A stretch of DNA of 64,000 nt from Chloracidobacterium sp. (GTDB taxonomy: Bacteria > Acidobacteriota > Blastocatellia > Chloracidobacteriales > Chloracidobacteriaceae): assembly GCA_025057975.1 (NCBI GenBank), contig JANWUV010000008.1, positions 1 to 64,000 on the forward strand, in the 5' to 3' direction. The position numbers and the translations under genes were made by a program. Below the pieces are notes generated by a model, which made no database searches, was not told where the DNA came from, and saw nothing but the letters and a program-made list of their open reading frames with translations. Positions 1 through 64,000 of the stretch are shown here, one piece after another. Every line of letters starts with the position of its first letter. Position 1 is the stretch's first letter.

Positions 1-1
1 G

Positions 2-556
2 TTTTTGATGCCGATTGAGGATGTGTTTTCGATATCGGGGCGTGGGACGGTGGCGACTGGGCGCGTGGAGCGCGGGGTGGTGAAGGTGTCGGACGAGGTG
101 GAGGTGGTTGGGATTCGGCCGACGCGGAAGACGGTGGTGACGGGTGTGGAGAGGTTTCGGAAGTTGTTGGATCAGGGGCAGGCTGGGGACAACGTGGGGG
201 TGTAGTTGCGGGGTGTGGATCGGCGGGACATTGAGCGGGGGCAGGTGATAGCGAAGCCGGGGACGGTGACGCCGCACACGAAGTTTCGGGCGGAGGTGGA
301 TGTGTAGACGAAGGAGGAGGGGGGGCGGCACACGCCGTTTTTCAAGGGGTATCGGCCGCAGTTTTACTTTCGGACGACGGACGTGACGGGGGTGGTGGAG
401 TTGCCGGAGGGGGTGGAGATGGTGATGCCTGGGGACAATGTGGCGCTGTCAGTGGAGTTGATTACGCCGATTGCGATGGAGAAAGGGCTGCGGTTTGCGA
501 TTCGGGAGGGGGGGCGCACGATTGGCGCCGGCACCATCTCCGAAATTATCGAGTAG
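2..556 (+). pseudogene. tuf: EF-Tu 3' part with two in-frame amber codons
   Basis: The frame starting at base 2 encodes the C-terminal half of elongation factor Tu, the GTPase that brings aminoacyl-tRNA to the ribosome. The barrel domains are clear ([40 protein letters not shown]) and the end [10 protein letters not shown] is normal. Two TAG codons interrupt it, at 203-205 and 305-307. Both stand where EF-Tu normally has leucine (NVGV-L-LRG and V-L-TKEEGG). Most codons end in G, unlike the rpsJ gene that follows; the last 12 or so codons do not share this bias. The 5' end lies outside the window. It is either a decayed copy or carries sequence errors; TAG is used as an ordinary stop elsewhere in the window. 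Confidence 0.8.
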
Positions 557-598
557 CTAGAGCCAGCTCACATAAGGAAAGGTGAGGGGCGTGGAAAC

Positions 599-925
599 AT
601 GATGAGCGATAAGATACGCATCAGGCTGGAAGCTTACGACCATCGGATTCTTGACCAATCCGCCTTGGAAATTGTTGAGACGGCGCGTCGCACGGGCTCA
701 AAGGTCGCTGGGCCCATACCGCTACCGACCTCAAGAAGCCGTTTTACAGTGCTACGGTCGCCTCATGTGGACAAAAAATCGCGCGAGCAGTTTGAAATCT
801 GTACCCATAAACGTCTTGTAGATATTTTGATGTCGACGCCTCAGACAGTAGATGCCTTAATGAAGCTTGATTTACCGGCCGGAGTTGATGTTCAGATAAA
901 GACCTTTTTCAAAGAAAAGCGGTAG
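599..925 (+). CDS. rpsJ: 30S ribosomal protein S10
   Basis: S10 binds in the head of the 30S subunit and, as NusE, also takes part in transcription antitermination with NusB. The N-terminal signature [12 protein letters not shown] and the block [29 protein letters not shown] are typical, and 108 residues is normal length. Two adjacent ATG codons (599 and 602) follow a GGTGAGGGGCGTGG stretch, so either could be the start. It is the first gene of the S10 cluster, 42 bases after the tuf stop, the usual tuf-rpsJ junction. It is less AT-rich than the genes after it. Confidence 0.95.
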
Positions 926-966
926 GTAAGGAAACATTGTGAGGAGAAAAAGCAATTTAGAAAGCC

Positions 967-1602
967 ATGGCTGAAGGAATTTTAGGCATAAAAGTCGGCA
1001 TGACCCAAGTTTTTGATGACAAGGGTGCTGTTGTTCCAGTAACCGTAATCAAGGCCGGTCCTTGTGTCGTAACGCAGCATAAAACTCAGGCAAAGGATGG
1101 CTACAACGCCATCCAAGTTGGGTTAGTTGAGTCTCGGCCGCCGAAGAAGGTGAGTAAACCGCTTCGGGGGCATTTCGAGAAGACAGCAAAGGGGACGCCC
1201 CCAACACGGTTACTTAGGGAGTTTAGAGTTGAGAATGTTGAAAAGTATCCAATTGGTTCCTTAATCCTAGCAAGCATATTCAAGCCGGATGATCTGGTGA
1301 CGATTACTGGTAAATCAAAAGGACGCGGCTTTGCTGGCTTCGTTAAGCGTCACGGCTTTGGCGGTGGACGTGCTACGCATGGTTCAATGTTTCACCGTGC
1401 TCCAGGCTCAATCGGGGCTTCCTCTTTTCCTTCGAGGGTCTTCAAGGGCAGCCGCATGGCTGGTCACATGGGCAATGTCAATTGTACGGTTAAGAACTTG
1501 AAGATTGTCAGGGTTGATGAGAAGTTGGGTATTTTGTTGGTTCGTGGTGCTGTTCCTGGAGCAAATGGAAATTACTTGATTATTAAAAAGGTTCATTCAT
1601 AG
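967..1602 (+). CDS. rplC: 50S ribosomal protein L3
   Basis: L3 is an early-assembly protein of the large subunit that reaches toward the peptidyl-transferase centre. The start [18 protein letters not shown] and the loop block [22 protein letters not shown] are diagnostic; 211 residues is the usual size. The only purine-rich stretch upstream (GAGGAG, around 942) is farther from the ATG than a normal ribosome-binding site. It lies 41 bases after rpsJ in the standard S10 order. Confidence 0.96.
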
Positions 1603-1638
1603 TTTTGTGTGGTTTTATGTGATTGGAGCGGTTCAGTT

Positions 1639-2289
1639 ATGTCGCTAGTAACAGTACGTAACTTAGATAATGAACCAATTTCTGAGCTAAAGATAGAAGG
1701 AGTTTTATCAGAAACTCCATTGAATATCACTCTGATAGGAGAGGCTGTCCATGAGTATCGTGCAAGAGGCCGGGCTGGAACTGTAGCCACTAAAACACGC
1801 GGTGAGGTCTCTGGTTCAGGTAGGAAGTTGTGGAGGCAGAAAGGGACAGGGAGAGCGCGTGTTTCAAGTATTCGTTCACCCTTATGGAAGGGCGGTGGAA
1901 ATGTACATGGACCACAGCCGAGGGATTGGTCGTATACTCTTCCAAAAAAGAAGAGGTGGAAGGCAATAGCTTCAGCTATTGCGGAGCGTTTGAGAGAAGG
2001 TGGTGTAACAGTCGTTGATAGTATCTCACTTCCTACTCACAAGACAAAATTTCTCTATTCCAAACTTAGTGCATTAGGGTTGTCAAACCATAAGGTGTTG
2101 ATTATTGATTCTACCTTGAATAAAAACCTTATGCTTGCCTCAAGAAATCTTGCTGGAGTGAAAACCGTAAATCCTCTTGGCGTCAACATCTATGATCTAC
2201 TCCTTCATGAGAAGATACTGATTAGTCAGCCTGCGCTTGAGGCTTTGACCTCGAATATTCAGAGGATACTTCATGGAAAGGGACGGTGA
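1639..2289 (+). CDS. rplD: 50S ribosomal protein L4
   Basis: L4 lines the peptide exit tunnel of the large subunit; in enterobacteria it also represses its own operon. The extended loop is clear: GSGRKLWRQKGTGRARVSS followed by SPLWKGGGNVHGP. The ATG at 1639 (MSLVTVRNLDNE) is preferred over an upstream in-frame start at 1609 because GGAG lies about 11 bases before it and the N-terminus then matches the family. The product is 216 residues. No S10-type attenuator leader was recognised ahead of the cluster. Confidence 0.94.
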   Translation: MSLVTVRNLDNEPISELKIEGVLSETPLNITLIGEAVHEYRARGRAGTVATKTRGEVSGSGRKLWRQKGTGRARVSSIRSPLWKGGGNVHGPQPRDWSYTLPKKKRWKAIASAIAERLREGGVTVVDSISLPTHKTKFLYSKLSALGLSNHKVLIIDSTLNKNLMLASRNLAGVKTVNPLGVNIYDLLLHEKILISQPALEALTSNIQRILHGKGR

Positions 2290-2295
2290 CAGTAA

Positions 2296-2598
2296 ATGGA
2301 TATCCTCAGTGTTATAAAGTCACCTGTGGTTAGCGAAAAGGCCCTAGTATTGAAAGAGCAAAGTGCTAGTCCGAGTCAAGTATTAACTTTTCGCGTTCAC
2401 AAGAAGTCTACAAAACTTGATATCAAGAGAGCAGTTGAGTTCTTCTTTAATGTAAAGGTACAGTCGGTCAATACGGCAAATTTCAGAGGAAAAAAAGTTC
2501 GTAGGGGTCGTTACCAAGGTAAAAAGAGTGACTGGAAAAAAGCATATGTTACCCTTGCACCTGGTCATGTAGTTGGAGATTACTTAGAATCTCTCTAA
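2296..2598 (+). CDS. rplW: 50S ribosomal protein L23
   Basis: L23 sits at the mouth of the peptide exit tunnel and is the docking site for trigger factor and [15 protein letters not shown] at the N-terminus and the basic stretch [23 protein letters not shown] near the C-terminus fit the family; 100 residues is normal. It starts six bases after rplD. Confidence 0.95.
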
Positions 2599-2623
2599 AT
2601 ACCGTTCCGGGCTTCTTCATATT

Positions 2624-3445
2624 ATGCCGATCAAGAGTGTAAAACCAACCTCGTCCGCGCGACGTTTCCAAACTTTTATTATTGACCCCGACCTTTCTAA
2701 GGAGAGGCCAGTAAAGTCTCTTACTGAGAAGAAGAAGAAAATCTCTGGGAGAAATAATGACGGCAGGATTACCACCCGCCATCGAGGTGGTGGGCATAAA
2801 CGACTCTACAGAATCATAGATTTCAAGCGGAACAAGTTAGGCATACCTGGTAGAGTAGCCCGAATTGAGTATGATCCAAACCGCTCAGCAAGAATTGCAT
2901 TGATAAACTATGTAGACGGTGAAAAACGTTATATACTAGCTCCTCTTGGATTAAAAGTCGGTCAGACAGTTATCTCAGGCCCAGATTCGGACATAGTTCC
3001 CGGTAATGCCCTCCCGATACAGAAGATACCCTTGGGGACTGAGTTACACAACATAGAACTTCGTCCGGGAAAAGGAGGACAGTTAGCGCGGGCGGCAGGA
3101 GCCAAGGCTCAACTCGTGGCAAAAGATGACAAAATGGCCCAGCTGCGACTTCCGTCTGGTGAGGTGAGAAAAGTTCCAGTTGCCTGCTATGCAACAGTTG
3201 GCCAAGTTGGAAATATAGACCATGAGAATGTTTCCCTTGGAAAGGCTGGAAGAGCACGCTGGAGGGGTTTGCGTCCGGAGGTTCGTGGAGTTGCGATGAA
3301 TCCTGTTGACCACCCCCTTGGGGGTGGGGAGGGTAAAACCTCAGGTGGGAGGCATCCTGTGACGCCCTGGGGGCAACCGACTCGTGGTTACAAAACAAGG
3401 CGTAACAAACGAACGGAAAAGTACATAGTTCGTCGTCGCAAGTAG
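2624..3445 (+). CDS. rplB: 50S ribosomal protein L2
   Basis: L2 is a primary 23S rRNA binder needed for subunit joining and peptidyl-transferase activity. The RNA-binding start, [19 protein letters not shown] and the C-terminal [20 protein letters not shown] with its conserved histidine are all present. At 273 residues it is full length. No clear Shine-Dalgarno precedes the ATG, so it is probably read by coupling to rplW, which ends 25 bases upstream. Confidence 0.97.
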
Positions 3446-3462
3446 CTAGAAAGGAGGATGAG

Positions 3463-3750
3463 ATGCCTCGCTCGGTGAAAAAGGGTCCGTTTGTGGATAA
3501 TTCCATACGTGATATTGTGTCTCGTCTTAATGAAGCAAATGAACGGCGGGTTATTAAGACTTGGTCAAGGCGTTCGACTATTATACCAGATATGGTTGGT
3601 CATACATTTGCTGTTCATAACGGCAGGAAATTCATCCCGGTCTTTGTGTCGGAAAACATGGTAGGACATAAACTTGGTGAGTTTGCTCCAACAAGGACAT
3701 TTAAAGGACACGCCGGTGACAAGAATGAAAAGTCAGCAAAGCGGAGATAA
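3463..3750 (+). CDS. rpsS: 30S ribosomal protein S19
   Basis: S19 forms part of the head of the small subunit with S13 and contacts the bridge to 50S. The diagnostic [12 protein letters not shown] start and [16 protein letters not shown] block are intact; 95 residues is normal. A strong AAGGAGG site lies just upstream of the ATG. Confidence 0.97.
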
Positions 3751-3753
3751 TCA

Positions 3754-4113
3754 ATGCGTTCTGTTGCCATACTTCGCTCGTCAAAAGGTTCGCCTCAGAA
3801 AGCAAGGCTTCTTGTTAACCAGGTTAGAGGACGTAATGTGACCGAGGCTTTAGCTTTGCTTGGTCTAAGTAGTAAGCGCTTGGCTAGAGTCTTGAAGAAA
3901 GTTCTGTGGTCAGCTATATCGAACGCAGAGTATATTGCTGAGAAAAGAAATACTCACATAGATATCGAGAAACTCATTATCTCGGAATGTTATGTAAACA
4001 CAGGGGTGACTAAGTATCGTCGGCGGATACGTCCTGCTCCAATGGGGAGAGCATATAGAGAGCAGAGACGGCTATTCAGTGTAAAATTTGTACTGACAGA
4101 TCAATCTGAATAG
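3754..4113 (+). CDS. rplV: 50S ribosomal protein L22
   Basis: L22 spans the large subunit and lines the exit tunnel beside L4. The sequence shows SPQKARLLVNQVRG at the N-terminus and RRIRPAPMGRAYREQRR in the long hairpin that reaches the tunnel. Length is 119 residues. It begins three bases after the rpsS stop, indicating translational coupling. Confidence 0.95.
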   Translation: MRSVAILRSSKGSPQKARLLVNQVRGRNVTEALALLGLSSKRLARVLKKVLWSAISNAEYIAEKRNTHIDIEKLIISECYVNTGVTKYRRRIRPAPMGRAYREQRRLFSVKFVLTDQSE

Positions 4114-4130
4114 GATCGGGTTAGTAACTA

Positions 4131-4808
4131 ATGGGCCAGAAAGTACATCCATATGGATTTCGGCTTGGAATCGTCAAAAATTGGCGATCAACCTGGTACT
4201 CGGACAAAGACACAGATTTTGCCAAGCTCGTTACAGAGGATTTTCAATTACGCAAAGAGCTAAAACAACGATTCTCAGGAGCAGGTGTAGCAGCGATTGA
4301 TATAGAACGTGCTGTGAACAAATTAAAGGTAATAATTCACACTTCTCGTCCTGGGGTTATTATTGGTAGGAAAGGGACAGAAATAGATAAGTTGAAGTCT
4401 GAAATTCAACAAAAGACAGGGCGAGATGTAATTATAAACATTCAGGAGATACAGAAGCCGGAGTTGAATGCTCAGCTTCAAGCTGAGCAGATTGCTTCAC
4501 AGATAGAGAAAAGAGTTGCATTTAGACGCGCAATGAGGAAAGTTACAGAAAGTGCTAGGCGCTTTGGTGCACAGGGTGTAAAAGTGATCGTCTCAGGACG
4601 ACTGAATGGAGCAGAGATAGCAAGGAGTGAACAATACTTAGAGGGTAGAATGCCATTGCACACGCTTAGGGCTGATATAGACTATGGTTTTGCTGAAGCG
4701 TATACTACTTATGGCGTGGTAGGCGTCAAAGTTTGGATATACAAGGGAGATATATTCTCAATGAAACGAAATCAAAATAATCAAGTAGACTTTTGGAGAA
4801 AAGGTTAA
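4131..4808 (+). CDS. rpsC: 30S ribosomal protein S3
   Basis: S3 lies at the mRNA entry channel of the small subunit. [18 protein letters not shown] marks the N-terminus; a KH domain with the GRKG loop ([13 protein letters not shown]) is at about residues 77-90; the C-terminal domain contains [13 protein letters not shown]. The 225-residue length is typical. Confidence 0.97.
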
Positions 4809-4820
4809 CAACGAGATATT

Positions 4821-5258
4821 ATGGCAGAGTATAAGTCTCCTAGGAAAACAAAATATAGAAAGCAGCAACGTGGTCGGCTGACTGGTATAGCAACTTCAGG
4901 GTCGAGTATTAGCTTTGGTCAGTACGGATTAAAGGCTGTTGAGCCTGCTTGGGTAACAAGTCGTCAGATAGAAGCTGCAAGAATAGCTATATCTAGGTCA
5001 TTGAAAAGAGGTGGTAAGATTTGGATAAGGATATTCCCAGATAAGCCTGTCACAAAAAAGCCTGCTGAGACAAGAATGGGGAAAGGTAAAGGGGCCCCTG
5101 AAGGTTGGGTGGCTGTTGTAAAGCCAGGAAGAATACTCTTCGAGATAGAAGGGGTTAGTGAGGCACTCGCTAGGAAGGCAATGAATCTAGCTGCGCAAAA
5201 GTTGCCGATGAAGGTAAAGTTTGTCTATAGAGAATTGGAAAACGGAGCTATACTGTAA
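4821..5258 (+). CDS. rplP: 50S ribosomal protein L16
   Basis: L16 positions tRNAs in the A and P sites of the large subunit. [13 protein letters not shown], the [19 protein letters not shown] block and the [13 protein letters not shown] motif identify it; 145 residues. The N-terminal extension MAEYKSPR differs slightly from the common MLMPKRV form. Its TAA stop shares a base with the rpmC ATG. Confidence 0.96.
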
Positions 5259-5461
5259 TGACAATTGAAGAAATTCGGTCTAAGTCACTCAGTGAACTCG
5301 TCGCTCTAGGAAAAGAAATGAGACTGGAAGTTGCAAAGCTTACTCTGAAGAAGAATTCAGGAGTTATTGAAGCAGGTAATAAAATATCTTCGATAAAGAA
5401 AACTATCGCAAGAATAGAAACAGTAATAGCGGAAAAGAAAAGAGAGGCTACGAAGAAATGA
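5258..5461 (+). CDS. rpmC: 50S ribosomal protein L29
   Basis: L29 is a small helical-hairpin protein near the exit tunnel. The sequence TIEEIRSKSLSELVALGKEMR and the basic C-terminal helix IKKTIARIETVIAEKK fit; 67 residues. It overlaps rplP at its start and rpsQ at its end (ATGA), so all three are likely translated in a coupled way. Confidence 0.93.
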   Translation: MTIEEIRSKSLSELVALGKEMRLEVAKLTLKKNSGVIEAGNKISSIKKTIARIETVIAEKKREATKK

Positions 5462-5709
5462 GTAAACTCGAAAAAGTTGGTCTTGTTGTGAGCAACAAGA
5501 TGAGGAAGACGGTAACAGTGAGAATTGAGAGACTTGTTATGCATCCAGTATATAAGAAGTTTATTCGCCGTCATTCAAAATTTCTTGCCCACGATGAACT
5601 ATCATGTAAAGTTGGTGATAAAGTTAGAATTGTTGAATCTCGCCCACTCTCGGCAAGAAAGCGATGGGTAGTTAAAGAAATCATTCAGAGGAATGCTATG
5701 GGGAAGTAA
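5458..5709 (+). CDS. rpsQ: 30S ribosomal protein S17
   Basis: S17 is an early-assembly OB-fold protein of the small subunit. GLVVSNKMRKTVTVRIERL, HPVYKKFIRRHSKFLAHDE and VRIVESRPLSARKRW are the family blocks; 83 residues is normal. Its ATG overlaps the rpmC stop. Confidence 0.96.
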   Translation: MSKLEKVGLVVSNKMRKTVTVRIERLVMHPVYKKFIRRHSKFLAHDELSCKVGDKVRIVESRPLSARKRWVVKEIIQRNAMGK

Positions 5710-5715
5710 ACGACT

Positions 5716-6093
5716 ATGATACAAATGCGTACCATATTAGAAGTCGCTGACAACTCTGGTGCAAAGAAGATATCATGCATACTGCCGCTTGGTGGTTCGG
5801 TAGGGAGGACAGCTTCGATTGGCGATATTATCACTGCAAGCGTCAAGGAAGCCGCCCCCGACGGTTCTATCAAGAAGGGTCAAGTAGTCAAGGCCGTAAT
5901 TGTAAGAACTCGTAAAGAGGTAAGAAGGAAGGATGGAAGTTATGTTCGATTTGACCAAAATGCCGCGGTTTTGGTTAAGCGCGGTAGCGAAGGATGGGAT
6001 CCAGTTGGGACAAGGGTTTCTGGGCCCGTTGCCAGAGAGCTAAGAGATAAGAAATTTATGAAGATAATATCCCTTGCCCCGGAGGTGATATGA
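5716..6093 (+). CDS. rplN: 50S ribosomal protein L14
   Basis: L14 sits at the subunit interface. [18 protein letters not shown] opens the protein and [14 protein letters not shown] and [13 protein letters not shown] follow. The 125-residue length is slightly above the common 122. The stop overlaps the rplX ATG by four bases. Confidence 0.96.
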
Positions 6094-6326
6094 AGAGCAA
6101 AAAGTTGACAAAAAATATAAGGATAAATGACAGTGTTATTGTTATATCTGGTAAAGACAAAGGTAAGTCAGGTCGTATAAAGAGCATAGATCGTAAAAGA
6201 TTGAGAGTAATTGTAGAGAATATTGGAATGTGTGTTAAGCACCAGAAAAGATCATCAGTACTTGAAAGCCATGGGATTCTTAAGAAAGAATCTTGGATTT
6301 CGATTTCAAAAATTAAGAAAATATAA
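6090..6326 (+). CDS. rplX: 50S ribosomal protein L24, short form
   Basis: L24 starts large-subunit assembly through its KOW domain. The domain is clear ([22 protein letters not shown]) and is followed by VKHQKRSS. At 78 residues the protein ends where most bacterial L24 proteins continue for another 25 or so residues with a block of the type TGKADRVGFR. Only 21 bases separate the stop from rplE, so the missing part is not present in another frame here. This region is very AT-rich. Confidence 0.88.
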
Positions 6327-6347
6327 TAGCCAAGGAGATATAAATTT

Positions 6348-6890
6348 ATGTTGGACAACTTGCAAAAAGAAAAGGTTATCAATAGAATGAGAGAAATTTT
6401 TGGCTATAAAAATGTTATGTCAGTTCCTAAACTTGAAAAAATAGTTATCAATATGGGAGTAGGCAAGGATTATGTAGCCTCAAAAAATCTTAAAGTATTA
6501 GAGACAAGCCTGTCCGAATTAGCACTTATAACAGGTCAGAGGCCAGTTGTGACACGTGCTAAGTTGTCGATAGCCTCATTCAAGCTACGTAAGAACGATC
6601 CAGTTGGAGTCAAGGTTACATTGCGAGGGAGGAGGATGTATGAATTTTTTGAGCGCTTAGTAAAGATAGCTCTGCCAAGGGTGAGGGACTTCAAGGGAGT
6701 TTCTCCTAAATCTTTTGATGGGAGAGGTAACTATACCCTTGGCGTTAGAGAGCAGATCATGTTTCCAGAAGTAGATATCACTAAAGTTGAGAAGGTAAGA
6801 GGAATGAACATTACCTTTGTAACAACTGCTAAAACCGACGAAGAGGCAAGAGAGTTACTCAGATGTCTTGGTATGCCTTTTAGAAAGTAA
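6348..6890 (+). CDS. rplE: 50S ribosomal protein L5
   Basis: L5 binds 5S rRNA and contacts the P-site t[53 protein letters not shown] and the C-terminal [13 protein letters not shown] are all family signatures; 180 residues is standard. An AAGGAG site lies 13 bases before the ATG. In most bacteria rpsN follows; here the next gene is rpsH, only 46 bases on. Confidence 0.97.
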
Positions 6891-6936
6891 GCCAAAATTT
6901 TACTAGTAGAGTGGGCTTTTAGTAGGTTAAGGTTAT

Positions 6937-7329
6937 ATGACAGATCCAATTAGCGATCTCCTAACAAGGATACGAAATGCAACTAGGGCCGGGCACTCTA
7001 AGGTAGATGTAAGCTACTCGAAGATAAAAGCGGAGATTGTAAGACTCCTACGAGAAGAAGGCTACATCAATAACTACAAGGTTACGGGTGAAGGCTATCA
7101 TCGAACAATACGTATCTATTTGAAGTACTCGCAATCCTCTGAACCTGTTATACAGAACCTCCAAAGGATATCTAAGCCTGGCAGGCGGGTCTATGTCGGA
7201 GTTGATGAAATACCTCGTCCGCTAAACGGACTCGGAATTTGTATACTAAGTACCTCTCAGGGCATACTCACTGGTAAGGAAGCCCGCCGAAAGCGCGTTG
7301 GTGGGGAACTTCTCTGTATAGTTTACTAA
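6937..7329 (+). CDS. rpsH: 30S ribosomal protein S8
   Basis: S8 organises the central domain of 16S rRNA and in E. coli represses the spc operon. TDPISDLLTRIRNA starts the protein; SKPGRRVYVGVDEIPRPLNG and GILTGKEARRKRVGGELLC are typical C-terminal blocks; 130 residues. It follows rplE directly because no S14 gene lies between them. Confidence 0.97.
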   Translation: MTDPISDLLTRIRNATRAGHSKVDVSYSKIKAEIVRLLREEGYINNYKVTGEGYHRTIRIYLKYSQSSEPVIQNLQRISKPGRRVYVGVDEIPRPLNGLGICILSTSQGILTGKEARRKRVGGELLCIVY

Positions 7330-7338
7330 GAGGAAAGT

Positions 7339-7905
7339 ATGTCACGAATAGGAAAAAAGATAGTGGATTTCTCAGGCCTTAATGTTAAGGCTGAGGATGG
7401 CTTTCTCACTATTGAAAAAGGCAATTTATCTAAGAAAATAAGAATTCCTGATGGAATTGAAGCTGATGTGTTAAATAATCAAATCAAGGTTACTGCGTTA
7501 GATCACAATAGTCGTAAGTTTCAAGGATTGATAAGGACGCTCATCAATAATGCTGTCATTGGCCTTTCCTCTAACTTCTCTGTGAGTTTAGATTTAGTTG
7601 GAGTAGGTTATAAGGTAGAACAAAAAGGTAATAAGTTAATACTCAACCTAGGGTTTTCACATCCAGTGGAGTATGAATTGCCAGAAGGAATAGACTGTGC
7701 AATAGAAAGGATGCAAAAATCAATTCAGCAATATCAGGCAACATTGACAGTAAGAGGTTGGGATAAGGAGAGAGTGGGGCAGGTAGCAGCTGATCTTGTA
7801 GCGCTCAAGCGCCCAGATGCGTATAAGGGTAAAGGTATACGCTATGCTGATCGGCCACTAGTCCTAAAGCCAGGTAAGTCCGGTACAAAGGGTAGCAAGA
7901 AATAA
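7339..7905 (+). CDS. rplF: 50S ribosomal protein L6
   Basis: L6 supports the factor-binding region of the large subunit. MSRIGKKIV opens it, LVGVGYKVEQKGNKLILNLGFSH marks the repeat-fold junction and RRPDAYKGKGIRY-like sequence (KRPDAYKGKGIRYAD) marks the C-terminal domain; 188 residues, slightly long because of a basic tail. GAGG lies just upstream of the ATG. Confidence 0.96.
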   Translation: MSRIGKKIVDFSGLNVKAEDGFLTIEKGNLSKKIRIPDGIEADVLNNQIKVTALDHNSRKFQGLIRTLINNAVIGLSSNFSVSLDLVGVGYKVEQKGNKLILNLGFSHPVEYELPEGIDCAIERMQKSIQQYQATLTVRGWDKERVGQVAADLVALKRPDAYKGKGIRYADRPLVLKPGKSGTKGSKK

Positions 7906-7910
7906 AACTG

Positions 7911-7940
7911 TATAAGGTATAAAGGCATAAAGGTATAATC
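7911..7940 (+). repeat. 8-bp tandem repeat in rplF-rplR spacer
   Basis: About three and a half copies of an 8-base unit close to TATAAAGG (TATAAGG, TATAAAGG, CATAAAGG, TATAAT) fill the spacer directly upstream of the shortened rplR gene. Confidence 0.7.
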
Positions 7941-7963
7941 GAGGTGACAAGGAGCTATAGGAG

Positions 7964-8269
7964 ATGAAAAGCCAAAGGTACCGTCTATGTGTTTTTCGGA
8001 GTTCTAAGCACATATATGCTCAAATAATAGATGATTCCCGTGGTATGACCCTTTGTGCTGCAAGTTCTCTAAAGCTTAGGGACTATCCTGAGAATCTTAA
8101 TGGTTTATCAAGGAAATTATATAGGGCAAGCCAAGTAGGTATGGAAATTGCAGAAAGAGCTAAGAAGCTGGGAATCAAGGATGTATACTTTGACCGCAAT
8201 GGGTACAAGTACCATGGCAGAGTAAAACAGCTAGCAGAGTCGGCACGACTAGGCGGTCTCAATTTCTAG
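7964..8269 (+). CDS. rplR: 50S ribosomal protein L18, short N-terminus
   Basis: L18 binds 5S rRNA with L5. The core is intact: [41 protein letters not shown] and the C-terminal [23 protein letters not shown]. At 101 residues it lacks most of the basic N-terminal arm of about 17-20 residues that precedes this point in typical L18 proteins of 117-122 residues. No in-frame upstream start was found to extend it. AAGGAG lies a few bases before the ATG. Confidence 0.92.
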
Positions 8270-8276
8270 AGGACCT

Positions 8277-8780
8277 ATGCAAAATAGAATTTTCCCGGAA
8301 ATTAATGATTCAGAGCTAAGAGACTTCATTGTCTCTATTAGACGTGTTACAAAAGTCGTAAAAGGTGGCAAGAACATGAGCTTTAGTGCTCTTGTTGTTG
8401 TTGGTAATGGGGATGGCGTCGCAGGTTTTGGTAATGGTAAGGCCTCTGAAGTACCTGCTGCTATAAAAAAAGGCATTGAATCAGCGAAGAAAAACTTGAT
8501 TAGAGTGAGTATAACTAATGGTACACTCCCTCATGAAGTGCTAGGTGTTTTTGGTGCAGGTAAGGTCTTGATAAAGCCTGCTAAGGAAGGTAAGGGAATT
8601 ATTGCTGGAGCCACGCTCCGAGCAGTTCTACAAGTCCTTGGTGTTCGCGATGCAGTTACTAAAGTGCTCGGCTCTCGTAATCCTCATAACATCGTCCGAG
8701 CAGCCTTTGAAGGGCTTTCTAGGGTTCGCTCAAAAGAGAAAGTTGCCTTGCTAAGAGGTAAAAGCCAATCTGACTTATAA
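8277..8780 (+). CDS. rpsE: 30S ribosomal protein S5
   Basis: S5 guards decoding accuracy at the mRNA entry side. It has the double-stranded-RNA-like N-terminal domain (RRVTKVVKGGKNMSFSALVVVG) and the C-terminal GKGIIAGATLRAVLQVLGVRD block; 167 residues. The gene starts seven bases after rplR. The next gene is rplO; no rpmD (L30) coding sequence fits in the 47-base gap. Confidence 0.96.
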   Translation: MQNRIFPEINDSELRDFIVSIRRVTKVVKGGKNMSFSALVVVGNGDGVAGFGNGKASEVPAAIKKGIESAKKNLIRVSITNGTLPHEVLGVFGAGKVLIKPAKEGKGIIAGATLRAVLQVLGVRDAVTKVLGSRNPHNIVRAAFEGLSRVRSKEKVALLRGKSQSDL

Positions 8781-8827
8781 TCATAAAGTCTAACTAACTC
8801 ATATCAAGCGCTGGAGTAGAGACGATA

Positions 8828-9043
8828 ATGCTTGGGCTTAGTACCCTTCCAAAGATTGAAAGGAAAGTAAAGAAGAGAGTAGGGAGAGGTCCTGGTTCAG
8901 GGATTGGTAAAACAGCTGGACGAGGGACAAAAGGACAAAAGTCCCGTTCTGGTTATGTGTCAAAGCGAGGTTTTGAGGGAGGGCAAATGCCCCTTCAGAG
9001 GAAGCTTCCAAAACGAGGTTTCACTAGAAGGAATAAGGCTTAG
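8828..9043 (+). CDS. rplO: 50S ribosomal protein L15, N-terminal part only
   Basis: The 71 residues match only the N-terminal half of L15, the part that threads into 23S r[31 protein letters not shown] and [20 protein letters not shown]. Bacterial L15 is normally about 145 residues with a globular C-terminal domain; here a TAG ends the frame right after RRNKA. The 96 bases before secY are too short to hold the rest. A GGAG precedes the ATG. It may be a functional minimal L15 or a decayed gene. Confidence 0.85.
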
Positions 9044-9066
9044 CATTTCCTTAACTACAATCTGAT

Positions 9067-9108
9067 AACTGTTACAGTAAGTTGATGCTTATATGGGGCG
9101 TAACAGTT
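9067..9108 (+). repeat. Inverted repeat in rplO-secY spacer
   Basis: AACTGTTAC at 9067-9075 is perfectly complementary to GTAACAGTT at 9100-9108, with a 24-base loop. It occupies the position where the missing C-terminal half of L15 would be expected. There is no T-run, so it is not an obvious terminator. Confidence 0.55.
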
Positions 9109-9139
9109 TCATAGTACAGAATCTCCTCTTGGTCAAGAA

Positions 9140-10567
9140 ATGAAAAAGGTCGAAGAGTTAAGACAGTTTATAACAAGTGTAGTAAGTTCAAAAGATGTAA
9201 GAAGCAGAGTGATTTTTACCTTACTAGTATTACTTTTATATAGGTTAGGTAGCCATGTTCGTGTGCCAGGAATAGATCAGGATAAATTAAAGTCAATATG
9301 GGAAACTCTCCAGGGCTCTCTGGTTGGCGTTCTAGACTTATTTTCTGGCGGTAACTTAAAAGTTATATCAGTATTTGCGCTAGGTATAACGCCGTATATA
9401 ACGGCTTCAATTGTCATACAATTGCTTACCGTTGCTATAGCACAGTTGAAAAGATTACAGGAGGAAGGCGAGGCAGGGAGACGTCAAATCAATCAGTACA
9501 CGAGATATCTGACCATACTCCTATCTATATTTCAATCTACGGCAATCAGCTTTTGGATGTTATCTCAACCGGGGTTGGTAAGTATATCGTCTAGAATGTT
9601 TCTCCTGGTATCAGTTATAGCCTTGACCACAGGAACAGCAATTGTCATGTGGATGGGGGAGCAGATATCGGAGAGAGGTATTGGAAATGGTATAAGCTTG
9701 CTTATATTTGCAGGTATAGTTGTTAGATTACCTTCGATAATTGTACAATTTACTGAGAGACTCGGAAGTGATCCTATTTCTGCATTAGAGAGCCTACTTG
9801 TGGCTATGCTCTTGCTGCTTATCGTAGCACTCATAGTATTTGTCGAAAAAGCATACCGTCCGATACCAATAGAACATACAAGGCGAAGAGAAATAGGAGT
9901 GTCTTCGAAGTCATATCTGCCATTGAGAATTAATATGTCGGGTGTAGTACCTGTCATATTTGCCTCTTCTTTATTGGCGTTTCCGATAACGGTTACTCAG
10001 TTTGTAAGCATAAACTCCTCTGGAATTTATGAATGGCTGACGAAAATCTTACGCTCCGGTCACCCGATATATGAATTAGTCTTTATTATGTGTATTGTAT
10101 TCTTTTCTTTTTTCTATGTCTCAGTTATTTTTGATGTACAGGATGTATCTAATAATCTTCGAAAATTTGGCAGCTATGTACCAGGTGTAAGGCCTGGTAA
10201 ATCAACTGCTGAATACCTGGATTCTATAGTAATGAAGCTTACATTTGTTGGGGCTATATACTTATCATTTATTTGCTTTGTTCCGCAGTTTATAGCTAGT
10301 GGACTAGATGTTGGAGAGATACCGTTTATCGGTGAGTGGCTTTATGCTAATATAACATCAAACTCTGCCTTGTCATGGATAGTGAAAGGGTTCGGCTATA
10401 CTTTCTACTTCGGCGGGACATCCTTGCTTATAGCTGTCGGAGTATCAATAGACACTGCTCAGCAATTAGAGGCTCGTCTGATAACTAAGAAGTATGAGCT
10501 TTTAGGGAGTACGGGTCGAAGGTTTAGGGGACAGCGCTTTTTGCAAGAAAGTGGCTACGTTAAGTGA
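9140..10567 (+). CDS. secY: Sec translocon channel subunit SecY
   Basis: SecY forms the protein-conducting pore in the cytoplasmic membrane. Ten hydrophobic segments can be traced. Signatures include SGGNLKVISVFALGITPYI, the cytoplasmic loop RLQEEGEAGRRQINQYTRYL, GERIGNG-type GEQISERGIGNGISL, and the C-terminal GGTSLLIAVGVSIDTAQQLEA. At 475 residues it is somewhat longer than usual. No clear Shine-Dalgarno precedes the ATG. The gene is AT-rich like its neighbours. Confidence 0.97.
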   Translation: MKKVEELRQFITSVVSSKDVRSRVIFTLLVLLLYRLGSHVRVPGIDQDKLKSIWETLQGSLVGVLDLFSGGNLKVISVFALGITPYITASIVIQLLTVAIAQLKRLQEEGEAGRRQINQYTRYLTILLSIFQSTAISFWMLSQPGLVSISSRMFLLVSVIALTTGTAIVMWMGEQISERGIGNGISLLIFAGIVVRLPSIIVQFTERLGSDPISALESLLVAMLLLLIVALIVFVEKAYRPIPIEHTRRREIGVSSKSYLPLRINMSGVVPVIFASSLLAFPITVTQFVSINSSGIYEWLTKILRSGHPIYELVFIMCIVFFSFFYVSVIFDVQDVSNNLRKFGSYVPGVRPGKSTAEYLDSIVMKLTFVGAIYLSFICFVPQFIASGLDVGEIPFIGEWLYANITSNSALSWIVKGFGYTFYFGGTSLLIAVGVSIDTAQQLEARLITKKYELLGSTGRRFRGQRFLQESGYVK

Positions 10568-10584
10568 AAGTGGCTATGTTAAGT
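10547..10584 (+). repeat. 19-bp tandem duplication at secY/adk junction
   Basis: GAAAGTGGCTACGTTAAGT (10547-10565) is followed directly by GAAAGTGGCTATGTTAAGT (10566-10584), differing at one base. The first copy encodes the last residues of SecY; the second copy contains the probable adk ATG. Confidence 0.85.
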
Positions 10585-11289
10585 GAAAGACCTGTTGTAG
10601 TAATCCTAATAGGCCCTCCTGGCTCAGGAAAGGGAACTCAATCAGCAAGACTAAGCGCTGCGCTTACCTTACCAAAAATCTCGACTGGTGATATTCTTCG
10701 ATCCTATGCTTCCAACGAAGGCCCGCTCTCTGAAAAGCTATCCAAGATTCTTGCTTCTGGCGCACTAGTCCCGGATGATATACTAGCTTCCATCATTACA
10801 GAGCGATTATCCTGCTCTGATTGTGAGAACGGCTTTATACTTGATGGTTATCCAAGGAACCTAGACCAAGCTATCTTTCTAGAAAAGCTTCTAACGAAAA
10901 AAGGAAGTAAGCTTATCGTAATTGAAATAGTAGTTCCTGAGAGTGTTCTTGTGAAAAGGGTAACAGGTAGGTTTTCTTGTAAATCCTGTGGAGCTATATA
11001 CAATCAGTATTTTGCAAAGCCGAAGCTTGAAAGTATGTGTGATCAGTGTGGCGGTTCTGAGTTTTACTATCGTGTAGATGATAAGGAATCAGTTATACTT
11101 GAAAGACTAAAGTCATATTCACTTCAAACACTTCCTCTTGTTGATTTTTACAGTGATCAGGATGCGTTATGTAAAATAGATGGTAATCAGAACTTCGAAG
11201 ATGTTTATAAAGACATACTCTCTTGTATCTATAAAAAAGTTGCTGAAGTGCCTAGAGATGATTATATCAAAGACGCCTTATCAGATTGA
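10576..11289 (+). CDS. adk: Adenylate kinase
   Basis: Adenylate kinase interconverts ATP + AMP and 2 ADP in the cytosol. The P-loop is GPPGSGKGTQ, the AMP-binding part contains KISTGDILR and GFILDGYPRNLDQA, and the LID carries a Cys4 zinc site (CKSCGAIYNQ and CDQCGG), the form common in Gram-positive and many thermophilic bacteria. I use the ATG at 10576; a GTG at 10564 overlaps the secY stop. The start codon lies in the second copy of the 19-base duplication. Length is 237 residues from that ATG. Its 3' end overlaps map by 32 bases. Confidence 0.94.
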   Translation: MLSERPVVVILIGPPGSGKGTQSARLSAALTLPKISTGDILRSYASNEGPLSEKLSKILASGALVPDDILASIITERLSCSDCENGFILDGYPRNLDQAIFLEKLLTKKGSKLIVIEIVVPESVLVKRVTGRFSCKSCGAIYNQYFAKPKLESMCDQCGGSEFYYRVDDKESVILERLKSYSLQTLPLVDFYSDQDALCKIDGNQNFEDVYKDILSCIYKKVAEVPRDDYIKDALSD

Positions 11290-12010
11290 AAAAATGCACA
11301 CAGCTGGTAAATACTTAGCGGAACTTATAAATGTCTTGAAGGAGAATGTTATACCAGGCATAACAACATCGAGGCTGAATGATCTTGCTGAGGAATGGCT
11401 GAGGCGCAAAAACCTGTATTCACCGTTTAAGGGCTATCGCGGTTATCCTGCTAGTATATGTGTTTCAGTGAACGAACAGGTTGTTCATGGTATTCCGACA
11501 AGTAGGGTAATCAAGGAAGGAGATATTGTTAGTATAGATGCAGGGGTTGTCTTTGAGGGATATGTAGCTGACGCTGCGACTACAGTACCGGTTGGAGAAA
11601 CTTCAGAGGAGTTACGAAAACTACTAAAAGTTACAGAATCATCATTATATCATGCTATAAATAAAATGGTAGAGGGAAATCGTTTGTATGATATTACTTA
11701 TGCAATTCAGTCATATGTAGAGCCGTACAATTATGGCTTAGTCAAGGATTTTTGTGGTCATGGTGTTGGACGAAAGATGCATGAAGATCCACAAGTGCCT
11801 AACTGTGGACACCGTCCTAATACTGGCCCGCGCCTGAGATGTGGTTGGGTTTTGGCAATAGAACCCATGGTCAATCTAGGTACAGCCTCTGTTAGAGTTG
11901 AGAAAGACGGATGGACTGTTGTTACAAAAGATGGCAAACCTTCAGCCCACTTTGAGCACACTGTTGCTATAACTCCGAATGGACCACTCGTACTAACGGA
12001 ACACTCATAG
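11258..12010 (+). CDS. map: Methionine aminopeptidase type I
   Basis: Removes the initiator methionine from nascent proteins. The start MIISKTPYQIEKMHTAGKYL matches the family, and that ATG lies within the end of adk. Metal ligands are visible: SIDAGVVFEGYVADAA, HGVGRKMHEDPQVPN and IEPMV. The 250-residue length is typical. Further upstream in-frame starts would add a non-homologous leader inside adk and are rejected. The secY-adk-map-infA order is the common one. Confidence 0.94.
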   Translation: MIISKTPYQIEKMHTAGKYLAELINVLKENVIPGITTSRLNDLAEEWLRRKNLYSPFKGYRGYPASICVSVNEQVVHGIPTSRVIKEGDIVSIDAGVVFEGYVADAATTVPVGETSEELRKLLKVTESSLYHAINKMVEGNRLYDITYAIQSYVEPYNYGLVKDFCGHGVGRKMHEDPQVPNCGHRPNTGPRLRCGWVLAIEPMVNLGTASVRVEKDGWTVVTKDGKPSAHFEHTVAITPNGPLVLTEHS

Positions 12011-12038
12011 TAGAGTTTGAATAAAGAGAGGAACCTGC

Positions 12039-12257
12039 ATGCCTAAAGAAGATGCGATAGAAGTTCCAGCTTTTGTATTGGAAGCACTACCGAATGCAAC
12101 GTTTCGTGTTGAATTAGAGAATAAGCATGTGGTCCTTGCACGTATATCGGGAAAGATGCGTAAAAATTTTATAAAAATCTTACCTGGCGACAAAGTCTTA
12201 GTTGAGCTTTCGCCTTATGATCTAACTAAGGGAAGGATTATTTACCGTTATAAATGA
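12039..12257 (+). CDS. infA: Translation initiation factor IF-1
   Basis: IF-1 occupies the A site of the 30S subunit during initiation. The OB-fold signatures [28 protein letters not shown] and [14 protein letters not shown] are intact; 72 residues is exact for the family. GAGG lies upstream of the ATG. Confidence 0.97.
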
Positions 12258-12269
12258 GGAAAACGGATC

Positions 12270-12383
12270 ATGAAAGTGAGGGCATCTGTAAAAAAAATAT
12301 GCAAGTCTTGCAAAGTAATTCACAGATTCGGCGTTGTTCGAGTTATCTGCACTAATCCAAAACACAAGCAAAGACAAGGATAA
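12270..12383 (+). CDS. rpmJ: 50S ribosomal protein L36
   Basis: This 37-residue protein reads [19 protein letters not shown] and continues through [16 protein letters not shown]. It keeps the three cysteines and histidine of the zinc-binding L36 form. It lies 12 bases after infA, with GAGG in front of the ATG. Confidence 0.95.
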
Positions 12384-12408
12384 GTCTCAACTGCACGGGA
12401 AGTGGTTT

Positions 12409-12792
12409 ATGGTACGTATTGCTGGTGTTGATCTTCCAGAGAATAAGAGGGTAGACATAGCTTTGACATACATTTACGGGATAGGACGTCCTCTTGCAGC
12501 TAAAATACTTGATACAGCAAATGTAGACCCTAGTATTAAGATACATAACCTTTCGGAAGAAGAACTAGGGCGTATAAGAGCTGTTATTGATAGTTCAGTA
12601 GTTGTCGAGGGAGATCTTAGAAAGCAAGTTCAGATGGATATAAAGCGGTTGATGGAGATTCAGTGCTACCGGGGGTTAAGGCATCGAAAGAATCTTCCAG
12701 TTCGTGGACAGAGAACGCATACAAATGCGAGAACACGTAAGGGACCAAGACGTGCAACTATAGCAAAGAAGAAAGCACCTGGTAAGAAATGA
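12409..12792 (+). CDS. rpsM: 30S ribosomal protein S13
   Basis: S13 sits at the top of the 30S head and contacts the P-site tRNA. The chosen ATG gives [26 protein letters not shown]; an upstream in-frame start at 12334 would overlap rpmJ and add an unrelated leader. [26 protein letters not shown] is the conserved C-terminal block. Length is 127 residues. The purine stretch CGGGAAG provides a weak ribosome-binding site. Confidence 0.95.
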
Positions 12793-12814
12793 ATTTTGAT
12801 TTGTTGGAGAAGTT

Positions 12815-13234
12815 ATGACAAAAAAAATAATAAAAGCAAAAAGCACCGAGAAGCGAAAGAGTTATAAGAAAAAAGAGAAGAAAAATATTCCTCAAGGAAT
12901 TGTCTACATTCAAGCTTCTTTCAATAACACTATAGTTAGTATAACAGACCTAAATGGCAATGTGCTGACCGCTAGTAGCTCTGGTGCACTGGGATTTAAG
13001 GGCTCAAGAAAAGGAACACCTTTTGCCGCTCAACAAGCTGCAGCAAAAGCAGCTTCGATGGCACGAGAGTTAGTAGGAATGCAATCCTGTGAAGTTAGGG
13101 TGAGCGGTCCTGGCTCGGGGCGTGAGTCAGCAATCAGAGCAATACAAGCAAGCGGCATAGAAGTAAAAGTGATCCGTGATGTTACACCAATCCCGCACAA
13201 TGGTTGTCGTCCTCGTAAAAGGCGTCGAGTTTGA
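12815..13234 (+). CDS. rpsK: 30S ribosomal protein S11
   Basis: S11 lies on the platform of the 30S subunit near the E site. A lysine-rich N-terminal arm (residues 3-24) precedes the conserved [32 protein letters not shown] and [18 protein letters not shown]; the protein ends [11 protein letters not shown]. Length 139 residues, slightly long because of the arm. Confidence 0.97.
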
Positions 13235-13249
13235 GTTATGTAGGCTTCG

Positions 13250-13294
13250 CAAGGAATGTGACCAAGGAACATGACTGTGACAAAGGAATGTGAC
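13250..13294 (+). repeat. 13-bp imperfect tandem repeat in rpsK-rpsD spacer
   Basis: CAAGGAATGTGAC (13250-13262) is followed directly by CAAGGAACATGAC (13263-13275); a third copy with one extra A lies at 13281-13294 after five bases. Another CAAGGAG follows and is close to the rpsD ribosome-binding region. Confidence 0.75.
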
Positions 13295-13320
13295 TAGGCA
13301 AGGAGAAGGAGTGAGAGTGT

Positions 13321-13959
13321 ATGGCGCGGTATCGTGGTCCGGTTTGCCGGCTTTGTCGCCGAGAGGGTATTAAGCTTTTCCTAAAAGGAGATCGCTGCTA
13401 TAAGCCATCTTGTCCAATCGAAAAAAGAGGAACATATCCTCCTGGACAGCATGGAAGAGAGACGAAGAGAGGAAAGCTGACTGGGTATGGTGAACAGCTA
13501 AGAGAAAAGCAAAAGGTAAAGCGAATATATGGAATATTAGAAAATCAATTCAAGGGATACTTTGAGAAGGCTTCCCGTCAGCGTGGCATAGTAGGGGAAA
13601 ACCTTCTTTCTCTTCTTGAGAGACGGCTAGATAATGTCGTTTATAGAATAGGATTTGCTACTTCGAGAGCCCACGCTAGGCAACTGGTTAGCCATGGGCA
13701 TGTGAAAGTAAACAACAGGAAGGTAAATATTCCATCTTTTCAAGTTAAGGTAGGTGATCTTATTTCAATAAAAGAAGAAAGCGCCTCAAACCCTCATATT
13801 CTTCAGTCATTCGCGACAGCAGTTGGGAGAGGGCGTCCAAGTTGGTTGGAAGTTGAGAATAAGAATGTTCTTGCAGCGCGCGTAATTTCTTTACCAAAAA
13901 GAGAAGATATTACTCAGCCTATTAATGAGCAAATGATAGTTGAGCTTTACTCGAAGTAA
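13321..13959 (+). CDS. rpsD: 30S ribosomal protein S4
   Basis: S4 nucleates 16S rRNA folding. It is the zinc-containing form: C9, C12, C26 and C31 (CRLC and CYKPSC). The S4 RNA-binding domain is at about residues 95-160 ([31 protein letters not shown]). Length 212 residues. GGAG precedes the ATG after the repeat-bearing spacer. In E. coli S4 is the repressor of this operon; nothing here proves that role. Confidence 0.97.
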
Positions 13960-13989
13960 GAAGAAGTTGTCTACTCAGGTGGTGTAGAT

Positions 13990-14982
13990 ATGTTGATTCC
14001 TTTCCAACGTCCTAGGAAGTTAGAGTGTGACTTAGAAACCTTGACGGATACTTATGGTTGTTTTTATGCACAGCCCTTTGAAAGGGGTTTCGGAACAACA
14101 ATAGGAAACAGCATTCGCCGTGCCTTATACTCATCTATAGAAGGTGCTGCTATAACTGCTGTTAGGATAGAGGGTGTTTTGCATGAGTTTTCCTCCATAC
14201 CAGGCGTCGTAGAAGATGCTACTGATATCATCCTAAATCTGAAAAGAATACCCTTCAAGATGCCACCAGGAAAGCTAGTTTCGACTTTGCGGTTGAGTCG
14301 GAATGTTGCTGGTGAGGTTTATGCCCAAGATATCGAGACTGAGGAAGGTGTTGAAATTCTCGATAAGAGCATGTACATTGCTACCGTTAGTGAGGGTGGA
14401 AATCTCTCAATTGAAATGCGTTTGAAGATGGGAAGAGGTTATGTACCAGCAGATAGGAATTTTGATGAAGATCTAGCAATTGGATACATACCCATTGATT
14501 CAGTCCACTCACCAATTAAGCGTGTACGCTGTAATGTTGAGGCAGCTCGGTTGGGACAAGATACAGATTATGAAAAGCTTATACTAGAGGTTTGGACAAA
14601 CGGAAGTATTAGTCCTGCTGATTCAATTGGATTAGCAGCGAAACTAGTCAAGGACCACATGTCCATATTTATAAACTTTGAAGAAACTGAGGTTGAAGTT
14701 GAACCGGTAAAAATTCCTGAACGAAAGTCTATTGTTAACGAAAACTTGGACCGTTCTATAGAAGAGTTAGAACTAAGCGTACGCTCTTATAACTGCCTAA
14801 AGAATGCTGATATAAAGACTGTTCGAGAACTTGTGCAAAAGAACGAGCAAGAAATGCTCAAGACTAAAAATTTCGGACGTAAATCGTTAAACGAAATAAA
14901 GGAAATCCTTGCCGCAATGGGGTTAGGGCTTGGTGCTATCTTTGATGAAGAAGGAAATATTATAGGGTATAGAAATGATTAG
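13990..14982 (+). CDS. rpoA: RNA polymerase alpha subunit
   Basis: Alpha dimerises to start RNA polymerase assembly and binds activators and UP elements. The N-terminal domain has [21 protein letters not shown]; the flexible linker is around residue 240; the C-terminal domain shows [20 protein letters not shown] and [18 protein letters not shown]. Length 330 residues is standard. AGGTGG lies before the ATG. Confidence 0.97.
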
Positions 14983-15022
14983 GCAGATTGTTGTATAGAT
15001 TGTGATAGTGGAGAGCGATAGT

Positions 15023-15478
15023 ATGAGGCACCGTCACGCACACAGAAAACTGGGTCGTACTTCTGCGCATAGGAAGTCAATGTTGAGGAATCTAGCAACT
15101 TCGCTAGTTCTCAAAGAGAGAATTATAACAACTGTACAAAAGGCAAAAGAACTTCGCCCATTTATTGAGCGAGCTGTAACATTAGGCAAGCGAGGTGATT
15201 TACATTCGCGCCGATTGGCGGCCGCTTATTTTCATGCAGGTAATCAAAACTGGAATGAGAATCCAAAACATTGTAAGCGCGGTGCAGAAAGGACAGCTGG
15301 CGTAGCAGCTCTATCAAAGCTCTTTGACGTTATATCCCCTCGATATCTTGATAGAAGAGGCGGCTATACTAGGATACTAAAACTTGGCCACCGAAAAGGT
15401 GATGGAGCTGAAATGGCGATTATTGAATTTGTTGAGTCGGAAAGCAATCGAGAAACTGATAAAAAAGTTACTCCATAG
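15023..15478 (+). CDS. rplQ: 50S ribosomal protein L17
   Basis: L17 lies near the exit tunnel. The ATG at 15023 ([21 protein letters not shown]) gives the family N-terminus; an upstream in-frame start at 15002 is rejected. [23 protein letters not shown] closes the conserved part. Length is 151 residues, longer than the common 120-130, with extra sequence around residues 65-90 ([21 protein letters not shown]). Last gene of the alpha cluster. Confidence 0.95.
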
Positions 15479-15546
15479 ATTCTTATCTCATTATTTGATG
15501 TAATACAGATGAATTGTTTCTTGAAGTTTCAGTACAGGAATTTTCC

Positions 15547-15575
15547 CTCCAACTGTATTGGAGCTAAGTTTTTTT
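15547..15575 (+). terminator. Possible intrinsic terminator after rplQ
   Basis: CTCCAA (15547-15552) and TTGGAG (15558-15563) form a six-pair stem with a five-base loop, followed after five bases by seven T. The stem is short and the T-run is not adjacent, so it may be weak or allow readthrough into accB. Confidence 0.35.
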
Positions 15576-15591
15576 GAGCGGAGGCGACTCT

Positions 15592-16077
15592 GTGAACATA
15601 AAAGAAATAAAGGAATTAATAGAACTGGTGAATGAAAAACAAATTGCAGAATTAGAAATTGACAAAGCAGGACTTAAGCTTCGCATTAAGACCATCTATG
15701 CTGTAGAAGGTAAAGGAATAGTTATTTCCCAGCCTTCTACAGCGGACCTTCACGCCTATGCCCCACAACCCCCTGAAGAGAAAATTCAAGTTGCTAAAGA
15801 AGTTATAAAAGAAGAAGCTTCAGAAACTGAAGAAGATCTACATATCATCTATTCGCCAATAGTAGGGACTTTTTATCGCGCTCCGAGTCCAGATTCAGCA
15901 CCATTTGTTGAAATAGGTAGTCACGTGTCCCCAGGTACTGTTTTATGTATTATTGAGGCTATGAAACTTATGAATGAAATTGAATCTGACATAGCTGGAG
16001 AAGTTGTAAAAATTCATCAAGAAAACGGTAAACCAGTAGAATTTGGTCAACCTTTATTTTCACTAAGAAGGAAATAG
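15592..16077 (+). CDS. accB: Biotin carboxyl carrier protein of acetyl-CoA carboxylase
   Basis: AccB carries biotin between the carboxylase and carboxyltransferase halves of acetyl-CoA carboxylase, the first step of fatty acid synthesis. The C-terminal biotinyl domain has EAMKLMNEI with the biotinylated lysine at residue 125; the middle is acidic and proline-rich, as is usual. I choose the GTG at 15592 because GCGGAGG lies at the right distance; a TTG at 15574 would add six residues. Product 161 residues. accC follows seven bases later. Confidence 0.93.
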
Positions 16078-16084
16078 CTTATCC

Positions 16085-17419
16085 TTGTTTAGAAAAGTTC
16101 TAATTGCTAACCGAGGTGAAATAGCTTGCCGTGTTATCTGGGCTTGTAAGGAACTCGGGCTGAAAACAGTGGCTGTGTACTCTCAGGCTGATGCAGAATC
16201 GTTGCATGTACGTTTTGCAGACGAAGCCGTTTGTATTGGTCCTCCGCCCTCACGGCAAAGCTATCTCAATATACCAGCTGTTATTAGCGCTGCGGAAGTA
16301 ACAAATGCTGACGCAATTCATCCGGGTTACGGCTTCCTATCGGAGAATGCTCGTTTTGCAGAAGTTTGCGAAGCCTGCAACATAACGTTCATCGGGCCGC
16401 CGCCAAGCGCCATTAGAACAATGGGTGATAAAGCGACAGCAAAAGCGACGATGAAAGCTGCTGGTGTCCCGGTTGTACCGGGAAGCGAGGGAATTATCGA
16501 GTCCCTAGATGCAGCACAGGCTATTGCCTCAGAAGTAGGGTATCCTCTAATCATCAAAGCGACTGCTGGCGGTGGCGGACGTGGCATGCGTGTCGTTAGG
16601 TCTGCTGAAGAACTTCAAATAGGCTTTGAATCAGCTCGCTCGGAAGCTGCAGCGGCTTTCGGTAATCCGGGAGTATACATAGAGAAATATATTGAGAACC
16701 CACGTCACATAGAAATTCAAGTATTGGCGGACAAGCACGGTAATATAGTTCATTTAGGAGAGCGTGATTGCTCTATTCAGCGTAAGAATCAAAAACTCGT
16801 TGAAGAAGCTCTCAGTCCTATCGTTTCACCTGAAATACGCTCGAAGATGGGTGAAGCAGCAATAAACGCCTGTCGAGGTGTCAACTATGTCAATGCTGGA
16901 ACAGTTGAGTTTATTGTTGATGAAGACTTAAATTTTTATTTCATGGAGATGAATACTCGAATCCAAGTTGAACATCCTGTTACAGAATTCATAACCGGTG
17001 TTGACTTAGTGCGCGAACAAATTCTTATTGCTGCTGGAGAAAGGTTAAGTGTCTCACAATCAGGCTTAGACTTTAATGGTCACGCCATAGAATGTCGAAT
17101 AAATGCTGAAGATCCAGAAAAATTTACACCTTCTCCAGGCCAGATTACCTCGCTGAATATACCAAGCGGCCCAGGTGTCCGCGTAGACACACACATATAC
17201 ACAGGTTATAAAGTGCCACCCTATTACGATTCCTTGATAGCCAAGGTAATTGTTCATGCGCCTAATCGCGATCAAGCCATTGCCCGCATGAGAAGGGCAC
17301 TTGAAGCCTTCGTAATAGAAGGTATCAAGACAACAATACCTTTGCACCAGAAGATTATGGAGAGTAAAACTTTCAAGTCTGGCCATTTTTCAACTCGTTT
17401 TCTTGAAAATTTTTCCTAA
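16085..17419 (+). CDS. accC: Biotin carboxylase of acetyl-CoA carboxylase
   Basis: ATP-dependent carboxylation of biotin on AccB. It starts with [27 protein letters not shown] is diagnostic. The ATP-grasp part shows [33 protein letters not shown] and [15 protein letters not shown] with catalytic residues. Length 444 residues is normal. Its last 47 bases overlap the 3' end of the oppositely transcribed cca gene. Confidence 0.96.
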
Positions 17420-18722
17420 CTAATTTTTCAAGCAGTAACTGAGCTTCTGATATGGTTAAGACTTCACCTTCTATCTGAAATTCTTGGAGTTGCCTAAGGA
17501 TACTTTTTACCTTTGGTCCAGGTTTAATTCCCTTGCTTAAAACGTCATGACCTGTAATAAGTGACTGAGAATTTCCCGAAGAAAGATCTTTTAGTATTTC
17601 TTCAAGCCAGAATAAAAATTCTTCTGAAGATTCCAGATAAAGAGCCTTACAGAGATAATTAAGTAATTCTAAGTCAATAATTCTTCCTAATCGTCTGAAA
17701 CAAATTATGGCAATTTGTCTATATAATCTTTGATAAAATATTTTGTAAGGTATAAGGTGTACTTTTCTTAGACCGATTACTTGACGTCTGACAGGATATC
17801 CTTGAACAGTGTGAATACCAAGTTCATCTAGAAACTTGACTAGATTAGGTAATGAAAGTCTAATTCCAATAATTGCTAATAGGATGGAAATCCTTTTTGG
17901 AATACAAAGAGCTTCAACTACAACCTTACCTCTTTCAAGAGACTTCAATGTATAATTCCAATTTGTATCTTGAGAATAAGGTGTATTCATTGTTGGTGAA
18001 CTTTGTAATTCTATAAGGCTAGGAAAGAGTCTTTGAATAACACAAAGCTTTTGTAGATATCTTAATCCAATAGAAGGATTTGGCGAAAACAATAATATTT
18101 TTTCAAACTCTTTATATACTCTATCTTTTGGAAGATCTTCAAGGGCAGTTTCTCTGCAGAGTTTGATTGTTTCACTTGTTATACTCAAATTATATCTCGA
18201 AGCTAACTGTGCTGCCCTAAGAACTCTCAAGGAATCTTCCTTAAATGTCTTTGGATTTGCTACTCTTAATCTTCGGTTTACTAAGTCATTGACTCCACAT
18301 AAAGGATCTATTATGGATTCGGTTAAGGGATCTTGTAGTATGGCATTAATAGTAAAATCACGACGGCTGACAGCTTCCTCAAATGTCATCCAAGGATCAC
18401 CTTCAATAAGGAAACCGCGATGCCCTCTACTACGCTTTGATTCACGACGTGGAAGAGAAACATCTACCTCTACAGGAGCGGCAGCTTTCGGTTGCAGCTT
18501 GTAAACAGCAAACTGTTCTCCAACAACGTTAATCTTTCCAAACTTTTCAAGTAACTCCTTAAGAGTTTGGCTTGGTAAGGCATAGACTTCAAGATCATAA
18601 TCCTTTATCGAGTATCCAAGAAGACGATCTCTGACACAGCCGCCGACAAGGAATCCTTTTCCTCCAAGTAATCTGATTGCCTTACAAATTTCTATAAGCC
18701 AATCAGGTAAAACCGAAAACAT
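17373..18722 (-). CDS. cca: CCA tRNA nucleotidyltransferase / poly(A) polymerase family
   Basis: Class II nucleotidyltransferase that adds or repairs the 3' CCA of tRNA, or a related polymerase. The catalytic core is at the N-terminus: [13 protein letters not shown] (about residues 24-36), DYDLEVY with the metal-binding acidic residues (41-47), then RRDFTINAI and the [12 protein letters not shown] neck motif. The C-terminal third is helical and poorly conserved. Length 449 residues. It lies downstream of the HAD gene on the same strand (54 bases) and is AT-rich. CCA-adding and poly(A) activity cannot be told apart by eye. Confidence 0.85.
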
Positions 18723-18776
18723 AATAACATTTCCTAATCTTAGCCTACCAACATCTGTTTATCTTTTTAAGCCTTT

Positions 18777-19451
18777 CTAAAGAGCTTTGATATGTTCTAA
18801 ACTTAACTCAGTGATACAACTGATAACAATATCGGCTTCCCTCAAATATTCCTGACTATGTGAATTTGTCACACCAACGCAATACATGCCAGCTGCCTTG
18901 GCTGCCTCAATGCCCGCATGTGAATCCTCTATAACGAGGCATTCAGCACCAGTCAGCTTTGGTCTACTGTTCAAACATTCATTCAAACGCTGAAGTGTTC
19001 GTAGGTAACCTTCGGGCGATGGCTTACAATTTTGAACATCCTCAGCACTAGTAATCGTCATAAAGTTTTCGAGTAAGTTGTACAATGTAAGGATATCTAT
19101 GATTTCCTGTTTTGCTGCGCCGGAGCAGATCGCTAGGGTAAAATTCAACGAAGCTTCCCTTATCCATTCAACGATCCCAGGGAAAAGTTTGATACTTGTT
19201 AGACGAGAGTAAAAAAGTTGAGACTTTCTTTTGACTAACTTAGTAAGTTTCTCAACAGTGATTTCTCTACCATCTCTGATAAATGCTTGCTTAAAACAAG
19301 TTTTGTCATCTAAAGCTAGATATACTTCATTGTACAGTTGGCGGTTTATATTTATTCCTTCTTCTAAGAGAGTCTGCCTGAGACAGAAGAAATGAAGGTC
19401 CTCAGTGTCTGCAATAACTCCGTCGAAATCAAAGATTATTGCCCGTACCAT
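18777..19451 (-). CDS. HAD-superfamily hydrolase, phosphoglucomutase-like
   Basis: A 224-residue haloacid-dehalogenase-fold phosphatase. Motif I is FDFDGVIADTE, with the nucleophilic aspartate and general acid; motif II is CSGAAK; motif III is the lysine in KPSPEGYL; motif IV is VIEDSHAGIEAAKAAGM. The helical cap between residues 18 and 85 is the beta-phosphoglucomutase/phosphoglycolate type. The substrate cannot be named. Probably co-transcribed with cca. Only 38 bases separate its start from the divergent gene at 19490. Confidence 0.85.
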   Translation of the reverse strand: MVRAIIFDFDGVIADTEDLHFFCLRQTLLEEGININRQLYNEVYLALDDKTCFKQAFIRDGREITVEKLTKLVKRKSQLFYSRLTSIKLFPGIVEWIREASLNFTLAICSGAAKQEIIDILTLYNLLENFMTITSAEDVQNCKPSPEGYLRTLQRLNECLNSRPKLTGAECLVIEDSHAGIEAAKAAGMYCVGVTNSHSQEYLREADIVISCITELSLEHIKAL

Positions 19452-19489
19452 AGCACAGTCTAATAAATAGCATATCAGGAGGAATTTTT

Positions 19490-19891
19490 ATGAACTGCCT
19501 TAGTATCATTTTAACACATACTCTCTTTGCTGTCGTTACAGTACCTGCAATAGCCCAGGGAAGCGTTGGTTTAGGACGAGCGCCGCGCACGGCAAGCGAA
19601 ATCAAGCGAAATCTTAAAACAATTCTCGTTGTCAAGTCCGTCAATCCTGAGCTGTACACTATTGAGGCGACAGATGAGATTACAGGTGATGAACTAACCT
19701 ATCGCGTGTCCCGAAATGCCAAAATCACAACTGAAAAAGGTTTTCCTATCATTGGCCATAGCAAAGAAATTCGTCTCGCTGACATTAAGCCGGGACAAAG
19801 GCTTGAAGTAGTCTACCGAGAATCCTTACCGACTCAACTCACCCGTATTACTTTGCTCAAGGACAAGGCCAAGATAGAGCAACGCCCCTAG
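19490..19891 (+). CDS. Small secreted protein of unknown function
   Basis: A 133-residue protein with an N-terminal hydrophobic segment ending VPAIAQG, which looks like a Sec signal peptide cut after AIA. The rest has alternating strand-like segments (TILVVKSVNPELYTIEATD, RLADIKPGQRLEVVYRE), suggesting a small beta-barrel of the DUF5666 or OB type; I do not recognise the family with certainty. AGGAGG gives a strong ribosome-binding site. Base composition is intermediate. Its end overlaps the end of deoC by four bases on the opposite strand. Confidence 0.75.
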   Translation: MNCLSIILTHTLFAVVTVPAIAQGSVGLGRAPRTASEIKRNLKTILVVKSVNPELYTIEATDEITGDELTYRVSRNAKITTEKGFPIIGHSKEIRLADIKPGQRLEVVYRESLPTQLTRITLLKDKAKIEQRP

Positions 19892-20568
19892 TATCGAGAT
19901 ATTGCTCGCCTATCCTCAATAATGGCGACGCCGTTGCTTGTTCCAAGGCGCGTTGCCCCAGCTGCGATCAGTCGCTCAGCAGTCGCTCGGTCTCGAATCC
20001 CACCAGATGCCTTGACACCGAGCTTATCGCCTACGGTCTGGCGTAACAACTCGATATCCTGCACCGTGGCGCCGCGGGAACTAAAACCAGTGGATGTCTT
20101 AACAAAATCCCCACCAGCGGATTGAATAATTCGGCAGGCTTTGATCTTTTCATCTTCACTGAGTAGGGCCGTTTCAATGATGACTTTGCAGATTGCTTGA
20201 TGAGCATGTACTACATCAACGACAGCACGAATATCCGCCTCAACGAACGGCCAATCGCCTTCCCGTAACTTACCAATTGCCAGTACCATGTCTATTTCAC
20301 GAGCGCCACTCTCGAGCGCCTGCCGCGCCTCATAGACCTTAACTTCTGTTGTCGTTGCACCCAGCGGGAAGCCAATGACAGTACAGACAGTCGTCTTTGC
20401 CTGCGAGGCTAGTTCCCGCGCCGCCAATGAAACCCAAATGGGGTTTACGCAAACAGCTGCAAAGCCGTACGTTTTGGCTTCCGCGCAAAGTTGTATAATG
20501 TCAGCCTGCGTCGCTTCTGGTCTAAGGCAGGTGTGATCAATCAACGCCGCCAGTGCTCCGGTGTCCAT
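19888..20568 (-). CDS. deoC: Deoxyribose-phosphate aldolase
   Basis: Splits 2-deoxyribose 5-phosphate to acetaldehyde and glyceraldehyde 3-phosphate. The TIM-barrel motifs are intact: LIDHTCLRPEAT, CVNP, VIGFPLGA, EIDMVL with D93, VKTSTGF with the Schiff-base lysine K157, and KASGGIR with K186. The 226 residues match the short bacterial form. It lies 24 bases after the HEAT-repeat gene on the same strand and near the nucleoside phosphorylase at 21961, which feeds the same salvage pathway. Confidence 0.96.
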   Translation of the reverse strand: MDTGALAALIDHTCLRPEATQADIIQLCAEAKTYGFAAVCVNPIWVSLAARELASQAKTTVCTVIGFPLGATTTEVKVYEARQALESGAREIDMVLAIGKLREGDWPFVEADIRAVVDVVHAHQAICKVIIETALLSEDEKIKACRIIQSAGGDFVKTSTGFSSRGATVQDIELLRQTVGDKLGVKASGGIRDRATAERLIAAGATRLGTSNGVAIIEDRRAISRY

Positions 20569-20592
20569 GCTGGTGTCCTGTCGCCAGTATCC

Positions 20593-21696
20593 TCAACCAC
20601 CCTGCATGACTTGAATGACGGTTTCACGCGCGAAACGGTCATCGCTCTGCATGAGTTGTAGCAAAACCATTTCCCCGGCATCGCCAAGTTTCTTGAGCGC
20701 CTGCGCCGCATTGTGGCGAACCCACCAAGCCTTATCACTTACGGCCTGCCGCAGGCCAGATAACCCGGCCAATAGTTGCAGGTCGCCGATAGCTCGGGCT
20801 GCGACTGCACGTACCTCCCAGTCGTTGTCATTCAGCGCCCGAAGAATCGCCTCAACCTCCTGAGGCGACTCGACGCCAAGCGCCGTGAGCGCACGCAACG
20901 CTCGAGTGCGAATGTTGACCGAACCACTGTCCAACAAGCGAAGCGCCGCCTGCCTACCAGCAATCGGGTTGATGTACTGGCGCGCGCGCGCGCCAAAATC
21001 GCTGATTAGGTCAAGTACAGTCGCCGTAATTCGCTCACGGCGCTCGCGCATGCCCCCAGCTGAATCCAACAACTCCATCAACGGCAGCGTCAAATCAAGT
21101 TGCATGCCCATCAGACGATTTGCCGCCTGCATAATCTGCCAGCCGTTGGCTTCCGATAGGGCGATTACCACCGGTTTGATGCCGCGCCCGTCGGCGATTT
21201 CAGTCAGCGCCCAAATCGCTACCAACCGCAACTCAGTGCAACTATGTTTAGTGACGCGCTCAAGCGCTTCGAGAGCCGGAAGATGCCGTAGCCAGCCAAG
21301 GCGAAACACCGCTCGCGACCGCTCTTCCAGCGTTCCATTGTGAATGATCTGAATGTCGTCCGCGATGAGACCAAGATTTTCATACAACAGCGCCAGCGAC
21401 TTGCGCCGGGCGTCGGTCGCTGCTCCGTATGCCTCAAGAAGCGCCTGCTTGAGCGCTGCCACTTCATCGCGCGTCGTTGCCCTTAGCGACCGAGCAAAAG
21501 GCGCTACATCCACAACTTCTGTGGCCTGAGCCAGCGGTTCCAGTATGTCCTGAAGCTGGGCGCAGTAACGTTCATAGTGTCGCTTCTGCTGGCGGCGGCG
21601 CTGCGCCTGTCTGGCTCGGTATAGCAAAACAAGCCCAAGCCCACCAACGGGGATCAAAACCAAAACACCGGAAAGCAGAAACAGCCAACCAGACAT
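20593..21696 (-). CDS. Membrane-anchored HEAT-repeat protein
   Basis: The ATG at 21696 gives MSGWLFLLSGVLVLIPVGGLG, an N-terminal membrane anchor followed by a basic stretch (RARQAQRRRQQKRH); a start at 21810 would precede this with a non-hydrophobic leader. The remainder of the 367 residues is built of HEAT-type helical repeats with the pattern VRxxAAxALxxLG, e.g. DNDWEVRAVAARAIGDL and DKAWWVRHNAAQALKKLG near the C-terminus. Such repeats act as protein-binding scaffolds. Partner unknown; probable operon with deoC. Confidence 0.8.
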   Translation of the reverse strand: MSGWLFLLSGVLVLIPVGGLGLVLLYRARQAQRRRQQKRHYERYCAQLQDILEPLAQATEVVDVAPFARSLRATTRDEVAALKQALLEAYGAATDARRKSLALLYENLGLIADDIQIIHNGTLEERSRAVFRLGWLRHLPALEALERVTKHSCTELRLVAIWALTEIADGRGIKPVVIALSEANGWQIMQAANRLMGMQLDLTLPLMELLDSAGGMRERRERITATVLDLISDFGARARQYINPIAGRQAALRLLDSGSVNIRTRALRALTALGVESPQEVEAILRALNDNDWEVRAVAARAIGDLQLLAGLSGLRQAVSDKAWWVRHNAAQALKKLGDAGEMVLLQLMQSDDRFARETVIQVMQGG

Positions 21697-21960
21697 CGTT
21701 CCATAGGTTCTCTTGTGTTTTCCCTGACAGACTTCAACCACCTGCCAACCGTCGGCGGAAGCCCAACAACGGTAAGAGAAATCGGCGACACCGGCAATGC
21801 CAAATCCCATGCGGTAGCATTACCTAGCAGCCGGCTCACATTACACGCCCAAGATGAGCATTGTAGCTTTTTGGAAAATGCGCTTGGATTTTTGGCCGTT
21901 GCTTTGCTCAATGGTTGGGAACGCTGCATTAAAGCGAGGAAGTGCTGAACAGCTCCTGGT

Positions 21961-23212
21961 ATGCCGACTACGACTGAAATCATCCGTCGCAAGCGCGACG
22001 GCGGCGAGCTTGACCCCGCCGACATCGCAACGTTGGTTGACGGCTACACGCGCGGTGACGTACCCGATTACCAGATGGCGGCCTTTTTGATGGCCGTCTT
22101 TCTGCGTGGCATGACGACGGCCGAAACCCGCGCCCTAACCGAAGCCATGCTCCATTCGGGCGCGGTCGTGGATTTTTCACACCTGCCCGTCGCCAAAGTG
22201 GACAAACACAGTACGGGCGGCGTCGGCGATAAAACCTCTCCGGCGCTGGCGTCCATCGTGGCGGCGGCCGGCGTCGCCGTCCCGATGATTTCCGGGCGCG
22301 GGCTGGGGCATACCGGCGGGACGCTCGACAAACTCGAAGCCATCCCCGGTTTCCGTACCAACCTGTTGCTTGACGACTTCCGCCGCCAAGTCGAGCGCAT
22401 TGGCGTCGCGCTCATCGGGCAGACGCCGGAAATCGCCCCGGCGGATAAAAAGCTCTACGCGCTGCGCGACGTGACCGGAACGGTGGAGTCCATTCCGCTG
22501 ATTACGGCGAGCATTATGTCCAAGAAGCTGGCCGAAGGCATTGACGCGCTGGCGCTGGACGTGAAGTTCGGCAGCGGAGCGTTTATGAAGTCGCGCGCAG
22601 CGGCGCAGAAGCTGGCGGATTCACTGACAAGCACCGGCGCGGCCATGGGCAAGCGGGTCGCGGCGCTGCTGACCGACATGAATCAGCCGCTCGGCCGCGC
22701 CGTCGGGAATGCGCTCGAAATCGCTGAAGTGCAGCAGCTTCTGCGCGGCGAACCCGTCGCCGAATCCTTCCGAGAGCTGACGCTCGATCTGGCTGCACAC
22801 ATGCTTGTGCTGGCGGGACGGGTTGAGACCGTTGAAAACGGCCGCCGACTTGCAAGCGAAACGCTGGCGTCCGGCGCGGCGCTGGCCAAATGGCGCGAGA
22901 TCATTGCCGCGCAGGGCGGCGATCCGCGTGTCGCCGAAGACGACCAGCTCTTGCCCAGAGCGGCGTACGAAACCGTTGTGCGCGCGCCGCATGCCGGGCG
23001 CGTCACGGCGATGGACACTGAAGCCATTGGGATGGCGGGGGTCGTGCTAGGGGCCGGACGCCTGACGCTGGAAACCGTGATTGACCCGGCCGTTGGCTTC
23101 CACATGGAAGTCCGGTTGGGCGACTACGTCGCCGCCGGAGACGCCCTCGTACGCATTTACTACAACAACGACGCCCGCTTGCCCGAAGTCATCCGGCGAC
23201 TTAGCGCGGCCG

Positions 23213-23232
<20 letters not shown>
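21961..23232 (+). CDS. deoA: Pyrimidine-nucleoside phosphorylase / thymidine phosphorylase
   Basis: Phosphorolysis of thymidine or pyrimidine nucleosides to base and (deoxy)ribose 1-phosphate. Signatures: RDGGELDPADI, VDKHSTGGVGDKTS, MISGRGLGHTGGTLDKLE, ALRDVTGTVESIPLI and LDVKFGSGAFM. 423 residues; the C-terminal alpha/beta domain is present. Together with deoC this gives a deoxynucleoside salvage pair, although they are on opposite strands. The 3' end overlaps the penicillin-acylase-type gene by 20 bases. Pdp and DeoA cannot be separated by eye. Confidence 0.92.
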
Positions 23233-25795
<2,563 letters not shown>

Positions 25796-25867
25796 GCTTT
25801 CAGAAATCGCGCTAGAGTCGGCGACTTTTGAAAGTTATTTCAGTCTTCATACCCAAGGAGTCGTGCC

Positions 25868-27298
25868 ATGCCTACGGGAAATCCGTCAGATGAGCCAACC
25901 CAATTGCAGCTCTCGGATGAGTCGGCGTCGCTAGTGACGCCGGATGAACTGCCACTGATGACGGCGGATGAGACGGCGGCGACGTTGGTCATCGGCGAAG
26001 CGGACATTGAACCGACGGTGGAAGTACCGGTTACGCCGGTTGCGCCTCCGGTCGGTTTGGAGTCTGTCACATTTGATATGGGGGGCGCATCGGAGCCGAT
26101 GGCATCTGTTTCCGTCGGCGACATCGTACAAGAGCCGCCGCCGGACATCCGGGAAACGCCGACGTTTCTTTCGGCGCTGCCGGAATCGCCAGTGGATGTG
26201 GACGCGCCGCCGCAACTAGCGCCGTTGCCGGATGAATACGAAACTGACGCGATGGCGGCGCTCATTCAGGACCCGTTTCGGATGTTTGTGTATTGGGAAG
26301 CGCGCACGGAAACGGTGCGTGCGGTAGAGAGTTTGTTTTCGCCGGAGGAGGTTGCTACGTTTCGGCCGGTATTGCGGGTGACGGAGCGGGAAACCGAGAC
26401 GGAAACCTACTATCCGGTTGCGTATCGCGGCAGCGAGTGGTTCAGCGTATTTCCCGACCGGACGTACTTGGTGGAGTTTGGCGTCTATTCGCCGCAGTTT
26501 GGTTTTATTCGGCTAATGTCAGCCCCGGAAAAGCGGACGCCGCGCGGGACGATTGCGCCGGAGACGCCGCCGCAGCCGGAGTATCGGATTTCGCAGACAC
26601 GCTTTCGCCGGACATTGGAGGCTTCCGGTTTTCGAGCAGACGGCGGGGCGTTGCCACGCGAGCGGTTGCAGGAGTGGTTTGCGCCGGCGGTGGCGGAAGC
26701 GGTGTTTAGGGCGGGCGACGGTTTGCCGTTGGCGGTGGAGCAGATTGAGCAACTGCCGGATTCCGTCCGGGAGGTTGTCGGGACGCTTTTCGAGCGGGAC
26801 GGCGGCGATCTGGCGGCGATGGCGTTGCTGCACTATTTGCCAGCGCTGTTGCGCGACACATACCTAGCGCGTTTGGCGGCGCGGGGCATGCCGGTCGCCT
26901 TCGCCAACGTAGAGCGATTGCTGGCGGCGGGCTACGTTGAGGACGCCGGCCGGACGGATGAGGAAGTGATTGAGGAGTTGGAGTGGGGCGACTGGATTGA
27001 GGATGAGGAGATGTTCGACGTGCCGGGCTTGCAGCGGTTTGGCGTTGGAAGTTCGGCGGGCAGCGAGTTGGGCAGCTTACGGCAGCGTCGGCGTCGGCGG
27101 TTGCCGCGTCGGCGCGTCCGGCGGCGGGAGGTGACGCAACCCGTACCGCAGCCGGTTGTTCCGCCGGTATGGTTGCCGAGTATGGAGCGTCCGGGCAGTT
27201 TGCGGTTGTCGGGCGGCGGTTTGGGGACGCTGTACTTCGACCTTGACGCCATCGCCCGCGAACTCGCCGCCGAGCTTGGCCTGCCAGGCTTGGTGTAG
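25868..27298 (+). CDS. DUF4912 domain protein
   Basis: A 476-residue protein. Residues 1-120 are acidic and rich in Pro, Thr and Val. A DUF4912 domain follows at about 122-235: DEYETDAMAALIQDPFRMFVYWEA and EWFSVFPDRTYLVEFGVY are typical. The C-terminal half contains helical sequence and a strongly basic tract at about 398-420 (RQRRRRRLPRRRVRRREV). DUF4912 proteins have no established function. It has no signal peptide. It faces away from the S45 gene. Confidence 0.8.
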   Translation: MPTGNPSDEPTQLQLSDESASLVTPDELPLMTADETAATLVIGEADIEPTVEVPVTPVAPPVGLESVTFDMGGASEPMASVSVGDIVQEPPPDIRETPTFLSALPESPVDVDAPPQLAPLPDEYETDAMAALIQDPFRMFVYWEARTETVRAVESLFSPEEVATFRPVLRVTERETETETYYPVAYRGSEWFSVFPDRTYLVEFGVYSPQFGFIRLMSAPEKRTPRGTIAPETPPQPEYRISQTRFRRTLEASGFRADGGALPRERLQEWFAPAVAEAVFRAGDGLPLAVEQIEQLPDSVREVVGTLFERDGGDLAAMALLHYLPALLRDTYLARLAARGMPVAFANVERLLAAGYVEDAGRTDEEVIEELEWGDWIEDEEMFDVPGLQRFGVGSSAGSELGSLRQRRRRRLPRRRVRRREVTQPVPQPVVPPVWLPSMERPGSLRLSGGGLGTLYFDLDAIARELAAELGLPGLV

Positions 27299-27521
27299 AG
27301 CTAGGTGACTTTTCAGGGGTACTCCGCTGAAAACGCCGTTGGTGCGCTTTCCCTAGAAAAGACGCTTCGAGCTGTTGCCTTTGTTGCCTTCCAATCCCAT
27401 CGGCCGGGTGAAGTTCCTGCCCATGATTTCGTTGAGCGACTGGTTGTTATTCAGCTGATTGAAAGTCCATTGGCTCATTTTTGATGGCGGTGGCTTTTGC
27501 CGAAAGTTGAGTTTGCCCACC

Positions 27522-28181
27522 ATGGTTTCCCCAACTGCTGTCAAACAAGAAGAACATGCCACCGGTCTACGTCTCCGGTTGGGGCCGGAACTACGTTTCA
27601 CCGACGAGCAGTTTGAACGCCTCTGCCGGCAAAACCGCGATTTGCGGATTGAAATGACCGCCGAAGGAGACCTCATCCTTATGCCCCCGACCGGATGGAT
27701 GACTGGAGACCGCAACGCCGAAATTACCATGCAGCTTCGGCTGTGGGCTAAACGGGACGGCACTGGCGTCGCAACGGATTCTTCCACCGGCTTTACGCTG
27801 CCGAACGGCGCGAAGCGGTCGCCCGACGCCGCGTGGGTTCTCCGGGAACGTCTCGCCGCGTTGACGCCGGAACAACGTGAAGGCTTCCTGCCGCTGTGTC
27901 CGGATTTCGTCGTTGAACTACGGTCACGGACGGACGCGCTTGCCGACCTGCACGAAAAAATGACCGAATACATCCGCAACGGCGCGCGGCTTGGCTGGTT
28001 GATTGACCCGGAAACGCAGACAGTGTACGTCTATCGTCCCGAAGCCGAAGTCGTGGTTCTCGAACGGCCGATGGCGTTGCCGGGCGACCCCGAACTGCCC
28101 GGTTTTGTTCTCGACCTGACAGAAATCTGGACGCCGCCTTCGTCTGAGCCGTCCCTGCCGGCCGCCGCTCCCGCCGTGTAG
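27522..28181 (+). CDS. Uma2-family putative nuclease (DUF820)
   Basis: A 219-residue protein with the restriction-endonuclease-like fold of the Uma2/DUF820 family. Visible motifs: RIEMTAEGDLILMPPTG, then SPDAAWVL and PDFVVELRSRTDALADLHEKMTEYIRNGARLGWLIDPE, which carry the family's acidic residues and the E-x-R/K pair. The ATG at 27522 (MVSPTAVKQ) is preferred. A Uma2 gene is a common stand-alone accessory gene in cyanobacteria, Chloroflexi and acidobacteria; its biological role is unsettled. Confidence 0.88.
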   Translation: MVSPTAVKQEEHATGLRLRLGPELRFTDEQFERLCRQNRDLRIEMTAEGDLILMPPTGWMTGDRNAEITMQLRLWAKRDGTGVATDSSTGFTLPNGAKRSPDAAWVLRERLAALTPEQREGFLPLCPDFVVELRSRTDALADLHEKMTEYIRNGARLGWLIDPETQTVYVYRPEAEVVVLERPMALPGDPELPGFVLDLTEIWTPPSSEPSLPAAAPAV

Positions 28182-28207
28182 CCGCCGGTGTTCCCTCCAT
28201 ACCCGCG

Positions 28208-30055
28208 CTACGAACGAGGCTGCATCGAGCCGATCCACGCTTGATACAGCCGTGTCTGGGCGGCGCCCGGCGACGCTACAGGACGTACCTGAAAATCCAC
28301 CCGCGTTTCCGGTTGCAGCGTCACCACCGCTTCCCGCAACTTGCCGCGCCGAAACACCAAGACTTTGACGACATCGCCGGGCTGTCGCTTCTTCAGCAAC
28401 TCCGGTACGGTCGCCGTATTCGCCTGTTCGCCGTCAATCGCCACCAGAATGTCCCCCCGGTCAAGCCCTGCGCGAAAACCCGCTTCGTCGGGAAACACGT
28501 TGGCGATTACCGTCTGCTTGTCGTCGCCCGTCAACTCTACGCCCAGCGACACTTTCGGTTGCTTCGGCGACCGCGCCTCAACCAACTCAAGCCCAACCGC
28601 CGCCAAGTACTCGCCGTAGGGCAACTCCGCCGTACCGTCCACGTACCGCGCGAAAAAATCCGCATAACTTGCGCCGGTCACCGCCTCGACCGCCAACTGC
28701 ATGCCGTTTTCAGGATACCCGACGCCGCGTTCCGCGTAGGTCGCATACAGCCACCGCATCACGTCGTCAAGCGACTTCGCGCCGTCGGTACGCCGCCGGA
28801 TGTCCAGATCGAGCAGCAGCGCCACCAGCGCCCCTTTGGTGTAGAAATCCACCCGCACATTCCCGTCGTCCGGCGTCAGCCAAGCGTCAAAACTCGCCGC
28901 CGTCACTGGCGTCACCAGTCGCCCCGGCATCCGCTGCTGGGTAGCAATGGTCGTCGCCAGCGTCCGTAAGTAGTCCTCTTCCGAAATGACCCCCGCCCGC
29001 CGACAAAGCAAGTCGTCATAGTAACTCGTCACCCCTTCGGCGACCCACAGGTTGCGCGTGTAAACCTCCCGGCTGTAGTCAAACGGCCCCAGCACCTGCG
29101 GCCGAATCCGCTTGACGTTCCACGCATGAAAAAACTCATGCGCCGTAATCGAGTAAAACCGCTGCGGGCGTTCCTCGAAAACATTTGACGGGAATGTGAT
29201 GCTGGTCGAGTTGAGGTGTTCGACGCCGTGAAAGCGTCCGCCTGGAATCGAGTGATAGAGAAACCAGTAGTCACGAAACGGCGTTTTGCCGCCGAACATC
29301 GCCGTCGTTTCGGCTACGATGCGCCGTACCTGTTCCGCGATCTCGGAAAGTGGGACGCTAACCGGCCCCTGAAACACCAAATGGTATGTCGTTCCGGCGT
29401 GTTCAAACCGTACGCTGTTCAGCGCTGGGCTGGCGACGCCGGGTGCGTCGGCCAGCGTGTCGTAATCGGGCGCTTCATAGACAAACGGCTCGCCGACCTT
29501 CCTGAGGGGATAGGCGCACGTCCAACCCGCAGGCAGCGTCAGCGACAGCCGCGCCGGGAGCGTCTTGCGCCCAACGACGTACATCAACAGATTCGTCCCG
29601 TTCCAGTACAACTCTTCGTCGTTCCAAAGCGTTGAGCCAGCGTCAAGCGTGTTGGCGTAGTAGGCGTATGAAACTCGCACTTCCCGCGCTGCGCCGCGCT
29701 CAACCCGCCAGGTGGACTTATCAATCTTTTCCCACCGCAGCGTCTGTCCGGTCTGGTCGGTCGCTGCAAAGTCGCGGACATTGCGCGCATAGTTCTGAAT
29801 CTGGTAGCGCCCCGGCCGCCAAGCGGGAAGCGCAAAGTCAATCTGTTTGACCGAGTCCGGCGGCGCATAGCGGATGGCGATGGTGATGAGGTGCGAGTTC
29901 GGCGCTTGCGGCGTCAACGTGTATTCAAGCATCGGTGACTTGGATGTTTGGGCGTTCCCGGAAAGGGCAAGGGCGAACAGGCCGTACCAGAGCAGCCCAA
30001 GCCGCGCAACGATGAAACGTTGTCCGGCGGAGTGAAGAAAAAACGATGTCGGCAT
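28208..30055 (-). CDS. M61-family glycyl aminopeptidase with PDZ domain
   Basis: A 615-residue exported metallopeptidase. The signal segment is at residues 13-36. The M61 core begins near LEYTLTPQAPNSHLITIAIRY; the zinc site is H306-E-F-F-H310 with downstream glutamate in NLWVAEGVTSYYDDL. A PDZ domain is at the C-terminus (GLDRGDILVAIDGEQAN, about residues 540-590). Family members remove N-terminal glycine from peptides. ATG at 30055 chosen because longer forms would precede the signal with an unlikely leader. Confidence 0.93.
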   Translation of the reverse strand: MPTSFFLHSAGQRFIVARLGLLWYGLFALALSGNAQTSKSPMLEYTLTPQAPNSHLITIAIRYAPPDSVKQIDFALPAWRPGRYQIQNYARNVRDFAATDQTGQTLRWEKIDKSTWRVERGAAREVRVSYAYYANTLDAGSTLWNDEELYWNGTNLLMYVVGRKTLPARLSLTLPAGWTCAYPLRKVGEPFVYEAPDYDTLADAPGVASPALNSVRFEHAGTTYHLVFQGPVSVPLSEIAEQVRRIVAETTAMFGGKTPFRDYWFLYHSIPGGRFHGVEHLNSTSITFPSNVFEERPQRFYSITAHEFFHAWNVKRIRPQVLGPFDYSREVYTRNLWVAEGVTSYYDDLLCRRAGVISEEDYLRTLATTIATQQRMPGRLVTPVTAASFDAWLTPDDGNVRVDFYTKGALVALLLDLDIRRRTDGAKSLDDVMRWLYATYAERGVGYPENGMQLAVEAVTGASYADFFARYVDGTAELPYGEYLAAVGLELVEARSPKQPKVSLGVELTGDDKQTVIANVFPDEAGFRAGLDRGDILVAIDGEQANTATVPELLKKRQPGDVVKVLVFRRGKLREAVVTLQPETRVDFQVRPVASPGAAQTRLYQAWIGSMQPRS

Positions 30056-30224
30056 CACAGGAAACCACCGAGAGATGTTTTGGAGAAAGACGATCACCGC
30101 CGGTCCCGACTCTAGTACACCGACCCAAGGCGATGCAGCGTCTTCTGTTTGCCGGGCTGTCCGCTGCACATCTCGGAAAGCACGCCGGGCCGGCGGTTAC
30201 GTCTCTCAACCCAGTGTGAGGGTG

Positions 30225-30500
30225 CTGTGAAACGCATAATGCGCTCGGCGTCTGGAATCCGGTCAGTCCGTCGCAAGTCCTCCAGAAGCCGACAACGGCG
30301 AAACGCCCGATCGCCGCCTCGCAACGGCTTTCCCACTCCCGTTGACGCGCTTCCTCGGCGACGTTCGCCCACGGATAACCGACCGGCGGACGCGCCATCC
30401 CGATCCGGTGCGGTTTGGGCGTCAGTCGTGCGCGAAAACAAGCCTGAATGCGCACAGGCGGCCATAGCGCGCACGGAGCCTACGTGCATCCGGCATCCCA
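30225..30500 (-). pseudogene. Frameshifted remnant of a conserved hypothetical gene
   Basis: Three reading-frame pieces on the minus strand join into one protein-like text: MPDARRLRARYGRLCAF, then IQACFRARLTPKPHRIG with PPVGYPW and EEARQREWESRCEAAI, then CRLLEDLRRTDRIPDAERI. I recall conserved hypothetical proteins with CFRARLTPKPWR, a Y/FP motif and a YATCRF segment in this order. No single frame covers it, so I read it as a decayed gene with at least two frameshifts. No signal for the N-terminal part was found upstream. Confidence 0.45.
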
Positions 30501-30696
30501 TCGGCCGCCGCGCCTTGGCTGCATTGACCTTTGCTCTGCTTCGGCCTGGGACCTTGAGGCTAAATGTCGTCGTTCCGGCGTCGTGCGTATGCGCTCGGCC
30601 TTGGTCACAGCTGATGAAACAGTGCTAGCATGCCCTACCGTCAGTGTAAGCGGTGGCGCAATGAACCAATCCTGAAAAACGAACCTCCTGAGTCGA
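30501..30696. other. Spacer between gene remnant and small coiled-coil gene
   Basis: This stretch completes the long gap between the M61 gene and the gene at 30697. I see no convincing coding sequence, RNA gene or hairpin here. Confidence 0.4.
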
Positions 30697-31107
30697 ATGT
30701 CCAAGGAAATGTTCCCAAACGCCGGGTCGGACGCGGCGGGCGCTTCCACGCTGAGCGCCGTTCCGCGCTCGGATTCGGATCATGACGCAAAACAACGCTT
30801 TGAAAAGTATCTCACCGAATGTGTTGAACGGTTGTTTACAGAAGTCAGCGCCCGGCTGGCTACCACGCTCCAGCAAACCCTTGGAAGACTGGTGACTGTG
30901 CAGTCCCGCGCCATTGACGTGATGGAAAAAATGGAAGCGGAACAGCGGTACATGCGCGCCCAAATTGAGCAGCTGACGGCTGAAATCGCCAACCTCCGGC
31001 GCGGCGCAGCGGCTCCGCAAGCGGTGCGTAGTCGCCGCCCTTGGACCCACCGCCACCGACGGCTATTTGTCATCCCGCGACCGCGGCTGCCGAAAACGCA
31101 GGACTAG
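30697..31107 (+). CDS. Small coiled-coil protein, unknown
   Basis: A 136-residue protein with a predicted helical, coiled-coil-like centre (EKYLTECVERLFTEVSARLATTLQQ through IDVMEKMEAEQRYMRAQIEQLTAEIANLRR, about residues 35-108) and a basic C-terminal tail. No signal peptide. It lies 60 bases before glgC on the same strand, but nothing ties it to glycogen metabolism. Function unknown. Confidence 0.6.
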   Translation: MSKEMFPNAGSDAAGASTLSAVPRSDSDHDAKQRFEKYLTECVERLFTEVSARLATTLQQTLGRLVTVQSRAIDVMEKMEAEQRYMRAQIEQLTAEIANLRRGAAAPQAVRSRRPWTHRHRRLFVIPRPRLPKTQD

Positions 31108-31167
31108 TTCGGCGCAACGGCGCGGCGCTGAGCATCAGAACGCACAACGTTTTTAGGGAGCAAGACG

Positions 31168-32457
31168 ATGGTTGGCGCAATGGATAAGGTTTTGGCCGTC
31201 ATTCTCGGCGGCGGCAAGGGGACGCGGCTATACCCACTCACCCGCGAACGCTCTAAGCCGGCCGTACCGCTTGGTGGGAAGTACCGTCTGATTGATATTC
31301 CCGTCAGCAACTGCATCAACTCCGGTATTTCACGGATTCTGGTGCTGACACAGTTCAACTCAGCGTCGTTGAACCGCCATATCGCCCGGACATATCGGTT
31401 CAGTCAATTCACCAACGGCTTTGTCGAAATCCTCGCCGCCGAACAAACCCCTGACAACCCTGACTGGTTTCAGGGAACGGCGGACGCGGTGCGGCAAAAC
31501 TTCCGTCACTTGAAAAGTACCCACGCGACGACGATTCTCATTTTGTCGGGCGATCATCTCTACCGCATGGACTACGCCAAGTTCATCGCCTACCACGAAT
31601 CCTTCGGCAACGACGTGACGGTTTCTGTGACGGCAATCCCGCCGGACAACGCTTCAGAGTTTGGCCTCCTCAAGGTGGATGAAGACGGGCGAGTAATTGA
31701 ATTTCGAGAAAAACCCACCGGAGCGGCGCTTGAAAGTATGCGGGTGGATACGACGCGGTTTGGTCTGTCGCCCGAAGAGGCCGCGAAACGGCCGTACTTG
31801 GCCTCAATGGGCATCTACGTGTTCAGGATGGATGTGCTGGAGGCGCTTCTACAGGACACCAGCCGCGTGGATTTCGGCAAGGAAGTTATTCCGCAGGCCA
31901 TTCAAACCCATCAGGTCGGGGCCTATCTGTTCAACGGCTACTGGGAGGACATCGGGACAATCAGCGCCTTTTTTCGAGCCAACATGGAACTGACGGATGT
32001 CCTACCGCGCTTCAACTTCTTCGACATGGAAGCGCCTATTTACACCCGCCCACGCTTTCTGCCGGGCACAAAGGTACGCAACGCGCAGATTATCAACTCA
32101 ATTATCAACGAAGGCTGCATTATTAATGAAGCCACTATCCGACGCTCAATCATAGGCATTCGCAGCCGGATTGAAAGTGGGACGCAGTTTGACCACGTAC
32201 TGATGATGGGCGCAGACGAATATGAAACGCTGGACGATCTGCGAGAAAACCGGCTTGCTGGCCGGCCGGACATCGGTGTGGGCAAATTCTGCACCATTCG
32301 CAACGCGATCCTCGACAAAGGCGTTCGGATTGGCAACAATGTGCGGTTGCTGAATGAAGCCGGTGTCAAGGAAGCCGACGGACCGAATTATTTCATCCGC
32401 GACGGCATCATCATCATTCCCAAAGAGGCGGTGATTCCAGACAACACCACCATCTGA
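31168..32457 (+). CDS. glgC: Glucose-1-phosphate adenylyltransferase (ADP-glucose pyrophosphorylase)
   Basis: Makes ADP-glucose, the committed step of glycogen synthesis. N-terminal nucleotide site [34 protein letters not shown]; then [12 protein letters not shown] and [13 protein letters not shown]; a left-handed beta-helix C-terminus ends [18 protein letters not shown], resembling the cyanobacterial/plant type rather than the enterobacterial type. 429 residues. AGGGAG precedes the ATG. Confidence 0.95.
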
Positions 32458-32488
32458 AGCGGATGAATGTGTAAGGAATTGCGCTGCC

Positions 32489-33433
32489 ATGGGTTGGTTG
32501 CCGCACCTCCGCCGCCTGCTTTGGAAAACCGTCTTGGACACGCTTGAATACGACTGCATCGGCTTCGCCAAGGAAGCCGCTTACTCATTCGTCCTAACCT
32601 TTTTCCCACTGCTGTTGTTTTTTGTGTCGTCCTTTGCGGCGCTGGGAAGCGGGCAAACAGAGGTGATTTTGGAGGGCCTGCGGCGGATTATGCCGCCGGG
32701 CACCTTCAGCGTCGTTGAGACCTATTTGCAGCAACTGATGCAGGGGCGGCCGGGACAGGTGGCGCTTTTGTCGTTTTTCGCTACCCTCTTGCCGGCCGTC
32801 GGCCTGATTGCAACCCTTTCACGCGCCCTTGACCGCATCTACGACATTTCGCCGCGCCGTTCCTTCTGGCGGGAACAACTGCTGTGCTTGGAACTGGTGT
32901 TTATCGTCGGGTTACCGCTAGTGCTGGTCTCGGTCGCTGGCGTGGTCGGATCGCACCTCGAACACCTCATCACTCGTCTGAGCGGCGGCGTAATCAAATT
33001 CGGCTACGTATGGGCGGCGGCGCGGTGGTTTTTTATCGTGCTGAGCGTCTTTTTGATTCAAATGCTGCTGTATCGGCTGGCGCCCAGTCGTCCGCCCCGC
33101 TGGCGGCACATCCTGCCGGGGGCGGTCTTTGCAACGACGCTGTGGGGATTGGCGACGCTTGGTTTCGGTGTCTATGTGTCGAACTTCAGCGCCTATGGGC
33201 GGATTTATGGCAGTATTGGAACTGTCATCGTCCTACTGGTCTGGATGTACGTCATTGCGTTTGTCTTTCTAGTGGGTGCCGTGTTCAATCGTCGGCTAGC
33301 GATTCTGGAGCTTGAGCGCCGGTTTGAGCAGTTTTCCTCGTCAGACGCTCATGCCGCGCTACTGTCGGCCGTCACCGAGGAAATAGGCGAAGAGACGCGC
33401 GAGACGGACGCCGCCCGTCTCCGCAACAACTAG
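32489..33433 (+). CDS. YihY/virulence factor BrkB family membrane protein
   Basis: A 314-residue inner-membrane protein with about six hydrophobic segments. Family marks: AKEAAYSFVLTFFPLLLFF near the N-terminus, PGAVFATTLWGLATLGFGVYVSNF and YGSIGTVIVLLVWMYVIAFVFLVGAVFN near the C-terminus. Older annotation as ribonuclease BN is considered wrong for this family. A short cytoplasmic tail follows. It starts 31 bases after glgC and may be co-transcribed. Confidence 0.9.
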   Translation: MGWLPHLRRLLWKTVLDTLEYDCIGFAKEAAYSFVLTFFPLLLFFVSSFAALGSGQTEVILEGLRRIMPPGTFSVVETYLQQLMQGRPGQVALLSFFATLLPAVGLIATLSRALDRIYDISPRRSFWREQLLCLELVFIVGLPLVLVSVAGVVGSHLEHLITRLSGGVIKFGYVWAAARWFFIVLSVFLIQMLLYRLAPSRPPRWRHILPGAVFATTLWGLATLGFGVYVSNFSAYGRIYGSIGTVIVLLVWMYVIAFVFLVGAVFNRRLAILELERRFEQFSSSDAHAALLSAVTEEIGEETRETDAARLRNN

Positions 33434-33549
33434 GGGATGGCCGCCGCAGGCCAACGACGACCATCCCAGGACGACCCACAGCGCAAAGACAGCCTGAACT
33501 GGGCATCAACGCCGGCGTGCGCCTGCCTCGCTGAAACGTTCTACCCTGC

Positions 33550-34308
33550 TTACTGCAAGGGCGGCGGTGTATCGGTTGGGGGCGGCGGCGGCAACTGTAC
33601 CGGCGGCGCGGAGGTGTCACCCGCTTCCGAAGTGTGTTTCGTTAACCCCAGTCGCAGCAGCGCCGGGGCGGTTGGTGTACCAGTTTCCTTTATCCCGTTG
33701 GCACGCTGAAAGTTACGCATTGCTTCACGAGTACGCTCATCGTACCGTCCCGTGATCTCGCCTTCATAGAAACCGGCCTCCTTGAGTTTTTCCTGAATCT
33801 CACGGGTGCGGGCTTCAGGAATGACAAGGTTGCGCGGCGGGCGGTACGGTGCGACTTGCGGCGTACGGTAGGCGTACGCCGTCGCCCGGTTGCGCCGCAT
33901 AGAGCGGCCGCGTCGCGCGAAGCGTCCGCGCCGACCGCGCACGCGATACCCACGGACGCTGCGGCTGCGCGCGACACGTCCGCGTCGGGCACGGAGGCCG
34001 CGCCCACGGATACGGCGACCGCGTAATCGCCGAACTCGTACACTGCGGCTGCGCGCGCGTGCGGCGCGGCCGCGACGGTTGCGTACCGTCACCCGCCGAC
34101 CGCGTGCGTTGCGGGCGCGAGTGCTTTGGGCGCGACTGCGCCGTGTGCGGCGGTTACGTGCGCCAGTTGTGCGTCGCTTCTGCGGCCGCGCTATTTCCTC
34201 GGCATGAGCTTCCATCGGCGCAATCTGGTCCGGGAAGCCTGTTCCCGCCAGTAAACAGGCAATGATTAGCGCCATCTTGGCGCATATGGTTCGACTCCAT
34301 TGCGGCAT
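33550..34308 (-). CDS. Secreted arginine-rich protein with peptidoglycan-binding domain
   Basis: A 252-residue protein in three parts. Residues 1-36 form a signal peptide (MALIIACLLAGTGF, possible internal start at 34275). Residues 42-145 are an extremely arginine-rich, low-complexity tract with recurring RRGR, RSVR and RGRR units. Residues 158-215 are a PG_binding_1-like domain (TREIQEKLKEAGFYEGEITGRYDERTREAMRNFQRANG). A proline-rich tail ends it. The design suggests a cell-wall protein with a polycationic segment that could bind teichoic, DNA or other polyanions; this is inference. Confidence 0.8.
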   Translation of the reverse strand: MPQWSRTICAKMALIIACLLAGTGFPDQIAPMEAHAEEIARPQKRRTTGARNRRTRRSRAQSTRARNARGRRVTVRNRRGRAARARSRSVRVRRLRGRRIRGRGLRARRGRVARSRSVRGYRVRGRRGRFARRGRSMRRNRATAYAYRTPQVAPYRPPRNLVIPEARTREIQEKLKEAGFYEGEITGRYDERTREAMRNFQRANGIKETGTPTAPALLRLGLTKHTSEAGDTSAPPVQLPPPPPTDTPPPLQ

Positions 34309-34402
34309 ATGAGGGCTTCCTCGCTAGAAAAAGTTATCACTTGCGCCGTCACGCCCAACGTCCCTCCGCCTCAGTTCAGATGACTGATGGATCAGGCATG
34401 AC

Positions 34403-36196
34403 TTACGATTTGAACGATTCTCGACGTTTAATGACGACTACCGTGATATCGTCTTCCGGTATCGCGCCGGATGCAAACGCCAGAGCCTGTTCAACAACCG
34501 TTTCACAAATTTCACGGGCGGGCAGATGCACGCACCGGCGGATGACGGCTTCAAGGCCATCATAGCCGAAGCAATGTCCGATGCGGTTTCTCAGTTCGGG
34601 AATGCCGTCGCTGTAAAGCACGAGAACATCCTGCGGGTCGAGTTGGTGGGTGACGACCGGAAGCCGCCCCAGCGTCGGACGGACGCCAAGCGGATAGTGC
34701 TCAAGCTCAAGGTCGGACAGGGCGCGTGACGCGGCGCGGTACAGTAGCGGGTAGGGATGCCCAGCGTTGCTTACCGTCACCGTGCCCGTCGGTAGGTCCA
34801 GCAAAACATAGCAGAACGTCATCAGGTCACGGCGCGTCCCATTCTCATAGATGAGCTTGTTCATCGTCTGCATCACGCTTTGTGGGTCACAGGCGACGCC
34901 AAGTTGGTTGAACAGCGCACCTTTGGCAAGCGCCATCAGCAGACCCGACGCCACGCCGTGGCCGGAAGCGTCGCCGATGACGACCGCGAGTCGGTCCTCG
35001 CCGACTTTGATGTAGTCGTAATAATCCCCACCGATGTCTTCCGCCGGACGCGACAGACCGGCGATGTCAAAACCCGGCGCAACCGGCTCAGACTGAGGCA
35101 ACATTGAGGCCTGAATCCGAGCCGCCAACGCAATTTCCGTCTGGAGGCGCTGCCGCTTGATCTGTTCTTCAAGCAGGTAGGTATTTTCAATCTTGATCGC
35201 CGCCACGCTGGCGATGGTGGTCAACACTTCGAGGTCGTCCGGCGTAAAGCGGCGCTGGTAGGGATTTTCCACATAAATCAGCCCGTAGAGTCGCTCTCGA
35301 AAGACAAGCGGAACGCACATCACGGAGCGAATATCGCCGAGCGCAATCGAGTGACTGCCGGCAAACCGTGGGTCGTGGCGGGCGTCCGAGGTCAACACAG
35401 CCGACTTGGTGGTGAGAACGCGCTCTGTGATGCTTCGACACACCATCGCTTCACAAGGTGGAATCTCCCCAGCCTTGGTGCGCGCCACGCGACAAGCCAG
35501 TTCCTGCGAAGCGTTGTCATAGGTCAGGAGAAAGCCGCGCTCCGCCGGAAGCGATTCAAACACCAGCGTCATAATGTCCCGCAGGGTGTCGTCGAGACCC
35601 GCATTCGAAAGCAATGTGACGCCGACTTTGCTGACCAGCGCCAGTAAGTCGGGGCGGTGTCTCTGAAACTTGGCACCCAGGTTGGTTTCCGGCGCGGCGC
35701 GCGTGGCGTCCGCTGTCGTCGGTCGAGCCTCACCCGGGACAAGGGTCGGTGGTGGGTAACGCAAGCCGCCGGAACTGCGTTCAAACGCGCGGTGGACAAT
35801 CTCATCCGCCGTACGGACATCGCCCAGCCCGATTTGCGCTTCAGGCACGGCCGTGGAGGAAGTCGCAGAGTAGGTCACCGACGGAGCCGCTGCCGGCGAG
35901 AAGCGATGTTCAGCCACGAGTTCAATATCGGTTTCGCCAATCCGAAAGCGGTCGCCAGCGCGAAGCCGAATCGGGCTCGTCACACGCTGCCCTCGATAAT
36001 ACGTGCCATTGGCGCTGTTGAGGTCCTCCAAAACATAGGTTTCGCCGTCCTGCCGGAGCGCGGCATGCAAGCGCGAGGCAAAGGAGTCGGCCACCATGAT
36101 GTCCGCCCGGACGCTGCGCCCAAGGGTGTAACGCGGCTTAACGAGCAAAATCCGGTGCGGCGGCGCATTGTGCGAATGAATCACGAGGGAGTGCAT
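34403..36196 (-). CDS. FHA-GAF-PP2C (SpoIIE/RsbU-type) phosphatase
   Basis: A 597-residue cytoplasmic regulator. The FHA domain is at about residues 1-100 (LGRS, SRLHAAL, NSANGTYYRGQ) and should bind phosphothreonine. A GAF sensory domain is at about 190-335 (ERGFLLTYDNASQELACRVA, RSVMCVPLVFRERLYGLIYVENP). A SpoIIE-type PP2C domain fills the C-terminus from about 380 (GGDYYDYIKVGEDRLAVVIGDASGHGVASGLLMAL; VLYSDGIPELRN; DDITVVVIKR). Such proteins dephosphorylate anti-anti-sigma factors or other Ser/Thr phosphoproteins. No partner gene lies next to it. Confidence 0.93.
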   Translation of the reverse strand: MHSLVIHSHNAPPHRILLVKPRYTLGRSVRADIMVADSFASRLHAALRQDGETYVLEDLNSANGTYYRGQRVTSPIRLRAGDRFRIGETDIELVAEHRFSPAAAPSVTYSATSSTAVPEAQIGLGDVRTADEIVHRAFERSSGGLRYPPPTLVPGEARPTTADATRAAPETNLGAKFQRHRPDLLALVSKVGVTLLSNAGLDDTLRDIMTLVFESLPAERGFLLTYDNASQELACRVARTKAGEIPPCEAMVCRSITERVLTTKSAVLTSDARHDPRFAGSHSIALGDIRSVMCVPLVFRERLYGLIYVENPYQRRFTPDDLEVLTTIASVAAIKIENTYLLEEQIKRQRLQTEIALAARIQASMLPQSEPVAPGFDIAGLSRPAEDIGGDYYDYIKVGEDRLAVVIGDASGHGVASGLLMALAKGALFNQLGVACDPQSVMQTMNKLIYENGTRRDLMTFCYVLLDLPTGTVTVSNAGHPYPLLYRAASRALSDLELEHYPLGVRPTLGRLPVVTHQLDPQDVLVLYSDGIPELRNRIGHCFGYDGLEAVIRRCVHLPAREICETVVEQALAFASGAIPEDDITVVVIKRRESFKS

Positions 36197-36354
36197 GAGG
36201 TTTGGGCGCGGAAACCAGGATCGCCTGCATCAGACAGCTGCCGAAGCCGATAAGGGGTTGAAACATAGTCGAAAAGCAGGCGGGACGCCACCGTCGAACC
36301 GGCGGGGCGGCAGAGGTTGCGTCTCATTCGCCGCCGGATCACAATGCCGACTGT

Positions 36355-37521
36355 ATGTTTTTTCTCATTCTAGCTTTCATTCTGGGGGTATTGGACGGAC
36401 TGTGGTTGCCGCCGAGCGCGCGGAGGTGGCCATGGGCGGTCGTCATTGGTCAGGGCTTAGCGCGCATTGTGTGGTGCGGCGCATTAGGCGTCTTGGCTGG
36501 ACAGCTCGGTGTATGGGTGGTTGAGGCATCGTTCCTCCTTGGGCTTGGGCGGCGGGTGTTGTTTGTTCCGGCGGCGGTGTTGGCGTTGTTGTCGGTATGG
36601 TGGTTGGCGCAGCGGTGGCGTTTGAGCCGAGCCGAGCGCGTGGAGGTGCGTCACGGGCATCCGTTGGCTAGGGTCGTGCGTGTTTCGACGTTGCTGACGG
36701 CCGCGCTCGTACTGGCGATGACGACGTGGGAGGTTCGTCAGGCTGCCATAACGCTGCTATGTTTTGCTTTTGGGGCGCTGCCGTTTGAGAGCGCGCGCTT
36801 CCTGTTGCCAAACATGCTGCGCACTGCATTGCTGCGTCCAGTCGCCGCTTCGGGAGCGGTCGGCGTAAAGTGCTTGGCGGCGTTGGTGTTGGCGGCGGCC
36901 GGTTGGGGCTACGACGTGTTTACGGGACGCACCTTGGGCGACGACCTTGATCACTTGGGGCATGCCGTCTCCAATGACGAGTCCGTGGTGGCGATTGGCG
37001 CTCAGGTGCCGGAAGTTGTCTTCAAAGGACTAGATGGACGGGTGGTTCGCCTGAGCGATTACCGTGGGAAGGTCGTCGTGTTGGTCGCCGTTGGGACGCG
37101 CTGCCCCTGTGTGGAAGCCTACCGCGCTCGACTCAACGCACTGGCGCAGGAGTACGCCGCGCGCCAAGTCGTGTTCATTGGTTTCAACCCAAACGCCAAT
37201 GAATCTCGCACCGAGGTTGCCATGCGCCAGAAGTCGAAGCCGTTTGTGTTCCCAGTGGTCATAGACGAAAACCAACAGGCGACAGACGCGCTGGGCGCAA
37301 CCTGTATGACAGAGTGCTTTCTGGTGGACGCACAAGGCCGTTTGCAGTACCACGGGCGCATTGACGACAACACCTATCACCCGGAGCGGGTGACGACCCA
37401 CCTCCTGCGTGACGCCCTGGAAGCGGTTTTAGAGGGGCGGCCGGTCAACGTCCTATGCCGTCCGGCCATTGGATGCGCCATCGTCCGTCGGAAGCCCGGC
37501 GAGTGGGTAGGACAGCAGTAA
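36355..37521 (+). CDS. Membrane-anchored thioredoxin-like/redoxin fusion
   Basis: A 388-residue protein. Residues 1-205 contain about six hydrophobic segments with no family I recognise. Residues 215-365 form an AhpC/TSA-type redoxin domain (VVFKGLDGRVVRLSDYRGKVVVLV) with a CPC site at C250/C252 and a second pair at C317 and C321 (CMTEC). The topology would place the domain on one side of the membrane near its redox partner. It could reduce or oxidise exported proteins, or act as a peroxiredoxin; which one is unresolved. Confidence 0.8.
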   Translation: MFFLILAFILGVLDGLWLPPSARRWPWAVVIGQGLARIVWCGALGVLAGQLGVWVVEASFLLGLGRRVLFVPAAVLALLSVWWLAQRWRLSRAERVEVRHGHPLARVVRVSTLLTAALVLAMTTWEVRQAAITLLCFAFGALPFESARFLLPNMLRTALLRPVAASGAVGVKCLAALVLAAAGWGYDVFTGRTLGDDLDHLGHAVSNDESVVAIGAQVPEVVFKGLDGRVVRLSDYRGKVVVLVAVGTRCPCVEAYRARLNALAQEYAARQVVFIGFNPNANESRTEVAMRQKSKPFVFPVVIDENQQATDALGATCMTECFLVDAQGRLQYHGRIDDNTYHPERVTTHLLRDALEAVLEGRPVNVLCRPAIGCAIVRRKPGEWVGQQ

Positions 37522-37644
37522 AGAGATGCCGTATCGAGCGAGTTTGCTCGTACCTGTGTCGAGGAATCAGCTCGTGATTGCGCAGAGACCCCAGAGCAAT
37601 GTTTCTACGCGCTGCCGCGACCGTAGCGCGCCCGCCGGCGACAC

Positions 37645-38553
37645 TCAACGCAGCCAGTAGAGGACAACCACGACCGTCAGCCCATAGAACGCCAAGTTGA
37701 CCAATGATGCGCCGTCGTTAAGGAGCGTCTTTTCCGGGCTGCCGCCAAGCTGTCGCCGGTGGATGAGGTACAGGTAGCGAAAAATCCCGTAGAGGACGAA
37801 CGGCACAGTGAAGACCAAGTTGGTCGTCCCGAACTTAGCCACTGTTTCCGGCGCGACCGTGTAGAACGTGTAGCAAACAACCGTCGCCGCCGTCACAATG
37901 GCGATCATCTGGTCGAGCAGTTCAATTGTGTATTCGCCCAAAATGCGTCGGTGCGCCGTCGCGCCGTCTTCAAGTAGTAGCAACTCATGCCGCCGCTTGC
38001 CGAGCGCGAGAAACAGCGACAGTAGCATTGCGCAGATGAGCAGCCATGAGGAGATCGTCACGGCAATAACCTGTCCACCTGCGACTGCACGCAGCACAAA
38101 ACCGGCGGCGATACAGCCTACGTCGAGGATGACGACATGCTTGAGACGGACGGTGTAGGCCACCTGTAAAAGGAAGTACGCCACAGCCGTCCAGGCGAAG
38201 GCGGTCGAAAGCCAAAAAGCCGCAATCAGCGACCCTAGCGACAGCGTGAGGCAGGCGGCGACGCCAACCGGAATCGGCAGCGCGCCCGACGCCAGCGGCC
38301 GCTGGCGCTTGGTCGGATGCGCGCGGTCGTTCTCGATGTCAAGCAGGTCGTTGAGTAGATAAACGCCGCTGCTGAGCAGGCAAAACACAACGCAGGCGGC
38401 GCACACCAGTAGGGTTTCGCGCCGGTGGAAAAGGTTTTGTGAGAAAAGCAGCGCTGGAAACAGCAGGATGTTTTTCGTCCACTGCTGCGGACGCATCGCC
38501 TTGAACAGGGTTACTGGAAGGGAAACGACAGGCGAGGCAACGGCGGTCGGCAT
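37645..38553 (-). CDS. UbiA-type prenyltransferase, DPPR synthase-like
   Basis: A 302-residue membrane protein with about eight hydrophobic segments. The first aspartate-rich motif is NDLLDIENDRAHPTKRQRPL, and RPQQWTKNILLFPAL near the N-terminus is the pattern of decaprenyl-phosphate phosphoribosyltransferases, which move phosphoribose onto polyprenyl phosphate for cell-envelope arabinose. The second acidic motif is reduced to DVGCIAAGFVLRA. ATG at 38553 chosen over TTG at 38577. It is followed downstream, on the same strand, by no close gene; the ABC gene upstream is 68 bases away. Confidence 0.82.
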   Translation of the reverse strand: MPTAVASPVVSLPVTLFKAMRPQQWTKNILLFPALLFSQNLFHRRETLLVCAACVVFCLLSSGVYLLNDLLDIENDRAHPTKRQRPLASGALPIPVGVAACLTLSLGSLIAAFWLSTAFAWTAVAYFLLQVAYTVRLKHVVILDVGCIAAGFVLRAVAGGQVIAVTISSWLLICAMLLSLFLALGKRRHELLLLEDGATAHRRILGEYTIELLDQMIAIVTAATVVCYTFYTVAPETVAKFGTTNLVFTVPFVLYGIFRYLYLIHRRQLGGSPEKTLLNDGASLVNLAFYGLTVVVVLYWLR

Positions 38554-38621
38554 CGTTTGCGAATATAGCCGAATCAACGCGCCGTACGGTAGCGCCCACC
38601 AATTGCGCAGGGCAGTCTGCG

Positions 38622-40412
38622 TTAAGTCGGTGCAGCGAACTGAAGTTCGTACAACCGCCGGTAGGCGCCATGCGCGGCCGCCAGTGCGGCGTGCGTCCCG
38701 GCTTCAACAATGCGACCGCGCTCAAAAACCAGAATCCGGTCGGCGCGTTGGACGGTGGTCAGCCGGTGAGCAATGACCAGCGTCGTGCGTCCCTGCATCA
38801 ACGCGGACAGCGCGGCTTGTACCGCCTGTTCGGATTCCGCATCGAGCGCCGAGGTCGCTTCATCCAGCAGCAAAATGGGCGCGTCGCGCAACAGCGCGCG
38901 GGCGATGGCGATCCGCTGCCGCTGTCCGCCGGAGAGGTTGCGCCCAGCTTCCCCAATGCGCGCATCGTAGCCGCCGCGTTCAATAATGAACTCGTGGGCG
39001 TAGGCCGCCCGCGCGGCGCGTTCAATGTCGGCGCGCGTCGCGTCCGGTTGTCCGTAGGCGATGTTGTCGGCGAACGTGCCGTCAAACAGCACCGTTTCCT
39101 GCGGGACATACGCCATCAGCCGCCGCAGCGCCGCGCGCGTTAGGCGGCGAATGTCCATCCCGTCTATGGCGATGACGCCCCGGTTGGGATCGTAGAACCG
39201 CAGCAGGAGCGCAAAGACGGTGCTTTTGCCGCCGCCGCTTGGCCCGACCAACGCCACGGTTTCCCCACGGCGAACGGTGAATGTCACGCCGTCCAGCGCC
39301 GGCGTGGTCGCCTGTGGATAGGTGAAGCCGACATCGGTGAACGTCAGCGTCTGGTGAAAGGTCGCCTTTGTCAGGGCGTTCGGCGCGTCGGCGACCGTCG
39401 CCGGTTCGTCAAGGAGGGCAAACAGCCGCCCGGCGGATACAAGCGCCTGTTGGTAGGCGTGATACGTTTGCGTCAGCTTGCGAATCGGATCGTAGAGCCG
39501 GACGAGCGCCAGCAGCGTCGCCGTGAACGTCCCGGCTGTGAGTTCCCCGGCGGCGATGAGCTGGTGCGTGTAGAAAATGACGCCCGCGCCGACCGCAACG
39601 CCCAGCAGATCGAGCAGGGGGGACGGCAAAAACAGCGCGCGCGCCGTCCGTAGGTTGAAGCGCCGAAGGCGCTGGATGGCTGCTTGAAATCGCGCCCGTT
39701 CGTAAGCCTCTGCGCCGTACGCCTGAACGATGCGATAGCCGGCCAGCGTCTCACTCGCCAAGGCCAACACATCCTCAATAGCCTGCTGCGTGGCGCGCCC
39801 AGCCTGACGCAAGCGGCGGCCGAAAATGCTGGTGAGCGTCGCCAACAGCGGGACGACCGCCAGCGTTAGCAGCGTGAGCTTCCACGACAGCACTAACGCC
39901 AGCCCGAGCAAACACAGAAGCGTAAACCCTTCGCGTAGAGCGTCTGCTAGATATTGCGCCACGCCGGACTGCACCTTTTCGATATCCGTGATGAGACAGT
40001 TGGTGATCTCGGCGGTGCGCCGACGGTCGAAGAAGGGAGCCGACTGGTCGAGTACACGTGCGAAAAGCGCCGTTCGCAGAGTGACGATGACCGATTGCCC
40101 GACGGAGGTGAGCAAAAAGTTGGCGGTGAATTCCGCAACGCCGCGTAGCAGGCTGAAACCAACGAGCAAGCCGAGTACGATCACCCAATACGCGCCGCCG
40201 GACGGCAACCAGTCGCTTAGACGCGGCAGGGAAAACCCGCCGACGTTGACGGGCGGCCCATCCAAAGTGACGCCCAAGCCATCGAAGATCGGTTGAATCA
40301 GAGCTGTTCGAGCCGCTTCAAAGAAGCCTACGCTGGCGGCGGCAAAAACGGCGACGGCAATTCGTCCGGTGTAGGGTCGTGTGTAGCGGAGCAGTCGCAG
40401 CAGGTTGTTCAT
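38622..40412 (-). CDS. ABC transporter, MsbA-like exporter half
   Basis: A 596-residue fused exporter subunit working as a homodimer. Six membrane segments lie in residues 15-310. The ATPase domain has Walker A GPSGGGKST, signature LSGGQRQRIAIARALL, Walker B ILLLDEATSALD and the H-loop VIAHRL. The family includes lipid A flippase MsbA and multidrug exporters; neighbour context (a prenyltransferase) would fit lipid or polyprenyl-linked glycan export, but that is inference. Confidence 0.92.
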   Translation of the reverse strand: MNNLLRLLRYTRPYTGRIAVAVFAAASVGFFEAARTALIQPIFDGLGVTLDGPPVNVGGFSLPRLSDWLPSGGAYWVIVLGLLVGFSLLRGVAEFTANFLLTSVGQSVIVTLRTALFARVLDQSAPFFDRRRTAEITNCLITDIEKVQSGVAQYLADALREGFTLLCLLGLALVLSWKLTLLTLAVVPLLATLTSIFGRRLRQAGRATQQAIEDVLALASETLAGYRIVQAYGAEAYERARFQAAIQRLRRFNLRTARALFLPSPLLDLLGVAVGAGVIFYTHQLIAAGELTAGTFTATLLALVRLYDPIRKLTQTYHAYQQALVSAGRLFALLDEPATVADAPNALTKATFHQTLTFTDVGFTYPQATTPALDGVTFTVRRGETVALVGPSGGGKSTVFALLLRFYDPNRGVIAIDGMDIRRLTRAALRRLMAYVPQETVLFDGTFADNIAYGQPDATRADIERAARAAYAHEFIIERGGYDARIGEAGRNLSGGQRQRIAIARALLRDAPILLLDEATSALDAESEQAVQAALSALMQGRTTLVIAHRLTTVQRADRILVFERGRIVEAGTHAALAAAHGAYRRLYELQFAAPT

Positions 40413-40565
40413 GACGGAGCAGCGGCGTCAAAGCCTTGTTTCAGCCTTTTACCATGGTGGTGTGCCGGCGGTTGAACCCGGCGACCGGCGGAGCTTCTAC
40501 CGTGGCCGGCGGCGTCACGGTAGGATGTCCGCTGTCCTGTGACGCCGTGCAAGGGAGAGAGCAGG

Positions 40566-41957
40566 GTGACCGTTCTCCGGCTGGAAAACGTAGAACTAGA
40601 TGGACGTTACCGCGTTGAGCGCCATCTGGCGACCGGCGTCGAAACGGCGATTTTTCTGGCATTGGACAACGTCGCTGGTCGGCCGGTCGTCGTCAAGGCG
40701 TTTATCGCCCACCTGCGTAGTTTGTCGCCCGCGGCTGAACCATCCCATCCGCGTCTGGAGGCGTTTCGCCGCGAAGGGCTGTGGCTGGATCGAGTAAGTC
40801 ACCCGAACATTGTTCAGCGACTAGCAAGCGGAAGGGCGTACGACTTAACTGGCGTGGCGTTTGATTACCACGTTCTTGAGTACCTTGCCGGGGGGTCGTT
40901 AGCCGCCCTGAGTCGGTCGGCAGGTGGATTGCCGCCGGATATGGCTCTGCGCTTGTTGCGTCAAGCGGCGGCGGCGCTTAGTCACTGTCATGCGCTTAGC
41001 GTCGTCCATGGCGACGTGGAACCAACCAATCTACTCCTGACAAGCGATCACCAAACGTTGAAGCTCGCTGACTTCGGCGCCGCCGCTGATGACGAAACAC
41101 CGCGTCGTGGAGACCAAGCGGATGCCAATCGCTTGCGTATCTACGCCCCGCCGGAATGTCGCGCCGTAGCGCCTATGTCGGCGGCGACCGACGTGTACGG
41201 TTTAGCGAAGACTCTTTACGCCGTTCTGGCCGGCGAGCCGCCAACGGCCTACGTCGGCGAGCCAATTGGCGCGTTGCCGCCACGTCTCTCCGCTTGGCCG
41301 ACAGCGGAGGCGCTGCTCGGTGTCCTGCGGCAGGCGACAGCGACACTAGTGACAGCACGCTATCCGAGCGTCGCCGCTTTCTGGTCGGAAGTAGAGCGTG
41401 TTCTAACGCCGCCAGCGACGGTTGAAACGACATTGACGTTGGTGCCCACGCCGGCTGGCCCCGCGCTAGAGGCCACAAACGGCGTGAGCGACCAACAGAG
41501 GAAACGACAGGATAAGGAAGACGACGCACCAGTTGCGAAAGCGACGGCGGAGATGGTCTCCGACTCCTCGCCAACTGTTCCACCGACGATAACACGGCTG
41601 ATTGGCGTCGGGGTCTGTCTGGCAGCCTTAGTGTTGTTTATTGGCGGGCTGACGGCGCTTTACCGTTTGGCGCGCGCCTCCGTACGCGAGTATGTCCAGC
41701 GCCGGACGCCGCCGACAGCTCCAGCGCGGCCGCTGTTCAAAGTTAAAGTTGTGACGCCGACCAAAGTGTACGCCGCGCCAACGGATAACCCAACGCCGCG
41801 TGATTGGCTGGGTGACCTTGCGGCCGGCGTCGAAGCAGATGTGCTGGAAATGAAGGGTGACTTTTACCGCATCCGACCACAGAAATGGGCGCGTCGCAAA
41901 GCAGCACTGGTGACGGAAGGATGGGTTCTACGTGAGCAGGTGGACGGCGGCTTTTGA
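40566..41957 (+). CDS. Ser/Thr protein kinase-like membrane protein
   Basis: A 463-residue protein starting with GTG at 40566, which follows AAGGGAGAGA; a GTG at 40539 is the alternative. The kinase domain is at about residues 8-280: the ATP lysine is K44 (VVVKAF), the catalytic loop is HGDVEPTN (H148 to N155), and DFG starts at D169. The glycine loop is degenerate (LATGVETAIF) and the usual lysine of the HRDxKPxN loop is glutamate E152. A membrane segment lies at about 345-370, and an SH3-like extracellular tail follows. It may be weakly active or a pseudokinase. Confidence 0.85.
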   Translation: MTVLRLENVELDGRYRVERHLATGVETAIFLALDNVAGRPVVVKAFIAHLRSLSPAAEPSHPRLEAFRREGLWLDRVSHPNIVQRLASGRAYDLTGVAFDYHVLEYLAGGSLAALSRSAGGLPPDMALRLLRQAAAALSHCHALSVVHGDVEPTNLLLTSDHQTLKLADFGAAADDETPRRGDQADANRLRIYAPPECRAVAPMSAATDVYGLAKTLYAVLAGEPPTAYVGEPIGALPPRLSAWPTAEALLGVLRQATATLVTARYPSVAAFWSEVERVLTPPATVETTLTLVPTPAGPALEATNGVSDQQRKRQDKEDDAPVAKATAEMVSDSSPTVPPTITRLIGVGVCLAALVLFIGGLTALYRLARASVREYVQRRTPPTAPARPLFKVKVVTPTKVYAAPTDNPTPRDWLGDLAAGVEADVLEMKGDFYRIRPQKWARRKAALVTEGWVLREQVDGGF

Positions 41958-42020
41958 GCGGCGCGCAGGCGGCGCGTCCGCCGCCTGTCAGCTGCGGGAT
42001 GGAGGCCGTCCTGGGCGGCC

Positions 42021-42668
42021 TCAAGTGGTGACAAGGAACTGCCGCAACTTTTCCACATGGGGACTGACCTCGCTTCGCCGGTAGTCAATCAGCCCTTCCT
42101 CGCGGAACTGGTTCATAATCGTCGTGATGATTTCGCGGGACGTACCGACCATTTGCGCCAGTTCTTCATGCGTCAGTCGTAGCCGCTCCAAACCGGAGTC
42201 GCTGCTCGATTTGAGCAAGACGCGCGCCAAGCGGCGCGTCGTGTTGTCAAACGCAAGGGTTTCAATCTGCTGCTGCGCTTCCGAAAGCCGCTTGCAAAAC
42301 AGCGAGAGCATATCCAACAGCGCCTTCGGATTCTCCCGCAGCATCGCCAGAAAGTCGTGAACGCGAATCGCCAACACGCGCGTGGACTCCATGGCCACCG
42401 CCTGATCGCTGCGGCGGTCGTCCACCTCACAGAAACACAACTCGCCGAAAATCTCGCCGGCGCGGTGAATGCTGATAATCTTCTCTTTGCCGTCGTCTGA
42501 AACGCGCGTGATTTTGACGCTTCCTGACAGGATGTAAAAAATGTGGTCGGCGGGATCATCGAGATGATAAATCGTTTCATTGCGGTGGTATTCCCGCTCA
42601 CTACTGACGTTACGAATCTCGTTGAGCTGGCCTTGAATAAACTCTGCAATCGGGTCAATCGTGCTCAT
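42021..42668 (-). CDS. Crp/Fnr-family transcription regulator
   Basis: A 215-residue regulator. The cyclic-nucleotide-binding-type barrel has YHLDDPADHIFYILSGSVKITR and HRAGEIFGELCFCE; a long dimer helix follows; the C-terminal winged helix is LTHEELAQMVGTSREIITTIMNQFREEGLI. It lacks an obvious N-terminal FNR iron-sulphur cysteine cluster. ATG at 42668 chosen (MSTIDPIAEFIQ); the longer frame at 42737 adds an unlikely leader. Effector unknown. Confidence 0.92.
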   Translation of the reverse strand: MSTIDPIAEFIQGQLNEIRNVSSEREYHRNETIYHLDDPADHIFYILSGSVKITRVSDDGKEKIISIHRAGEIFGELCFCEVDDRRSDQAVAMESTRVLAIRVHDFLAMLRENPKALLDMLSLFCKRLSEAQQQIETLAFDNTTRRLARVLLKSSSDSGLERLRLTHEELAQMVGTSREIITTIMNQFREEGLIDYRRSEVSPHVEKLRQFLVTT

Positions 42669-42809
42669 AACGGAACCGCCTCGGTGTGGATAAGCAGGGA
42701 CGCCACCGCCGGGTGGCCGCCGCCATCCGGCGAACATACCAAAAACCTTGATGTTATGCGGGGACGCCTGATGACCGTCACGAGAAAGGCGCAGAGCCGC
42801 CTGCTACGC

Positions 42810-42995
42810 TCACTCCTTGGATGGCAGCGTCGGAAGTTCCTTGCGTTTGGCTTCCTCCGGGTCTTCACTGAGAGCCTTCTTGAAGTTGCGAATGCCAGTC
42901 CCAAGTCCGGTGAAAAGTTCGGGAATCTTCTTCGTCCCAAACAACAGCACGACAATGAGACCGATGAAGAGGATTTCCCACATGCTCAGGTTCAT
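42810..42995 (-). CDS. tatA: Twin-arginine translocase subunit TatA/E
   Basis: A 61-residue Tat component. One membrane helix ([22 protein letters not shown]) is followed by the [14 protein letters not shown] hinge and an amphipathic helix [12 protein letters not shown]. TatA oligomers form the channel for folded proteins. It stands alone; tatC is not in the window. Confidence 0.95.
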
Positions 42996-43300
42996 ACTCT
43001 ACGTGGCTCCTCCGCAGCCGGGCCTGCCAGCCAAGGTGACTTCATACTAAGAGTGTGTCGGGATACTGTCAATTGAACTCCACGCAGTCCCTTCATTGTC
43101 GAGACAGCGTTCCCCAGCGCCGCCGTCCGCCGCCTGCATCCCACACTAGGTAAGATGACCGTAGCGCCACACACGGATTACACTCGCACAGTTTGGACGG
43201 GTTAGCGTATCGTTGGGCGCTCAGAAGGCTACGTTTGCCGTGCGCTTGTCGGCGTTGTCCGCCAAGGGCGCGTTCATTTTTCATTCAGAAAAGCACCGCT
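42996..43300. other. Spacer between tatA and galU
   Basis: About 305 bases between two divergent genes. I see no RNA gene, hairpin terminator or coding sequence. It must hold the two divergent promoters, which I could not place. Confidence 0.4.
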
Positions 43301-44164
43301 ATGAAAAAAATTCGGAAAGCCATCTTTCCCGCCGCCGGACTCGGCACCCGTTTCTTGCCGGCCACCAAAGCCCAACCTAAGGAGATGCTGCCGCTGGTGG
43401 ACAAACCGCTCATCCAGTACGGCGTTGAAGAAGCCATCTTGAGCGGCATCGAACAAGTCATCATCGTGACCGGACGCGGCAAAAACGCCATCGAGGATCA
43501 CTTCGATATTTCCTTCGAGCTGGAACAACTGTTGCGCGAGAAAGGGAAACTCGACCTGCTCGAACAGGTGCAGGAAATCTCGAAAATCAATATTTCCTAC
43601 GTCCGTCAGAAGCAGGCGTTGGGGTTAGGTCATGCCGTGCTGGTGGCGCGCGATCTGGTCGGCGACGAGCCGTTCGCCGTCATTCTCGGCGATGACATTG
43701 TGGACTCCAAGGTGCCCTGCCTGCGGCAAATGATTGATGTGTATGAGCGTTACGGCCGCTCAGTCATCGGCACGGCGCGCGTCGAAGGCGAAGCCATTTC
43801 GCGCTTCGGCGTGCTAGCGGTGGACCCGATTGAAGAGCGCGTCTATAAAATCCGCGACATGGTGGAAAAACCACCATTCGCCGAAGCGCCATCCAATCTA
43901 GCTATCATTGGTCGGTACATTCTCATGCCAGAAATCTTCGACGTACTCGCTAAGACGCCCAAAGGGGCCGGCGGCGAAATTCAGCTTACGGACGCCATGC
44001 GTCTGCTGCTGAAGGAACAAGCGATGTATGCGCATGAGTTTATTGGCGTCCGCTACGACGCCGGCGACAAGCTTGGCTTTTTGATGGCGACCGTCGAGTT
44101 TGCGCTCCAGCGCCCCGATCTTGGGCCGGAGTTTCGCGCCTACCTCAAGTCGCTCGCCTTGTAG
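43301..44164 (+). CDS. galU: UTP-glucose-1-phosphate uridylyltransferase
   Basis: Forms UDP-glucose from UTP and glucose 1-phosphate for polysaccharide and envelope synthesis. FPAAGLGTRFLPATKAQPKEMLPLVDKPLIQY and RQKQALGLGHAVLVARDLVGDEPFAVILGDDIV are the family blocks. The ATG at 43301 (MKKIRKAIFPA) removes a non-homologous leader of an upstream frame. 287 residues. With glgC it supplies sugar nucleotides. Confidence 0.95.
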   Translation: MKKIRKAIFPAAGLGTRFLPATKAQPKEMLPLVDKPLIQYGVEEAILSGIEQVIIVTGRGKNAIEDHFDISFELEQLLREKGKLDLLEQVQEISKINISYVRQKQALGLGHAVLVARDLVGDEPFAVILGDDIVDSKVPCLRQMIDVYERYGRSVIGTARVEGEAISRFGVLAVDPIEERVYKIRDMVEKPPFAEAPSNLAIIGRYILMPEIFDVLAKTPKGAGGEIQLTDAMRLLLKEQAMYAHEFIGVRYDAGDKLGFLMATVEFALQRPDLGPEFRAYLKSLAL

Positions 44165-44248
44165 GATTCGACCTCTCTGCGCTCACCAAAACTGCGTCCG
44201 CCGGCCTCATGCAGCGCCGGTCAAGGGCGCTCTTCTGCACACGAAGCC

Positions 44249-46378
44249 ATGCACCGGAACAGAAAGCCAATTGCCGCTCTTTCATTGTTGCTCTTCATCG
44301 CGCCAACTTCGCTCAGCCTACGCGCCCAAACGTCTAGCCCAACCACGGCGAAACGCCCCATCACCCACGAAGACGTTTGGCTGATGAAGCGCGTCGGCGC
44401 ACCTGTACCGAGTCCGAACGGTCTGCTGGTGGTCTTTTCCGTAGTCGAGCCAGCCTACGATCCCAAGGATCAAGCCAGTGATTTGTGGCTGGTGCGCGGC
44501 GACGGCGGCGCGCCGCCACGCCGGTTGACCTTCACAAAGGCGGCCGAAAGTGATGTTACGTGGAGTCCCGACGGGCGGCGGATTGCCTTTGTCACTAAGC
44601 GCGAAGGGGATGAAGTGGGACAGGTCTATCTTCTGGATGTCGTGGAAGGCGGCGAAGCGCAGCGAGTGACATCGCTTTCCACTGGCGCAAGCGCCCCACG
44701 CTTTAGTCCTGACGGCCGGACGCTGCTGTTTTCAAGCGTTGTTTTTCCAGGTGCGCTCACCGACGCCGACAACCAACGCATTGCGGCTGAGCGCAAGGCG
44801 CGCAAATACAAGGCGCGGGTCTATGACGGCTATCCCATCCGACGGTGGGATCACTGGCTTGAAGACACGCAAACTCACCTATTCGTTCAGTCGCTTGACG
44901 GCGGCGAGCCGGCGCGCGATTTGCTCGCCGGAACCAAACTCGTCGCCGGACCGGGTTTTGGCGGCCGCGAAACCAACGCCGCCGATACTCTCGACGCCAT
45001 ATGGACGCCCGACGGCGCAAGCGTGGTGTTTACAGCGACGACCGAGCGGCATACAGCGGCCTACGCGCCGGTTGAGACGCATCTGTACGTTGTCGGCGTG
45101 CAGGGTGGCGAACCACGTCAACTGACCGCCAAGGGCCACAGCTACACCCGTCCCGCCTTCGCTCCTGACGGCCGGACGCTCTACGCTCTGCGGCAACCGA
45201 CGACGGAGGGGAAGGTCTATCACCTTGACCGCTTGGTGCGCTTCGATTGGCGGGACGGACAGGCGGTGGGCGAGAGACTGCTCGCGCCGGATTTTGACCG
45301 TTCGGTGGAGTCGTTCGGCGTTGCGCCTGACGGGAACACCGTCTATGTCACGGCCGAAGACGCTGGTCACGAAAAACTTTTCGCGCTGCCAGCGCGCGGC
45401 GGGACGGCTAGGCCCGTTTTGGACGTAAAGCTCGGCTGTTATGTCAATCTAGCTGTTCCGCCGAAAGCCGAAAAACTCCTACTGTTCGCCAACTGGGAGA
45501 GCGCCGTCAATCCGGCCGAAATCGTACGGATTGATCCGGCGGCTGGTCGTCATACGGCGCTGACCGCCTTCAACACGGCTGCCGCCGCACAAATTGACTG
45601 GCAACCGCTTCAGCACTTCTGGTTTACCAGCCGCGCTGGCAAGCGTATTCACAACATGCTGGTCCTGCCGCCCGGTTTCGATCCCAACCGGAAGTACCCC
45701 ATCTTCGCCTTCATTCACGGCGGGCCACACACGATGTTCCGCGACCAGTTTTTCCTACGCTGGAACTACCACCTGCTGGCGCAGCCAGGGTATGTCGTCG
45801 TGTTGACGAACTACACTGGCTCGACAGGTTTTGGGGAACAGTTCGCGCAAGCCATTCAGGGCGATCCCTTTGGGACGTGCGGCAGCGAGATTACCGAAGC
45901 CGTGGACGCGGTCGCGGCGGCGTTTCCCTATGCGGACGGCGAGCGAGTCGCCGCTGGCGGGGCCAGCTACGGCGGCCACTTGGTAAACTGGCTGCAGGCG
46001 ACGACGACACGCTACAAATGCCTCATCTGTCACGCTGGATTGATTAACTCGGAGTCACAGTACGGCGCGAGCGATACGAGCTACTTCCGGGAGTTGATGA
46101 ACGGCGGGCCTGTCTGGGAGCAGAATGAAACGTGGCGCAAGCAGAACCCCATCCGGTACGCCGCCAACTTTCAGACGCCGATTTTGCTCACCATCGGCGA
46201 GAACGACTTTCGCGTCCCGCTTAGCCAGACGCTAGAGAACTGGACAATCCTTCAGCGTCGTCGCGTGCCGAGCCGTCTGATTGTTTTTCCTGAAGCGAAT
46301 CACTGGATTCTCCGGGGCGAAGACAACAAGTATCTGTTTCAAGAGGTTCATGCTTGGCTGGCAAAGTATCTGCGCTGA
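44249..46378 (+). CDS. S9-family prolyl oligopeptidase/acylaminoacyl peptidase
   Basis: A 709-residue serine peptidase with an N-terminal signal peptide (ALSLLLFIAPTSLSLRAQ). A WD40-type beta-propeller (TolB-like repeats such as SPDGRRIAFVTKREGD, SPDGRTLLFSS) spans about 35-430. The alpha/beta-hydrolase domain has GGASYGGHLVNW with S573, IGENDFRVPL with D653 and EANHWIL with H685. It is exported and probably clears peptides in the periplasm. Confidence 0.93.
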   Translation: MHRNRKPIAALSLLLFIAPTSLSLRAQTSSPTTAKRPITHEDVWLMKRVGAPVPSPNGLLVVFSVVEPAYDPKDQASDLWLVRGDGGAPPRRLTFTKAAESDVTWSPDGRRIAFVTKREGDEVGQVYLLDVVEGGEAQRVTSLSTGASAPRFSPDGRTLLFSSVVFPGALTDADNQRIAAERKARKYKARVYDGYPIRRWDHWLEDTQTHLFVQSLDGGEPARDLLAGTKLVAGPGFGGRETNAADTLDAIWTPDGASVVFTATTERHTAAYAPVETHLYVVGVQGGEPRQLTAKGHSYTRPAFAPDGRTLYALRQPTTEGKVYHLDRLVRFDWRDGQAVGERLLAPDFDRSVESFGVAPDGNTVYVTAEDAGHEKLFALPARGGTARPVLDVKLGCYVNLAVPPKAEKLLLFANWESAVNPAEIVRIDPAAGRHTALTAFNTAAAAQIDWQPLQHFWFTSRAGKRIHNMLVLPPGFDPNRKYPIFAFIHGGPHTMFRDQFFLRWNYHLLAQPGYVVVLTNYTGSTGFGEQFAQAIQGDPFGTCGSEITEAVDAVAAAFPYADGERVAAGGASYGGHLVNWLQATTTRYKCLICHAGLINSESQYGASDTSYFRELMNGGPVWEQNETWRKQNPIRYAANFQTPILLTIGENDFRVPLSQTLENWTILQRRRVPSRLIVFPEANHWILRGEDNKYLFQEVHAWLAKYLR

Positions 46379-46422
46379 AGCGTTTCACATTCCGTTCACA
46401 GACGAGTGGTTATCTACGAGGC

Positions 46423-47007
46423 ATGAAGTTATTGGTGTCGCGCATTCTGTCGGACGTGTTCAACCCACTCGTCAACGCGGCGGCGGCGTTTCTCATCATC
46501 ATTGCCACCGACGCCAATCATCAGGGCGCGAGTAAGCCGCTAGCGGCGGCGACGGCGATTGTGTTTGCAACCGCCCTGCCACTCTCAGCCCTGCTCATTA
46601 TGAAGCGGCGCGGTCTCATTACGAACGTCAACATTGACCGGCGCGAGCAGCGGACGCGCCCGTTTTTGCTGGGAATTCTCTGCTACACGGTCGGCTTTAT
46701 TTGCCTCAAACTGTTCCAGGCCCCCCGCTTGGCGCAGGGGCTGATGTTTTGCTACGCGGTCAATACGACGGTCATTCTGGCGATTACGCGCTACTGGAAA
46801 ATCAGCGTCCATGCGACTGGCATCAGCGGCCCGCTCGTAGCGCTCTATTATCAGCTTGGGGCGGCTGTGCTGCCCTACTTCAGCTTGATTCCGCTTGTCT
46901 GCGCTTCGCGCGTCGTAATGAAAAAGCATACCATCGGGCAAGTTGTTGCTGGGACAGCGCTGGGGCTGACCGCCACCGCCGCCCAAATCACACTTTTGTT
47001 CCGCTGA
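46423..47007 (+). CDS. PAP2-like membrane protein
   Basis: A 194-residue protein with six or so hydrophobic segments. KISVHATGISGPLVAL and KKHTIGQVVAGTALGL resemble the histidine-bearing motifs of membrane phosphatidic-acid phosphatases (PAP2), although the first motif's full KxxxxxxRP is not clear. The ATG at 46423 (MKLLVSRILSDVFNP) is chosen; a TTG at 46354 would overlap the S9 gene. It lies 44 bases after it. Confidence 0.7.
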   Translation: MKLLVSRILSDVFNPLVNAAAAFLIIIATDANHQGASKPLAAATAIVFATALPLSALLIMKRRGLITNVNIDRREQRTRPFLLGILCYTVGFICLKLFQAPRLAQGLMFCYAVNTTVILAITRYWKISVHATGISGPLVALYYQLGAAVLPYFSLIPLVCASRVVMKKHTIGQVVAGTALGLTATAAQITLLFR

Positions 47008-47338
47008 CTTTGTTCCGCTGATGGCGATATGCCTCCGTCGCCGGCCGAGACTTGGCGCGCAAGTGCGCCATGCAAACCCTTCGCTGTTTTGAAAGCCGAT
47101 GAAAACGCCGGTTGAAACCCGCTTCGTAGATTGGGCGGGCGGCGCTGCTGACTGCTCGGCTGACTGAGCGCTACATCTCCTTGAAACCCACTCTGAGCGC
47201 CTGTCTAAATAAGGCATTGGGAGAGACTATAATAACCCCTCCAATATCTTGTCTTTGTACCACGCCCTCTGCGTCACTGGTTATTTCGGATAGGCTTCAA
47301 GCGCAGCGGTTTTCTTTGGAAAGGCTAGAAGGTCGCTT
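47008..47338. other. Spacer before serC
   Basis: About 330 bases. TATAAT at 47228-47233 is a possible -10 element, but no matching -35 lies at a normal distance. AGAAGG before the serC ATG is its ribosome-binding site. Nothing else was recognised. Confidence 0.4.
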
Positions 47339-48421
47339 ATGAAACGTTGTCACAACTTCAACGCTGGGCCGGCTGTCTTGCCTGTCCCGGTGCTGGAACG
47401 CATCCGCGACGAAATGTTGAGTCTACCGGGCGTCGGCATGTCTGTGCTGGAAATCAGCCATCGCTCGAAAACCTTTGAAAACATCCTGACCGAAGCGGAA
47501 AACCGCCTGCGGCGCTTGCTGAAGGTTCCCGACACGCACCATATCCTGTTTTTGCAGGGTGGCGCGAGTTTGCAGTTCAGCATGGTCCCGCTCAACTTTC
47601 TGCCCAAGGACGGCGTCGCCGACTACATCGTGACGGGGAGTTGGTCGGAGAAAGCCGTTGAGGAAGCGCGTAAAATCGGGCGGGTTAACATTGCCGCGAC
47701 GACCAAAGCTGAAAGCTACGCCCGCATTCCGACGCAGAGCGAACTGCGCCTTGATCCAAGGGCGGCGTATGTGCACTTCACCTCGAACAACACGATTTTT
47801 GGGACACAGTGGCGCCAAGAGCCGGAAGTCGGCGAGGTCCCGCTAGTGTGTGACGCTTCATCGGACTTTTTGAGTCGGCCGCTGGAAGTCAGCAAGTACG
47901 CGCTCATTTACGCTGGCGCGCAAAAGAACGCTGGCCCAGCGGGCGTCACCATTGTTATTGTGCGCGACGACTGGCTGGCGCGCATTCCAGAAGGATTGCC
48001 GACGATGCTCGACTACCGGACGCACGTCAGGCATCGCTCGCTGTACAACACGCCGCCGGTGTTTGCGATTTACGTCGTTGGGCTAGTGTTGGAATACCTT
48101 GAGACCCGAGGCGGGTTGGCGGCTGTGGCCGCCGCCAACGCCGAAAAGGCCGGACGGCTCTACGCCGCAATTGACGGCAGCGGTTTCTATCGCGGGACGG
48201 CCGAGTGCAACTCCCGCTCCCTGATGAACGTGTGTTTCCGCTTGCCTAACCCTGATCTGGAAGCTGTCTTTCTGAGGGAAGCCGCCGCCAATGGTTTTGA
48301 GGGGTTGGCCGGGCATCGTTCGGTCGGCGGCATCCGCGCTTCGCTTTACAATGCCCTGCCAATGGAAAGCGTGACGGCGCTGATTGACTTCATGGGCGAT
48401 TTTGCCCGCCGTCATGGGTGA
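47339..48421 (+). CDS. serC: Phosphoserine aminotransferase
   Basis: Transaminates 3-phosphohydroxypyruvate to phosphoserine in serine synthesis and can act in pyridoxal phosphate synthesis. The start HNFNAGPAVLPVPVLERI, EISHRSKTFENI, FLQGGASLQFSMVPLNFL, and the PLP-lysine region YAGAQKNAGPAGVTIVIV are diagnostic, and the end contains GLAGHRSVGGIRASLYNA. 360 residues is normal. Confidence 0.96.
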   Translation: MKRCHNFNAGPAVLPVPVLERIRDEMLSLPGVGMSVLEISHRSKTFENILTEAENRLRRLLKVPDTHHILFLQGGASLQFSMVPLNFLPKDGVADYIVTGSWSEKAVEEARKIGRVNIAATTKAESYARIPTQSELRLDPRAAYVHFTSNNTIFGTQWRQEPEVGEVPLVCDASSDFLSRPLEVSKYALIYAGAQKNAGPAGVTIVIVRDDWLARIPEGLPTMLDYRTHVRHRSLYNTPPVFAIYVVGLVLEYLETRGGLAAVAAANAEKAGRLYAAIDGSGFYRGTAECNSRSLMNVCFRLPNPDLEAVFLREAAANGFEGLAGHRSVGGIRASLYNALPMESVTALIDFMGDFARRHG

Positions 48422-48583
48422 GGCGGCGCCCTGAGCAGGTCGTCAAAGGCATGTAATACCTAGCGTATTGACGGTTTATCCCCAACGCTTTAGGCTTCGC
48501 AACTGAGAATCTTCTGAAAAAAAGCGCGAGCTGCAGCACACGGCAACCGCGTCGGCGGGCGTCGGGTAAGATGAGGGACAGCG

Positions 48584-49024
48584 ATGACGTTCGATGAAGC
48601 TTTGGGCGTCCTCAAAAAGCGCGGACAGAAAATGACGCCGCAGCGCTCAACTATCCTCCGGATTTTGATGGAGTCCGCGCGTCCAATGACGGCGCAGGAA
48701 GTACACCGCGAAGTGACGAAGCTGCATCCGCACGTCAGCCTTGATACCGTTTATCGCAACCTGACGTTGCTGACGGACGTGGGGTTGGTGCATCAGTCGA
48801 ATCTTCAAAATCGGGATGTTGCACGGTTTGAGTTTCAGGGCGATGAGCATCGCCACTACGCCATCTGTCTCAACTGCCACAAAAGCATCCGCCTCGATTG
48901 GTGTCCGATTGAGACCAAACTGATGACGCAGGCGCTGCGCAGGCAGTTTTCGATTGTCAAGCATGCATTTGAGGTGTACGGCTACTGCGCCGAATGCCAT
49001 TTCGCCCGCGCCGCATCGGCTTGA
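48584..49024 (+). CDS. Fur-family metal-dependent regulator
   Basis: A 146-residue repressor. The winged helix is MTPQRSTILRILMESARPMTAQEVHREV with SLDTVYRNLTLLTDVGLVHQ; the metal domain has DEHRHYAICLNCHKSIRL and the two CxxC pairs (CLNC and CAEC) that hold structural zinc. It could be Fur, PerR or Zur; the sequence does not settle this. Spaced from serC by 162 bases. Confidence 0.93.
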   Translation: MTFDEALGVLKKRGQKMTPQRSTILRILMESARPMTAQEVHREVTKLHPHVSLDTVYRNLTLLTDVGLVHQSNLQNRDVARFEFQGDEHRHYAICLNCHKSIRLDWCPIETKLMTQALRRQFSIVKHAFEVYGYCAECHFARAASA

Positions 49025-49051
49025 ATAGCTTGCGCGATTGGGCGACGACGG

Positions 49052-49600
49052 TCATTCAACGGCGCGGCCCTCGGTGAGAGGATGGATCGCCGTTGCTTGA
49101 AGCCGCAACAAGCTGGTTACATAACCGTCTTCCCATTCCGGTCCGACAGAAAGGGTCCCACGGACGACAACCGGCTCACTATAACTGGCGACCTTGAGCT
49201 GGCCAGCGCGGACTAAAATCATGTGCTGTAGCATGGGTGGCGCCCCAAAGCAGCAGCCGTTGGCGGATTGCGTCAGTAGAAACTCCGTCTGCCCCGTCGG
49301 ACTGTAGAGCGGTAGTGCAAAGCCAGCGATTTCGACCTGCTTGCCGTCCAGCGCCTGAAGCTCTGGCGGGGGTGGCGTCGGCGTTGTCGCCCGTGGGTCA
49401 AAGTCATAGTTGGCGTTCTTGATATAGTCGAAACGCAGCCGAATAACGTCGCCTTCAACGGCGAGCGGACGCCGCCCATTTGCTGGCGGGCGAGCTGTTG
49501 GTTGCGGCGCAAGCAGGCTGCCCAGCACCATGAGCAGGAGCAGACTGCCCAGACCAAGATAGGGCGCATGGGCGCGGATTTGCTCAGTGAAACGCGGCAT
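49052..49600 (-). CDS. DUF3299-like membrane or exported protein
   Basis: A 182-residue protein. One membrane segment lies at residues 14-34 (GLGSLLLLMVLGSLLAP), then a proline-rich stretch and a conserved domain with VEIAGFALPLYS and ANGCCFGAPPMLQHMILV. The CCFG-type motif and length fit DUF3299, of unknown function. ATG at 49600 chosen over a TTG at 49618. Confidence 0.72.
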   Translation of the reverse strand: MPRFTEQIRAHAPYLGLGSLLLLMVLGSLLAPQPTARPPANGRRPLAVEGDVIRLRFDYIKNANYDFDPRATTPTPPPPELQALDGKQVEIAGFALPLYSPTGQTEFLLTQSANGCCFGAPPMLQHMILVRAGQLKVASYSEPVVVRGTLSVGPEWEDGYVTSLLRLQATAIHPLTEGRAVE

Positions 49601-49681
49601 TCGTGGAGTGTCAGGCAAAGGCGGCTCGACCTCTGAGCCGCCATGGTGGTTGGCGCAAAAGATGCGCGCCCGATTGGCTGT

Positions 49682-51007
49682 TCAGGCGGAATTCGCCGTC
49701 AACTTACTAAGCGCGCGTTCAGCCGCCGCTAGCGTCGCCTCCACAACTTCATCCGTATGCGCTAGACCCATGAAAGCCGCCTCGTACTGTGACGGTGGCA
49801 AGTACACGCCTTCCTGGAGCATAGCGTGGAAAAACCGGGCGAAGAGCGCCGTATCGCTTTTTGAGGCCGAGTCCCAATCCGTCACTTCGCCGTCGGTGAA
49901 GAAGATTGTGAACATCGAGCCGACTCGGTTGAGCGTCGCCGGAAAGCCCGCCTTGTGAATGAGGTTGAGAAGCCCTTCAGCGACCTTTTTAGCTTGCCGG
50001 TCTAGCGTTTCGTACACACCAGGCTGCTGAAGCAAGCGCAGGGTGGTCAAACCAGCCGCCATCGCTACCGGATTGCCAGATAATGTGCCTGCCTGATAGA
50101 CCGGACCAACCGGGGCGACGCAGTCCATAATCTCGGCGCGACCACCATAGGCGGCAGCCGGCAGGCCGCCGCCCATGACCTTGCCCAAGCACGTCATGTC
50201 GGGCGTGACGCCGTACAACTCCTGTGCGCCGCCCCGCGCCAGCCGAAAGCCAGTCATCACTTCATCAAAGATGAGCACCGCGCCGTGTTTTTGCGTCAGG
50301 TCGCGTAGGCCCTGCAAGTAGCCGGGTTTCGGAATAACGCAACCCATGTTGCCGACCACCGGCTCGACGATGACGGCAGCAATGTCGTCCGGGTAAGCTG
50401 CAAAGGCGGCTTCAACAGCGGTCAGGTCATTGTAAGGAACGGCAATGGTCTGCTGGGAGACTTCGACCGGAACACCGGGGCTGTCCGGCAGGCCCAACGT
50501 AGCGACGCCCGATCCAGCCTTCACAAGAAAAGCGTCGCCGTGACCATGGTAGCAGCCGATGAACTTGATGATTTTGCGCCGACCTGTGAAGCCGCGCGCG
50601 ACACGGATGGCGGCCATAGTCGCCTCTGTACCACTGCTGACCATCCGCACTTTCTCAATCGACGGCACCAGCGAGACTATCAGTTCGGCAATTTCCACTT
50701 CCAGCTCTGTCGGCGCGCCGAACGACGTGCCGCGTTCGATGACGGCGCGAATCGCCGCCAGCACTTCCGGGTGCGCATGGCCGAGAATCATCGGTCCCCA
50801 CGAGCCGATGTAGTCCACGTACCGCTTGCCGTCCACGTCGGTCATGTAGGGACCGTGCGCGGAACGAATGAACAACGGCGTACCGCCGACGCCGCGAAAA
50901 GCACGGACAGGGCTGTTGACCCCACCGGGAATGACGGTGCGCGCCTGCTCAAAAAGCGTCTCCGACCGACTTGGGCCGATTTTTTCAGTTTCCAAGGTGA
51001 AAGGCAT
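49682..51007 (-). CDS. hemL: Glutamate-1-semialdehyde 2,1-aminomutase
   Basis: Converts glutamate 1-semialdehyde to 5-aminolevulinate in the C5 tetrapyrrole pathway, the source of haem and (bacterio)chlorophyll. [30 protein letters not shown]-like [13 protein letters not shown], and [18 protein letters not shown] with the PLP lysine are typical. The ATG at 51007 ([13 protein letters not shown]) gives 441 residues; the longer frame at 51091 adds a non-homologous leader. Confidence 0.96.
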
Positions 51008-51459
51008 GGTGATGTTCAGAGAAAATTGACAGAAAGTGTGGGCGCTTCGCCTGAAGTCAGCGGTAAAACCGCCGTTGCGTCCACAAGGCAATGAATGCCA
51101 AGGGGGCGACCGCCCGGCTTTCTTGGGCGACGGAAGAGCTTTTAGCGCCGATGGCGTTGTGAGTCAAATCTGCTAAACGGGCGCATCGCCAGGCTAGTCG
51201 GATCTCAGTCCCCCGGATTGGCGCTGCGCGTCAGTTCGTTGCCAGTAAGAAACGACCTTCGGTTCTAAAGCATCGTTGGCCAGTTTTTCAAATGTTTTGG
51301 CTACATATCCTCACAGTTGGTTAGAAACCTGTTTGATAGTGTGACCGTCAGCGGCTTGTTTTCCACAAGAGCCAGCGGAGGGTTGCAGAGCAGCGGCGCA
51401 AGCCCAACGTTTGGTCGCATGAAGCGGCTGTTTGCCCAGCGCCTGCAAAAACCGCGAAG
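51008..51459. other. Spacer upstream of hemL
   Basis: About 450 bases between the hemL start and the decayed kinase fragment. I see no coding sequence, RNA gene or clear repeat. Confidence 0.4.
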
Positions 51460-51625
51460 GGTGAAGTGCCGCCTTCTGTCGCCCGTATGTTCAAGGTTGC
51501 CGGCGGCGCTGAACGCCGTCTTCGCCAAGGTGCTGGCGTTGAATCCAGAGCAACGCTATGCTACACGCAGGTTTTTTCCTAAAAGCAGCTCTGAGGCAGA
51601 AACCACACAAGGAATCGTCAGCGCT
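51460..51625 (+). pseudogene. Decayed Ser/Thr protein kinase C-lobe fragment
   Basis: One frame reads LPAALNAVFAKVLALNPEQRYAT, the end of a bacterial Ser/Thr kinase domain (pattern PxALxAVxxKALAxNPxQRYxTAxxF). The continuation AGFFLKAALRQ lies in another frame, and VPPSVARMF just upstream in a third. This points to a kinase fragment with frameshifts. The rest of the kinase domain is not found upstream. Confidence 0.45.
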
Positions 51626-51837
51626 GATACCTGGCAGTTGGCGGCGGATAATCGTCGTGGCAATTCGCCTGCGGTCATCAAGCTGGTTGAGTGGCTGGCT
51701 GGGTAAACTCCCCTACTGCAAAACGCTAGGTTGTCCCCTAATGGATGGGTTGTGACTACTGGAGCTGAGGTTTGGGAGAGACGGCTTCGTAGTTGTCTAA
51801 ATGAAACATCACCCTTTTCCGGCGGCGAGGCGGAGCT

Positions 51838-52281
51838 ATGTTTGAGAAAATCCTACTGGCGACAGACGGTTCTGAAACAGCGCTCAAGGCGGCGCGGGCG
51901 GCGGCTGAACTGGCGACGAAGACCCAGAGCGCTATGACGCTGTTATTTGTCATGGAGCCATTCAATGAAATGGCTTACATTAGCTTGCCCGGCTATGAGT
52001 TGGGCATTGACCCGGAAAAAGTCGCGCGGTTTCAGCGGGAGTCGGCCAACGCCGTGCTGGAACGTACCGCTGAAGTGATCCGGCCGAGCGGCGTGCCTTT
52101 CCTCATGCGCTATGAGATTGGGTCTCCCGCCGCCACAATTGTGTCAGTCGCCGAAACCGAAAAGTTTGACTTGATTGTGATGGGCAGTCGTGGGCGCGGC
52201 CCCATCGTATCCTTCTTGCTGGGCAGCGTGTGCGACCGCGTAATGCACCGGGCTCACTGTCCCGTGTTAATCATTAAGTAG
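51838..52281 (+). CDS. Universal stress protein (UspA family)
   Basis: A 147-residue soluble Usp domain. MFEKILLATDGSETALKAARAAAELA and MGSRGRGPIVSFLLGSVCDRVMHRAHCPVLII show the ATP-binding G-x2-G-x9-G pattern. Stands alone; probable AGGCGGAG ribosome-binding site. Confidence 0.95.
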   Translation: MFEKILLATDGSETALKAARAAAELATKTQSAMTLLFVMEPFNEMAYISLPGYELGIDPEKVARFQRESANAVLERTAEVIRPSGVPFLMRYEIGSPAATIVSVAETEKFDLIVMGSRGRGPIVSFLLGSVCDRVMHRAHCPVLIIK

Positions 52282-52358
52282 CGTACCTGGATCAACCTTG
52301 GCGTCTAGCGGCGTTGCCAGAGCCTGATCGGCGGCGTGCGGAGGTTACGCACCCTCGT

Positions 52359-53318
52359 ATGACAGTCGAGTCGTTGCTCCAAGCCAAGCGTGCGCCGGTG
52401 CGCCCGCACCGACGAGCGTACCATCGGGCGTACCTTGGCAACTTGCTTGCCGGCCACTTTCACATTCCCCTAGTGGTCATTGAAGCCCCGCCCGGCTACG
52501 GCAAGACCACCTTATTGAGCGCTATCGCGCACCGCCCAAACGCGCAAGTCGGTTGGTTGACGCTGGATGCGACGGACGCGGCGTTGAACACGTTTACGGC
52601 TAACGTGTGTGCGGCACTCTACCGCTTGCCGATTGTGTCGGATTACCACGTACTTGACCCCGGCGATATTCGTCCAGCTGTGCAGCTTGTCGTCAACGGC
52701 ATGCGCGAGTTGGGTATTGAAACCTTGGTGTTGGACAACTTTGAGCGGGTGGCGGAGTCGCCGGCGGTCAATTACTTGGTTGAACAGGCAGCGGCTGACT
52801 TGCCGCCGCCGTTGCAGATCATCATTGCCACCCAGCGCCCACCGTTGCTCAAGCGCACCGCGCGCGGGCGCGTCGCCCGGTTGGACATTACGGAGTCCGA
52901 TCTGCGTTTTGACCCAGAAGACGTTGTCGGATACTTCGCGCAGGCGGCCCGCTATGACCTCAGCGCTGATGAAGGCGGACTGATTGTCGAGCGAACCGGT
53001 GGTCAGGCCGCCGTCGTCAATCTGGTTTTACAGTTGGCGTACGGGCTGCCTTCTTACCTCCGCATCAACTTTGAGACGCTGCTTACGCCTGCCGGAGAAT
53101 CGGCGCCGGTTTTACTCTTGCGGGAATTTTTGCGCCGCCTGCCGACGCCGTTTGATGAGGCGGTGCGGCTGCTCAAAAACGGCGACATGGAAACGCCCGC
53201 TGGCCGGGAACTCCATCAGGCGCTGGCGGCGGCCAACTGTCTTGTTCACACCCTTGACGACGACAACCGAACGCTGGTCGTTCACCCGTTGCTACGAGAA
53301 TTGTCAAAACGACTGTAG
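52359..53318 (+). CDS. STAND-type ATPase resembling LuxR/MalT ATPase, no output domain
   Basis: A 319-residue protein. The first part is the NTPase of MalT/LuxR-type STAND proteins: Walker A APPGYGKTTL with K49, Walker B ETLVLDNFERV, then QIIIATQRPPLL and a winged-helix-like region. It ends after about 319 residues without the usual TPR array and DNA-binding domain. The start is uncertain: ATG 52359 or an earlier codon at 52314. Its last 15 bases overlap the midA-type gene on the other strand. Confidence 0.75.
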   Translation: MTVESLLQAKRAPVRPHRRAYHRAYLGNLLAGHFHIPLVVIEAPPGYGKTTLLSAIAHRPNAQVGWLTLDATDAALNTFTANVCAALYRLPIVSDYHVLDPGDIRPAVQLVVNGMRELGIETLVLDNFERVAESPAVNYLVEQAAADLPPPLQIIIATQRPPLLKRTARGRVARLDITESDLRFDPEDVVGYFAQAARYDLSADEGGLIVERTGGQAAVVNLVLQLAYGLPSYLRINFETLLTPAGESAPVLLLREFLRRLPTPFDEAVRLLKNGDMETPAGRELHQALAAANCLVHTLDDDNRTLVVHPLLRELSKRL

Positions 53319-54431
53319 GTTAGCCGGTGGACGGGGCAGGAAACGCGGCGTGTCCCCCTTGGCTTGAACCAGCACCTTGAAGCGGTCGCTAAACCCGCCC
53401 GGTACAAGAAAATGTTTGAGCGCCAAGCGGGCCTTGAGGTCCTCCGGCGTGTCGCCCAGCGGCGTATGTTTCTGAAGCAGGTCCAACAGCCCAAGCTGTA
53501 TCAGGTAATCAGCTTGGCGGGTGAGTTGGATGGTGCGCAAACCGTAGGCTGCGCCGTAGTTGATGAGCGCCGAAAAGTTGACATCGGCCGTGATGTCTTG
53601 CCGGCCGACGTCGGTGAAAAAATTTTCGGACATCTGATGGCGGGCGAAGCAACGTACAGTTCCAGTCGGGTGCCCGCTTAGGTGGTCGCCAGTGTCGCCG
53701 TAGTCAATTGTAACCAGGTACCCCCGTCCAAGCGCCGCCGCCGCTTGCGCCAGCCACGCGACGGCGTCGAGTGCAACTTCACACTGGTCGCCTTCCGCCA
53801 GCGTTAGCTCGCCCTTTGCTAGGTAGTCGGCGAAAGCTTCCGGTTGCGTTGGCGATGCCCAGATGAGCTGTAGTCGGTCGTCCCTAAGCGTCACTAGACC
53901 TTCCGCATAGCGTCCGTGGCGGACGGCAATCAGATGCACTGGCAGCGCGTCCACCAGTTCGTTGGAGAAAATCAAGCCGGTGATAGGCGTGGCGGCAAGC
54001 TCCTCTAGGCCACACCAACGAACATGCGCTGCAAAGGAAGCCAGCCGCACCGCCTGCGCCGCCCGCATTGTGGCGCTAGTTTCACAAAGGACATAGTGCA
54101 ACGCTTGAAAACAGTCCGGCGCCGAAACACGGAGTTCAGTGAGAATGTCAGCGGCAAGATCGCCTGTTCCGGCGCCACATTCGACAACGGTCAACTCCGA
54201 CGGATGCTCAAGCGCCTCCCAGACAGCCTGAACTTGGCGGGCGAGCAGTTGGCCAAAGTGACTGGAGATGCTGCTCGCCGTATAGAAGTCACCTCGGCGG
54301 CCAATCCGCTCGACCGCCGTCATGTAGTAGCCATGCCGTGGCTCATAAAGCGCTAAGGCCATGAAGTCCCGGAACGTCAGCGGTCCTTGCCGCGCTATCC
54401 GTTCGCGAATGTGCTGTTCAAGAGGCGTCAT
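53304..54431 (-). CDS. MidA/NDUFAF7-family SAM-dependent methyltransferase
   Basis: A 375-residue enzyme related to the protein-arginine methyltransferase that assembles respiratory complex I in mitochondria. MTPLEQHIRERIARQGPLTFRDFMALALYEP and YMTAVERIGRRGDFYTASSIS begin it; the SAM site is VVECGAGTGDLAADIL; NELVDALPVHL follows. Bacterial role is not settled. Its start overlaps the end of tyrS by 14 bases. Confidence 0.92.
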   Translation of the reverse strand: MTPLEQHIRERIARQGPLTFRDFMALALYEPRHGYYMTAVERIGRRGDFYTASSISSHFGQLLARQVQAVWEALEHPSELTVVECGAGTGDLAADILTELRVSAPDCFQALHYVLCETSATMRAAQAVRLASFAAHVRWCGLEELAATPITGLIFSNELVDALPVHLIAVRHGRYAEGLVTLRDDRLQLIWASPTQPEAFADYLAKGELTLAEGDQCEVALDAVAWLAQAAAALGRGYLVTIDYGDTGDHLSGHPTGTVRCFARHQMSENFFTDVGRQDITADVNFSALINYGAAYGLRTIQLTRQADYLIQLGLLDLLQKHTPLGDTPEDLKARLALKHFLVPGGFSDRFKVLVQAKGDTPRFLPRPPANLQSF

Positions 54432-55728
54432 GGTCGCCGCCAGCGGCGTCGGGGGAATCCACCAACCGAATCAGGTGATAAGTGCGTGCGCCCTTGCGCA
54501 AAACGCCATATCGTCCGCCGATGAGTTGCTCACGCGCAACACGGCTATGAACCGATTCGACGCGCCGGTTGTTGAAGTATAGGCCGCCACCCTCAATCAG
54601 ACGGCGGGCTTCGCTCTTTGAAGCGACCAACTTGGCCGCGGTCGCCAAGTCGGTTAGCAAAGCTCCCGCTCCGGCGAAGAGCGACGACGAAACTTCAGCC
54701 GAAGGCGCGTCATGAAAAATCGCCAGCAGGGTGTCGGCGTCAATATCCGTGATTGGATGGCCGCCAAACAGAATGTCGGTCGCCGCTAGCGCCGTCCGTA
54801 ACCCGGCTGGGCCGTGAACAATTTCTGTAACGGCGGCGGCCAGCGCGCGTTGCGCCTCCCGCGCTTCCGGCGCAGTTGCAACAGCGGTTTCCAACGCTCC
54901 AATCGCTTCGGGGGAGAGAAACGTGAAGGACTTCAGGTAGCGAATTACTACGGCGTCTTCCGTGTTGAACCAGAACTGATAAAACTCGTAAGGCGAGGTT
55001 CGGTCAGCCGTGAGCCAGACCGCGCCCTGTTCGGTTTTGCCGAACTTTGTGCCGTCCGCCTTGGTGACAAGCGGCATCGTCAACCCATGGACGGTGCGGC
55101 CGCGCATCCGACGAATGAGTTCAATGCCGGCCGTGATGTTGCCCCACTGGTCGCTGCCGCCGATTTGGAGCGTACAGTCGTAGCGGTCGTGGAGTTCAAG
55201 GTAGTCACGCGCCTGCAAGAGCATGTAACTGAATTCCGTGTACGAGATGCCCGTTTCCAACCGGCGGCGCACCGATTCTTTGCCGAGCATCATATTGAGG
55301 GAAAAATGCTTGCCCGTTTCACGCAGGAACGTCAGCAGCGGCAGATTGCCCAACCAGTCCAAGTTGTTGACGATCCGCGCGGCGTTGGTGCCTGAAAAGT
55401 CAAGAAACCGCGCCAACAACTGTTCGATAGCCGCTACATTGGCCGCGATGGTGTCGGCGTCGAGTAGCGGACGTTCGGCAGCTTTGCCGCTGGGGTCGCC
55501 AATCAGTCCCGTTCCCCCACCGGCCAGCGCCAGCGGCCGATGACCGGCGCGCTGAAAACGCATCAGTGTGAGTAGCGGCAGCAAATTGCCGACATGCAGG
55601 CTGGGGGCCGTCGGATCAAACCCGGCATACACCGTAAGGCTTCGGTGTTCCGCCATGTGCTGAGCCAAATCGGGCGTATGGTCATGGACGAGACCACGCC
55701 AAGTCAATTCATCAAAAAAGGTGGGCAT
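54418..55728 (-). CDS. tyrS: Tyrosyl-tRNA synthetase
   Basis: Charges tRNA-Tyr. The HIGH-type motif is TAPSLHVGNLLPL, the KMSKS-type loop is KFGKTEQGAVW, and an S4 RNA-binding domain is at the C-terminus (SEARRLIEGGGLYFNNRRV). Length 436 residues, longer than the 405-425 typical of the family. First gene of a two-gene set with the MidA-type gene. Confidence 0.96.
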   Translation of the reverse strand: MPTFFDELTWRGLVHDHTPDLAQHMAEHRSLTVYAGFDPTAPSLHVGNLLPLLTLMRFQRAGHRPLALAGGGTGLIGDPSGKAAERPLLDADTIAANVAAIEQLLARFLDFSGTNAARIVNNLDWLGNLPLLTFLRETGKHFSLNMMLGKESVRRRLETGISYTEFSYMLLQARDYLELHDRYDCTLQIGGSDQWGNITAGIELIRRMRGRTVHGLTMPLVTKADGTKFGKTEQGAVWLTADRTSPYEFYQFWFNTEDAVVIRYLKSFTFLSPEAIGALETAVATAPEAREAQRALAAAVTEIVHGPAGLRTALAATDILFGGHPITDIDADTLLAIFHDAPSAEVSSSLFAGAGALLTDLATAAKLVASKSEARRLIEGGGLYFNNRRVESVHSRVAREQLIGGRYGVLRKGARTYHLIRLVDSPDAAGGDHDAS

Positions 55729-55990
55729 AGACGTGAAGAGGCAAAGCGTTGTGGGTGGTTGATAGTACTGGAGTTTGCTGGAAACAAGTCGGTAGTTCCT
55801 CGGCGCGCCGGATTTCGGCTTGTTTTGCCGCTTCAGGCGTATGTATAGTTACGTTTCGCTGTTCGTTCCGGTCCTGCGCGTGCGCTTGGATGTAAGCGAG
55901 TCTGGCGGCGGTGCAGCGTGTGACGGCCAACATCATACCTAAGTATCAAAACCAACGCCTTGTGGCGGATTCTGACGTTGTAAGAGCACC

Positions 55991-56776
55991 ATGACATCCA
56001 ACACTGCTGCAAATGAAATCGCTTGCTCGGTCTGTGGCGCGCCGAATGCGGCAGACTGGCTTTATTGTCAACAATGCGGCTCTCCGTTGAAAGCTGAAGC
56101 GACGCCTGCCGTCCCAGCCGCCTCAGGGGGACGTCCGGTTGAAGTTCCGCCGACGGTAGTCGTAAAGCCGCCGGTCCCACCAACCGTTGCTGCGCAGCCG
56201 GCGATGTCGCCGCCTATCGTTCCTCCAACCGTTGTCGCCCAGCCGGTGGTTCCGCCGACGGTCGTGGCGCAGCCGGTGGTTCCGCCGACAGTCGTGGCGC
56301 AGCCAGCAATACCGCCGGTGCCGCCAACGGTAGTGGCCCGCTCGCCCGTCGGAGAACAGGCCGACACGGTGGTCTGTGAACACTGCGGCAAAGTCAACGC
56401 AGCGTCCAATAACTTCTGCGCCGGCTGTGGTGCGCCTCTGCCGTCGCCGCTAATGAAGACCATCGTGCGCACCTCAGAGCGGCCGCCGACGCGACCGGCG
56501 CGACTCTGCCTGATTCAGGAAGGTGGCGGAGAAGGTGAAGTCTATGAGATCAAAGGGAATGAACTTACGATTGGTCGCAATTCGGGCGATATTCGATTTC
56601 CGCATGACGGCTACATGTCCGGTCGGCACGCCCGCATCATCCGCCGGGGGGATGAATTCATTCTTCAGGATGACAACTCACGAAACGGTACGTTCAAGAA
56701 AATTGACGGCCCGGTGACGCTCAAGTCGGGCGATGTGATTTTGATCGGCAAACAGTTGTTCCGCTTTGAAGTGTGA
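55991..56776 (+). CDS. Zinc-ribbon and FHA domain protein
   Basis: A 261-residue soluble protein. Two short zinc ribbons (CSVCGAPNAADWLYCQQCG, about residues 12-30; CEHCGKVNAASNNFCAGCG, about 130-150) flank a proline-valine-rich repeat tract. A C-terminal FHA domain occupies about 170-258 (LTIGRNSGDIRFPHDGYMSGRHARI, DDNSRNGTFKKIDG), a phosphothreonine reader. It is 63 bases upstream of a PP2C phosphatase on the same strand, which makes the two likely partners. Confidence 0.9.
   Translation: MTSNTAANEIACSVCGAPNAADWLYCQQCGSPLKAEATPAVPAASGGRPVEVPPTVVVKPPVPPTVAAQPAMSPPIVPPTVVAQPVVPPTVVAQPVVPPTVVAQPAIPPVPPTVVARSPVGEQADTVVCEHCGKVNAASNNFCAGCGAPLPSPLMKTIVRTSERPPTRPARLCLIQEGGGEGEVYEIKGNELTIGRNSGDIRFPHDGYMSGRHARIIRRGDEFILQDDNSRNGTFKKIDGPVTLKSGDVILIGKQLFRFEV
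56147..56340 (+). repeat. Degenerate 30-bp repeats encoding a Pro/Val-rich linker
   Basis: About six copies of a 30-base unit encode PPTVVAQPVV-like decapeptides; the central three are nearly identical at the DNA level. Copy number could vary between strains. Confidence 0.8.
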
Positions 56777-56839
56777 CGGCGTTTTCGAACGCGGACAGCG
56801 GCGCGCCGTCCGTAGGCAGCGGGCGAAAAAGCTCAATCT

Positions 56840-58471
56840 TTGAGACCTTGTGAGGGGTGGGTGGCGGCTTCTGCATCCAACGGGTTAGAAACCTGGGTGT
56901 CCGTTTCGGTGTGCACGGATGTTGGTATGCGGCGCACCGGCAACGAAGACAACTTGCAGGTTGTTGACCTAACCAGCCAACGACTAGGACTGACGCACCG
57001 GGAAGCGACGCTGTCGCCCGATGTGGCTCGGCATCGCCTTGGGCCGCTAGGGACGCTGTTGATTGTTAGCGATGGCATGGGTGGCGCAGCGGCCGGTGAA
57101 GTGGCCAGCGAGATGGCCGTGGAGATTGTCGCGCGCGAAATGCTGCGTTATGTGAACGCCGGCGTTCCCCCGCGCGACGCCATGCGATACGCGGCCGACA
57201 GCGCCAACGCCGCCATTTGGGAACGATCCCAAAATGAGAGCGCCATTCGCGGCCTTGGCGCAACGCTGACGGCCGTTTACCTCTCGGCTCAGGAAGCCGT
57301 TGTTTCGCAGGTTGGCGATTCGCGGGCGTATCTGATTCGCGGCGGGACAATTCGCCAGTTGACCGAGGATCAGTCGTGGGCCGCCGCCGCCAAAAAAGCC
57401 GGCATGCAAGCCGCCAATGTGCCGTCCAACGTCATCCTTCAGGCGTTGGGCACTCAGCGAACGGTCAATACCGACATCACCACCGAAATCGTTCAACCGA
57501 ACGATATTTTTTTACTGTGCAGCGACGGCCTCTCCAACAAGGTTGAGGAGCATGAACTGCTGAGCTATGTGACGACGGCCGACTCCCTAACGGCGGCGGC
57601 CGAAGCGTTGGTGAAGCTGGCGAATGACCGGGGCGGCGAAGACAACATCACAGTTATCCTAGCCCAGATTTCTCTGGAACGCCCTGACGCGGTGGGCGAT
57701 TTGCGTACAACGCAACTGCTGACTTCAGCGAACGCCTCTGACGAAGCGAACCCACATATCACACCTCGACGAGTCACCGCCGACCTTCAGGGCTATCAGA
57801 CACGACAGAATTTAGGCGTTCCAACGCACAGCGATTTATCGCCAGTGGCGGATACAGCGTTTGTCACCCAGCCGTTATCGCCTTCCGGGCAAGGCCCGGC
57901 GTCACCGTCGCCCCGGCTTTCGACGGGCGGCAAACTGTTCGTCGTGTTGGCGTTGGCTGCTGTTGCGGTGATTGTGTCGGCGGGCGTAGCGGCGATGTTC
58001 TGGATTTTGCAAGCGCGCGCCGAGAAGCAATCCGAAGCCGGCAAAAAAAACCCGGTTCCACTGATGCATCCTCCCAAACCGTCGCCGGACGCCAAACCTG
58101 CCGCATCATCCCCCACAGAATCGGGTCGCATCGGACGCACCGATGACGGCAAGGCCGATGACTTCAAGCTGGACGTGGATGAGGTTGAAAAGAAACTGGA
58201 TCAAGCCAAACAGCAAATGGATGAGTTGGCCGGCCGAACGGAGAAGCTGCCCGGCTATGAAGCTTGGCGCAAGACTTTTCGTGAAAAGTATGACCGACTA
58301 ACGCAGCTCAAAGACGCACTTGGCCGCCGCCGCCGTCAGGAAGTGAAAGATGGCGATCCGTCGCTGAGCGACATCGCTGAAGAGGTCAGACAAATCTCCC
58401 GTTGGCTTGAGGAAAAATTGCCTCCGCCGCTGCGTAAGCTCGAAGGAGCGGGGGCAAAAGCGCTGCTCTGA
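56840..58471 (+). CDS. Membrane PP2C-family Ser/Thr phosphatase
   Basis: A 543-residue protein (TTG start at 56840; GTG at 56861 is possible). The PP2C domain is at about residues 20-275: DVGMRRTGNEDNLQ, SDGMGGAAAGEVAS, GLGATLTAVYLS, VGDSRAYLIRGG, LCSDGLSNKV and GGEDNITVI carry the metal-binding aspartates. A membrane segment lies at about 370-392, followed by a charged tail with a coiled-coil stretch (about 435-500). It follows the zinc-ribbon/FHA gene. Confidence 0.93.
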   Translation: MRPCEGWVAASASNGLETWVSVSVCTDVGMRRTGNEDNLQVVDLTSQRLGLTHREATLSPDVARHRLGPLGTLLIVSDGMGGAAAGEVASEMAVEIVAREMLRYVNAGVPPRDAMRYAADSANAAIWERSQNESAIRGLGATLTAVYLSAQEAVVSQVGDSRAYLIRGGTIRQLTEDQSWAAAAKKAGMQAANVPSNVILQALGTQRTVNTDITTEIVQPNDIFLLCSDGLSNKVEEHELLSYVTTADSLTAAAEALVKLANDRGGEDNITVILAQISLERPDAVGDLRTTQLLTSANASDEANPHITPRRVTADLQGYQTRQNLGVPTHSDLSPVADTAFVTQPLSPSGQGPASPSPRLSTGGKLFVVLALAAVAVIVSAGVAAMFWILQARAEKQSEAGKKNPVPLMHPPKPSPDAKPAASSPTESGRIGRTDDGKADDFKLDVDEVEKKLDQAKQQMDELAGRTEKLPGYEAWRKTFREKYDRLTQLKDALGRRRRQEVKDGDPSLSDIAEEVRQISRWLEEKLPPPLRKLEGAGAKALL

Positions 58472-58686
58472 GGATAGTCTCCTTTGAAAAAGCCATTGAG
58501 CCGGTCGAGCAAGGTGTTCAAAAGCTTCCCGAACTGCTGCCCAATGCTCTGCGTCCGTCCACACGTTTCTGACGGTCGGAGTCGGCTTTGTTCCGTGCCA
58601 TACAAGGCTACCTAACCCCGGCGTTTCGCATCTGGAAAATATGGTTTAGACCCTGTGACGGTCATCTTTGGCTGAGGTGCAAGGTG

Positions 58687-59736
58687 ATGTTTTATCGCGC
58701 CTGTTCTCTGGTGGTTTGTTTGGCTTTGGTGTTGAGCGGCGTTTCGGCGCGGTTTTCGGCGACGGCGCAAACGCAAACCGTTCCGGCGCATGCGCTTGGA
58801 ACAGACGACAAAGCCATTTTCGCCATTCACTTTTCTGGTGAAACCCGCGCCAACCTCGATACGTGCGGCTGCCCAGCCAATCCCAGCGGCGGCTTGCACC
58901 GGCGGGTGACGATGGCCAAGGCCTTCCGCGAAGCCTTTCCGCAAACGCCCTTGCTGGAACTGAGCGTTGGGGCGATTTTCAACGACCAGGGCGTACTGCT
59001 CAATCCGCCCTTCAAGGACGTACTCGTGCAAAACGATTATGCACTGCGCGGCTACAGCGCCTACCCGTTTGACGCCGTCAACTTGACCTATCAGGATTTG
59101 CGCGTCCTGCACAAATACTTCACAACGAACGCCGCTAAGCAGTCCGCGACGGATTTCCCAGTGCTCAAAGCGTATCTTTCCGCCAATGCGATTCCGGCGG
59201 CCAACGAAAAAACGCACATTGCTTTGCCGCGTTTTATCGTCAAAGAAATCAAGTCGCCGCGTCTTCCAAAGGGCGGCACGCTGCGGATTGGAATTACCGG
59301 CGTGTGCGAACAAGCGCCTAGTGAGGGCACGGGCTATGTTTGGCGCGATCCGGCAGCGGCGCTCAAGGAAGTCCTGCCTGAACTCAAAAAGCAAGCCGAT
59401 ATCGTGGTGGTGCTAGCTTACCTACCGCTTGACCAGGCCAAGACCCTCGCCGCCGAACTGGAAGGCGTAGATGTCATGATTGTCGGGCACACCCAACCGT
59501 CGCTGCTGACGCTGGAAACTATCGGCGACACGGCGCTGGTGGTGAACAACTACGAGACAAAGGCGCTGGGTGAGCTGCGCGCCTACCTGACCGATGACGG
59601 CAAGCGCACCTACAGAAGCCGCTTCATTTTGCTTGACGCGACGATTCCGAGCGAGCCGAATGCGCTTAAGATCGTCAAGGACGCTAAGGCCGCCATCGAG
59701 GAAGCCCGCCGCAGCATGGTACAGGCTGCGCCCTGA
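58687..59736 (+). CDS. Exported metallophosphatase / 5'-nucleotidase-like protein
   Basis: A 349-residue protein with an N-terminal signal peptide (LVVCLALVLSGVSARFSATAQ). The body has the calcineurin-like phosphatase pattern near the end (VVVLAYLPLDQAKTL, VMIVGHTQPS, with the GHTQ motif) and LDTCGCPANPSGGLHRR near the start, known in bacterial bifunctional nucleotidase-like proteins. The classic N-terminal DxH motif is not clear, so activity is uncertain. ATG at 58687 chosen over a longer frame from 58588. Confidence 0.75.
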   Translation: MFYRACSLVVCLALVLSGVSARFSATAQTQTVPAHALGTDDKAIFAIHFSGETRANLDTCGCPANPSGGLHRRVTMAKAFREAFPQTPLLELSVGAIFNDQGVLLNPPFKDVLVQNDYALRGYSAYPFDAVNLTYQDLRVLHKYFTTNAAKQSATDFPVLKAYLSANAIPAANEKTHIALPRFIVKEIKSPRLPKGGTLRIGITGVCEQAPSEGTGYVWRDPAAALKEVLPELKKQADIVVVLAYLPLDQAKTLAAELEGVDVMIVGHTQPSLLTLETIGDTALVVNNYETKALGELRAYLTDDGKRTYRSRFILLDATIPSEPNALKIVKDAKAAIEEARRSMVQAAP

Positions 59737-59875
59737 CGAGGGTGTTAGCACCATATCTTCCTGCAAGAGTCTCCCGCTGGCCTAGACGTCAAGACGCTGT
59801 TTTGTTACGACCGCCAGTGCATGAACCTTTGATGGCGCGAGCGCGGCCCGAAGTCGAGCAAGGCGGAGACGTTTT

Positions 59876-61234
59876 TCAGCAACGCGGCGTCACTGTGAAG
59901 GTCGGAATGCTGCCCCCGCCGGCGCTGACATTGACGACGGCGTTGTGGGACGTACGCACAACGGCCCCGGCGATGCGGCCGCCCAAATAAAACGGGTTGG
60001 CGTTGTACTTCATCGGCGTAAAGTCGAAGCCGCCGTCAGCCCGACGAACAGGAAAGACTTCTACCGGCGTTGGGACGCGCCGCTGAACGACCCAGAGCGC
60101 GTCGTCTCGGACGGCTCGCCGAAGGATGTTCGTCCATGTCGCCTCGTCAGTTTCGTCGCCGACATAGACATTCGTTCCGCCGTAGGCATCCGCCGGTTTG
60201 AGGACGTATTCCGCTCGATGGCGAACAACATGCTCACAGAGGTCGACGCGGCGGCCGTCAGGGAGGCTGACGGTTTGTTCCGCCGCGATGCGCGTCCAAG
60301 GCAAGTGTTGGAGGAGTGTTCGGCGAGCATCTTCTGGCAGAAACGCTAGCTGTTCCGGGTCGGTCAGAAAGCTGAAGAACGCCTTGTTTTCACTGACGCG
60401 ACAGCGGAATGAGTTAACGAAGCAGGCGGCGTGCGTCTGGTAAGCTGTAACGAAGTCACGGGTTTCATCAAGCTTGGTCAGCAACTCGCTGGTGACTACC
60501 CGCCGGTACACAATATCTAGTCGGACATTCCCAGCGTAGAGCCGTCCCCGCCGCAGCGTCACCTCGCGCGGGTCGGCGATAACCGCCGGATAGCCCTGCG
60601 CAGTGAAGTAATCCCGCAGGATGATTTGGTCGGACGACGTACGGACATCCGTCCAGTCCACAATGCCGATGGTAGGGTGCTCTACGCCGCCAAAATCACG
60701 GTAGGCGCTTAGTAAAGCCGCCAGCAACGCTGGGCGTGGTTCGTCCGACTCCAGCGTGTAGCGTTCGGCAAAACGCCGTACAATCGGCAGCTCTAGAAAG
60801 ATTTCTGTCATCGCCGCCGAATAGCCGACGCCGGCCGGCGCGTCATGGTTGAACTCCAAGAAGAACACCTCATTAGTGGTGGGGAAAGCGTCCAAGCGCG
60901 TCCAGACGACGGCGTTGTCATAGCCCGGATGGAGACGCAAAAGTCGGCGTTCGGCGTCGTGGAGACGCAGCGCCGTGAAGAGTCGTTCACGGTCGCCGCC
61001 GAAAAGCCCTTGTTCCGCCGCTAGAGCCGCTTGGAGGACAGCGACGGCGGCCGTCTCCAGCCGCCGTCGTTGTGTTGGCGTGAAGAAGTGCGGGCGCAAA
61101 TGAACCGGCATCGCCTTGCCGGCAAAGAGGATGCCGCGTTCAACAAGCGCCGCGTCAAGTCGGTCGGCGTCGGCGGCTGCGGCGGCCAAGTTGTCTGTCA
61201 TCAGTCGGTGGAAATCTTCAACAGCCGCCTGCAT
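59876..61234 (-). CDS. ATP-grasp-like protein
   Basis: A 452-residue soluble protein. FLEFNHDAPAGVGYSAAMTEIF, VLKPADAYGGTNVYVGDE and DFTPMKYNANPFYLGGRIAG fit the circularly permuted ATP-grasp/glutathionylspermidine-synthase-like group that ligates carboxylates to amines. I cannot name substrate or product. It starts eight bases after the DUF4870 gene and belongs to the minus-strand group with htrA. Confidence 0.7.
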   Translation of the reverse strand: MQAAVEDFHRLMTDNLAAAAADADRLDAALVERGILFAGKAMPVHLRPHFFTPTQRRRLETAAVAVLQAALAAEQGLFGGDRERLFTALRLHDAERRLLRLHPGYDNAVVWTRLDAFPTTNEVFFLEFNHDAPAGVGYSAAMTEIFLELPIVRRFAERYTLESDEPRPALLAALLSAYRDFGGVEHPTIGIVDWTDVRTSSDQIILRDYFTAQGYPAVIADPREVTLRRGRLYAGNVRLDIVYRRVVTSELLTKLDETRDFVTAYQTHAACFVNSFRCRVSENKAFFSFLTDPEQLAFLPEDARRTLLQHLPWTRIAAEQTVSLPDGRRVDLCEHVVRHRAEYVLKPADAYGGTNVYVGDETDEATWTNILRRAVRDDALWVVQRRVPTPVEVFPVRRADGGFDFTPMKYNANPFYLGGRIAGAVVRTSHNAVVNVSAGGGSIPTFTVTPRC

Positions 61235-61242
61235 AAGAACGC

Positions 61243-61689
61243 TTAGGATTGCTTTTCAGCGAAATCGCCGATCAGCGGCAGTTTCGGCGTCGCGTTGCCG
61301 TATGCCTTGATCATCAGAAAGATGGATAGTCCAAGTCCGGCGAGGAAAAGCACTAACCCGAATAGGGTGGAAAGCAGCGAAAGGATTGTATGGATGGCGC
61401 CAAGAATCACGCCCATAATGGAGTTCAGAACGCCAATCACCGTCAGCAAAAGGTGAAAAAATAGCCCCTGCCAAGCGTGGAACTTGACGAAACGGTTGTT
61501 TTTTTCCGTGGCAAGGAGAATGATGGCAAAAATGAGGCCAATGCAGCAGGGGGCGTAGGCCAGCATGCCGGCGACGTTGGGTTGCATCCCCAGCGGCCCC
61601 GGTGGTTGATCACCTCCACTTGGCGGGATGGATTGGTATGGATTCGAAGGCGGGTAAGGGGGTTGTTGATAAGGGCTTTGTGGCGTCAT
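61243..61689 (-). CDS. DUF4870-like membrane protein
   Basis: A 148-residue protein. Residues 1-40 are rich in Pro, Tyr, Gln and Ser (PYQQPPYPPSNPYQS), followed by hydrophobic segments: MLAYAPCCIGLIFAIILLA, the loop KNNRFVKFHAWQGLFFH, and two more membrane spans. RFVKFHAWQ is characteristic of the DUF4870/Tic20-like group. Function unknown. Confidence 0.82.
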   Translation of the reverse strand: MTPQSPYQQPPYPPSNPYQSIPPSGGDQPPGPLGMQPNVAGMLAYAPCCIGLIFAIILLATEKNNRFVKFHAWQGLFFHLLLTVIGVLNSIMGVILGAIHTILSLLSTLFGLVLFLAGLGLSIFLMIKAYGNATPKLPLIGDFAEKQS

Positions 61690-61743
61690 AGCATCGAAGA
61701 GCGGCTTCCCAACGAGAAATGGGAACTGCCTTTAAGAGCTTGC

Positions 61744-62766
61744 TTACTTCTTTTCAATTGGTGTGGCAATGACGGTGTATTCCTTTTCTTCACGGCGAAT
61801 GCGAATCTGAAGAGCGTCGCCTGGACGACTGCGGGCAATCAGCCGATTAAAATGACCGCTGGACAGCACTGGGGTGTTGTTTACAGCTAGGATCACGTCG
61901 TCGCGCCGCAGTCCGGCTTGGTCGCCAGGTAGGCCACGCTCCACTTTGACGACTCGGACACCGCGCGCCGTTCCGGTAAGACCTAGACCGCGCCGGTCAA
62001 ACGCCGAGATGTCCACAGCTTCGACGCCGATCGAGCGACGGCGCACGCGCCCTAGCGTTCGCAGGTCGGGGAGGATGTCTTTCAAAATGTTGACGGGGAT
62101 GGCGAAGCCGAGTCCCTGACCGCGCGCCAGCACCAGCGTGTTGATGCCAATGACTTCGCCAGTCAGCGCCACCAGCGGCCCGCCAGAATTGCCGAAGTTA
62201 ATCGCGGCGTCGGTTTGTAGAAAGTCGTCATACGCTCCATCGAGTCCGCTGCGTCCTTTGCCGCTGATGATGCCGACCGTTACCGTGTGGTCAAGTTCAA
62301 AGGGGCTGCCGATAGCGATCACCCAGTCGCCGACTCGTACGGCGTCGCTGTCGCCCAACGCCAGTGCAGGAAGCGGTTTTTGTCCGACATCCACTTCGAG
62401 GAGCGCCAAGTCAGTCGCTTCGTCATAACCTCGCACACTGGCGGCCAGCGTGCGGCCGTCCTGCGTGACAACCAGAATTGGGCCGCCCACCTTAAGCGCG
62501 TCCCGGATGACGTGGAAGTTGGTGACAATCTCACCCTTGGCGTCGAGACAGAACCCGCTGCCGATGGATGTGCCGCCATCTTCGGAAACCGATTGAATGT
62601 TAACGACGCCGCCGTTGGTACGCGCCACAACATCCGCAATTGTTGGGAGCGTCGTTGTGGATGGCGACCGCGTCGCCGGTCGTTGCGCCGCCGGTCGTTG
62701 CGCCGCCGAAGCGCCGCTGAACCACATCAGTAAGCCAATGAGGAAAGGAACACAAGACCTGTTCAT
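61744..62766 (-). CDS. HtrA/DegP-family serine protease
   Basis: A 340-residue exported S1C protease for quality control of misfolded envelope proteins. Signal peptide at 6-22 (PFLIGLLMWFSGASAAQ). Catalytic triad H85 (VTNFHVIRD), D119 (DEATDLALLEVD) and S194 (NFGNSGGPLV). One PDZ domain is at the C-terminus (GDQAGLRRDDVILAVNNTPV). The ATG at 62766 overlaps the TGA of the 64-residue gene upstream. Confidence 0.94.
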   Translation of the reverse strand: MNRSCVPFLIGLLMWFSGASAAQRPAAQRPATRSPSTTTLPTIADVVARTNGGVVNIQSVSEDGGTSIGSGFCLDAKGEIVTNFHVIRDALKVGGPILVVTQDGRTLAASVRGYDEATDLALLEVDVGQKPLPALALGDSDAVRVGDWVIAIGSPFELDHTVTVGIISGKGRSGLDGAYDDFLQTDAAINFGNSGGPLVALTGEVIGINTLVLARGQGLGFAIPVNILKDILPDLRTLGRVRRRSIGVEAVDISAFDRRGLGLTGTARGVRVVKVERGLPGDQAGLRRDDVILAVNNTPVLSSGHFNRLIARSRPGDALQIRIRREEKEYTVIATPIEKK

Positions 62767-62957
62767 TGGTTTGACTGAGACGGAACCCAAACAGGCGGAG
62801 GCGACGACGGCGACTCCTCCACCACGGCCGGCGGCGGCGCAGCGGCGGTTTCACTTTGGAGCAGGGCGGCTAAGCGCTCGGCGTCGTAGCCGCAGGCTTC
62901 GGCTAGGCGTTCTCGAATCGCATGCAGTTTTTCAAGGAAGCGCGGCTTGCGGTACAT
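62763..62957 (-). CDS. Small protein coupled to htrA, unknown
   Basis: A 64-residue protein starting MYRKPRFLEKLHAIRERLA with a helical N-terminal half and a proline-rich acidic C-terminal half (PPPAVVEESPSSPPPVW). It starts five bases after the preceding gene and its stop overlaps the htrA start (ATGA), so it is probably translated with both. No known family. Confidence 0.6.
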   Translation of the reverse strand: MYRKPRFLEKLHAIRERLAEACGYDAERLAALLQSETAAAPPPAVVEESPSSPPPVWVPSQSNQ

Positions 62958-62962
62958 CAGTA

Positions 62963-64000
62963 TCAGGTTGTTTCCGGCGGCGTGTATGTTGCCGGGCGAA
63001 ACGTCGTTAGGCGAAAAACATTGACGAACGTGTGCGGCGGGCGGCGCTCAAGATGCACGTAGGCGCGCGCCACCGGCGCCCAAGCGTCGTCCAGTATCAT
63101 ACCGACCGGCTGATATTCGGCAATCACTAATCCGTTCGACGCCAGCGAAATCCGCCCTGAGGGATGAAAAAAAGTGACGAAATCCCCATGATTTTTGGCG
63201 GCGTAAGCCGCCTCGCCCAGGTCTTGCGCCGCCACTTCGCGGTCGCCGCGAAAGGTCAGCAACCGCATGGGTTGCTGACCACCGTCGCCGAATAGCGCCA
63301 CCTGAAAATCACCTTCCCCGGAAGCGCGCAGCAAGGTCAACGCCGGCGCAGGAAGCGCGATGCGATACTTAATGCGGCCGCGCGCGTCTAGCCACGTCAC
63401 CGCTGGATGAATCGGTCCCGACGACACCAACACGTCGTCCTCACTCAGAACGACAAGCTGTGGCGACTGAAGGTAGTTGTACAACTCGATTTCCCATTGT
63501 CGTCGCCCCTCCAGTGAGTACCCGGCGACCAGCGCCTTGTTGGCTAGAATCAGCAGGGTTTCGGACGGCGTGACCGCTAGGCTCGTTACCGGAAAGAGGA
63601 GTTGGAAAAGGCGGCGCGGCGCGTGCTCGGTCGCTGTGAGGGCGTAGAGATGGCGATTCGTGGCAAAGTAGCTGGTCCTCGCCTGCAGTGTCGGTGCGGC
63701 CGCCGCCGTAATCCGCTCCGGGAGGAAATAGGGTACGAACCGTCGTCGGTCTAGCTCAAGAAAGCCGGTTGTCCGGTCGTCCACAATGTACACCACCGCG
63801 CGCCGACTTGGGTTGAGCGTAAACAGTTGTTGGCTGCCAGCCAGTTCATAGCTAAACAGTGGTTCGAGTACCGAGATGTGTTCTGAGACGTGTTCCTGCG
63901 CTGGTGGGGCCGGCGCTTGCGTTGTATCGTCGGCGGGCAGCGGTGCGTCGCCGCTATAGCCGACAGCGAAGACGCTCACGCCGGCCGGCGCGGACAGTGA
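62963..64000 (-). CDS. Beta-propeller-like protein, 5' end outside window
   Basis: At least 346 residues without a stop up to the window edge; a GTG at 63979 gives 338 residues but the frame stays open beyond it, so the true start probably lies outside. The sequence alternates strand-like segments (LFTLNPSRRAVVYIVDD, SYFATNRHLYALTAT, DFVTFFHPSGRISLASNG), resembling a WD40 or PQQ-type beta-propeller. No catalytic motif found. First gene of the htrA group within this window. Confidence 0.65.
   Translation of the reverse strand, partial: SLSAPAGVSVFAVGYSGDAPLPADDTTQAPAPPAQEHVSEHISVLEPLFSYELAGSQQLFTLNPSRRAVVYIVDDRTTGFLELDRRRFVPYFLPERITAAAAPTLQARTSYFATNRHLYALTATEHAPRRLFQLLFPVTSLAVTPSETLLILANKALVAGYSLEGRRQWEIELYNYLQSPQLVVLSEDDVLVSSGPIHPAVTWLDARGRIKYRIALPAPALTLLRASGEGDFQVALFGDGGQQPMRLLTFRGDREVAAQDLGEAAYAAKNHGDFVTFFHPSGRISLASNGLVIAEYQPVGMILDDAWAPVARAYVHLERRPPHTFVNVFRLTTFRPATYTPPETT

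Follow-up and report, generated by a model that had tools for sequence, protein, structure and literature searches.

PG_binding_1 (PF01471) is a domain found mainly in exported proteins, and in SleB and SltB3 it is joined to a catalytic domain. Engineered polycationic endolysins combine a cationic peptide with a peptidoglycan-binding module, and in HxsA (TIGR03979) a low-complexity region precedes the PG_binding_1 domain. In the S41 PDZ proteases (CtpB, lmo1851 family), PDZ proteolysis is coupled to the same kind of domain, and PDZ-S41-PG-binding architectures are described in a PDZ survey (PMC6411480). The protein analyzed here carries the same domain as SleB and SltB3, but joined to a basic tract of predicted disorder and to nothing else. 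Its gene lies on the minus strand of the window, by which we mean the whole stretch of 64,000 nucleotides that was analyzed (Chloracidobacterium sp., contig JANWUV010000008.1). The features of the locus and the evidence for each are as follows:

33434-33467, minus strand: terminator-like stem of 14 pairs, 3' of the gene (pattern scan; weak, with 2 such stems in the region against 1.3 expected)
33550-34308, minus strand: gene of an Arg-rich PG-binding-domain protein of exported type, 252 aa (open reading frame, Pfam, 7/7 genus genomes, pN/pS)
33550-33618, minus strand: Pro-rich C-terminal tail, residues 231-252, and the stop codon (7-member genus alignment, pN/pS 0.17)
33670-33810, minus strand: PG_binding_1 domain, residues 167-213 (Pfam 51.9 bits; pLDDT >90; sequence matches to SleB and SltB3)
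33883-34182, minus strand: Arg-rich tract, residues 43-142 (46 Arg, no Asp or Glu; pLDDT mostly <50)
34201-34308, minus strand: signal-peptide-like N-terminus, residues 1-36, AHA before EE (sequence reading; AlphaFold helix 4-23)
34316-34322, minus strand: GAGGAAG, ribosome-binding-site-like, 7 nt 5' of the ATG (read from the sequence)
34403-36196, minus strand: FHA-GAF-SpoIIE protein, the upstream neighbor, same strand, 94 bp gap (Pfam)

The frame starts with ATG, and the N-terminus, read by eye, has a basic n-region, a hydrophobic stretch at residues 12-25 and AHA before EE at residues 34-38. This cleavage-like motif, together with the modeled helix 4-23, makes a signal peptide and export of the protein probable. 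The Pfam match to PG_binding_1 (E = 8.6e-14) was far above the curated cut-off of 23 bits, and this domain may bind peptidoglycan. A sequence search against solved structures returned SleB (6.4e-7) and SltB3 (about 1e-3), and the top rows of Foldseek were SltB3, SleB and CtpB, none of them with an E-value below 0.001. The AlphaFold model had a mean pLDDT of 62.5; the tract, mostly below 50, is predicted to be disordered, and the domain, above 90, to be well folded. None of the more specific families fitted: the SleB spore cortex-lytic enzyme model (TIGR02869) scored 41 bits over the domain only, with a cut-off of 236.5, HxsA membership was rejected at 39.6 bits over the domain (cut-off 121.65), and lmo1851_S41 (NCBIfam) was matched below its cut-off. 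The radical-SAM maturase TIGR03978, which we take to be HxsB, the partner of HxsA, was above its cut-off in none of the 7 genus genomes, its weak matches occurring likewise in all 14 control genomes. The Pfam scan revealed no lytic domain, and a phage endolysin was discarded as a candidate, the PHROGs matches being confined to the PG-binding domain.

The gene was found in all 7 genus genomes, the six relatives being 67-71% identical to the window protein. Averaged over the 21 pairs of the 7 members, pN/pS was lowest in the domain (0.09), followed by the C-terminal tail (0.17) and the linker (0.36), and highest in the tract (0.50) and the signal region (0.52), the tract value being rough because the alignment of low-complexity sequence is uncertain. 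Moreover, the third positions of Arg columns conserved in the genus vary, with all four CGN codons in use. This demonstrates that 33550-34308 on the minus strand is a real gene under coding constraint, and the doubt whether the frame is translated at all, which had been attached to the original prediction, is thereby dispelled. Tracts in the genus are 118-131 residues long with 41-50 Arg and only 1-4 acidic residues, and their R/(R+K) ratio is 0.96-0.98. They diverge both by substitution and by insertion or deletion, with 127 gap cells in the alignment; the composition is kept while the sequence drifts.

Counting this gene, the window has 50 longest-ORF gene models, in which the maximum of Arg per 100 aa was 46 in the window protein and 21 in the runner-up, with a mean Arg content of 7.9% in the remaining models. 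When the codons of all window genes were shuffled 200 times, not more than 23 Arg per 100 aa were reached, and a GC artefact as the sole cause of the Arg density was rejected. Arg runs in the tract do not exceed 2 residues, and of the 45 Arg-to-Arg spacings 42 are of 1-3 residues; Gly, Ser and Ala accompany the Arg. A tandem-repeat origin was also rejected, only a single weak 22-bp repeat in 2.3 copies being present; the tract is an Arg-rich mixture and not a homopolymer or a clear tandem repeat. The original prediction had described a polyarginine tract of about 100 Arg-dominated residues joined to a wall-type domain. The Arg dominance and the domain were confirmed (residues 43-142 with 46 Arg and without Asp or Glu; PG_binding_1), and the N-terminus, tract and Pfam match favor an exported-type polycation, while the term polyarginine does not apply. 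The antisense frame 33890-34207 on the plus strand is also Arg-rich and mirrors the CGN codons of the sense gene. It was rejected as a gene: at least one antisense frame is open across 126-234 codons in each of the 7 genus members, and its openness is thus no evidence for coding.

Within the class of the window, some match was present in 147 of 162 genomes, many of them to the domain alone. Family f6, which makes up 119 of the 162 genomes, had matches mostly limited to the domain, and one of its proteins (L052) has two domains without such a tract; an f1 genome (G007) matched only with a different short protein. The complete architecture, a search for which had been proposed with the original prediction, was observed in all 7 genus genomes and in families f1, f2, f3, f4, f7, f8 and f9. 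The phylum-wide profile search gave matches in 96 of 297 genomes, and many of the top ones outside the window's class belonged to f16. In the class containing f16, a second profile found matches in 137 of 151 genomes, a count that includes weak matches to longer proteins, the tract having been inspected at 53 loci of this class. The profile searches covered Acidobacteriota; one scan of genome contigs with the single protein, which reached beyond the phylum, found 3 relatives, and the plasmid collection contained no match to the window protein. With two homologues from HtrA-paired families as queries, the window gene was the best match in its own genome (1.1e-7 and 3.2e-13), which suggests that the members of the paired families are homologues, probably orthologues, of the window gene. 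The family so delimited has a hydrophobic N-terminus, a net basic tract and a C-terminal PG_binding_1-like domain, all of which are present in the window protein, and a two-PDZ HtrA gene directly upstream, which the window gene lacks; the latter is a homologue outside the HtrA pair.

The protease was recognized in the 20-kb neighborhoods of the homologues as a recurrent cluster of proteins of about 530 aa encoded just upstream of the gene. Two examples contained Trypsin_2 and two PDZ domains (Pfam), and one paired protease passed the NCBIfam model degP_htrA_DO with 432.5 bits (cut-off 416.2). Counting a pair where the protease gene was on the same strand and not more than 800 bp upstream of the open frame, with one locus per genome, a DegP/HtrA-type protease was found directly upstream in 62 of 90 homologue loci from two classes of the phylum, the loci being hand-picked from the better matches, not random, and the negatives including L164 (G160), probably a non-member, and L141 (G467), with only 76 bp of upstream sequence. 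Among families of the window's class, the pair was present in f3 (5/5), f4 (3/3) and f7 (8/9) and absent in f1 (0/8), f2 (0/4), f8 (0/1) and f9 (0/7). Under the other labels it was found in f16 (31/33), f84 (3/4), f85 (4/4), f69 (3/5) and f86 (2/2), and in the single loci of f82, f90 and f92; f88 had none in 2, with the protease about 1.1 kb further upstream in both loci. The median gap between the stop of the protease and the modeled start of the basic PG-binding gene was 126 bp. The adjacent HtrA was the top match of the genome in all 13 paired genomes checked, each with 2-6 HtrA matches (48 in total), using a query taken from one of these 13. Furthermore, nine pair loci of 20 kb, each with 14-19 gene models, had no HtrA place other than the one beside the gene in question. 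Since HtrA copies are few per genome and the pair recurs in two classes, this adjacency is not credible as chance, even allowing for the non-independence of related genomes. A first control, 23 other PG-binding loci without a flanking HtrA, was weak: they come down to about 16 separate places, and almost all of these belong to the genus of the window, which lacks the pair anyway, and the HtrA copy count was relied on instead. No fusion with an HtrA domain was detected by Pfam in a small chosen sample of 8 longer PG-binding proteins, and a C-terminal PDZ ligand was dismissed, the C-termini not being conserved as such across families.

The charge of the tract was compared in 85 homologues, namely the window protein and 84 of the 90 loci, after dropping L164, L177, L146, L153, L154 and L160, in which the domain pattern was not found. 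All 85 tracts were net positive (+4 to +47), 84 of them with at least +5, over lengths of 22-264 residues. The median net charge was +42 in f1, about +20 in f2, f8, f9 and f69, and +8 in f16, where the tail is short (median 32 residues). Family medians of R/(R+K) outside the genus ranged from 0.14 (one f82 case) to 0.88. The ratio showed a weak positive correlation with local GC (Spearman 0.25, p 0.02, among relatives that are not independent), yet the low-GC family f2 (GC 0.38) still had 0.62. Hence, of the tract conservation on which the original prediction had been made to depend, the basic character stood in the 7 genus genomes and in all homologues measured, and Arg itself did not: positive charge, not Arg, is the feature kept outside the genus, and the near-exclusive use of Arg together with the great tract length is particular to the lineage of the window.

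In the genus itself, the FHA-GAF-SpoIIE cluster was directly upstream in all 4 neighborhoods compared, and this gene and that of the Arg-rich protein are possibly co-transcribed. Five strong HtrA matches are present in the window's genome, and all lie more than 10 kb away from its matches to the PG-binding family. In an HtrA tree, two proteases of this genome, L105 and L106, group with the paired proteases found in the class of the window (support 91/94), but the branches are long, and no orthologue is named from it. The pair may have been split in f1 or may never have arisen in this family, and since it occurs in two classes, a split is the likelier course. Another short protein (L002, G000:C3:49708-49905, within a 147-aa open frame) also combines a hydrophobic N-terminus with a PG-binding domain of similar kind and has a counterpart match in all 6 other genus genomes, and a larger protein (L003, G000:C10:133916-134047) shows in translation two PG-binding-like repeats after a glycine-rich region. 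Large sortilin/BNR-type propeller-repeat proteins with PG_binding_1 in mid-protein are encoded at L183:1508-4018 (plus strand) and L186:1837-4275 (minus strand). At about 2000-20000 of the window, GC drops to about 40-45%, the rest of the contig being near 60%; the genes lying there include those of ribosomal proteins L2, S3 and S4, SecY, adenylate kinase and RNA polymerase alpha. As GC around rpoA was likewise 0.42-0.47 in every genus relative with a located rpoA (5 genomes), this low GC is a property of the genus and not contamination.

The reading we favor, though tentatively, is that of a sacculus-anchored periplasmic polycation that originated in an ancestral DegP/HtrA envelope-maintenance module and acquired an extreme Arg tract in Chloracidobacterium. 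The exported protein would sit on the diderm peptidoglycan by its PG_binding_1 domain, and its disordered, strongly basic tail would extend free into the periplasm. There it would most likely bind anionic partners, be they outer-membrane phosphate groups or envelope proteins that are acidic or unfolded, and might thus place or stabilize material at the sacculus, the site of protease action. The ancestral role would have been played with the DegP/HtrA-type PDZ protease encoded just upstream; in Chloracidobacterium the gene would have left its place beside the protease gene and the tail would have grown to about 120 residues with a net charge of +41 to +49, carried by Arg almost alone. Support comes from the domain, the predicted disorder, the charge in 85/85 homologues, the HtrA pair in 62/90 loci, the best-match result in 13/13 genomes, the queries with two paired homologues and the peptidoglycan of a named Chloracidobacterium: C. 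validum, according to PMC12816986, is Gram-negative and has an inner peptidoglycan wall, and this makes teichoic acid, one of the targets originally proposed, unlikely. Against it stand the absence of the pair in f1, f2, f8 and f9, the lack of conserved PDZ-ligand C-termini and the lack of an HtrA fusion among the 8 longer proteins scanned. In addition, one function for all tail lengths is not assured, given the short f16 tail. Since a DegP/HtrA protease is linked to the gene in other families, a scaffold or adaptor role in envelope protein quality control is suggested, and the phylum-wide gene neighborhood points to the same process, though not in the window's family. A stricter variant seems rather unlikely, namely that of a dedicated DegP/HtrA partner, a polycation on the sacculus that drew either the protease's substrates or the outer membrane to it and was later uncoupled in Chloracidobacterium, its tail becoming an extreme Arg brush. 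By analogy, the role that a fused PG-binding domain may play in cis in CtpB-type PDZ proteases might be filled in trans by such a partner, a comparison we regard as equally doubtful.

The fast change of the tract (pN/pS 0.50, 127 gap cells), its wide range of lengths and the weak rise of R/(R+K) with local GC would all suit a flexible, soluble link between signal sequence and wall domain, in which composition drifts and Arg accumulates without a specific ligand. We nevertheless consider such a spacer unlikely: a neutral one needs neither the net positive charge seen in all 85 homologues measured nor so few acidic residues (1-4 per 118-131 in the genus), and f2 keeps its Arg share at low GC. 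A nucleic-acid binder, similar to protamines or histone tails and acting on extracellular mat DNA or, if not exported, on the chromosome, would also match the composition (46 Arg per 100 residues, together with Gly, Ser and Ala); this is improbable in view of the export-type N-terminus, the PG-binding domain and the envelope-type protease pairing elsewhere, and our searches returned no nucleic-acid link of the protein. Polycations can disrupt membranes, and their combination with PG-binding modules is used in engineered lysins, but a secreted antimicrobial or adhesion factor is quite improbable: no lytic domain and no match in the plasmid collection were found, and the occurrence in 7/7 genus genomes, the domain match in 137/151 genomes of another class and the stable neighbor look housekeeping-like, not weapon-like. 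Finally, the more than 40 positive charges following the hydrophobic segment would, by the positive-inside rule, keep the tail in the cytoplasm if the N-terminal helix were a membrane anchor. The small-residue cleavage-like motif (AHA) seen by eye after the hydrophobic core speaks against this, as do the mostly exported nature of PG_binding_1 proteins and the periplasmic location of DegP-type proteases, and we give this topology hardly any weight. Returning to the sacculus-anchored polycation, the real gene, its basic tract, the PG-binding domain and the HtrA-linked homologues are much firmer than the mechanism built on them.

Overall, a protein family widespread in Acidobacteriota gains an anatomy, a distribution and a candidate partner. 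If the favored reading is true, envelope quality control in Acidobacteriota involves a polycation on the sacculus, which to our knowledge has no counterpart in model diderms. A basic-tailed, HtrA-linked PG-binding family was not found in the literature searched, from which subscription papers were mostly excluded, nor in the available parts of PMC6411480, PMC12816986 and PMC5900883. The PG_binding_1 domain is already known, and the family defined by sequence, with its basic tail and HtrA link, appears to be the new part. The coupling of PDZ proteolysis to a PG-binding domain has its precedent, by analogy, in the S41 proteases, in which protease and domain form one protein, whereas in the HtrA-linked homologues they are encoded by two neighboring genes and the protease is of DegP/HtrA type. 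HxsA has the same order of low-complexity region and domain, but the window protein has no His-Xaa-Ser repeats. Protamines and histone tails resemble the tract in Arg density and small residues, apparently a likeness of composition only, and differ from the window protein by its export-type N-terminus and PG-binding domain. The engineered polycationic endolysins share with it the cationic peptide and the PG-binding module; the window protein, however, is natural, has no lytic domain and is conserved across the genus and beyond.
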